DNA of 40,336 nt from Fidelibacterota bacterium (lineage in GTDB: Bacteria > Pseudomonadota > Alphaproteobacteria > Rhodospirillales > Rhodospirillaceae), in NCBI GenBank assembly GCA_947481595.1, contig CANKHC010000005.1, positions 1-40,336 on the forward strand, read 5' to 3'. Numbering within the stretch: the first letter of the stretch is position 1; each line of letters begins with the position of its first letter. Position numbers and translations under genes: made by a program. The notes under the pieces are model-generated. The model searched no databases and was not told where the DNA came from. It saw nothing but the letters and a program-made list of their open reading frames with translations. Positions 1-40,336 of this stretch are shown here, piece after piece.

Positions 1-2
1 AG

Positions 3-2153
3 GTCTTCAGGACCACCTTCGCCAACGGCATCTGGAACGACATAGGCAACTTCGAGGTCCAAGCCACGGACGCCACATCAATTGGCCTGAACATCGGGGC
101 TTACGGCGTGGTCACGCATTTCCAGAACGACGGCGACGTGATCGTCGACACGGTGGATTCCACCGCCGACACCCTCAACAACATCGCCGGGACCAAGGGC
201 GGCGACGCCTACGGCATCCTGGTCGATGCCCAAGGCGCTCTGACCTCCTTCGCCAATACCGGCAACCTCGTCGTCAGGTCTCAGGGCAACTTCGGCTCTT
301 ACGGCGTCATCGACCGTTCCGGCACGCTCAATAACTTCTTCAACTCCGGCCTGATCAACGCCCAGCTCCAGACCGGCAGCAACGGCGCGACCGTCGCCGT
401 CGACATGTCCGCTAACACCTCCGGCGCGACGTTCAGCAATACGGGAACGATCCTCGGCGACGTGCGCCTGGGCGCCGGCAACAACACCGTCACCATCACC
501 GGCAAGGATGCCCTGCTCAGCAACAACGTCACGTTCCAGGCGGGCACCACCAAGTCGGGCAACAACACCGTCAACATCAATGCCGGCCAGGTTTTCGGCA
601 CCATCGCGCTCGGCAACGGCAGCCATAGTGTGGCGTTGACCAATGGCGCCAGCATCGGCGGCCTCAGCCAAGGGACCGGCACCGTGGCCCTGGGCGTGGA
701 CGCCTCGAAAGTCACGCTGTCGGGTACGCGGCCCATCGTCGCCAGCACGGCGTCATTCACCAACGGCGCGACCCTGACCTTTGATATCGACAATGCGGCC
801 GCCAACCTGCCGGGCGGCATTCTGCAGTCGTCGAGTGCGATCGCGATCGATGCCACCTCGCGCGTCAGCGCCAAGTTCACCGGCCTGATCGACGGCACGA
901 AGACCGTCACCGCGATCAAGTCCTCGAACCTGATTCTGGGCGCGCCGCTGAGCACCATCGCCAGCACTCCGGCGTCCTATATCAATTCAGCCACCTTCAG
1001 CCTCGCCGCCAACGATCCCAATACCATGCTGCTGACGGTGCGGCGCAAGACCGCCACCGAGCTGGCGTTGGGTCCAAACCAGAGCGCGGTCTACAACGCC
1101 TTTACCACTGCTCTCAACGCCGACGCACCGGTGGTCACCGCGGTTTCGGCGCTGAACACGAAAGAGGATTTCGAGAATGCGCTGGACCAGCTGATGCCCG
1201 ACACCAGCGGCGCCCTGCAGCAGGCGGCGATGAACAATCAGGACATGGCCGCCGGGGCCATCCGCCGCCGTTTGGTGGGTGTTGCCAAGAACGGCATGCC
1301 CGACCACGCCGCCGGCGACATCGCCAGCTTCTGGGCGCAAGCCTTGGGTGATTACAGCGACCAGAGGCCGCGCGGCGAGCAGGCCGGCTTCGACATCTGG
1401 GGCTTAGGCATCGCCTTCGGCGCCGACCTGCCGGCCTTCGACGGCTCGACCATCTTCGGCATTGGCTTCACCGAAACTTGGCACTCGATCAACCTTCAGG
1501 TCTCGGCGCGCTCGCCGGTCGAGTTCTACAACACCCAAGCCTCACTTTATTTCCGCTACTCGGGCGATGCCTTCTATCTGCAAGGCAACGCCGGCGGCGG
1601 CTACAACAGCTACACCCAGGAGCGCCGCGTCGTCATCGGCGGCGTCAACCGTTTGGCACTCGGCAAATGGAAGGGTTACGAGATGGGCGGCGTGCTCGAA
1701 GCCGGCTACATCATGCGCGTTGGCAATTATCAGTGGGTGCCGTTCGTGCGCGGCGCCTACCAGCGCAACCACGAGAACGGCTACGCCGAGACCGGCGGCG
1801 GCACCGGCATCGACCTGACCGTCAGCGCGCGCAACCCGAAGAACGGCCGCGCGGCCGCGGGCTTCACGCTCGATCGCGATTTCCCGATCTATTACGACTC
1901 CTACATCGAGGCGGAATTCCGCGCCAACTACACGCGTGAATTCATGAACGACCCTTATGGTGTGACGGCGCAGTTCGCTGTCGGGCCGACTTTCACCAAC
2001 ACCAGCCTCGCGCGCAATCCGAACCGCGCCAACGTCGGTATTGGTCTCGCCCACAAGGACAGCTACTCCTCGGTCAGCATCGACTACGACGCCGAAATCG
2101 CCAAAGGCTACCTGGCGCACAAGGCCGCGCTTACGGCACGGTTCCGGTTTTGA
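3..2153 (+). CDS. Autotransporter / outer-membrane beta-barrel protein, 5' truncated by window edge
   Basis: Frame 3 is open from base 3 (VFRTTFANGIWNDIGNFEVQ...) into the listed 108..2153 ORF. Asn/Gly/Thr-rich repetitive passenger, then a barrel-like C-terminal region ending in aromatic F (ALTARFRF). Confidence 0.8.
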   Translation, partial: VFRTTFANGIWNDIGNFEVQATDATSIGLNIGAYGVVTHFQNDGDVIVDTVDSTADTLNNIAGTKGGDAYGILVDAQGALTSFANTGNLVVRSQGNFGSYGVIDRSGTLNNFFNSGLINAQLQTGSNGATVAVDMSANTSGATFSNTGTILGDVRLGAGNNTVTITGKDALLSNNVTFQAGTTKSGNNTVNINAGQVFGTIALGNGSHSVALTNGASIGGLSQGTGTVALGVDASKVTLSGTRPIVASTASFTNGATLTFDIDNAAANLPGGILQSSSAIAIDATSRVSAKFTGLIDGTKTVTAIKSSNLILGAPLSTIASTPASYINSATFSLAANDPNTMLLTVRRKTATELALGPNQSAVYNAFTTALNADAPVVTAVSALNTKEDFENALDQLMPDTSGALQQAAMNNQDMAAGAIRRRLVGVAKNGMPDHAAGDIASFWAQALGDYSDQRPRGEQAGFDIWGLGIAFGADLPAFDGSTIFGIGFTETWHSINLQVSARSPVEFYNTQASLYFRYSGDAFYLQGNAGGGYNSYTQERRVVIGGVNRLALGKWKGYEMGGVLEAGYIMRVGNYQWVPFVRGAYQRNHENGYAETGGGTGIDLTVSARNPKNGRAAAGFTLDRDFPIYYDSYIEAEFRANYTREFMNDPYGVTAQFAVGPTFTNTSLARNPNRANVGIGLAHKDSYSSVSIDYDAEIAKGYLAHKAALTARFRF

Positions 2154-2842
2154 AAAACCGCACACGCCACGCTGCCCTGGCGGCCGCGATAGGGTTGGCG
2201 CTGGCGGCTTGCGGCGGGCCACAGCGTGAGAGCATTGAAATTCCCGATACACCGGGCGGCCGCATGCTGCGCTTGGACAAAGATCCCAACGCCGCCTATG
2301 CCCAAGGGATCGACCTCAAGAACCGCGGCGACTGCCCGAAGGCGATCGAAAAGCTGCGGCCGGTGGCGAACATGGGCCCGGGCTATGCCAACGCCCAGAC
2401 GGCGCTCGGCACGTGCCTGCTCACCGTCGGCAACAAGGGCGGCGAACTGACCAAAGACTTTGACGACGGCTTGATCTGGCTCCAGCGAGCCGCCGACTCC
2501 GGCTGGCCGGAGGCACAAGGGGCCTTGGCGCGCGTGCACCTGATCGGGCCCCCAAGCGTGCGCAACGGCCCGGAAGCCGCCTACTGGCTGACGCTGTATG
2601 AAGTGAACCCCGGCAGGGTGCGCATGGGCTTCGTGGCGATCAGCGACGCTGAAGTCACGGCCATGGAAAAGGCGATCTCGCCCGCCGACAAGGCTGCCGG
2701 CGTGCAACGTGCGCAAGCGTGGCGCCGCCAAATCTGGCTGCCACCGCCGCAGGAAGAGGGCAAAGGTCCCGAAGCCGGTGGAAAGGGCAAGGGCCCACCG
2801 CCCGGCGGTATGCGCCGGCCCCCCAGGCGCGAAGGCGCCTAG
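2150..2842 (+). CDS. Lipoprotein with Sel1/TPR-like repeats
   Basis: TTG start overlapping the upstream stop (TTGA); signal peptide with lipobox LAAC; repeats resembling Sel1 (ANAQTALGTCLL, DDGLIWLQRAADSGWPEAQGALARVHL). Confidence 0.7.
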   Translation: MKNRTRHAALAAAIGLALAACGGPQRESIEIPDTPGGRMLRLDKDPNAAYAQGIDLKNRGDCPKAIEKLRPVANMGPGYANAQTALGTCLLTVGNKGGELTKDFDDGLIWLQRAADSGWPEAQGALARVHLIGPPSVRNGPEAAYWLTLYEVNPGRVRMGFVAISDAEVTAMEKAISPADKAAGVQRAQAWRRQIWLPPPQEEGKGPEAGGKGKGPPPGGMRRPPRREGA

Positions 2843-2873
2843 CTTAAGAAGCCGTGAGGGCGTCTAGCCGGAC

Positions 2874-3374
2874 TTAAAGCTGCGTCGGGTTAGGCGCGTC
2901 GCCGTAGACCTTCTTCGGATCGAAGGTCTTTTCCGTCTCTTCGAATTTCAAATTCTCGACCGCCTTGGTCACGTCGCCGAGCGGCACAGAGCGGTAGAAA
3001 CACGAGCGGTAGCCTACATGGCAGCTGGCCCCCGAGCCCGCAACCGCGACCCGCAGCCACACCGCGTCCTGGTCGTCGTCGATGCGCATCTCGACCACCT
3101 TCTGCACGAGGCCGCTGGTGGCCCCCTTGTGCCAGACGGCTTTGCGGCTGCGGCTGTAGTAGTGCGCTTCTGAAGTGGCGATGGTCTTGGCCATGGCTTC
3201 GGCGTTCATGTAGCCGTGCATGAGCAGCTCGCCCGTAGTGGCGTCGGTGGTGACCACCGGGATCAAACCATTCGGGTCGAACTTCGGCGCGAGGGTGTTG
3301 CCCTCCTCGACCTGTTCGATGCTGATGCGCCGCCCGAAGGACGGCTGTTCGCCCGGTTGATTGTTGGTACTCAT
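2874..3374 (-). CDS. hisI: Phosphoribosyl-AMP cyclohydrolase
   Basis: HisI-like sequence: [58 protein letters not shown] at 3374 is preceded by AGGAG, preferred over the longer ORF start at 3413. Confidence 0.93.
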
Positions 3375-3493
3375 CGGAAACTCCTGCTTCAGGGCGTGGA
3401 TATCGCTGTTCACCGCCCGTTTTGCAATCCCTTAGCCGATGGGGTATCACGCCCCAGGGAAAATGTGCGGAACACGGGCGACCGGACGCAGCT

Positions 3494-4867
3494 ATGTCAT
3501 TGATTTTATACAATACTTTAACGCGCAAGAAGGAGCCGTTCACGCCCGGCGACCCTTCGCGTGTCACCATGTATGTCTGCGGACCCACGGTCTACAACTT
3601 CGCCCATATCGGCAATGCACGCCCCCCAGTCGTCTTTGACGTGCTGTTCCGCCTGCTGTCGGCGCGCTATCCGAAGGTCGTCTACGCCCGCAACTTCACC
3701 GACGTCGACGACAAGATTAATGCAGCGGCGGCAGCGCAGAACGTGCCAATCAAAACCATCACCGACAAATTCACGGCGATCTACAAGGCCGATATGGGCG
3801 CACTCGGGGTGCTTACGCCGACTGTCGAGCCCTGCGCGACGGATCACATCAGCCAGATGATCAGGATGATCGAAACGCTGATCGCGAACAAACATGCCTA
3901 CGAGGCCGAGGGGCATGTGCTGTTCGATGTGCCGTCGTTCAAGGACTACGGCGTGCTGTCGGGGCGCAACCGCGACGACATGATCGCCGGCGCGCGCGTC
4001 GAGGTCGCACCCTATAAAAAAGACCCTGCCGACTTTGTGCTGTGGAAGCCGTCGACGCCCGACTTGCCGGGTTGGGACAGCCCGTGGGGACGCGGACGGC
4101 CGGGCTGGCATATCGAGTGCTCGGCGATGATCGAGAAGCATCTTGGCAACACCATCGATATTCATGCCGGTGGCCACGACCTGATCTTCCCGCATCATGA
4201 GAATGAACTGGCGCAAGGCACCTGCGCGCATGGTGGCGCGACCTACGCGCGGATGTGGATGCACAACGGCTTCCTGACCATGGACAAGGAGAAAATGTCC
4301 AAGTCGCTGGGCAATATCGTGACGGTGCACGAACTTTTGCCGTCCTGGCCCGGCGAAGCGCTGCGCTATGCGCTGCTGGCGGCGCACTATCGCCAGCCGC
4401 TCGACTGGTCGGATGAGAGCGCTGCGCAAGCAAAGGCGACGCTGGATCGTGCGTACCGTGCGCTGGAACAGACCGCGGGAATCCAAGCCGCGAATGTGGC
4501 CGTGCCTGCGGCGGTCATAGAAGCGCTGGAAGACGACCTCAATACACCCAAGGCCATGGCCGAACTCGCGGCTTTGGTCAAAGACCTGAACAATGCAAGC
4601 GATGCCGACAAGCCGCGCCTGAAGGGTGAACTGCTGGCGACGGGCAAACTCCTCGGCATCCTGCAGCAGGACCCCGCCGCGTGGTTCAATGCAGCAAAGA
4701 CCTCCTCAGGTGTCGATGCCGCCGAAGTCGAACGTCTGATCGCGGCGCGCCTGGATGCGCGCAAGGCCAAGGATTTCAAGGAAGCCGACCGTCTACGCGC
4801 GGCCATCGCCGCGCTGGGTGTCACCATCGAAGACCGCCCCGACGGCACCAAGTGGCGTGTGGAGTGA
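3494..4867 (+). CDS. cysS: Cysteinyl-tRNA synthetase
   Basis: [62 protein letters not shown]. Internal ATG 3494 ([16 protein letters not shown]) is the likely start. Confidence 0.96.
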
Positions 4868-4872
4868 CAAGC

Positions 4873-6045
4873 ATGGCAAAAGTCTCGGCAGAAACCGCGC
4901 GCTCCATCGCCATGCTCGAGAAACTGGTGAGCTTCGATACGGTCTCGCGCAACTCCAATCTCGCGTTCATCGATTTCGTCAGCGGTCTGCTCAAGCAGCA
5001 CGGCATCGAATCGCGCCTGGTGCACAACGACGACCGCACCAAAGCCAACCTGCTCGCCACCATCGGTCCGCGCATCGAAGGCGGCGTGGTGCTGTCGGGG
5101 CATACCGACGTGGTGCCTGTGGACGACCAAGAGTGGGCCACCAATCCTTTCGATGTGGTAGAGAAAGACGGATTGCTGTACGGGCGCGGCACCGCCGATA
5201 TGAAAAGCTTCCTGGCGATTATCCTGGGCGCCCTCGACACTTTGACTTCGGCGCCCTTGAAGACGCCGATCCACCTGGCCTTTTCCTATGACGAGGAAGT
5301 CGGCTGCCTGGGCGCGCCGTCCTTGATCCGCCTGCTCAACCGCGAACTGCCGAAACCGAGTGCGGTGATCGTCGGCGAGCCCACCGACATGAAGGTGGTC
5401 AGCGCCCACAAGGGCATCACCGGCGTGCGTACCGTGGTCACCGGCCACGAGACCCATTCGTCGCAGACGCACCGCGGCGTGAGCGCGGTGATGGTCGCGG
5501 CGGAATTGATCGGATTCCTGCAGTCCCTCTCCGCCGAGGCCGCGGCCAAAGGCCCGCATGATCCGCTGTTCGAGCCCGAGCACTCGACCATCACCGTCAA
5601 TATCATCGAGGGCGGCACCGCCATCAACATCATGGCGCGCCATTGCACGTTTCAGTGGGATATCCGCGTCCTGCCCGAGGACAACCCCGAGCGCTACCTG
5701 GCGCGTTTCCGCGATTACTGCGACAGCGTGGTTTTGCCGCGCATCCGCAAACAGGCGCCGGGCTGCAATATCGAAACCTTCGCGCGCGCGCCGACGCCGC
5801 CGCTCAGGCCGGAGTTGGGATCGGAAGCCGAACGCCTCTGCCGCATGCTGACCGGCGACAATGTCACCCGCGCCGTGCCCTTCGCCGCCGAGGCCGGCCA
5901 GTTCCAGGAAAGCGGGCTGTCGGTCGTGGTCTGCGGTCCGGGGTCCATCAGCCAGGCGCACCAGCCCAACGAGTTCATCTCCATCGCCCAGGTCGAAGCC
6001 GGTACGCGCTTCCTCCACGATCTGGTGCGCCATCTCGCGCGCTGA
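4873..6045 (+). CDS. argE: Acetylornithine deacetylase (M20 family)
   Basis: SGHTDVVPVDDQEW, GRGTADMKSF, SYDEEVGCLGA, GEPTDMKVV. Start at ATG 4873 (MAKVSAETARSIAMLEKLVSFDTVS). Confidence 0.9.
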   Translation: MAKVSAETARSIAMLEKLVSFDTVSRNSNLAFIDFVSGLLKQHGIESRLVHNDDRTKANLLATIGPRIEGGVVLSGHTDVVPVDDQEWATNPFDVVEKDGLLYGRGTADMKSFLAIILGALDTLTSAPLKTPIHLAFSYDEEVGCLGAPSLIRLLNRELPKPSAVIVGEPTDMKVVSAHKGITGVRTVVTGHETHSSQTHRGVSAVMVAAELIGFLQSLSAEAAAKGPHDPLFEPEHSTITVNIIEGGTAINIMARHCTFQWDIRVLPEDNPERYLARFRDYCDSVVLPRIRKQAPGCNIETFARAPTPPLRPELGSEAERLCRMLTGDNVTRAVPFAAEAGQFQESGLSVVVCGPGSISQAHQPNEFISIAQVEAGTRFLHDLVRHLAR

Positions 6046-6050
6046 CCGCC

Positions 6051-6425
6051 GTGGACCTCGACCCCGCAGCCAAGATCATCATCGCCGACGACGCGCCGGC
6101 CATGCTCATTGGACTGCGCCGGGCCCTCCTGCAGTTGGGATTCCTCGACGTCGTGCCCGCTGACAACGGCCGGGAGGCAATCGCCGCGCTCGAAGCCAAT
6201 CTCGATGCGCGCCTGGTGATCTCCGACTGGAACATGCCTGAGATGGACGGCATGGAATTGCTCGCGCGCGTGCGGGCCGATGCGCGTTTTGCCAAGGTGC
6301 CCTTCATCCTGGTCAGTGCCGATGCGGGCGCGGTGCGCGACAAAGCGATGAAACTGGGTGCGTCCAAGGTGCTGGCCAAGCCCTTCGATGCCGAGACCCT
6401 GCGCGATACGATCGCGGGCCTTTAG
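6051..6425 (+). CDS. Single-domain response regulator (CheY-like receiver)
   Basis: IIIADDAPAM, phosphoacceptor-type ISDWNMPEMDG, PFILVSADAG, KVLAKPFD. GTG start 5 bp after the argE stop. Confidence 0.88.
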   Translation: MDLDPAAKIIIADDAPAMLIGLRRALLQLGFLDVVPADNGREAIAALEANLDARLVISDWNMPEMDGMELLARVRADARFAKVPFILVSADAGAVRDKAMKLGASKVLAKPFDAETLRDTIAGL

Positions 6426-6430
6426 AGGCT

Positions 6431-7621
6431 CTACTTGTCCACCTTGGCGGGGGTGCTGGTTTTCTTCGCTAAATCCTTGAGCAATGACTTGGGCGGCTCG
6501 GGCTTCGCGGGCGCCTTCGCGGCTTCGGCCATCTTCAAGAGGGACTTGGCACTGTCGGGCACGATCTGGGGCTTCGGCGGCTCCCTGCTCATGATCGATT
6601 TAGCGGTTTCGCCGGGCTCGGTGGGTTTGGCGTCGGCCTTCGGACGGGCCTTCATCATGCTCTTGCCAGTGGCGAAGCGCTTGGCGAGGAATTGATAGGT
6701 CTCCGTCAGGGCGCGGTCGACCTCCTGGCTTTTGACCATGGCGAGGTTTTGCCAACGCGCGATCGCAGGATCCCATTCCATCAAGATGAAATGCACGTCG
6801 TCGCGCGCCTTGCGCACGGCCCGGATGATGTCGTCGAGCGACATCAACGCGCCCATCACGTCGGCGGTTTCGGCGTCGATGGCGTTGAAGATCGCGTCGG
6901 TCTCGTCCGTTGCCTTGACCATCAGCATCTTGATGCGTCCAAGGTCAGCCGACACACGCGGGTCGCCGACGTAAACCTTGATGAGCGTCTCGATGTTGGC
7001 GCGGATCTTGAACAGTTCCTTGGCCCGATCGCGCAGCGCCTCGATGTAGCAGATCTCGCGTGCCAAGGTTTCGATGCGGTCGAGGACTTTTTCCGACTGC
7101 TCCACCGGCAAACCCAAAGCCAAAGCAGCTTTATTGAAGGCGTCCTTGAGGGCTTTCTTGTTGTTGTCGTCGGCGATGATTTTTTTCAGGTCGTCCTGGT
7201 TGGCATAGGAGATCGGCTTGCCCGACATCCAGGAGAGCAGCTGCACCTGCAGGCGGTCGCGCGCGATCTGCTTGTGCTTGCGCGCCACCGTCCAGGAGGC
7301 GGTGCCGTCCAAAAGTTCGTTGGGGATTTCGTCGCCGGGGCGGATATCGGGCACGAAGTGCAGGCCCTGCTCGGCACGGTCGATCAGCTTGTCGTCGTAG
7401 CTGCCGGCTTGAATGAAAAACGTGCGCCGCAGGTCAGCAAGCGAGACGTACCCCTGCCCCGTACCCATATCGATGGCGAACATCGGCTTCTTGGGGTGAC
7501 CGCGCAGTTCGAAGTGCGCGCCCGGGGCCTGGAAAACCTTGGCCTGGAAGTCGAAGTGCGTATTGCGCGGACCTTGCGGCGCGGCCGTCTCGCTAGAAGG
7601 TTGTGGTGGCTCGCCGGTCAT
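6431..7621 (-). CDS. Conserved hypothetical protein with Lys/Pro-rich KS-motif C-terminal tail
   Basis: Long ORF with natural coding composition. ATG 7621 is preferred over TTG 7630. No family recognised with confidence. Confidence 0.75.
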   Translation of the reverse strand: MTGEPPQPSSETAAPQGPRNTHFDFQAKVFQAPGAHFELRGHPKKPMFAIDMGTGQGYVSLADLRRTFFIQAGSYDDKLIDRAEQGLHFVPDIRPGDEIPNELLDGTASWTVARKHKQIARDRLQVQLLSWMSGKPISYANQDDLKKIIADDNNKKALKDAFNKAALALGLPVEQSEKVLDRIETLAREICYIEALRDRAKELFKIRANIETLIKVYVGDPRVSADLGRIKMLMVKATDETDAIFNAIDAETADVMGALMSLDDIIRAVRKARDDVHFILMEWDPAIARWQNLAMVKSQEVDRALTETYQFLAKRFATGKSMMKARPKADAKPTEPGETAKSIMSREPPKPQIVPDSAKSLLKMAEAAKAPAKPEPPKSLLKDLAKKTSTPAKVDK

Positions 7622-7686
7622 CGTCCCCAAAATTCAGTCAGTGCTGCAGGGTGCCGCCTCCACCCTCCGGGCGTCGGCAGCGCGCC

Positions 7687-7724
7687 AGCTTTTCTAAGCT
7701 CGCTTCCGCTCGCCAAGAAAAGCT
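7687..7724 (-). terminator. Inverted repeat immediately 3' of tRNA-Gly (possible terminator or processing hairpin)
   Basis: 9-bp perfect arms AGCTTTTCT (7687-7695) and AGAAAAGCT (7716-7724). No clear T-tract beyond the arm. Confidence 0.35.
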
Positions 7725-7729
7725 AGGCG

Positions 7730-7803
7730 TGGAGCGGGTGAAGGGAATCGAACCCTCGTCGTAAGCTTGGGAAGCTTCTGCTCTACCATTGAGCTACACC
7801 CGC
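7730..7803 (-). tRNA. tRNA-Gly (anticodon CCC), CCA encoded
   Basis: Reverse complement GCGGGTGTAGCTCAATGGTAGAGCAGAAGCTTCCCAAGCTTACGACGAGGGTTCGATTCCCTTCACCCGCTCCA. Acceptor GCGGGTG/CACCCGC, anticodon loop TTCCCAA, T-loop GGTTCGATTCC. Confidence 0.95.
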
Positions 7804-7942
7804 GCATGTCCCCAACGCGCCGACATTTCATAGCACAGAAGCCATTCGCGGCAAACCGCGCGGCCACACGTGAAAACCTGCATAGCTGCCGTGAAATCAT
7901 GGGCTTGTAAGTCTTGTGACAGGTCCCTAGAACCTCACCTGC

Positions 7943-8539
7943 ATGGATGCATTTTTGGTTTCGCTCGGCGTCGTCGCGGTCTCGGAGATCGGGGACAAGA
8001 CCCAGCTTTTGGCGCTGCTGCTGGCGGCGCGCTTCAACCGTCCGGCGCCGATCGTCGCCGGAATCCTCGTGGCGACCCTGTTCAATCACGCCATCGCCGG
8101 AGCCGTGGGCGGTGCGGTGGCCGCGGCCCTTGACCCGGTCGTGCTGCGCTGGGGATTAGGTTTGCTGTTCATCGCCATGGGCGCCTGGGCGTTGATCCCC
8201 GACAAGCTGGACGACGACGAGAAGGTCAAGGACGCAAGCACGTGGGCTGCGATTTTCTGGGTGACGACGGTGAGTTTTTTCATGGCCGAGATGGGCGACA
8301 AAACCCAACTCGCCACCGCGGCGCTGGCCGCGCGTTTTGATGCCATCGTCATGGTCGTGGCCGGCACTACGGCGGGCATGTTGGTGGCCGATGTGCCGGC
8401 GGTGTTCCTCGGCCGCTGGGTGACGGAAAAGGTGCAGGCGAAATGGCTGCGCTATGTCGCGGCCCTCATCTTTGCCGTCATGGGCGTGCTGACCATCCTC
8501 GCCACCAATCTCGACACGCTCTGGCAGCCCGCGGGCTGA
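7943..8539 (+). CDS. TMEM165/GDT1 (UPF0016) family membrane protein, putative divalent cation transporter
   Basis: Two copies of the E-x-G-D-K-T-Q motif (SEIGDKTQLLALLLAARF and AEMGDKTQLATAALAARF) in a two-fold repeated hydrophobic protein. Confidence 0.9.
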   Translation: MDAFLVSLGVVAVSEIGDKTQLLALLLAARFNRPAPIVAGILVATLFNHAIAGAVGGAVAAALDPVVLRWGLGLLFIAMGAWALIPDKLDDDEKVKDASTWAAIFWVTTVSFFMAEMGDKTQLATAALAARFDAIVMVVAGTTAGMLVADVPAVFLGRWVTEKVQAKWLRYVAALIFAVMGVLTILATNLDTLWQPAG

Positions 8540-8556
8540 GCCCGTAAGCTGGGCGG

Positions 8557-9057
8557 ATGGAACTCTGGCCCCTCGCCTGTCTACTCGTGCTTGCCGCCGG
8601 ACTGATCTGGCTGGCGGTGGTTGACCTGCGCACGGGGTACTTGCCCGACATCGGCCAGATCTTTCTCGCAGCCACGGGTTTGGCGGTAGCCGTCATCGGT
8701 TCGCCGGTGGGTGTGACCTGGGTTGCCGCTCTCATCGGTGCGGTCATCAACGGCGGCGTGTTCTGGGGACTGAGTTGGCTGGTCACTAAGCTGAAGGGCC
8801 GCCAGGCCATGGGCTTCGGCGACGTCAAGCTGGTGGCCGTCGGCGGGTTGTGGCTGGGGCCGTGGGCGCTGCCTTATCTGATGGCGGCAGGTGGTGTGTT
8901 GACCCTGGTGGGTGCCGGCATCGTCGGAGCGATCACGCAGAAGCCGGTCTGGCGGGGCGAGATGCCGCTGGGTCCGGGCCTTGCTGCAGGGATTTTGGGG
9001 GCCTTTGCTTTGGCGCTGGCAAAACTACCGTGGTTCAGTCTTTCGCCGCTGCCGTAG
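8557..9057 (+). CDS. gspO: Short prepilin peptidase (A24 family; GspO/CpaA-like, no N-terminal methylase domain)
   Basis: Membrane protein with aspartyl protease motifs VDLRTGYLPD and GFGDVKLVAVGGLWLG plus MPLGPGLAAG. Only about 166 aa. Confidence 0.8.
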   Translation: MELWPLACLLVLAAGLIWLAVVDLRTGYLPDIGQIFLAATGLAVAVIGSPVGVTWVAALIGAVINGGVFWGLSWLVTKLKGRQAMGFGDVKLVAVGGLWLGPWALPYLMAAGGVLTLVGAGIVGAITQKPVWRGEMPLGPGLAAGILGAFALALAKLPWFSLSPLP

Positions 9058-10027
9058 GGTGTGCTGCGAGATAGGCGGCGAGATAGTCGCCGAGCAGCTT
9101 GGTCGCCTTGGCGTTGGGGTGCGGATCGGGCACCGTGACCCACATCGACGCGGGGTCCTCGTTCTCGACCGCGGGCAGCAGATCGACGTATTCGGCGCCG
9201 ACAGCCTTCGCCACATCTTCGATTTTCTTTTGCACGTCCGGGAAGGCGTAAGGTTTCAGTTCGTGCATCTCGGGAATGTTTGAAATGATCAGGCGGATGC
9301 CTTGCGCGCGGCAGACTTCGGCCAACTTGGCGATGGCTGCCTGTGCGCGTTCCCAACCCGGCGCGCTGTACAGCCCGGCGTAGTAGGCTTTGTAATCCTG
9401 TTCGGCTCCGGACATGCGACGTTTGAAGCCGTCCCAGGCCCCACCCAGGACCGCGTAGGCATAGAAGTGGCGGGCCCACCATGGCACGTCGCGGTAGATC
9501 GGCGTCGGCTCGGCATCGTTGATGAAATAATTGAGCACGACGACGTCGGGCTTGGTGGCGACGCCGCGCTCCAAGAAATAAGCGACTTCCATCGCGGTGT
9601 TGTAGTTGCCGACACCGCTGTTGATGACTTCGACGAAAGGATCGGGCGCGTCTTTGTTGAGCGCCTGCTCGACATGTTTGGCGATGGTCTCGTCCTGTTT
9701 GACGCCCCAGCCGAACATGGTGGAATCGCCCAGCATCAGGATGCGCACTTCGCCCGGCGCTTTGGCCGGGGGGTGCTCGCGGTCGCGCAATCCGTCCTTG
9801 TTGATCCTGACCTCGGCGTCCATCAGACGGGCGACGCCGCCCGGGACGTGTTCGTGGCCGATCTCGGGGTTGGCCGAAATGCGTTTCAGCTGGACGGCGT
9901 ATTTCCACATCTCGATGTGGTACTGGGTGCCCGAGTTGAGCACCGTGCGGCAGGCGCCTTCGAAGAGCAGCGCCATAACGGCCGCCGAGCCCAAGAGGGC
10001 CGCGAGATTGCCCAGCCAGCGCTTCAT
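9035..10027 (-). CDS. Membrane-anchored SGNH/GDSL-type hydrolase
   Basis: N-terminal hydrophobic anchor; block I LMLGDSTMFGWG, VINSGVGNYNT, block V DPHPNAKA. Confidence 0.8.
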   Translation of the reverse strand: MKRWLGNLAALLGSAAVMALLFEGACRTVLNSGTQYHIEMWKYAVQLKRISANPEIGHEHVPGGVARLMDAEVRINKDGLRDREHPPAKAPGEVRILMLGDSTMFGWGVKQDETIAKHVEQALNKDAPDPFVEVINSGVGNYNTAMEVAYFLERGVATKPDVVVLNYFINDAEPTPIYRDVPWWARHFYAYAVLGGAWDGFKRRMSGAEQDYKAYYAGLYSAPGWERAQAAIAKLAEVCRAQGIRLIISNIPEMHELKPYAFPDVQKKIEDVAKAVGAEYVDLLPAVENEDPASMWVTVPDPHPNAKATKLLGDYLAAYLAAHPTAAAKD

Positions 10028-10225
10028 GCGCGCCCCCCCAAAAACCCGCCAAAAGCTGCGATTCCGCGCTTTAGAGGGCGGTTTGGGGAGGGTTCGCGGT
10101 CAATCTGAAGGGTTTTTAACAAGCCTAAACCTGTGTCAGGTCTCAGATTTCTGGGCCAAATCAGGTATGATGCAAATCAATATCTTAGCTCTCCGGACGG
10201 GCCAAGCCCTTCGCCAGCACTTCAC

Positions 10226-10249
10226 CCAATCCTGGGGCCAATCCTGGGG
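10226..10249. repeat. Tandem 12-bp repeat CCAATCCTGGGG x2 upstream of gspE
   Basis: CCAATCCTGGGG at 10226-10237, exact copy at 10238-10249. Confidence 0.9.
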
Positions 10250-10270
10250 TAAGAGGAAACTTAAGCCGCC

Positions 10271-12004
10271 GTGATGAACGTCCTGACCAAAACCGCCGAT
10301 GCGGTCGTCCAGACCACAATCGGACAGATCCTCCTCAAGCGCGGGTTCATCGGCGAGAACGACCTCGCCAAGGCGTTGTCGTTCCAGTCTTCGCTGGGCG
10401 GGCGGCTGGGGGCGATCCTGGTGCGCATCGGTTCGGTCTCGGAGGACCACGTACTCGAGGCGCTGTCCTATCAGCTCGGCCTCGAGATCGTCACCAGCGA
10501 AACCATGCCGCAGGACCCGGCGATCTATCTCGAATGTATCAAGGGCTCGGGCATCGAAGCGGAATGGTGGATCGATCAGGGCGTGCTCGCCTGGGAACTC
10601 GACCCGACGACGGTCTCGGTTATCTGCCGCGATCCATTGTCGCCAAGCCTTCAGGAAGCACTCTCGGCCGCATTCCCTGAAAAGTCCTTGGCGTGGGCGC
10701 TGCCGCGCAACCGCGACCTCGACCTGATGCTCGATCTCGTGCGCCGCAGCCTGGCCGATGACGGCCGTGACGTCAGCGGCGACGTGGCCCTCTTGCGCGA
10801 ATTGGCCGAAGAAGCTCCGGTGGTCGAACTGGTCGCCAACGCGCTGGCCCAAGCGGTGAACGAAGGCGCTTCGGATATCCACGTCGAGCCGCGCGAACAC
10901 GAATTCGACATCCGCTATCGCATCGACGGCGTGTTGCAGAACCGTCTGACCCTTCCAAGGTCACGCTTCGACGCGGTGGCGTCGCGCATCAAGCTCATCG
11001 CCGGCCTCGATATCGCCGAACGCCGCCTGCCCCAGGACGGCCGCATTGGCCTGCGCATCTCGGGCAAGGACCTCGACGTACGTGTGTCGTGCCTGCCGGG
11101 CGTGTGGGGCGAGTCCATCGTCATGCGCTTGCTGCTCAAGGAGCAGAAGCATTTCACCCTGCAGCGCATCGGTATGGCGGCGGACCAGCTGGAGATTTTC
11201 TCGCGCCTGGCCAATGAGCCCTACGGCATCATCCTGGTCACCGGCCCCACCGGTTCGGGCAAGTCGACCACGCTGAAGGCCACGCTTGAGGAGATCAAGG
11301 ACGGCAAGCGCAAGATCATCACCGTCGAGGACCCGGTCGAATACAACATTCCCGGCGTGACGCAGGTGCAGACGAAAGCCGATATCGGCTACACTTTCGC
11401 CCGCGCATTGCGCTCGATCCTGCGCCAGGACCCAGACACCATCATGATCGGCGAAATCCGCGACGGCGAGACCGCGCAGATCGCCGTGCAGGCGTCGCTC
11501 ACGGGTCACATGGTGTTTTCGACCCTGCACACCAATGACGCGCTGACGGCTTTCACCCGCCTGATCGACATGGGCGTCGAGCCCTTCCTGGTGGCTTCGA
11601 CCGTACGCGCGGTCATGGCCCAGCGCCTGGTGCGCCAGCTCTGCCCACACTGCCGCGAGTCGCACGTGCCCGCCCACGGTGTTCTCGAGAAATGCGAACA
11701 GATCAAAGCGGCTTTCCCGGCGTTGCTGGCCAAGCCAGCGACGTGGTTCGCGGCCAAGGGCTGCAAACAATGCCAGCACACCGGTTACCGCGGCCGTCTC
11801 GGCATTTATGAAATGGCGGCGGTGAACGATGAACTCGCCGACATGGTGCTGCACCAGAAGACGATTCCTGAAATGGTCGTGGTGGCGCGCAAAAACGGCT
11901 ACCGCGACCTGCTTGAGGACGGTTTGATCAAGGCCTGGCACGGGGACACCAGCGTCGAGGAAGTGTTGCGCGTCGCCGGTCAGATGGGCGTCGACGGCGA
12001 CTGA
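10271..12004 (+). CDS. gspE: Type II secretion ATPase GspE
   Basis: Walker A GPTGSGKSTTLKATLEE, VEDPVEYNIPGVTQVQ, Asp/His boxes (LRSILRQDPDTIMIGEIRD, TGHMVFSTLHTNDA), tetracysteine CPHC...CKQC. Confidence 0.95.
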   Translation: MMNVLTKTADAVVQTTIGQILLKRGFIGENDLAKALSFQSSLGGRLGAILVRIGSVSEDHVLEALSYQLGLEIVTSETMPQDPAIYLECIKGSGIEAEWWIDQGVLAWELDPTTVSVICRDPLSPSLQEALSAAFPEKSLAWALPRNRDLDLMLDLVRRSLADDGRDVSGDVALLRELAEEAPVVELVANALAQAVNEGASDIHVEPREHEFDIRYRIDGVLQNRLTLPRSRFDAVASRIKLIAGLDIAERRLPQDGRIGLRISGKDLDVRVSCLPGVWGESIVMRLLLKEQKHFTLQRIGMAADQLEIFSRLANEPYGIILVTGPTGSGKSTTLKATLEEIKDGKRKIITVEDPVEYNIPGVTQVQTKADIGYTFARALRSILRQDPDTIMIGEIRDGETAQIAVQASLTGHMVFSTLHTNDALTAFTRLIDMGVEPFLVASTVRAVMAQRLVRQLCPHCRESHVPAHGVLEKCEQIKAAFPALLAKPATWFAAKGCKQCQHTGYRGRLGIYEMAAVNDELADMVLHQKTIPEMVVVARKNGYRDLLEDGLIKAWHGDTSVEEVLRVAGQMGVDGD

Positions 12005-12026
12005 CGCCGCCGGTGCGTAGGCCCCG

Positions 12027-15000
12027 ATGTCCCGCAAATCCAACTCTCCGGCGAACTCCGCCGTCGCGGCCCTGCTGAGTGCTGCGGCCCAGCGCCATCA
12101 AGCGGGTGACCTGGCCGCCGCCGACGCGGGCTATGCCGATGTGCTCACGCGCGCGCCCGACGATGCCCAAGCCCTTTATCTCGCCGGCGCGCTCGATCAC
12201 CAGTTGGGGCGAGATGCCGCCGCCTTCGACAAGCTCGAACGCTCGCTAATACGCCGTCCCGACTACTTGCCGGCCATCGAGATGCTGGGGGCCGTCGCCG
12301 CCCAGGTGGGCCGCTTCGACCGCGCGGTCGTTTGCTTTCGCATCGCCGCCGAACGCAAACCGGCGGCGGAGACGCATTTCAACCTGGGCACGGCCCTGTT
12401 CAACGCGCGCGCTTTCACGGAAGCCGCGGCCGTATTCCGCCGGGCAGCAGCGCTCAAGCCCAATCACGCTGAGGCGCTTTATCTTCTAGCTGCCGCACTG
12501 CGCTCCGACCGGCAATTCGAAAGTGCCGCCGAGGCCTACGCGCAATTGCTGGAGCTACAGCCCGAGAACGCCCTGGCTCTTGATGAATACGGCGGCGTGC
12601 TCTTTGAATTGGAACGCAACGCCGAGGCCGAAGAGGTCTTGCACCGCGCGATCGCGGCCGCGCCAGAAAGCCCAAATGCCTATACCAACCTGGGACGGCT
12701 GTTCCAGAACGACCGCGCGCGCGCCGGTGAAGCCTTGGCGCTGCACGAACAGGCGCTGGCGCGGCGCCCCGACTACGCCGATGCGCACAATAATAAGGGC
12801 GCAGCCCTGACCGCGCTGTCGCGGTTTGCCGAAGCGGCAGCGAGTTTCAGCAAAGCCATCGCCCTCAAGCCGGGGCTGGCCGAAGCCCACAACAATCTGG
12901 GCAACGCGCTGTACCGCAGGGGGGATATCGCTGGCTCCATGCGCGCGCTGGAGGAAGCGGTGCGGCTCAAGCCGCAGTACGGCGAAGCGCACTGGAACTT
13001 GGCGCTGGCCTTGCTGACCCAGGGCGACTATGCGCGCGGCTGGGTGGAATACGAATGGCGCTGGCAATGCCGCGACTTCCGCTTTCCGCCGCGGGGGTTA
13101 TCTCAAAAGACGTGGAAGGGCGAGGACACCGACGGCCCGCTCCTGGTCTGGGGCGAACAGGGGTTGGGCGATGAAATCCTTTACGGCGCGATGGCTGCAG
13201 ACCTGGCAGCATCCGGCCGTCCGTTGATGTGGGAGTGCGACCTGCGTCTCATTCCTCTCATCGCGCGCAGCTATCCGCATGTGCGCACGATCGCGCGCAC
13301 AACGCCGCCCGATTCCGTGACGGACGGCGCCGCCGCGCAGATTTCCACCGCCAGCCTTGGGCAGTACCTCCGCCGCAGCGGCGGCGATTTTCCAGACGCG
13401 CGCAAAGCGTATTTCGCTGCCGACCTCGCGCGCAGCGCCGGGTTCCGCGAGCGCCTCTTGAAGGGCGGCAAGAAGCGCGTCATCGGCCTGTCTTGGGAGA
13501 GTAAAAACCAGGACTTCGGTGTGCACAAATCTTGCGATTTGAAGACACTTGCGCCGCTTTTCGACGCCGCCGGCTTTGAGACCGCCTTTGTCGATCTGCA
13601 GTACGGCGACACGCAGGCCGAGCGCGACGCGGCGGGGCTCAAAATTGAGCATCTCGACGACGTCGATCTCTTCAACGACATCGACGGGATCGCCGCGCTG
13701 ATCAAAGCTTGCGACCTGGTGATCACCGTCTCCAATACCACCGCGCACTTGGCGGGCGCGCTGGGCGTGCCGGTCTGGGTGATGACGTCCACCGGCAATG
13801 GACGGCTGTGGTACTGGGGTGCGGGCGTTGGCGGCTCGCGCTGGTATCCGTCAGCGGAGACTTTCCGCCAGGACGGGAGCGGCGACTGGAGTGGCGTCGT
13901 TGCGCGTATTGCCGCGCGGCTTTCCGGATCACCGGCGATACCTTTGGAGCTTTTGCCGCAGGCGGCAGCACTTCATCAAGCCGGCAGGCTAGCAGAGGCT
14001 GAAGCGCGTTACCGCGACGTGCTGGCGGCCGCGCCACAGAACTACAACGCGCTGCATATGTTGGGCGTCGTGCATCTTCAGACGGGGCGGGCAAGTGAAG
14101 CGCTGCGCCTGATTTCCACGGCCATCGGCGTCAATGCAGCCGATGCGGTGGCTTTTAATCACCAGGGGCAAGCCCTGTCTGCTTTGGGACGCTTCGACGA
14201 GGCCCTCGAGAGTTTGGCGAAGGCTCTGGCGTTGTCCCCCGGCGACAACGCCATCGTCCGCAGCACCGCCGACGTGCTCAACAACCGCGGCGTCGCCCTT
14301 CAGGCCGAGGGGCGCCAGGCCGAGGCCCTGACCAGCTACAAGCGCTCCATCGCGTTGACTCCCACGGCGGCGGCCTACAGCAATCGCGGCGACCTCTTGC
14401 GCGTGCTGGGGCGCGACGGTGATGCCGTGGCCAGTTACGATGAGGCGCTGGCGCTCGATCCCCGGCTTGGCGAAACCTGGGCCAAGCGCGGCAACGCGCT
14501 GCGTGCCGTACAGGACTATGACGGAGCGGTTGCGAGCTTCGACCGCGCCTTGGCGATCGATCCGGCGCTGACGGGAGCGGCCGTCAATCGTGCGACCGTG
14601 CTCAACGACGCGGGACGTGAAGGTGAAGCGCTGGCGGCTTTCGATGAGGTGCTTGCCCGGGACCCGAATCACATCGAGGCCCATTGGAACCGCGCCCGCG
14701 TGCTGCTCGCACGCGGGATCTGGTCGCAGGCGTGGCGCGACTTCGAGTGGCGGTGGCAAACCGCTTCCTTCGTGGCGCGTCCGTTTCCCCAGCCGGCGTG
14801 GCGGGGTGAGCCCGTCTCCGGACCGTTGCTGGTGTGGAGCGAGCAAGGCCTCGGCGATGAAATCCTGTTCGCGAGCATGCTCGGCGGCCTGCGTTCTGCC
14901 GACATCATGTTCGAGGTCGATCCTCGGTTGGTAGCACTGTTCACGCGGTCCTTTCCGCATGTCACGGTCGTCCCGCGCGGCAATCCGCCTGTTGCCGAAA

Positions 15001-15608
15001 CCACGCGTGCCGTGGCGCAGATTGCAGCGGGCAGCTTGGGGCAGTACCTGCGCCGGGACGCGGCGTCGTTCCCGGCGAACCCGGGGTATCTCAAGGTTGA
15101 TGATGCGCGGACGCAAGGGTTGCGCGCGCGCCTGTTGGGGCCCGGCAAGACGCTGCTGATCGGCGTGTCTTGGGTGAGCAAGAACCAGGTCTTCGGCGCG
15201 CGCAAGACCTGTGCTCTGAAGGATCTCGCACCGCTGTGGCAGGCCGCCGGTGGGAGCGCGCAATTTGTCGATCTGCAGTATGGCGACACGTCGGAGGAAC
15301 GCGCGGCGGCGGGGCTCGACCTCGCCCACCTGCCTGACCTGGACCTGACCCATGACATCGACGGGCTCGCCGCGCTCATCAAGGCTTGCGATGTCGTCGT
15401 CACCGTCTCCAACACGACCGCCCATCTGGCCGGCGCGCTCGGCGTACCGACATGTGTCCTGGTGGCCAAAGGCAGCGGGCGGTTGTGGGCCTGGGGACCA
15501 ACGCCGTCGCCTTGGTATCCCAGCGCCGCGATCTTCAAGCAGGAAGCCGTGGGGTCGTGGGACGGGGTCATCGCCCAGGTCTGTGCGCAGATTCGGGGCA
15601 CTCCATGA
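12027..15608 (+). CDS. Tandem double-module TPR-glycosyltransferase (GT9-like, two copies of TPR+GT)
   Basis: TPR array then GT module 1 (GEQGLGDEILYGAM, LSWESKNQ, VDLQYGDT, SNTTAHLAGALGVPVWV, RWYPS). A second TPR array and GT module 2 follow (SEQGLGDEILFASM, VSWVSKNQ, VDLQYGDT, SNTTAHLAGALGVPTCV, PWYPS). Confidence 0.88.
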   Translation: MSRKSNSPANSAVAALLSAAAQRHQAGDLAAADAGYADVLTRAPDDAQALYLAGALDHQLGRDAAAFDKLERSLIRRPDYLPAIEMLGAVAAQVGRFDRAVVCFRIAAERKPAAETHFNLGTALFNARAFTEAAAVFRRAAALKPNHAEALYLLAAALRSDRQFESAAEAYAQLLELQPENALALDEYGGVLFELERNAEAEEVLHRAIAAAPESPNAYTNLGRLFQNDRARAGEALALHEQALARRPDYADAHNNKGAALTALSRFAEAAASFSKAIALKPGLAEAHNNLGNALYRRGDIAGSMRALEEAVRLKPQYGEAHWNLALALLTQGDYARGWVEYEWRWQCRDFRFPPRGLSQKTWKGEDTDGPLLVWGEQGLGDEILYGAMAADLAASGRPLMWECDLRLIPLIARSYPHVRTIARTTPPDSVTDGAAAQISTASLGQYLRRSGGDFPDARKAYFAADLARSAGFRERLLKGGKKRVIGLSWESKNQDFGVHKSCDLKTLAPLFDAAGFETAFVDLQYGDTQAERDAAGLKIEHLDDVDLFNDIDGIAALIKACDLVITVSNTTAHLAGALGVPVWVMTSTGNGRLWYWGAGVGGSRWYPSAETFRQDGSGDWSGVVARIAARLSGSPAIPLELLPQAAALHQAGRLAEAEARYRDVLAAAPQNYNALHMLGVVHLQTGRASEALRLISTAIGVNAADAVAFNHQGQALSALGRFDEALESLAKALALSPGDNAIVRSTADVLNNRGVALQAEGRQAEALTSYKRSIALTPTAAAYSNRGDLLRVLGRDGDAVASYDEALALDPRLGETWAKRGNALRAVQDYDGAVASFDRALAIDPALTGAAVNRATVLNDAGREGEALAAFDEVLARDPNHIEAHWNRARVLLARGIWSQAWRDFEWRWQTASFVARPFPQPAWRGEPVSGPLLVWSEQGLGDEILFASMLGGLRSADIMFEVDPRLVALFTRSFPHVTVVPRGNPPVAETTRAVAQIAAGSLGQYLRRDAASFPANPGYLKVDDARTQGLRARLLGPGKTLLIGVSWVSKNQVFGARKTCALKDLAPLWQAAGGSAQFVDLQYGDTSEERAAAGLDLAHLPDLDLTHDIDGLAALIKACDVVVTVSNTTAHLAGALGVPTCVLVAKGSGRLWAWGPTPSPWYPSAAIFKQEAVGSWDGVIAQVCAQIRGTP

Positions 15609-17197
15609 GCCTGCCTCCGCGACAGCATATGTCGGGTGCCGATGCCTATCGCGAGGCGTTGCGGCTTGATGGGCTGGGTAAGTACGCCGAAGCGCAGAAG
15701 CTCTGCCAGAAAATCCTCAAGGCGGCGCCCAAACACGCCGACGTCCACCATCTGGCCGGCGTGGTGTATTTCCATGCCGGCAAATACGACGACGCCATCC
15801 GCCATCTTAAGGATGCGCTGAAGTACAAACCCGACTTCGCCGAGGCCGTCGGCAACCTCGCCAAGGCCTATTACCGCAAAGCCAAGTGGCGCGAGTTGAT
15901 CGCCTTGCTGACTCCGCTGCCCGAGACCGCCGACAGCCTGACCGAGATCGGCTATGCCCATGAACAATTGGGAGACCAGGCGGAGGCGGAGAAGGCTTAT
16001 CGCAAGGCCGTCGCGCGCGACCCCAGCGCCGCCGCGGCGCATTCCAACCTGGGGGCGATCCTGACGCGCCGTGGCGATGTCGAGGCCGCCGCCGCGCATC
16101 TTGAGATAGCGCTGGCTGCCGCGGCACCACCGTCCACGGCCCTGCTCAATCTCGCGATGGTGCACGACGTGGCCGGGCGTGCCGAACAAGCCCTTGAGAT
16201 CTATGGCCGCATCATCGCCGCCACGCCCGACCATGCCCTGGCGCGTTTCCAGCGCGCCATGACGCTGTTGTCCATGGGCCGTTTCCCCGAGGGCTGGAAG
16301 GAATATCTCTGGCGTTTCCGCCGCCCCGGCACGCACACGCTGCATGAGGCCTTCGCCATGCCTTTCTGGAACGGCGAGCCGCTGGCCGGGCGCAAGCTTG
16401 TAGTGTGGACCGAACAGGGTCCCGGCGACGAGATCCTACTCGCGTCCATGATTGCCGACGTGTTGGCGCGGGGCGCGGACCTTACGCTGGTCGCCTCACC
16501 ACGTTTGGTGCCCTTGTTCCGCCGCTCGTTTCCGGCCGCGCGGGTGGAGTCGTCCGACCCGCTGCGTCAGGTCGGCGCGCAAGATCTCCAGGTGTCGTTC
16601 TCTCACCTTGGTGCGGTGCTGCGGAGGTCATTCGATGATTTCCCGCGCGAGCGTGCCTTCCTCAAAGCCGACGAGACCCAGCGCGCGGAATTGCGCGCGG
16701 CCTATCAGGAGGGTGATCCGGCGCGCAAGCTCATAGGCATCGCCTGGCACAGCGCCAATCCCACGGCGGAGGCGCAGAAGAGCGTTACGCTCCAGGCGTG
16801 GGCGCCGATTTTGAAGACCCCGGGCGTGACGTTCGTCAGTCTACAGTACGGCGATCATGTCGCCGATGCGCGCGCGGCCGAGGCAGCTTTCGGCTGCAAG
16901 ATTGTCACGGACCGAAGCATCGACTCTCTGAGGGACATCGATGGATTTGCCGCCCAGGTCGCGGCCATGGACCGGGTGGTGTCGGTCAGCAACACCGCCG
17001 TGCACGTCGCCGGCGGATTAGGTGTGCCGACGTCGGTGCTGGTGCCGAAGGCTTTTGGTAAGATCTGGTACTGGTTCCAAGAGCGCACGGACTCGCCGTG
17101 GTATCCGTCGCTGACGTTGCACCGCCAGACCCACGCCGGCGATTGGACCGGCGCCATCGCCGAGGCCGCCTGCACGCTTTCGGGGGGATTCGCGTGA
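15605..17197 (+). CDS. TPR-glycosyltransferase (single module)
   Basis: ATG 15605 overlaps the upstream stop (ATGA). TPRs, then TEQGPGDEILLASM, IAWHSANP, VSLQYGDH, SNTAVHVAGGLGVPTSV, SPWYPS. Confidence 0.87.
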   Translation: MSLPPRQHMSGADAYREALRLDGLGKYAEAQKLCQKILKAAPKHADVHHLAGVVYFHAGKYDDAIRHLKDALKYKPDFAEAVGNLAKAYYRKAKWRELIALLTPLPETADSLTEIGYAHEQLGDQAEAEKAYRKAVARDPSAAAAHSNLGAILTRRGDVEAAAAHLEIALAAAAPPSTALLNLAMVHDVAGRAEQALEIYGRIIAATPDHALARFQRAMTLLSMGRFPEGWKEYLWRFRRPGTHTLHEAFAMPFWNGEPLAGRKLVVWTEQGPGDEILLASMIADVLARGADLTLVASPRLVPLFRRSFPAARVESSDPLRQVGAQDLQVSFSHLGAVLRRSFDDFPRERAFLKADETQRAELRAAYQEGDPARKLIGIAWHSANPTAEAQKSVTLQAWAPILKTPGVTFVSLQYGDHVADARAAEAAFGCKIVTDRSIDSLRDIDGFAAQVAAMDRVVSVSNTAVHVAGGLGVPTSVLVPKAFGKIWYWFQERTDSPWYPSLTLHRQTHAGDWTGAIAEAACTLSGGFA

Positions 17198-20079
17198 ACC
17201 CCGCCAAACTTGCCCGCCAGCTCAACGAGGGGGCCGCGTTTCATCAGCGCGGCGACTTGGCGAATGCCGAACGCCTTTACCGCGACGTGCTCAAGCATGC
17301 GCCGAAACAGCCCGATGCCTTGCACCTGCTCGGCGTGCTGATGGAACAGCGCGGACATCTCGCCCAGGGCATCACCCTGGTGCGCCAGGCACTGGCGGCG
17401 CAAAGTGCCTTTCCCGATGCGCATTTCAACTTAGGGCGCATGTTGACGGCCGCCGGCGATCTGGCTGGGGCCAAAAAACACTACGAACAGGCGTTGGCGA
17501 TCAAGCCGACCCACGCGCGGGCGATGAACGGGCTTGGTACTATCTTCCGCGCCCAGCGCGACACCGCCCAGGCCATCGATGCCTTCGGTCGGGCAGCCCG
17601 CCTGGAACCGCGCCTGCTCGAGGCGCATATCAACCTCTGCAACACTTACCGCGATGCCAGCGATGAGACAGCCTTGCTCGCCACCGCGGCGCAGGGACTC
17701 TCCGTCGATCCCACGAACGCGCCCCTGTGGTTGCTGCGCTCGGAGGCGGCGTTCACCACCGGCGATCTCGCCGCCGGGTGGAAGGACTACGAATGGCGTT
17801 TCAAGACGCCGCAGAATCCAGTCGAGCGCCAATCTTACAGTCTGCCGGTGTGGAACGGCGAGGATCTCGCGGGCAAATCCATCCTGGTCTGGCACGAACA
17901 GGCTCCCGGCGAGGAAATCCTTTTCGCCAGCATGATCCCGAGCCTGCTTGCGCGCGCGCGCCGTGTGGTAGTGCAGACTACGCCGCGCCTGGCACCGCTG
18001 TTCCGCCGCTCCTTCCCGCAAGCGGAGATTTTCGACGGCGCCGTCCCACCGGAGGTGACCGGCACGCTCGACCTGCAAAGCGCGCTCGGCAGCTTAGGCC
18101 AGGGCCTGCGCGCCAATTTCCGTGCCTTCCCCAATGCTGGGCCGCATCTCAAGGCCGACCCAGAACGTACGGCGGCGCTGCGCGCCAAATACGCGCGCGC
18201 GGGCAAGCTGCTGGTCGGCATCTCCTGGAAGAGTGCGCATCCCAAAGTCGCCGATGCCGCGCAAAAAACCGTCGGCCTCAACCAATGGGGCGCTCTGTTG
18301 AGCATACCCGGCCTCGTTTTCGTTAATCTGCAATACGGCGATACGGCCGCTGAGGTCGAAGCCGCGCGGGAGGAATTCGCCGCCGAGATCATCGGCGACA
18401 GCGCGATCGATCCCGTCGTCGACCTCGACGGTTTTGCCGCCCAAGCCGCGGCGATGGACATGGTGGTGACCTCCAGCAATACCGCCGCCCACGTGGCGGG
18501 CGCGGTTGGCACTCCGACGTTCTGCATGGTGCCGCGCGCGCTCGGCAACGGCCGGCGCTGGTACTGGTTCGGTGAAGGGCGCTTCTCGCCGTGGTATCGC
18601 GCCATGATGCTGTTCCGCCAGCGCAGTATGGAGACATGGAGCGACGTGCTCGCCGAGGCCGCCGTGGCCCTTACGGGGGCGGCGCATGCGGCGGGCGTGT
18701 TGCCCGAGCCTGACGCATATCTCGACACGCTTGCGCGCGGATATGTCAGCGCCCAACTGCCTGGCGAAGCCGCAGCCGTCTACGGTGCCGCGGCCAGCTT
18801 CGCTTCGGGCAAACGCGCGGCTTACTTCTTCACGCAGCAAGGTATGACATTCGCGCGTGCCGGCCGCTTCGAAGACGCCGCGGCGGCTTACCGATCCTCC
18901 CTCGACCAAGCGCCCGATGAGGCTGAGACCTACAACAACCTCGGCAACGCCTTGCGTCGCCTGGGGCGCGCGGACGAAGCGAGTACGGCTTATGCCCAAG
19001 CCCACCGCTTGAAGCCCGAGCATCCTTCGATCTTCCTCAATCACGCCATGGCATTGTCGGAGACCGGCCACCTCGAGGCTTCGCTTGCTGCCCTCGATGA
19101 AATTGTTGTGCGCGATCCCACTTACGTCGATGCGCAGTACAACCGCGCCATGGTGCTGATGGCCATGGGCAGGCTCGCGGAAGGCTGGAAGGCTTTCCGC
19201 TGGCGCATGAAGCGCCCGGATGTGCATGTCCACCACGATCACTTTCAGCAAAAGGTGTGGGACGGCGAGGACCTTGCCGGAAAACACATCCTGGTCTGGA
19301 CCGATCTTGGGCTCGGCGAGGAGATCCTGCTCGCGGGGTTGATCCCCGACCTCGCGGCGGTGGCGCGCAAGGTGACGCTGCTATGCTCCGAACGCTTGCT
19401 CGGCCTGTTCCGGCGCTCGTTCCCGAACGTTACGGTCGCGAGGCGCACTGAGCCGTTGCCGGCAGAGGCATTGGATCCAACCATCGACTTCCAGATGTCG
19501 GTGGCGGAACTGGGGGCTGCCTTCCGCCGCGATTTCGCGGCGTTCCCGGCCCGGCAAAATTACCTGGTGCCGGACACCGCGCTGCGCGACAAGCTGCGCG
19601 CGCGCTACCGTCAGGGGGCGAACAAAGTCGTCGGCATTTCCTGGCGCAGCATCAATCCCGAGATCGGTGCGCGGAAAAGTATTGCGCTGACGGCATGGCT
19701 GCCGCTGCTCAAGACCTCCGGTATCACCTTCGTCAATCTGCAATACGGCGATAGCCGCGCCGAAGTCGAAGCTTTGCGCCGCATTCACGGTGTGGGCCTC
19801 ATCACCGATCCCGAGATCGATACCATGGGTGACATGGACCGCGTGGCGGCGCAGGTTGCCGCCATGGATCACGTCGTCTCGATCAGCAACACCGCCGTGC
19901 ATCTCGCGGGGGCATTGGGGGTGCCGGCCACGGTCTTGTTGCCGCCGGGTCACGCGCGCCTCTGGTATTGGTTCCGCGGGCTTGAGGGCTGCGCCTGGTA
20001 CCCCGGCGCGCGCCTGCTGGCGGGCGACGGCGGTTGGGACCAGCTCATCGCCAAGGCTGCGGTTGGACTGAGGCCATAA
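17194..20079 (+). CDS. Tandem double-module TPR-glycosyltransferase
   Basis: GTG 17194 overlaps the upstream stop (GTGA). Module 1: HEQAPGEEILFASM, ISWKSAHP, VNLQYGDT, SNTAAHVAGAVG. Module 2: TDLGLGEEILLAGL, ISWRSINP, VNLQYGDS, SNTAVHLAGALG. Confidence 0.87.
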   Translation: MNPAKLARQLNEGAAFHQRGDLANAERLYRDVLKHAPKQPDALHLLGVLMEQRGHLAQGITLVRQALAAQSAFPDAHFNLGRMLTAAGDLAGAKKHYEQALAIKPTHARAMNGLGTIFRAQRDTAQAIDAFGRAARLEPRLLEAHINLCNTYRDASDETALLATAAQGLSVDPTNAPLWLLRSEAAFTTGDLAAGWKDYEWRFKTPQNPVERQSYSLPVWNGEDLAGKSILVWHEQAPGEEILFASMIPSLLARARRVVVQTTPRLAPLFRRSFPQAEIFDGAVPPEVTGTLDLQSALGSLGQGLRANFRAFPNAGPHLKADPERTAALRAKYARAGKLLVGISWKSAHPKVADAAQKTVGLNQWGALLSIPGLVFVNLQYGDTAAEVEAAREEFAAEIIGDSAIDPVVDLDGFAAQAAAMDMVVTSSNTAAHVAGAVGTPTFCMVPRALGNGRRWYWFGEGRFSPWYRAMMLFRQRSMETWSDVLAEAAVALTGAAHAAGVLPEPDAYLDTLARGYVSAQLPGEAAAVYGAAASFASGKRAAYFFTQQGMTFARAGRFEDAAAAYRSSLDQAPDEAETYNNLGNALRRLGRADEASTAYAQAHRLKPEHPSIFLNHAMALSETGHLEASLAALDEIVVRDPTYVDAQYNRAMVLMAMGRLAEGWKAFRWRMKRPDVHVHHDHFQQKVWDGEDLAGKHILVWTDLGLGEEILLAGLIPDLAAVARKVTLLCSERLLGLFRRSFPNVTVARRTEPLPAEALDPTIDFQMSVAELGAAFRRDFAAFPARQNYLVPDTALRDKLRARYRQGANKVVGISWRSINPEIGARKSIALTAWLPLLKTSGITFVNLQYGDSRAEVEALRRIHGVGLITDPEIDTMGDMDRVAAQVAAMDHVVSISNTAVHLAGALGVPATVLLPPGHARLWYWFRGLEGCAWYPGARLLAGDGGWDQLIAKAAVGLRP

Positions 20080-20105
20080 GGTCGGCTATAGCTAAAAAAG
20101 GACTA

Positions 20106-20122
20106 GGGCGGCCACCCCGCCC
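20106..20122. other. Small GC hairpin in the 5' leader of the GT8-like gene
   Basis: GGGCGG-CCACC-CCGCCC perfect 6-bp stem between 20079 and 20142; no T-tract. Confidence 0.35.
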
Positions 20123-20141
20123 AACCAGGGAATTTCTCTTT

Positions 20142-20816
20142 ATGATCAAGGTATTCATCGGCTTTGACTCGCACGAGACCGTCGCCTTCCATGTGCTGGC
20201 GCACTCGATCCATACGCGTGCCAGCCAGCCTGTCGCGATCATGCCCCTGATGCTGACCCAGCTCACGTCCATCTTCCACCGCGAGCGCAATGCGCTGCAG
20301 TCGACGGAGTTCTCGTTCTCGCGCTTTCTGGTGCCGCACCTCTCCAACTTTGAGGGTTGGAGCCTGTTCTGCGACTGCGACATGCTGATGCTCGACGACA
20401 TCGCCAAGCTGTGGGCGTTGCGCAACGACCGCTACGCCGTGCAGGTGGTCAAGCACAACCACGTGCCGCCGGAAGACATCAAGTTCCTGAACCAACCGCA
20501 AAGCAAGTATCAGAAGAAGAACTGGTCGAGCGTGATGCTGTTCAACAACGCCAAGTGCAAGGCGCTGACGGTGGACTATGCCAACAACGCCACTGGCCTG
20601 GAACTGCATCAGTTCAAGTGGCTGGGCGACGATTCCCTGATCGGCGAGATTCCGCACCGCTGGAACCACCTGGTTGACTACGACCCCGCGCTGCCGCCTT
20701 CGGAGCTTTCCTTGATCCACTACACCGAAGGCGGGCCGTATTTCGAGGAATACAAAAACTGCGGCTATGCTCAGCTGTGGTTGGACGAACGCGCGCGTAT
20801 GCTGGCAGCCGGTTAG
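20142..20816 (+). CDS. GT8-like (GT-A fold) glycosyltransferase
   Basis: MIKVFIGFDSHETVAFHVLAHSI, FCDCDMLMLDD (DxD-type), SSVMLFNNAKC, WNHLVDYDP, LIHYTEGGPYFEEYKNC. Confidence 0.75.
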   Translation: MIKVFIGFDSHETVAFHVLAHSIHTRASQPVAIMPLMLTQLTSIFHRERNALQSTEFSFSRFLVPHLSNFEGWSLFCDCDMLMLDDIAKLWALRNDRYAVQVVKHNHVPPEDIKFLNQPQSKYQKKNWSSVMLFNNAKCKALTVDYANNATGLELHQFKWLGDDSLIGEIPHRWNHLVDYDPALPPSELSLIHYTEGGPYFEEYKNCGYAQLWLDERARMLAAG

Positions 20817-23014
20817 GCCTGGAAATCCGCAAGCCGCCGCGCGGTTTCGGCCAAAGCGGTGACCCATTCCCCGAGCTTGTTTTGGCGGATGACCCGCACG
20901 TTGGGATACCAAGGCGTGCGCTCGCCCTTCAGCCCCCAATACCATAGATTGCCCGCCGAGGCCGGCACCAGGACCCATGTCGGCACGCCCACGGCGGCGG
21001 CGAAATGAACCGTGGTGCTGCTGACTCCGATCACGAGGTCGCAGGCGGCGGCCAGGGCAGTGACGCCCTCGATGTCCTCGCGCAAGTCGAGGCCCTCAAT
21101 GTGGGTGATCTTCACGCCGAGCTCGGCTTCGACATCCGCGCGTTCGGCGGCGGTGTCGCCGTACTGTAAATCGACGAAGCGAATGCCCGCCTGCTTAAGG
21201 ATCGGGGCCCAGTGTTTGAGGGCCAGCGTCTTGTGGCGGCCGATTTTCGGATTGGTGCTGGCCCAGGAGATCCCGACGATGGGACCTTTACCTCCCAGAC
21301 TTTCCAGCTGGGCGCGCAAGGCCGCGCGCCGCGCCGGGTCTGAGACCAGATAGGACGCGCGCGCCGGGAACGCCTCGGCACTGGCGCGCAGCCAGCGCCC
21401 CAAGCCCGCCAACGGTACCTGCCAGCGCATATCGGGTGCTGAGATGGCGGGGTGGTCGCGCGGCACAGCGGTGAGGCCGGGGAATGAGCGCTGGAACAGC
21501 GCAAACAGGCGCGGATCGGTCTCGAAAACCACCTTGTGACCCTGCGCCAAGAGCTCCGGAATCATGCCGGCGTAGAGCACTTTGTCGCCTAGCCCCTGCT
21601 CGCCCCAGAGCACAACGCCGCCGGGGCCGCGCTCGCCTTGCCACGGCGGCATTGGAATATCGCGCGCGGTCGTTGCCGCGCCCTCGCATTTCCAGCGCCA
21701 GTCATAAGCTTCCCAGCCACGGGCGTAATCGCCCTGCATCAGCAGTGCGAGGCCGGCGTTGCGGTGCGCTTCGGCCAGATTCGGTTTCAGTTCGCGTGCG
21801 CGCTCAAAGCTCGCGAGCGCCTCGTCGTGGTGTTCGGTGGTCTGCAGGAGGATGCCGCGCACGTTCCACAGCTCCGCCACTGTCGGATCGGCGGCGATGC
21901 CGGCTTCGTAGCTCGCCCGGGCGCGGGCGTAGTCGCCCAGCTGCTTGAGGACGCTGCCGTGGTTAATGCGGGCTTTGTAAAAGGCCGGGCGCAGGTCCAG
22001 CGCCGCTTCGTAAGCCGCGACTGCTTCCGTGAAGCGGTCCTGCGCTTTGAGAGCGTTGCCGAGATGGAAGTGGGTTTCCGGCATGGCGGGTGCGGCTGCA
22101 AGCGCGGTACGCAGGTGCGCTTCGGCTTCGGTGGGGCGGTCCAATGAGAGGAGCGTATTGGCGAGGTTGTTGAGCAGCACCACATCGCCGCCGCGAAGGC
22201 TCAAAGCCTCGTCCATGAGCGCAACAGCACGCGGCAGGTCACCGCGGCGCTTGTGATGCATGCCCAATTCGCTGAGGGCTAAATTTAGCATCCCCCTCGC
22301 GCTTGTATCCTTGGCATCGCTCGCAAGACGTAAACGTGCCCGTTTCACAACGTTCTCCAGCGCCTGCGCGTCACCGGCGAGCGCGCCCAAATGGATGTGG
22401 GCCTCGAGGAGCTCGGGATCGAGCGCGGCGGCCTGGCGCAGATGGGTTTCGGCTTCGCCGGTGCGCGCGCTGTCCTTGAGGATCAGCCCGAGGTTGTAGT
22501 GGGCGCGGACGTGGCTGGGATTGAGGGTGATGGTGCGGCGGTAGGCCTCTTCGGCCTCACCCATGCGCCCAAGATCCTGGAGCGTGTTGCCCAGGTTGTT
22601 GTAAGCCGAGGCATTCTGCGGCTGCAGCGCTAGGGCGGCGCGGTAGCGCGCCTCGGCTTCCGGCAGTCGCTGCAATGCCCGCAGGGTGTTGCCAAGTGCA
22701 AACAGGGTGTTGAAGGTAGGGTCACGCGCCGCCGACTGCTCGAGGGCTTGGAGCGCTTCCGCATTGCGGCCCGCCGCCTGAAGGGCAACGCCGAGGTTCG
22801 AAAGATAGACCGGCTGCGGACCGGCTATCTCAACCGCGCGGCCGATCATCTCGGCAGCTTCTTGAGACTTTCCCTGCTGCTGTGCCAGCACACCGAGAAG
22901 GTGCCAGGCGTCGGCATTTCTGGGCTCGCCCTTGAGCATTGCACGGTAGCCGCGCTCGGCATCGGCCAGCCGCCCGGCGGCGTGGGCGGCATAAGCTTCG
23001 GCGAGGGAACTCAC
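20813..23014 (-). CDS. TPR-glycosyltransferase (long TPR array)
   Basis: Many TPR units, then GEQGLGDKVLYAGM, ISWASTNP, VDLQYGDT, SSTTVHFAAAVGVPTWVLVP, TPWYPN. GTG start overlaps the upstream stop by 4 bp. Confidence 0.87.
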   Translation of the reverse strand: MSSLAEAYAAHAAGRLADAERGYRAMLKGEPRNADAWHLLGVLAQQQGKSQEAAEMIGRAVEIAGPQPVYLSNLGVALQAAGRNAEALQALEQSAARDPTFNTLFALGNTLRALQRLPEAEARYRAALALQPQNASAYNNLGNTLQDLGRMGEAEEAYRRTITLNPSHVRAHYNLGLILKDSARTGEAETHLRQAAALDPELLEAHIHLGALAGDAQALENVVKRARLRLASDAKDTSARGMLNLALSELGMHHKRRGDLPRAVALMDEALSLRGGDVVLLNNLANTLLSLDRPTEAEAHLRTALAAAPAMPETHFHLGNALKAQDRFTEAVAAYEAALDLRPAFYKARINHGSVLKQLGDYARARASYEAGIAADPTVAELWNVRGILLQTTEHHDEALASFERARELKPNLAEAHRNAGLALLMQGDYARGWEAYDWRWKCEGAATTARDIPMPPWQGERGPGGVVLWGEQGLGDKVLYAGMIPELLAQGHKVVFETDPRLFALFQRSFPGLTAVPRDHPAISAPDMRWQVPLAGLGRWLRASAEAFPARASYLVSDPARRAALRAQLESLGGKGPIVGISWASTNPKIGRHKTLALKHWAPILKQAGIRFVDLQYGDTAAERADVEAELGVKITHIEGLDLREDIEGVTALAAACDLVIGVSSTTVHFAAAVGVPTWVLVPASAGNLWYWGLKGERTPWYPNVRVIRQNKLGEWVTALAETARRLADFQA

Positions 23015-24747
23015 CTTACCCCGCCCGCGACCCGGGCCCGCAAATCAGCGGCGATCGTCTCTATCAACTTGGCCGGCGTCGGTTCGGTGCGGCGATAGAT
23101 CCGCATCGCCGGATACCAGGGGCTGGTGTCACTGTCGGCAAACCAATGCCAAAGGCCGGTCGCATTGTGCGCCGGCACGATGTTCCACACCGGGATGTTC
23201 AACGCCCCGGCCAGGTGCACGGTGGTGTTGCTGACGGAGATCACCAGATCCATGGCGGCGACTTGCGCCGCGACGCCGTCCATGTCGCCGGCGAAGTCGA
23301 CCTCGGGATCGGTGAACAACGACACGCCGGAGTTCTTCTGCATTTCGGCGATCTCAGCTGGGTCGGCGCCATACTGGAGAGTGACGAAGACGACACCCGG
23401 GACGTTGAGCAAGGGGACGAAGTCCGCCAAGGCCAGCGTCTTATCCTTACCAAGCGCGGAGCGATGACTGGCCCAGGAAAGTCCGATCACGTATGTCCCG
23501 GCGGCTGCATATCTTTGGCGCAGCGCCGCAGCTCGTACCGGGTCGGCTTTGAGGTAGCCACGGTGCGGCGTGAACTTTTCCGGCGCAGCGCGCAGCAAAC
23601 CGCCGAGATCACCGCCGGCGATCTGTACCTCAGCGTCGACGGCGACAGGACAGGCACGCGCTGGGTTTGTGCGCGGGATAATCGTGAGGTCGGGAAACGA
23701 TCGGCGAAAGAGAGTTTCCAGGCGCGGTGAACATTCGACGGTGATCCGCGCTGCAATGCGCGCAAGGTCACTGAGCATGCCCGCCTGTAGGATTTCTTCG
23801 CCGAGGCCAAGTTCTGTCCAGACCAAAATAGCCTTGTTTTGCAACGATTCGCCGTGCCACACGGGCTGCGGAAACCGGCCGTGCGGGTCGTGCTTCAAGC
23901 CCTCGACCTCGAAGCGCCGGCGGTAGGCCTGCCAGGCTTCGGGCAAACGGCGCGCCAGGAACAAGGCCGTGGTCTTGTGGCCAAGGGCGCGGAGGTATCG
24001 CGGATTGGCCGCGAGGGCCTCGTCGAAGAGGCGAGTGGCTTCATCCAAGCGTCGCGCGAAGACCGCGAGCACGCCGAGATTGTCGAGCGCCTCGGCGTAG
24101 CCTGGGCGCAAATCGAGCGCGGTGCGGAGGGCTGCGGTGGCTGCCTCGGGATCTCTGGCTTTCAAGACCGCGCCCAGCCCGTTGTGGGCTTCGGGCAATG
24201 CGGGGTTCAAAGCTATCGCCTCGCGAAACGCCAGCGCAGCGCCGGCGGAATCGCCCACGCGACCGCGCACGAGACCGAGATTGCATCGGTATGCTGCTTG
24301 CCGGGGTGCTAGGCTCACGGCTTGGGTCAAAGCGCTTTGCGCCTCTGCCAGTTTGCCTTGGGCCAGCAGCACAAGACCTAAGTCATTGTGGACCTCTGGC
24401 GACCGCGGCAGATGGGTCAACGCCAGGCGCAGGCAATCCTCGGCGCGCTGCGCGTGGCCATACGCTTGCAGCAGCGCCGCCCAGCCCAGCCAGGCTTCGG
24501 TGTACGTCGGTTCGTCTTGGACAGCGGTGCGGAGTTCGTTTTGGGCGTCGTCGCTGCGTCCCTGCTCCTGGAAGATGCGCGCGAGCAGCACGCGTGCCGC
24601 ACCCCGCCGTGAAGGCTGAGCCAGCGCGGCCCGAACAAGGGTTTCAGCCGCGCCGAATTGCTGCGATGCCACGAGTGCCGCGGCGCGGTCGAGGTCGGTG
24701 GCCGCTTCTTGTCCTCCCCCCACCTCCTGTCCTCCCCCACTGTCCAT
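23011..24747 (-). CDS. TPR-glycosyltransferase
   Basis: ATG 24747 (MDSGGGQEVGGGQEAATD) overlaps the gspJ stop. TPRs, then TELGLGEEILQAGM, LSWASHRS, VTLQYGAD, SNTTVHLAGALNIPVWN, SPWYPA. Confidence 0.86.
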   Translation of the reverse strand: MDSGGGQEVGGGQEAATDLDRAAALVASQQFGAAETLVRAALAQPSRRGAARVLLARIFQEQGRSDDAQNELRTAVQDEPTYTEAWLGWAALLQAYGHAQRAEDCLRLALTHLPRSPEVHNDLGLVLLAQGKLAEAQSALTQAVSLAPRQAAYRCNLGLVRGRVGDSAGAALAFREAIALNPALPEAHNGLGAVLKARDPEAATAALRTALDLRPGYAEALDNLGVLAVFARRLDEATRLFDEALAANPRYLRALGHKTTALFLARRLPEAWQAYRRRFEVEGLKHDPHGRFPQPVWHGESLQNKAILVWTELGLGEEILQAGMLSDLARIAARITVECSPRLETLFRRSFPDLTIIPRTNPARACPVAVDAEVQIAGGDLGGLLRAAPEKFTPHRGYLKADPVRAAALRQRYAAAGTYVIGLSWASHRSALGKDKTLALADFVPLLNVPGVVFVTLQYGADPAEIAEMQKNSGVSLFTDPEVDFAGDMDGVAAQVAAMDLVISVSNTTVHLAGALNIPVWNIVPAHNATGLWHWFADSDTSPWYPAMRIYRRTEPTPAKLIETIAADLRARVAGGVR

Positions 24748-25358
24748 CACTTCGGGGACATGTTCGCGAAGGGCGAGTCTTCCAGGCGGGTGACGCGGTC
24801 GTGAGGGCCCGAGACGGCGGCGATGAGCGGCGAGGTGGCGGTGCCGATATCGATCCAGATCAGCCACGGGGTCTGCGAGGTGCTTGCTTGGGGCGGCCAC
24901 GAGGTCTGCCAGGCGCCGTTGATGTCACGGTATTTGAAGGACGACTCGTTGCCGGGCCAGCGTCCGATTTCGGTTTTGGCACGCCCCGGCTCTTCATATG
25001 TCAGCACGGTTTGATTGGCGCTGCTGTCGTAGTCCAGCGTCATCGTGAACGGCGTCGGCGCGCCGGCCGGAGACAGCAGCGGCCGCAGGGTCTGGCCGGT
25101 CATCGTCCGCGGCTGGCCCCGGAACTGATTGGGGTTGTCCTTGTAGTCCGGCAGAATCCCGCGCAATGGATCGACAGGAACGTTCTGGCTGATGACGACC
25201 GTCTGCAAGTCGGCGATGGTGTTGTTCACCGACAGCCGCGTGCCCAGCACCATGCTGAACCCTTGCATCAAGACCGCCGCCATGAGGCTTGAGATCACCA
25301 TCACAACGATCATCTCAAACAGGGTGAAGCCTCGCGACGACGTGTTCAAGGTGCTCAT
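24747..25358 (-). CDS. gspJ: T2SS minor pseudopilin GspJ
   Basis: Prepilin motif RGFTLFEMIVVMVISSLMAAVL; position after gspG-H-I. ATG 25358 overlaps the gspI stop (ATGA). Confidence 0.83.
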   Translation of the reverse strand: MSTLNTSSRGFTLFEMIVVMVISSLMAAVLMQGFSMVLGTRLSVNNTIADLQTVVISQNVPVDPLRGILPDYKDNPNQFRGQPRTMTGQTLRPLLSPAGAPTPFTMTLDYDSSANQTVLTYEEPGRAKTEIGRWPGNESSFKYRDINGAWQTSWPPQASTSQTPWLIWIDIGTATSPLIAAVSGPHDRVTRLEDSPFANMSPK

Positions 25359-25852
25359 GGCTTGGTCATCCCCGGCAGGATGTTGGCGTTGATGCGCCGA
25401 TAGCCCACTTTGCGCATGTCGAAGGCAAACCACTCGCCGGCACGATCGTTGCGAACGACCGAAACCTTGACGTTGTAGAATCCGATCCCGAAAGCCGCGA
25501 GGCCGGTGCCCGGACGGATCGCCGTATTGGGTGGAATAAGCGCCTGGCTTTCCCAACGGATGTTGAGGTTGCCGATCTGCTCGCCTCCGTTGGGCTCCTC
25601 CAACGGATTGAGCGGCTCGAGCAGCTCGATAATGGACTGCTGGGCGAGATTGCGGGCATTGGAGTCGCCGGCGCGGTTGAGACCGACGACCATCTGCGAG
25701 ATGAACGTAATGATCGGTATGAGCGCTATGCCGACGACGGCGACGGCAACGATGGCTTCCAGCAGCGTGAAGCCGCGGCTGGCATACCGGGCTAAACTGG
25801 TCAGGCGCGCGCGCGCGAGGCGCGCCTTCACTCTGCGAGCTTCACGGCGCAT
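25355..25852 (-). CDS. gspI: T2SS minor pseudopilin GspI
   Basis: Prepilin motif RGFTLLEAIVAVAVVGIAL; cluster position. Start 25852 (MRREARR) assigned tentatively. Confidence 0.8.
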   Translation of the reverse strand: MRREARRVKARLARARLTSLARYASRGFTLLEAIVAVAVVGIALIPIITFISQMVVGLNRAGDSNARNLAQQSIIELLEPLNPLEEPNGGEQIGNLNIRWESQALIPPNTAIRPGTGLAAFGIGFYNVKVSVVRNDRAGEWFAFDMRKVGYRRINANILPGMTKP

Positions 25853-26382
25853 GTCGGCGCTTTCAGGTCGTAAGCGTAGTGGGCTTGCCCGACCGCGACC
25901 TCGATCTTGCCGCCCGAGCAATAGCCGGAAGCCTGATAGACGATGGGCTCGACCACGGTCAGGATCCAGTCCTCGGGCAACACGAGTTTGGCCTCGACGG
26001 CATCGACCGGCACCAGCGTCTTGAGCTGGCCGGGTTGGAGAAACAGGATATCTTTGAAGGGCTCGTCATCCTCGCCGGGGAGAATGGGCTTGGCATCGAG
26101 CTCGCGGGGATAACTGCCGGCGAGGATTGTCGGCCGCCCCTGCTTGAAGGCGGTATAGGCCAGACCATTGAGTTCGTTTTCGAAGCTGTCGCGGCTGAGG
26201 GTAAAGGCCAGCCTGTCCTGAACGATGGCAAACTGCGGCAGCGCCACCGCCGCCAGCATCCCAACAAGCGCAAGGACGACAAGGACTTCGAGCAGCGTAA
26301 AGCCGCGGGTACAGCCCACCTTAGGGCTTGGCCTGCTGCTGCGCTCTGGGCAGGATTCCAACATCGGCGTTATTACCTTCAC
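25828..26382 (-). CDS. gspH: T2SS minor pseudopilin GspH
   Basis: Prepilin motif RGFTLLEVLVVLALVGMLAAVALP; cluster position between gspG and gspI. Confidence 0.83.
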   Translation of the reverse strand: MKVITPMLESCPERSSRPSPKVGCTRGFTLLEVLVVLALVGMLAAVALPQFAIVQDRLAFTLSRDSFENELNGLAYTAFKQGRPTILAGSYPRELDAKPILPGEDDEPFKDILFLQPGQLKTLVPVDAVEAKLVLPEDWILTVVEPIVYQASGYCSGGKIEVAVGQAHYAYDLKAPTCAVKLAE

Positions 26383-26836
26383 CGCCAGGCTCTCCGTCGG
26401 CGCCTAGACTATAGAGCGCGATGGCCGAGTCGCTTTCCTGGACGTAGACGTAAGCATTGCCCCACGGGTCCAACGGAACTTCTTCGGCGAGATAAGGGCC
26501 GTGCCAGCGCCGCGCCAGACGCTCGTCGCGCGGCGGCTTGTTGAGCAGATCGAGACCTTCTTCCTTGGTGGGGAAGCGGCCGACGTCGAGGCGCATGGTT
26601 TCGAGCGAAGTCTTGAGCATGCGGGCTTGAGTATTGGCGGCGGAGACCTTCGACGTATCGACGCGTGCGAGCAGCTGCGGTCCGACCAATCCGGCCAAGA
26701 GGCCCATGATGACCAGCACGACGAGCATTTCGAGCAGCGTGAACCCGGCATGGCAAGCGCGCCTTGCTTGGCCTGCGTACTTGGCACGCGTCGCGGCGGG
26801 TTCCCGTTGGGAGATGATGAACACAGGAGCGCACAT
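26321..26836 (-). CDS. gspG: T2SS major pseudopilin GspG
   Basis: GFTLLEMLVVLVIMGLLAGLVGPQLL plus GspG signatures RFPTKEEGLDLL, WHGPYL and PLDPWGNAYVYV. Confidence 0.92.
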   Translation of the reverse strand: MCAPVFIISQREPAATRAKYAGQARRACHAGFTLLEMLVVLVIMGLLAGLVGPQLLARVDTSKVSAANTQARMLKTSLETMRLDVGRFPTKEEGLDLLNKPPRDERLARRWHGPYLAEEVPLDPWGNAYVYVQESDSAIALYSLGADGEPGGEGNNADVGILPRAQQQAKP

Positions 26837-26852
26837 CGGGGTCTTCCTTAGG

Positions 26853-28064
26853 TTACAGAGCGACTTGGTTGATGCTGGTGATGGCTAACATAATCGCGGC
26901 GACAATGCCACCGACCACGATCCCGATGAACAGGATCGCCGCCGGCTCGAGCAGGATCAGGAACTGTTTCATGCGCTGGCGGCCAGTGTCGTCGTACAGC
27001 TTGGCAAGCGATCGCAGCATTTCATCGAGTTGTCCGGACTCCTCGCCGACCTGCACCAGACTGACGGCGGTATCGTTGAAAGCGCGCTGTTCGGCCATGG
27101 CCGCCGACAACGACTTGCCGGCCCGCACCATCTTGGTGACCTGATCGAGGCGTACGCGCAGGCTGGGCAGGGACACGGAATCACGGGCAAGATCGAGAGC
27201 TCTAATCAGGTCAACGCCATTGGAGAACATCGTGCCTAGCATGAAAGCCCAACGCGCCAGGTCGGATTCCATCAGCCACGGACCGAGGAGCGGCAGGCGC
27301 GCGGCCCGCTCGCGCAATTTCGCCATGGTCTCCTTGTTGCGCAGCGCCGACACAATCAGCGCGACAATGCCCACGACCGACAGGAAAACGATGAGCCGAT
27401 GCGCATTGAGAAAGATGCCGGTGTTGAGCACGACCGCGGAGATCCACGGCAACGGCGCTTTCGACTGCGCCAACATCGACTGGAAGCGTGGCACGACGAC
27501 GATGAAAATGAACAACACCGCCGTGATGCCCGCTCCGAGCAGCACGGCAGGATACGTCAGAGCGTTGCGGATATCCTGACGGACCTGCTGCTCGTAGGAC
27601 ATCTGCGTGGTGGCATCCGTCAGGGCCTCGCCAAGCCGGCCGATGGCCTCGCCGGCGGCGGCGAGCTGACCGACATAGCCCGGCAGCATCGGCAGTGAAA
27701 TCGGCAATGAGGTGGTGAAAGCCTGGCCCGCGCGCAGGCGCCGCTCGAGGTCGGCGAACCCTTTGGAGATGTCGGGATGCAGCTGCTGCTGTTTGAGGGT
27801 TTCGATGGCGCGCACCATCGGTACACCCGAGGTCAAAAGCAGGGAGAGCTGCTTGAGAGCCAGGACGATTTCCTGGGTACTCGGCTTGCGCTGGAAAAGG
27901 ACTCTCGAGCCCTGTTGGGCGGCCTTGGCCGGTAGGACGGAGAGCGGCGCTAGACCTTGAGCTTCAATGGCTCGAAGCGCGTGGCGCTCGCTGCCTGCGA
28001 CAATATTGCCTTTGACGACATGGCCGCCGTTATCAAGAGCCTGATAGTCGAAGCTGCTGGCCAT
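26853..28064 (-). CDS. gspF: T2SS inner-membrane platform protein GspF
   Basis: FDYQALDNGGHVVKG N-terminus; LKQLSLLLTSGVPMVRAIETL; duplicated GspF domain with VGEESGQLDEML and C-terminal EPAAILFIGIVVGGIVAAIMLAI. Confidence 0.93.
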   Translation of the reverse strand: MASSFDYQALDNGGHVVKGNIVAGSERHALRAIEAQGLAPLSVLPAKAAQQGSRVLFQRKPSTQEIVLALKQLSLLLTSGVPMVRAIETLKQQQLHPDISKGFADLERRLRAGQAFTTSLPISLPMLPGYVGQLAAAGEAIGRLGEALTDATTQMSYEQQVRQDIRNALTYPAVLLGAGITAVLFIFIVVVPRFQSMLAQSKAPLPWISAVVLNTGIFLNAHRLIVFLSVVGIVALIVSALRNKETMAKLRERAARLPLLGPWLMESDLARWAFMLGTMFSNGVDLIRALDLARDSVSLPSLRVRLDQVTKMVRAGKSLSAAMAEQRAFNDTAVSLVQVGEESGQLDEMLRSLAKLYDDTGRQRMKQFLILLEPAAILFIGIVVGGIVAAIMLAITSINQVAL

Positions 28065-28232
28065 CGCGGCGTTGGTTCATGCCTAGGGGGAAATGATGAT
28101 GCGGCGTTGATAATACCAGAAAGGCCGGCTCCCCACTTACGAATGTGTCATTCGCAAGCGGATCACGAGCCAATATCTCAAATTTTACAGGATGTTAGAG
28201 CGCATAAGAGGGCGATGGAGCGGGCAAAGAAA

Positions 28233-28260
28233 AAGGGGGGCTGGAAAACCAGCCCCCCTT
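28233..28260 (-). terminator. Strong rho-independent terminator of the 28285..29724 gene
   Basis: Perfect 12-bp stem AAGGGGGGCTGG-AAAA-CCAGCCCCCCTT. On the minus strand it is followed by TTTTTCTTTG. Confidence 0.9.
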
Positions 28261-28284
28261 CTCTATCGAAGTTAGACGCGAAGC

Positions 28285-29724
28285 TTACGGATCAGTCGTG
28301 AGCGAGCCGTTGCGGAAGCCCGACAGGTCGGTGAAGAGACCCGTGACGCTATTCCACAGCAGGTGCTGGACGTAGCCGTTGAAGCTGCCGGTCACGACGA
28401 CCTTGTAGGCAGCGCCGGTCGCGGCAGCGGTCGAGACCGCGGCTTCGATATCCGACGACATGACCTGCTTGGTCGCGCCAGCCGTCACCGTCGTGGTGAA
28501 GCTGCCGAGAGTCGCGCCAGTGCTGTCGTTCTTGATGGTCAGCGTCGCAACACCGTCAATGCTGCTGGTGTTGGCGATGCGGAGCAGCGAACGATACAGG
28601 GTGCTGCCCTGGCCGGCCGTCGGGAACAGACCATTGAGCTCGACGCTCAGGCCGCCGCGCGTGATCGACGCGAGGTTGCCAGAGAACGGCGAGACCGCGC
28701 GGACGATACCCGCAACGGTGGTCGGAGTGACGGTGGCCGTGCCGGTGCCGCTGGAAGCGGTGATACCAGTGGTGCCATCGAAGGTGACCGTGATGGCCGC
28801 CTTGTTCAAGCTGGCCGCCGGGACTTGGAAGGACACCGTACCGGAGACGAAGGCCGCCGGGGTAGCCGACAGACCCGCCAGCGGGATCGAGACGCTGGTC
28901 AGAGCCGCATCGGTGAGGGCGCTGTGAGCGATCTTCACTTCAACCGTGCCCGTGATCGAGATAACGGTCGAGAAGACGTTCGACAGATCCGTACCAACCG
29001 CACCGGTGGCCGAGAAGCTGATCGTGCCGAGGGTGGCGGTCGCCGACGAGGTGGTGAACTTCGAGAACACCGGAGTGGAGTTGTTATCGACCGTCAGAGC
29101 CGAACCGGTCTGGACCGAGACGTCAGCAGCGCTCTTGCTGGTGATGATCGAGACAGAGGTGACGGTTTCGAAGGTCGTGCCGCCCGTAGCGTTGGTCACC
29201 AAGCCGTCGAGCTTGATCGACTGACCAGCAGCGGCGAGGGCGCCAGCGGTGGTGTAGGTGATGCCGAAGATCGCCATAGCGTCGGCGCGGCTCGGGTTGG
29301 TGCCGCCTTGCGCGGTGCAGCCCGTGATCAGCAGCTTATCCGGCAGAGCCTGGAGCGAGCAGCTGAGGACCGAGCTGACTGCCATCGTGCCGGCCGTGGA
29401 CTGGCTGTACACGACAACCGACGGCGTGCCGGTGAAGGTAGCGTTGGTCACGTTGACTTGGACGTTGAAGCCCGAGGTCAGGTTGGCAGCGAAGTCAACC
29501 AGGATCGCGTTCACGGTCGAGGTCGTGTTGGCGCCGAGGGAGACGCTATTGGCAAGGGTGGTCGTGCCGCTGAACACTTCAGTCGCCAGCGACTTCGCCG
29601 AGATGGTCGAGGTCGTGGTGACAGTCCAGTTGAAGGCCCGGAAGACCGCCGCATTGGCCTGCGACGCGAGGGCCGACGAGGCCATCAACGCACCGCCAAA
29701 GAGGTAGAGCGATTGTTTGTTCAT
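28285..29724 (-). CDS. Putative secreted/surface protein, Thr/Ser/Ala-rich, beta-sandwich-like; candidate T2SS and glycosylation substrate
   Basis: Sec-type signal peptide MNKQSLYLFGGALMASSALASQANA|AV; small-residue-rich alternating beta pattern; two cysteines; several N-x-S/T sites; own terminator; surrounded by T2SS and GT genes. Confidence 0.8.
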   Translation of the reverse strand: MNKQSLYLFGGALMASSALASQANAAVFRAFNWTVTTTSTISAKSLATEVFSGTTTLANSVSLGANTTSTVNAILVDFAANLTSGFNVQVNVTNATFTGTPSVVVYSQSTAGTMAVSSVLSCSLQALPDKLLITGCTAQGGTNPSRADAMAIFGITYTTAGALAAAGQSIKLDGLVTNATGGTTFETVTSVSIITSKSAADVSVQTGSALTVDNNSTPVFSKFTTSSATATLGTISFSATGAVGTDLSNVFSTVISITGTVEVKIAHSALTDAALTSVSIPLAGLSATPAAFVSGTVSFQVPAASLNKAAITVTFDGTTGITASSGTGTATVTPTTVAGIVRAVSPFSGNLASITRGGLSVELNGLFPTAGQGSTLYRSLLRIANTSSIDGVATLTIKNDSTGATLGSFTTTVTAGATKQVMSSDIEAAVSTAAATGAAYKVVVTGSFNGYVQHLLWNSVTGLFTDLSGFRNGSLTTDP

Positions 29725-29748
29725 ATTTGGAGGATCCCCTTAGAGGTT

Positions 29749-29760
29749 ACAGATATCTGT
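29749..29760. promoter_or_regulatory. Perfect 12-bp palindrome ACAGATATCTGT in the presumed 5' UTR
   Basis: Sequence equals its own reverse complement; about 25 bp upstream of the ATG at 29724. Confidence 0.4.
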
Positions 29761-29816
29761 TAACAAAGCCGTGTCTGCGCACAGGCAAGCACAGCTGCGC
29801 CCGTCAGCGCAGGTGC

Positions 29817-29845
29817 ATATCACCCCGACTACTTTGCAAAGTCAA
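29817..29845 (-). promoter_or_regulatory. Candidate sigma70-type promoter for the 28285..29724 gene
   Basis: Minus strand TTGACT (29845-29840), 17-bp spacer, TGATAT (29822-29817). Good -35, weak -10. Confidence 0.35.
29831..29842. promoter_or_regulatory. Perfect 12-bp palindrome ACTTTGCAAAGT overlapping the candidate -35
   Basis: Sequence equals its own reverse complement; overlaps TTGACT by 3 bp. Confidence 0.45.
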
Positions 29846-30028
29846 GCCCATCCTTCCGCGACTTTAAGGAGGTAAGCCTTTGAAGATGGCCTATTTTAAG
29901 GGCTTGTTAACTTTCCGAGAATTCCCCTGAAAATCTACCCCCGAGTCGAGGGGGGCCGGGTCTCCCGCAGTGCCGCATGCCATATATAGGGGAATTTAGG
30001 GGATTCCTTACAACTTATTGGACAGCGC

Positions 30029-31906
30029 TTATTCCCATTTCAGCGACGCCATGACGGAGGGGCGCCCCCCGATGGGTATAGTGAGCTTGCGCAAATCTCG
30101 CGCGATACGCGCAAGCCCATCTCTCCAAACGGTTTGCGGGGCGCTCTCGTCGTGGCCCGAGACCTTACGCACGATCCTGAGCGACGCGTACCAGGGGCTG
30201 TCGGTGCGTTGGCGGAACCAATACCAAAGGTCGGCGGGGCTTCCGAGCAACAACAGCCATGTCGGTATGCCCAAGCTGCCGGCGACGTGCACTGTGGTGT
30301 TCGAGGTGCTGATCACGAGGTCCATGGCCGCGACCTGGGCGAAGAACCCGTCCATATCCAACAGCGGATCGATCTCGCGGTCCTGCACCACGGTCACGCC
30401 AAGTGTTGCTTTCGCGGCCCTGAGGTCTTGCGTGCAATCGCCGTATTGCAGACTGACGAAGGTCACACCGGGCGTCACGAGGACGTCGCGCCACAACATC
30501 AGATCCGTTGTCTTGATTTCGCCGATCTCGGCGTTCGTGCTGCGCCAGGACAGGCCGACGATGAGATTGCCGGGCGCAATCTGTTCATAGCGCTGACGCA
30601 GGGTTTTGGTGCGGGCGGCGTCGGCTTTCAGATAGCGCGCACGCTCGGGAAAACGGGCGAGCGCGGGACGCAGGAATTCGCCAAGGCTTGCAACCGGAGA
30701 CTGGAAGTCGACGCCCTCGGGTGAGGTCGCAGCTTCAGCTTCATTGCGGTAGGGCGTCACGGTGGCGCCTGGAAACGCGCGCGCGAAGATCGGCGCCAAC
30801 CGGTCCTGGCATTCGATGATGCATCGTCCCGCCTGCGCGACGATGTCGGGAATCATGCTGCTGTAGAGGATTTGATCGCCGATCCCTTGTTCCGTCCAGA
30901 TCAGGATGGTTTTTCCGGCGAGGTCTTCGCCCCGCCAATACGGCGGCGGCACCGGGCGGCGCTTTTGATAGCTGTCGCCGGCGAAGCGCCGTTCGTAGCT
31001 GCGCCAGCCGGCGACAAAATCGCCCGCCGCGAAATAGGAATAGATGATCTTGTCGGCGCGCGGATCGAGACGAAAGGCTTTTTCCCGAAGCTCGACCGCG
31101 GCAGCGAACTGCTCGCGGTGCTCAAAGATCTTGGCCAATCCCTCATAGCCTTTGGCAAAGGCGGGATCGGCGCGGGTCGCTGCTTCGAAGGTCGATTGGG
31201 CCTGGTCGAGACGCCGCGCGTCGTAGAGCGCCGAGCCATAGTTGTAAAGGAAGCCCGGATCATCGGGCTGCGCGGCTAACGCTTGTTCGTGGACGGCGAG
31301 AGCTTCATCCAGCGCCTTCGCGCGGCGCAATAGCTCGCCCAGATTGCTCAGCCGTTCGGGTGTTGTCTCGAGGGCCAGCGCGGCGCGGGTGTGGCTGATG
31401 GCCGCCGCGAGCTTCGCCGGCTCGGAGGTGTAGTGCTCGGCGAGCGCCGCATGGGCTACGATCAGGTTCTGGCGCCCTTTGGCGTCGCCAGGCATCAGCG
31501 CATTGCGGTTTTGAAAAGCGGCGAGTGCCGCGGCGAGCGCGCCGTCCTGTTGGCGCAGCACACCGAGATTCAAATAGGCGTCGGCGTGACGGGGGTTGAG
31601 CTCAATCGCGTGTTCGTAGGCGGCGATTGCCCCTGGGTTGTCGCCCATGGCGGTCAACACCACGCCAAGATTGAACGACGCATCGGCCATGCGCGGCGCA
31701 CACTGCAACGCGCGTTCGAAATAGCGTTTGGCCTCGGCATTGTGCCCGCGCGCGGTCGCGATCGTGCCGAGGAGGTTGAGCGCGTTGGCGTTGCGCGGAT
31801 CGGCTTTCAGCACTTTGGTATAGAGCTTCTCGGCCTCATCGAGCCGGCCCGCTTGATGCAGCAGCACGGCGTCTTGCAGTTGGGCGAGGACCTTGGTGTC
31901 GGACAC
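30029..31906 (-). CDS. TPR-glycosyltransferase
   Basis: TPR array, then TEQGIGDQILYSSM, LSWRSTNAEIG, VSLQYGDC, SNTTVHVAGSLGIPTWL, SPWYAS. GTG start 6 bp after the upstream gene. Confidence 0.87.
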   Translation of the reverse strand: MSDTKVLAQLQDAVLLHQAGRLDEAEKLYTKVLKADPRNANALNLLGTIATARGHNAEAKRYFERALQCAPRMADASFNLGVVLTAMGDNPGAIAAYEHAIELNPRHADAYLNLGVLRQQDGALAAALAAFQNRNALMPGDAKGRQNLIVAHAALAEHYTSEPAKLAAAISHTRAALALETTPERLSNLGELLRRAKALDEALAVHEQALAAQPDDPGFLYNYGSALYDARRLDQAQSTFEAATRADPAFAKGYEGLAKIFEHREQFAAAVELREKAFRLDPRADKIIYSYFAAGDFVAGWRSYERRFAGDSYQKRRPVPPPYWRGEDLAGKTILIWTEQGIGDQILYSSMIPDIVAQAGRCIIECQDRLAPIFARAFPGATVTPYRNEAEAATSPEGVDFQSPVASLGEFLRPALARFPERARYLKADAARTKTLRQRYEQIAPGNLIVGLSWRSTNAEIGEIKTTDLMLWRDVLVTPGVTFVSLQYGDCTQDLRAAKATLGVTVVQDREIDPLLDMDGFFAQVAAMDLVISTSNTTVHVAGSLGIPTWLLLLGSPADLWYWFRQRTDSPWYASLRIVRKVSGHDESAPQTVWRDGLARIARDLRKLTIPIGGRPSVMASLKWE

Positions 31907-31912
31907 GGACGC

Positions 31913-33571
31913 TTACCCGCGCTTGGCGGCGAAAACCGCGAGATCGCGCGCGATTTCAGCGGTGATTCGGCGCCACCATTCGCCGCCCTCAGGCCGGCCG
32001 CCTTTGTGGAAAAGCCTCAGCGACGGATACCACGGACTGTCGCGGCGATCGAGGAACCAGTACCAGAGGTTCGCTCCGCCACTGTTGACCATCGCCCAGA
32101 CCGGCACGCTCTGGCTGCCGGCGACATGGACCGTGGTATTCGACGTGCTGATGACAAGATTCATTGCTGCCACCTGCGCGAAACAGTCGTCCATGCTTTT
32201 CATGGGATCAACCTCGGGATCGTGGAACACGTCCACGCCCAGGGCCGTTTTGACTTTAGCTAAGTCGGCGCGGCACTCGCCGTACTGCAGATTGACGAAG
32301 GTCACGCCCGGCGTGAGCAGAATATCGCGCCAGGTGGCGAGGTCGGCGCTTTTTTTCTCGCCGAACGTTTCGTTCTTGCTGCGCCACGAGAGGCCGACCA
32401 CCAGGTTACCCGGAGCCAGCGCACGGTAGCGCGCGCGAAGCCGCGCGGTCTTCTCGGCATCGGCTTTCATGTAGCCCTGATGGCGCGGGAACTGCGCGAA
32501 GTCACGGCGGAAGAACTGCCCCAAGCTCGCCACCGAGATCTGTCGGTCAAACGCATCAGCCGGCGTGCTGCGCGCGCCTTGCGCGACATAGCGTTTGACC
32601 TCGGCCTTGGGGAACGAGCGCGCAAAAACCGGCACCATGCGGGGCGAGCATTCGATGATGACGCTGCCCGCGGCAGCGACGGCATCATTCATCATGTTGG
32701 AATAGAGCACTTCGTCGCCCAATCCCTGTTCGGTCCAGACCAGCAATCTTTTATCGCTGATGTCTTCACCGCTCCAATACGGCGGCGGCGGGCTAAACCG
32801 CGCCACGGTCTCACGCTCCGCGAAGAAGCGGCTTTCATAGTCCGCCCAGCCGGTGGCGAGCTCGCCCAGGCGCAACGCCATCAACGATCTCTTGAAACGC
32901 AACTCGCCTGGCCCGGGCTGCAAAGCGATGCCCTTATCGACCCAGGATAAGGCCTCGTGGTAGGCGGCGCGATCGAAGTGCACCGCGCCGATGTTGCCGT
33001 AAGCCTCGGCGAGGGTGGGGTTGATCTTGAGGGCTTCCTGGTAGGCCCTGATCGCCGCTTCGTCGTCGGTGATCTTCAGCGCGTTGCCCAGGCCGAGCCA
33101 CGCCTCCGCCATGTTAGGGGCAAGGGCCAGCGCGCGTTTGTTGGCGCCGATCGATCCCTCCAGGTCGTGCATTTCAAAAAGCACCTTGCCTAGGTTGAAC
33201 TGCGCTTCGGCAAGGTCCGGGCGCAACTTGAGAGCCTCTTCATAGGCGTCGCGCGCATCCTCCTTACGGTCGGCTTTGCGGTACGCAGCGCCCAGGTTGA
33301 CGAGGATCGTGGGTTCCTTGGGAGCGCGGCGCTGCGCGCGCTTGAGAAATTTGACCGCTTCTTCGGCATCACCCGATTGCAGGGCCACGACGCCCAGCAA
33401 ATTCAAGCCGTCGGCATTGTTCGGGTCGAGTGCAAGCACGCGCCGATAGCAATCTTCCGCCAGCTTGAGGTGCCCCTGGGTATGGTGGGAGCGCCCCATG
33501 GCCAGGGTCGATGCGATGACCTCGGCCCGCTGCGTCGCCGCCCCGGCGGGCTGAGTGGTTTTTCGCGTCAT
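31913..33571 (-). CDS. TPR-glycosyltransferase
   Basis: TPR array, then TEQGLGDEVLYSNM, LSWRSKNETFG, VNLQYGEC, SNTTVHVAGSQSVPVWA, SPWYPS. ATG 33571 (MTRKTTQ) is the likely start. Confidence 0.87.
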   Translation of the reverse strand: MTRKTTQPAGAATQRAEVIASTLAMGRSHHTQGHLKLAEDCYRRVLALDPNNADGLNLLGVVALQSGDAEEAVKFLKRAQRRAPKEPTILVNLGAAYRKADRKEDARDAYEEALKLRPDLAEAQFNLGKVLFEMHDLEGSIGANKRALALAPNMAEAWLGLGNALKITDDEAAIRAYQEALKINPTLAEAYGNIGAVHFDRAAYHEALSWVDKGIALQPGPGELRFKRSLMALRLGELATGWADYESRFFAERETVARFSPPPPYWSGEDISDKRLLVWTEQGLGDEVLYSNMMNDAVAAAGSVIIECSPRMVPVFARSFPKAEVKRYVAQGARSTPADAFDRQISVASLGQFFRRDFAQFPRHQGYMKADAEKTARLRARYRALAPGNLVVGLSWRSKNETFGEKKSADLATWRDILLTPGVTFVNLQYGECRADLAKVKTALGVDVFHDPEVDPMKSMDDCFAQVAAMNLVISTSNTTVHVAGSQSVPVWAMVNSGGANLWYWFLDRRDSPWYPSLRLFHKGGRPEGGEWWRRITAEIARDLAVFAAKRG

Positions 33572-33614
33572 GCTTTGAAGTTCATGCTGTGTTATCTGCC
33601 GTTCGTGACCTAAC

Positions 33615-35579
33615 GTGTTCGACGTTCGCGTGCACGCTGTCAAGACGCGAGACGATAAGGATGAGACGACTTTGACGAGATTTGCCGAAGCCTATGCCGC
33701 GCACCGGGCGGGACGACTCGCGGAAGCCGAGACCGGCTACCGCGCGGTGCTCAGATTATCGCCCACACACGCCGACGCTTGGCATTTGCTGGGCGTGGTG
33801 GCGCAGCAGCAGGGTCGCGCCGCAGACGCCGTCATGCATATCAAAAAGGCGCTTTCGCTGCGGGAGCCCGACGCCGCCACGCTCACCAATTTGGGAATTT
33901 CCCTAGCGGCGCTGGGGCGCAACGACGAGGCCGCCGCGGCCTTCGAACAGGCGCTGACGCGAGATCCCAACGCGAGCGCGACGCTGTTTGCCCTGGGCAA
34001 TACCTTGCGCGCGCTGGGCCGTCTGGCGGACGCCGAACGGCGCTATCGCCAAGCGATTGCGCAGGCCCCAGCCCAAGCCGCCTTTCACAACAATCTCGGC
34101 GCCGCGCTGAAAGACCTGGGACGTCTGGCGGAAGCCGAAGCCGCAACGCGCGAGGCTATCCGTCTCGATCCTGCCCACGCCCGCGCGCAGTACAACTTGG
34201 GCGTCCTCCTGCAAGAGAACAAGCGGCGCGAAGAGGCCGCGGCCGCCTTCCGCCGGGCCATCGCCCTTGCCCCTGATTTCGCCGAAGCCCACACCAACCT
34301 TGGCGGCGTCCTGCAAGACCTGGGCGACATCGAGAATGCGATCGCCCACTGTCGGCGGGCCATCGCCCTCAACCCCAAGGACGCGGCGGCGTTCAACAAC
34401 CTCGGCGCAAACTTACGCGTCGCCGGCGACCATGACGGCGCCATGCGCGCCTATCAACAAGCCCTTGAACTCAATCCCGACCTACTCGCCGCCAAGCATA
34501 ACGAGGGTGTGGCGTTGGAGGCCGCAGGACGAACCGACGAAGCGCTCAGCCGCTACCAGGAGGCGCGCGGCGCGGGCCTCGATTTCGCCGAGGCAGAACT
34601 CCGCACGGCTCTGCTTCAGCTTGCGCGCGGCAATTATGCCGAGGGTTGGAAGGGCTATGACGCGCGCTGGAACTGCCGTCCTGCACCGATGCGGCGCAAA
34701 TTTCCCTACGCGCCTTGGCAGGGGAGCGGCGAAGGCGGCGTTTTGGTGTGGGGCGAGCAAGGTGTCGGAGACGAAATCCTTTACGCCTCGATGCTTCCTG
34801 ATTTGATCGACCGCGTCGAGAGCACCATGGTCGAAGTTGAGCAGCGCCTCGTGCCGCTGTTCGCGCGCTCTTTTCCCGGCGCGACAGTCGTTGCAAGGAC
34901 CAATCCGCCGAACCCCGCAACCGCGTGCGGCGATCTGCGCTGGCACACGGCGATCGCAGACCTTGGCCGCTGGCTGCGTCCTGATACCGCCAGTTTCCCC
35001 GGGCGGGCGTCATACCTCACCGCCGATCCGGATCGCAGCTCAGCGTTGCGCCGCACGCTCGAACGCTTGCCTGGGACGGGCCCCGTCGTCGGTCTGTCCT
35101 GGATCAGCCGAAACGTCCGGATCGGACAGTACAAAAGCTTGGCGCTAGCGGATTTCGCACCGCTGTTCCAAATCCCCGGCGTGCGGTTTGTCGATCTTCA
35201 GTATGGCGACACCACGGTTGAACGCGCCGCCGTCCAGGCGTCTTTAGGGGCCGCCCCTCATCACGTCGACAATCTCGATTTGTATGACGATATCGATGGT
35301 GCCGCGGCGCTTGCGGCAGCTTGCGATTTTGTCATCTCGGTCAGCAGCGTGACCGCCCATCTAGCCGCGGCCGTCGGACGGCCGACCTGGGTGCTGGTGC
35401 CTGCGGGGGCAGGCAAACTGTGGTATTGGATGCAAGGTCAGGACCACACGCCATGGTACCCCGGCGCAAGGATCTTTCGTCAGGAGCGGCCTGGAGACTG
35501 GGCTGAGGTTATAAAACGTCTGACGGATGCTTTCCTCGTAACCCAGGGCGGCCGTAAGCCGTTACAGCAAATTAACTAA
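33615..35579 (+). CDS. TPR-glycosyltransferase (true start possibly TTG 33672)
   Basis: TPR array, then GEQGVGDEILYASM, LSWISRNVRIG, VDLQYGDT, SSVTAHLAAAVGRPTWVLVP, TPWYPG. N-terminus parallels the 20813..23014 product. Confidence 0.86.
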   Translation: MFDVRVHAVKTRDDKDETTLTRFAEAYAAHRAGRLAEAETGYRAVLRLSPTHADAWHLLGVVAQQQGRAADAVMHIKKALSLREPDAATLTNLGISLAALGRNDEAAAAFEQALTRDPNASATLFALGNTLRALGRLADAERRYRQAIAQAPAQAAFHNNLGAALKDLGRLAEAEAATREAIRLDPAHARAQYNLGVLLQENKRREEAAAAFRRAIALAPDFAEAHTNLGGVLQDLGDIENAIAHCRRAIALNPKDAAAFNNLGANLRVAGDHDGAMRAYQQALELNPDLLAAKHNEGVALEAAGRTDEALSRYQEARGAGLDFAEAELRTALLQLARGNYAEGWKGYDARWNCRPAPMRRKFPYAPWQGSGEGGVLVWGEQGVGDEILYASMLPDLIDRVESTMVEVEQRLVPLFARSFPGATVVARTNPPNPATACGDLRWHTAIADLGRWLRPDTASFPGRASYLTADPDRSSALRRTLERLPGTGPVVGLSWISRNVRIGQYKSLALADFAPLFQIPGVRFVDLQYGDTTVERAAVQASLGAAPHHVDNLDLYDDIDGAAALAAACDFVISVSSVTAHLAAAVGRPTWVLVPAGAGKLWYWMQGQDHTPWYPGARIFRQERPGDWAEVIKRLTDAFLVTQGGRKPLQQIN

Positions 35580-35592
35580 GAAATAGAAGCAG

Positions 35593-36873
35593 ATGAACTA
35601 CCGTCCGGCCGTACGTGCATGGCCTTCGGGCCGGCAAATCAAGACCGCCACGGTGCCTCATCGACATTGCGTCAGGGGTACGTCATTCCGGTTGGGGGGC
35701 GGCAACATTTCTGGTCCTGAGATGACGTTGGCGGCGGCAAAGAACTGTGACGAGCAAGGCCCATCTTTGGGTCGTCCGGGCTGGGGGTGTCCCCAGGCTC
35801 AGGGATTTATCCTGCCGCTAACGCTCTGGATGATCGCGATCATGGGCTTGCTCGCCTCCTCGCTCAATGTTTGGGTGGCGAACGCCGTTGCTAATGCAAC
35901 CGCTCTGGCGGGGCGTACCGAGCTTGAACTCGCGCAATCCAACCTGCGCAATGAGTTGGTCTATTTCTTGGCCGCGCATCCCTCCAGTTACCGTGGCCTC
36001 GAAGTCGGCCCCAGGATCGCCGCGGCCGGACCGCAAGACTTCGACGTGCTCATGGCTGGGCCACAGGATTCCGGGCGCACCATCAAGTTCGACGGCCGCC
36101 CTTATATCTCCGAGAGCCATCCGGACATGGTGGTCATGATCCAAGACGGCACCGGGCTGTTCAACCTCAACATCTCGACGCCCGCCAATCTGCGCCGTCT
36201 GCTGACCTCCTTCGACGTCAGCGAGACTTCGATCAACCGGATGATCGACACGCTGCTCGACTACTTGGACGACGACGACCTGACGCGCCTTGCCGGCGCC
36301 GAAAGCACGCAATACGCGCGCCAAGGCTTGCAAGCGCCCGTCAACGGCTTTCTCGTGTCGCCCTATGAAGCCCAGCGTGTGATGGGATGGGAGCGGATCA
36401 AGGGGCTGTGGGAAGCCGATATGAAGAGACCGCTGCTCACCACCTGCCAAAGTGCGGGCTTCAATCCCAACAACGCCCCACCGAGCGCGCTGATCGCCAA
36501 CATCCGCGGCATGACCCGCGACAGGGCCGACCTCGTGGTCAGTTACCGCGCCGACAAACCCTTCCGCAACATGCGCGAGTTCGGCGCGGCGGCCGATCTT
36601 CTCATCACTGATGAACCGTTTTTCTATACATTCATCCCGGGTGCGTGCTCTGTCGTCGATCTGATCGACAAGCGCTCGGGCCAGCATGTGCGCTTTTCGC
36701 TGACTCTCGAACCGATCTCTCAGAACCGTCCATGGCGAGTAGACTATGCAACGAGAATCCCTGATCAATACCGCGACGCGTTGGATCACCTCGACTCAGA
36801 AGCGGTTTTCCCAACCCCCGAAGGTATTGATCTACCGCCCGGGCCAGACGGATCAAAAGCCAAACCCCAATAG
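35593..36873 (+). CDS. gspK: T2SS minor pseudopilin GspK (start may be ATG 35722)
   Basis: Prepilin-like AQGFILPLTLWMIAIMGLLASSLNVWV; IQDGTGLFNLN, DYLDDDD, FNPNNAPPSALIANIRGMTRDRADLVVSYR typical of GspK. Confidence 0.87.
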   Translation: MNYRPAVRAWPSGRQIKTATVPHRHCVRGTSFRLGGGNISGPEMTLAAAKNCDEQGPSLGRPGWGCPQAQGFILPLTLWMIAIMGLLASSLNVWVANAVANATALAGRTELELAQSNLRNELVYFLAAHPSSYRGLEVGPRIAAAGPQDFDVLMAGPQDSGRTIKFDGRPYISESHPDMVVMIQDGTGLFNLNISTPANLRRLLTSFDVSETSINRMIDTLLDYLDDDDLTRLAGAESTQYARQGLQAPVNGFLVSPYEAQRVMGWERIKGLWEADMKRPLLTTCQSAGFNPNNAPPSALIANIRGMTRDRADLVVSYRADKPFRNMREFGAAADLLITDEPFFYTFIPGACSVVDLIDKRSGQHVRFSLTLEPISQNRPWRVDYATRIPDQYRDALDHLDSEAVFPTPEGIDLPPGPDGSKAKPQ

Positions 36874-37864
36874 CCGGGTTTTTTGGGTTTTAAGCCGCCG
36901 CGCCACGCGCCAAACCGTTTTCACGTTTCCGGCAGAACTGCCGGACGCGAAGCGCAAAGCTCTGCTCGCCCTGCAAGTGCGCCGCTGGGCGCCTTGGCCC
37001 AACGTCAAATTCAATGCCTACTGGTCGGCCAACCGCGCGACGGTCTATGCCTGGAATGACGACGACGTCAAAGCCGCGATCGCCGAAGCCGGGCTCTCCG
37101 AACGCCGCTGCATCGTCATTCCTGAAACCTTCATCCGCCGGCCGCTGCAGGACGGCGTGCGCCTGGTCGCAGCACTCGACGGCTTTGAAGGCCAGGTCTG
37201 GCAGAACGGCTTCATCGCCTTCAGCCGCTGGTGGCCGCGCCAGCCGAACCCGTCCGAATGGGACATGTTTGTGCGCTCAGCGGGCCTGCCGCTCGAACAA
37301 TTCGCCGGCCGGATCCCCGAACTCCAGGACGCTCCGGTCCTCGAAAGCCCTTGGACCCGTCAAGAGAACGCCCTGGCCGGCGCCTGGGCGATGCTCGAGG
37401 ATCCGCGCACCGCCGCCGCCGCCGCCGCCATCGTTGCAGCCCCTTTCGTCTATCTCGCCGTCCAGTACACAACGCTTGCCGTAGCAAACGCGAGCATCAA
37501 CAGCCGCATCGAGCGGCTTTCGGTCGAGACCCAGGGCGTGCGCAAACAGCGCAGCGAGGCCTTAGCCAACCTCGACGAGATCGATGACTACTTGGGCCTC
37601 GAGGTCTATCCCAGCCAGTTCGAGATCCTCACCGTCTCGCTAGGCCTCCTGCAGCCCATGAACGCCAAGATCGCCGAATGGACCTACGACGTCGGCACGC
37701 TGTCCTTCACACTGCGTCCCACACAGGAGTTGGAACCGACGTTCTTGATCACGGCATTTGAAAAGATCGGTCTCTTCACCAACGTGACCGCCACGCGCAC
37801 GGGACAGGAAGGTCTGCTCCGTGTGCGTATGGACGTTCAGCCGCGCCTACCGAAGCGCGCGTGA
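36746..37864 (+). CDS. gspL: T2SS GspL-like protein (start uncertain; possibly TTG 36827)
   Basis: Position between gspK and gspM. Actin-like N-terminal region, one TM segment (AAAAAIVAAPFVYLAVQYTTL), PilN-like C-terminal domain. Confidence 0.75.
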   Translation: MQRESLINTATRWITSTQKRFSQPPKVLIYRPGQTDQKPNPNSRVFWVLSRRATRQTVFTFPAELPDAKRKALLALQVRRWAPWPNVKFNAYWSANRATVYAWNDDDVKAAIAEAGLSERRCIVIPETFIRRPLQDGVRLVAALDGFEGQVWQNGFIAFSRWWPRQPNPSEWDMFVRSAGLPLEQFAGRIPELQDAPVLESPWTRQENALAGAWAMLEDPRTAAAAAAIVAAPFVYLAVQYTTLAVANASINSRIERLSVETQGVRKQRSEALANLDEIDDYLGLEVYPSQFEILTVSLGLLQPMNAKIAEWTYDVGTLSFTLRPTQELEPTFLITAFEKIGLFTNVTATRTGQEGLLRVRMDVQPRLPKRA

Positions 37865-37877
37865 GGATGGACCAGCA

Positions 37878-38507
37878 ATGAACATTCCTCAGTTTCTTCA
37901 GCCAGCCGTCACTTATCTCCGCAAGCATGTCAGCCAAGAGACGATGAGCAACGAGCGCCTCATCGTGATGGCGGGTGCGGCGGCCGGACTTTTCCTGATG
38001 ATCATGTTCATCGGCTTCTGGAGTCTCAACCAGAGCATGGCGAAAAAGGTCACGACATCGAAGACCAACCTCGCGCGCTTGCAGGCCGAGGTCACCGGCG
38101 ATGCCTGGCCCAAGCGCGTGGAGACAACACAAGGCCTGAAAACCCAACTGACCGTGCGTCTGTGGGATGCCCCGACACCGGGATTGGCGCAGGCCAGCTT
38201 CGAGACCTGGCTGAATCAGAGTTTCGGCCGCTACGGCGCGAAGCCACAGCAAATCCTCATCACGCGCAGCCCGGCGGTCGGGCGCGACGGCAACCCCACG
38301 CCGACGCTCGCCGGATTGCAGCGTATGACGGCGAAAGTGCTGGCCCCTTTCGATCAAACCGCGCTTCAGGTCTTGGCCGACGCCGCCGAATATCAAAAGA
38401 TCCTGGTTGTCGACCGCTTGATCCTGCGCTCGGGTATCAACAGCCGCATGGAAATGGATATCTCGACCTTCATCCGCGCCGAAGCGAGCGCCCAGGCAAA
38501 ACCGTGA
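37878..38507 (+). CDS. gspM: T2SS GspM-like protein
   Basis: Short cytosolic N-terminus, one TM (LIVMAGAAAGLFLMIMFIGFWSL), periplasmic domain; position after gspL. Confidence 0.7.
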   Translation: MNIPQFLQPAVTYLRKHVSQETMSNERLIVMAGAAAGLFLMIMFIGFWSLNQSMAKKVTTSKTNLARLQAEVTGDAWPKRVETTQGLKTQLTVRLWDAPTPGLAQASFETWLNQSFGRYGAKPQQILITRSPAVGRDGNPTPTLAGLQRMTAKVLAPFDQTALQVLADAAEYQKILVVDRLILRSGINSRMEMDISTFIRAEASAQAKP

Positions 38508-38995
38508 TGCAGCGCATAACCGAAACCATCCGCCTGTATCTGCCGCTGTCGCGCCCCTATGCGCCGCACATCGCCGGCGTGCTGGCCTTGGGCGTGATGG
38601 GCTGGCTCGCGGGTTATTTCCAGGCGACGCGCGCGGTGGCCAACCCGAACCTCGCCGAGACATGGTCGGTGCCAATCTGGGCGCCTTTCCGCGCCGGACC
38701 CGAGCGCATGTTGTTCGCCAGCGCCGATGTTTGGGATGGCGCCAAGAAAGTCGCGACCACCGCCAAGGCGGATACGACGGTCAAGCCGTGGCAGTTCATC
38801 GGCACGGTACGGACCGGCAAGAGCTATGCTGCCGTGATCCTTATCGGCGACACCGGCAAAGTGCAGCGCGCCGCTGAAGGTGACACACTGCCAAACGGCG
38901 AGAAGATCGTCGCGGTCGGCAACGGCGTACTGCAAATCGATGCCTCGGGCACCCCCCAGGAAATCAAATTATTCGATCCTGAAAAGAAGAAATAA
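38507..38995 (+). CDS. T2SS GspC/GspN-like protein (HR-domain-like, no PDZ)
   Basis: One TM, then WQFIGTVRTGKSYAAVILIGDTGKVQRAAEGDTLPNGEKIVAVGNGVLQI. ATG overlaps the gspM stop (TGATG). Confidence 0.65.
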   Translation: MQRITETIRLYLPLSRPYAPHIAGVLALGVMGWLAGYFQATRAVANPNLAETWSVPIWAPFRAGPERMLFASADVWDGAKKVATTAKADTTVKPWQFIGTVRTGKSYAAVILIGDTGKVQRAAEGDTLPNGEKIVAVGNGVLQIDASGTPQEIKLFDPEKKK

Positions 38996-38998
38996 ATC

Positions 38999-40336
38999 AT
39001 GCTGAGACTTACCCCTCGCCGTTCTTCCCGGTCCTTGCGCGCCAAACCTTTGTTTGGCTGCATGACTGCAACCGGCCTTGTCCTGGTGCTCGCGAGCTGC
39101 ACCAACATCGATCCCCAGCTGCCCCCGGTTTTAGAAGTGCCAAAGGCAAACTTGAGCAGCGGCGAACTGTTGGTCGCCGGAGACGAGAGTAAGCGCACGG
39201 CCCTTGGATCCGCCCCGGGCCTATCGCCGCCGGTCGGACGCACCCTGGCCGAGCCGTTTTCGAGCGCGACGCCGCCAAAGCTCACGGGTGAAAACATCGG
39301 TGTGAATTTCGAAGGCCTCCGTCTGCCCGCCTTCGTCAACACCGTATTCGGTGAATTGCTCAAGGTTTCGTTCGTCATCGACGACCCGGTGGTCAAGCGC
39401 GATCAGCTCATCACCCTGCGCACCGCCGAACCGATTCCGCCCGATCAGTTCTACCGTCTTGTGACCGAAGTGCTCGCCACCTACGGCCTGCAGGTGGTCT
39501 ACCAGAACAACGTCTACCGCATTGTCGAAGGTGCGGCTGTGCGTCCCGACGTGCCGACGATCGTCCGTTCGCGCTCGCTGTCCAGCGTGCCGGGCGACCA
39601 GCGGCCAATCTTCTTCTTCACGCCGATTCACAATGTGCAAAGCGCCTCCATGCAGGGCTGGCTCGAACTTGCCTTGCGTGATCGTGTGCGCTTCCAGCCC
39701 GTGGGCAACGCCAATGGCCTCCTGCTCATGGGCCGGCGCGAGGACATCAACGCCGCCCTGGAAACCATCGAGATCCTCGACCAGCCGAACATGGCCGGCA
39801 ACCGCAGCCTGAAGATCATGCCAGCCTTTTGGAGCGCCGGGCGCCTGGCCGAGCAGCTGGTGCAGGTGATGACGGCCGAGGGTTACAGCATCGGCGTCGG
39901 TACGAGCAGCGCGGTTGCCGTCCGTATGGTGCCGATCGAGGCCTTGAACACCGTCATTGTCTTTTCGACCAGCGAGCAGACCCTGCAACATCTCCTGGAG
40001 TGGGCCACCGAACTCGATCAGCCGTCGCAGTCCATCAACGCCCAGAGCATGTTCTACTACCAGGTGCAAAACGCCTCGGCGGCAAAGGTCGCCGACCTGG
40101 TCGGCTCGGTCCTGGGCGGCGGCGTGGGCGGCATAACCGGCAATGAATCACCCGCTCAGCGTCAACAAATACAGCAAGGCCAGGCAAATAGCCCCGCCGC
40201 CGCAGCTATGCAAACGACGACCCCCGCCGCCCGGCAGAAGCTCACCGTCGACGAAACCCGCAACGCCATCATCTTTCAAGGGTCGGCCGAGGAATGGGCG
40301 CAGTTCCGCGGGCTCATGGTGCAGATGGACCGCCCG
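38999..40336 (+). CDS. gspD: T2SS secretin GspD, N-terminal part, truncated by window end; lipobox-bearing
   Basis: ATG 38999 opens to the window end: MLRLTPRRSS...GLVLVLASC(lipobox)TNIDPQLPPVLEV...VNFEGLRLPAFVNTVFGELLKVSFVIDDPV...LLMGRREDINAALETIEILDQP...VDETRNAIIFQGSAEEW. N0/N1-type secretin domains. Absent from the supplied ORF list. Confidence 0.88.
   Translation, partial: MLRLTPRRSSRSLRAKPLFGCMTATGLVLVLASCTNIDPQLPPVLEVPKANLSSGELLVAGDESKRTALGSAPGLSPPVGRTLAEPFSSATPPKLTGENIGVNFEGLRLPAFVNTVFGELLKVSFVIDDPVVKRDQLITLRTAEPIPPDQFYRLVTEVLATYGLQVVYQNNVYRIVEGAAVRPDVPTIVRSRSLSSVPGDQRPIFFFTPIHNVQSASMQGWLELALRDRVRFQPVGNANGLLLMGRREDINAALETIEILDQPNMAGNRSLKIMPAFWSAGRLAEQLVQVMTAEGYSIGVGTSSAVAVRMVPIEALNTVIVFSTSEQTLQHLLEWATELDQPSQSINAQSMFYYQVQNASAAKVADLVGSVLGGGVGGITGNESPAQRQQIQQGQANSPAAAAMQTTTPAARQKLTVDETRNAIIFQGSAEEWAQFRGLMVQMDRP

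Follow-up and report, generated by a model that had tools for sequence, protein, structure and literature searches.

The P479 gene and the surrounding T2SS cluster

The window (the whole 40,336-nt stretch of DNA that was analysed) carries, on its minus strand, an ORF with boundaries at exactly 28285–29724, which begins with an ATG at 29724 and encodes a 479-aa product that we label P479. The ORF picked out by the sequence-only reading is therefore real, and so is the signal peptide that this reading had described: residues 1–26 (29647–29724, minus strand; MNKQSLYLFGGALMASSALASQANA|A) are of the Sec/SPI type without a lipobox, as judged by eye and from an alignment of 19 orthologues in which the pattern is kept. 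The Thr/Ser-rich composition is confirmed as well, Ser and Thr together making up 30% of the mature protein (24–31% across all 19 orthologues) as against 5–19% in the remaining genes of the window. The net charge is approximately neutral, and a pair of cysteines is present in 18 of 19 orthologues. Searches of NCBIfam, and of PDB sequences with P479 alone (phmmer), gave no match, and Pfam gave a single weak match under the cut-off (MdcG, E 0.048), with no enzyme family among the Pfam and NCBIfam matches; this agrees with the earlier statement that no named family or catalytic motif can be recognised. An AlphaFold model of the full-length protein consists mostly of strands, at low confidence (pLDDT 55). 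Foldseek matches of the whole chain, to adhesin and biofilm proteins (BSP, antigen I/II, SdrD, RbmA), did not exceed a TM-score of about 0.3, and we disregarded them because of the low pLDDT of the model. Ser/Thr-rich beta proteins are also common outside S-layers.

P479 sits where the sequence-only reading had placed it, between gspF and two genes for TPR-glycosyltransferases (TPR-GTs), the order on the minus strand being TPR-GT (31913–33643), TPR-GT (30029–31906), P479, gspF (26853–28064), gspG, gspH, gspI and gspJ. GspF, the inner-membrane platform protein of the type II secretion system (T2SS), was recognised by PF00482 (E 1.4e-47) and by TIGR02120 (E 7e-79, under its cut-off); among the pseudopilin genes gspG to gspJ (24747–26836, minus strand), gspG matches TIGR01710 (E 1.8e-48), while the others were assigned by a prepilin motif and weak family matches. 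The plus strand carries gspK, gspL, gspM, gspC and gspD (35593–40336), of which gspK and gspD were assigned by family matches and the other three by position and conserved order; gspD is truncated by the contig end at the right edge of the window. A further TPR-GT gene lies between the minus-strand block and gspK–D. To the left, past additional TPR-GT genes, the same cluster contains gspE, encoding the ATPase (10271–12004, plus strand), and a prepilin peptidase gene (8557–9057), both read from their translations. Altogether there are at least seven TPR-GT genes in the T2SS cluster (12027–35579). The TPR repeats of the two genes upstream of P479 (30029–33643, minus strand) were identified by Pfam; TPRs are clear, while the GT domain gave a weak match (PF01075, E 0.002) and only in the neighbour at 33615–35579. 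Positions 3–2153, where the window begins, encode an autotransporter-like passenger with repeats, cut by the contig end.

When 73 genomes from the same family were compared, full-length P479 was found in 36 and the T2SS gene gspG in 38. In two of the latter (G010 and G345) the sole gspG reaches the model end (position 133–134), unlike the cluster type, which ends at 131–132; setting these aside leaves 36 genomes with cluster-type gspG, and a comparison of the two lists showed them to be the same 36 that carry P479. In 35 of the 36, covering eight genera, P479 and gspG lie at most about 3 kb apart on one contig, the exception being G368, a fragmented assembly that has the two genes on different contigs. 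Contig ends divide P479 itself in G013 and G020, where its 3' part is the piece adjoining gspG. P479 is flanked by a TPR-GT gene and gspF at every locus with enough flanking sequence, and the entire cluster order, including the two upstream TPR-GT genes, is repeated in seven named loci. Most genomes have exactly one P479, G020 having extra P479-like copies. TPR-GT matches number about 8–16 in most of the module-bearing genomes (see below) as against 0–5 in other family members. Orthologues of P479 share 29–62% identity while those of gspF share 53–85%, and such fast divergence would be in keeping with the pattern of exposed, surface-type proteins. A search with an alignment of eight close orthologues found as named relatives only freshwater or uncultured MAGs, one of them titled Rhodospirillaceae bacterium. 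The source MAG itself (2.84 Mb in 220 contigs, 84.8% complete) may contain some foreign contigs, given its contamination of 5.94%.

In a tree of rpoB, the genomes that carry the module form one clade, except for an odd row from G013, whose rpoB (C213:4121-8164) has a very long branch apart from its genus and probably lies on a misbinned contig. We therefore count the joint presence of module, P479 and T2SS as roughly one gain with few independent events, and the correlation over 36 genomes was not taken as that many independent events: the tree reduces it to one clade and the loss in G333. This genome gave no T2SS, P479 or TPR-GT matches although it falls within a genus in which all the others carry the system. 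It retains four detected modules, one of which (C37:51747-52079) is broken by two TAA stops, and as the sole informative loss it fits decay once the system has gone. At the same time, a G333 subtilase with a module pair appears intact, which shows that a module pair can persist without the T2SS system.

Upstream region, leader and terminator

P479 is separated from its neighbours by 304 bp before the gene (29725–30028) and 220 bp after it, while gspG–J, by contrast, are tightly packed. The long private upstream region remarked on earlier holds a conserved promoter-like sequence and a leader, and between orthologues the upstream regions are more similar than the P479 genes themselves. The promoter-like sequence, TTGACT-N17-TGATAT (29817–29845, minus strand), was found by aligning upstream regions and lies about 7 bp before a candidate structured 5' leader RNA (29725–29810, minus strand). 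The leader begins with a 5'-terminal hairpin, GCGCTGACGGGCGC, which is followed by a second hairpin of changing sequence, by CAGATATCTG, and by AAGGGGATCC near the start codon. Comparison of 28 upstream regions (27 of them distinct) found the promoter-like arrangement (TTGAC and any base, N17, a hexamer) in all 28, the hairpin GCGCTGACGGGCGC in all 28 with only single, G-U-compatible changes, and CAGATATCTG, in some cases altered or shortened, likewise in 28/28, with AAGGGGA[AT]CC right before the ATG. The second hairpin could not be reliably aligned by MAFFT; its sequences differ widely, yet all fold (mean z of -2.4 against dinucleotide shuffles), and it is this folding of unrelated sequences from distant orthologues that supports it. 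RNAalifold, applied to the eight closest leaders, found no base pair with both sides changed, since these leaders are nearly identical.

With a covariance model of the leader, 35 of the 36 genomes that have P479 gave a single match each, adjoining the P479 gene, and the 37 other family genomes gave none. With few exceptions the match coordinates stop at the start codon of P479 (in G020 the match is at the end of another contig), and the one P479 genome without a match, G334, is one in which the P479 match is itself incomplete. Rfam models run against the window gave no leader match at the gathering score and found only a tRNA. The P479 leader may thus represent a new RNA family, one that is clearly paired with a gene; as to its role, protection of the mRNA by the 5'-terminal hairpin, or self-regulation, seems likely. 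A CtrA-type palindrome, TTAA-N7-TTAA (29896–29910, plus strand), lies 86 bp upstream of the leader; it is the sole one in the window, where 0.05 would be expected by chance, and it is exact or near-exact in the aligned relatives, which hints that P479 may be under cell-cycle control.

Downstream of the gene, a 15-bp hairpin (28230–28263, minus strand; -32.3 kcal/mol, z -4.9) with a T-rich tract at its end corresponds to the strong terminator of the sequence-only reading. Seven relatives, too, have a hairpin with a G-run and then a T-tract downstream of P479. An automatic terminator scan did not pick up the P479 terminator, probably because the stem extends into the T-tract. Between the terminator and gspF, a ATGACACATTCNTAAGT motif (28135–28151, minus strand) is conserved in 8/8 aligned loci and is possibly a control site of the gspF operon. 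The effective number of codons (Nc) of P479, 31.2, is the lowest in the window, the next values being 34.8–36. Spacing, terminator and lowest Nc all fit a separately transcribed gene that, judged from its sequence, would be heavily expressed.

The C-terminal module and its relatives

What goes beyond the first reading is that the C-terminal part of P479, about 110 aa, is a shared module resembling the Anabaena sensory rhodopsin transducer (ASRT) and the ASRAH superfamily. In a search of the source genome these final residues, which are absent from Pfam as a family, matched many other sites; the module (residues 358–479; 28288–28653, minus strand) has 27 further copies in its own genome, making 28 copies in 13 proteins (P479 and 12 others). 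At least 11 of these 12 show an N-terminal hydrophobic stretch that resembles a signal peptide, the twelfth module protein (C121) lying outside that count; for C130 the stretch sits on an adjoining ORF, so that this gene may be frameshifted. In its own and in related genomes the module is fused to subtilase, trypsin-like and reprolysin-like proteases, to a MauG-type peroxidase, and to beta-helix, FG-GAP, sortilin/BNR and C-type lectin domains. Its position varies, being C-terminal in the proteases and N-terminal in the MauG protein. Among the complete ORFs of the loci fetched, 30 have one module, 27 have two, none has three and three have four. The single-module ORFs are the P479 orthologues and the divergent L098, whose second module falls under the stricter threshold yet was detected in another search. 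There is, then, a copy rule: always one module in P479, and two or four on other exported proteins. Outside the family, 289 genomes of the class and 349 of the phylum gave no module at E<=1e-4, each of these searches scoring just the top candidates from every genome.

Two four-module loci have features of their own. At L011 (2613–5635, minus strand), an exported protein, a catalytic-looking N-terminal ORF overlaps a four-module ORF at start/stop, possibly through an assembly frameshift. The protein at L010 (2768–5593, minus strand) has four N-terminal modules followed by a part of about 430 aa that matches no Pfam family.

A profile built from 19 modules and run against 177,635 PDB sequences had a single match at E<10, ASRT, at an E-value of only 0.04; DUF5719 matched the module weakly (E 5e-4). 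Modelled alone with AlphaFold, the P479 module yields eight strands (pLDDT 69, pTM 0.67), and the top 16 Foldseek matches of this model are all ASRT or Thermotoga TM1070 structures (1nc7 and 2ii7-2ii9; probability 0.99–1.00, target TM-score 0.50–0.71, E 0.002–0.03). Profile and fold, two independent methods, thus both point to one small family. Moreover, the only invariant column among the 19 modules, N385, ends the second predicted strand (residues 377–385), matching the near-invariant Asn that ends strand 2 in ASRAH. The strand-1 Trp of ASRAH, on the other hand, is missing at that place in 19/19 modules, and for this reason we class the module, on the model and the profile, as a remote relative of the ASRT/ASRAH sugar-binding beta-sandwich and not as an ASRAH member.

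The ASRAH superfamily consists of predicted sugar-binding beta-sandwiches, with secreted versions occurring as dyads or tetrads and an actinobacterial version adjoining a glycosyltransferase (PMC2739507). The module is like the published ASRT/TM1070 proteins in its eight-stranded beta-sandwich and its invariant Asn at the end of strand 2, and like the secreted dyads and tetrads in coming in twos and fours, although P479 itself has one (PMC2739507). It differs from ASRT/ASRAH in having neither the strand-1 Trp nor a His/Cys ligand signature, and in decorating a large set of exported proteins.

P479 as a presumed T2SS-linked coat protein

The sequence-only reading had proposed that P479 is the cluster's abundant secreted cargo. 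The context argues strongly for this: the synteny with gspF, co-inheritance with the T2SS, the lowest Nc, the dedicated leader, the gene's own terminator and the precedents set by known S-layer systems. We consider it fairly probable that P479 is a mass-produced subunit of an S-layer- or fibre-type coat to which this T2SS is dedicated, and we infer its abundance, its dependence on the T2SS and its location at the surface. Slr4, NpdA and Aeromonas VapA are three known proteobacterial S-layer proteins encoded next to T2SS genes (PMC7821379, PMC10765051). P479 shares with such proteins a Sec signal peptide without a lipobox, T2SS adjacency across genera, an all-beta chain (by a low-confidence model) and the lack of a catalytic motif. 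It fits Slr4, NpdA and VapA in size, signal peptide, beta content, linkage and lack of known domains, with codon bias, leader and terminator as further, indirect signs of mass production, and a coat-type cargo is the reading that we favour. Slr4 of Pseudoalteromonas is a beta-rich protein of 50–60 kDa with a Sec signal and without a Pfam or CDD domain, whose gene stands beside the T2SS operon in many species and for which dedicated T2SS export was proposed; it is marine and gammaproteobacterial, and the portion of the paper used for this comparison by description mentions neither glycosyltransferase genes nor a shared module (PMC7821379). In Paracidovorax and relatives the gene for NpdA adjoins a 12-gene gsp cluster and is kept there across genera; unlike P479 it belongs to Beta- and Gammaproteobacteria and, in the corresponding portion of that source, with no shared module described (again compared by description; PMC10765051). 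VapA is an S-layer subunit with a dedicated T2SS encoded beside its gene, as reviewed in two papers (PMC3658858, PMC10765051); compared by description, it differs in that neither a TPR-GT cluster nor a recurring module is known there.

If P479 is such a coat protein, it would cross the inner membrane via Sec, fold in the periplasm, where its conserved disulfide would form, and leave through the surrounding T2SS, carrying at its C-terminus a beta-sandwich of the sugar-binding type. The sharing of the module by the coat and by secreted proteases and other exported proteins suggests one principle of attachment or recognition, and probably one shared way of surface attachment. Attachment would most likely mean that the module binds either a glycan at the cell surface or the coat in its glycosylated form. 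That glycan could come from the cytoplasmic TPR-GTs encoded next to P479, perhaps through O-glycosylation of P479 ahead of its export. Glycan binding is favoured over a T2SS tag by the predicted fold, from which we also infer sugar binding by the module.

The module may instead be a type II sorting tag for export or surface retention, in the manner of the T9SS C-terminal domain (CTD), with P479 as the main tagged substrate and the sugar-binding fold as a matter of ancestry. This would explain why the module occurs on exported proteins of unrelated function, in changing position, and only in the clade that carries this T2SS, but we think it unlikely, as free position and one, two or four copies are unusual in sorting signals, the nearest relatives are predicted sugar binders that likewise come in twos and fours (PMC2739507), and G333 keeps its apparently intact module-pair subtilase with no T2SS. 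That P479 is a moderately expressed, ordinary adhesin or matrix protein rather than a coat, with the linkage marking a favourite substrate, seems more doubtful still: the whole-model Foldseek matches are indeed to adhesin and biofilm proteins, yet the model is weak and TM-scores that low mean little, while the codon bias, the leader and the terminator are in line with production in large amounts. We give even less credence to P479 being a dedicated accessory of the T2SS (a secreted cap, scaffold or assembly factor) and not bulk cargo. Its strict adjacency to gspF, full co-inheritance and presence as exactly one copy in most genomes could be read that way; against this stand the strongest codon bias, a conserved leader and a terminator of its own outside the gsp operon, divergence much faster than that of gspF, a module held in common with hydrolases, and the extra P479-like copies in G020.

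The further claim that P479 accepts the cluster's glycan is a weakly supported guess: Ser/Thr richness and adjacency to TPR-GT genes are both conserved, but the orthologues as a set show no excess of N-x-S/T sites. In P479 itself there are 11 such sites against 6.3 in shuffles (p 0.04), while in most of 18 orthologues the counts are not raised, and for that reason we dropped the idea of an N-glycan acceptor. Direct O-glycosylation of P479 by the TPR-GTs, in the cytoplasm and before Sec, has a modest chance of being right. The conserved 24–31% of Ser and Thr and the TPR-GT gene adjoining P479 at every locus with enough flank speak for it, as does the precedent of FlmG, the Caulobacter flagellin O-glycosyltransferase, which acts in the cytoplasm and combines TPRs with a C-terminal GT domain of the GT-B type (PMC7591256), like the neighbours of P479 (where the GT match is weak). 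Compared by description, however, one FlmG serves flagellins, while at least seven TPR-GTs surround this T2SS; besides the plain N-x-S/T counts, passage of a heavily glycosylated chain through Sec is not the norm, and the TPR-GTs could instead make a free polysaccharide or modify pseudopilins.

The T9SS CTD and GlyGly-CTERM are cases in which one domain is found on many exported enzymes and is tied to one secretion system. The module is like them in being common to many exported enzymes of one organism, but it has no transmembrane or sortase-like signature, it may be internal, N-terminal or C-terminal, and it occurs in twos or fours. We regard as tentative the proposal that this clade evolved a T2SS-linked form of surface display in which the module serves export or retention as a shared tag that either the T2SS or a coat glycan recognises; just as tentatively, such display, with a glycan built on the coat by the TPR-GTs, might be the T2SS counterpart of the T9SS CTD/A-LPS arrangement.

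The question of how the T2SS recognises its cargo has stood for a long time. In this clade a whole set of presumed cargo proteins has one recognisable module in common, and a single-module protein that resembles the main cargo is encoded in the cluster, which makes recognition and retention testable through one domain. P479 is a probable fourth lineage of T2SS-linked S-layer proteins, now tied to a TPR-glycosyltransferase cluster, and the ASRT/ASRAH fold would gain a new and large extracellular use.
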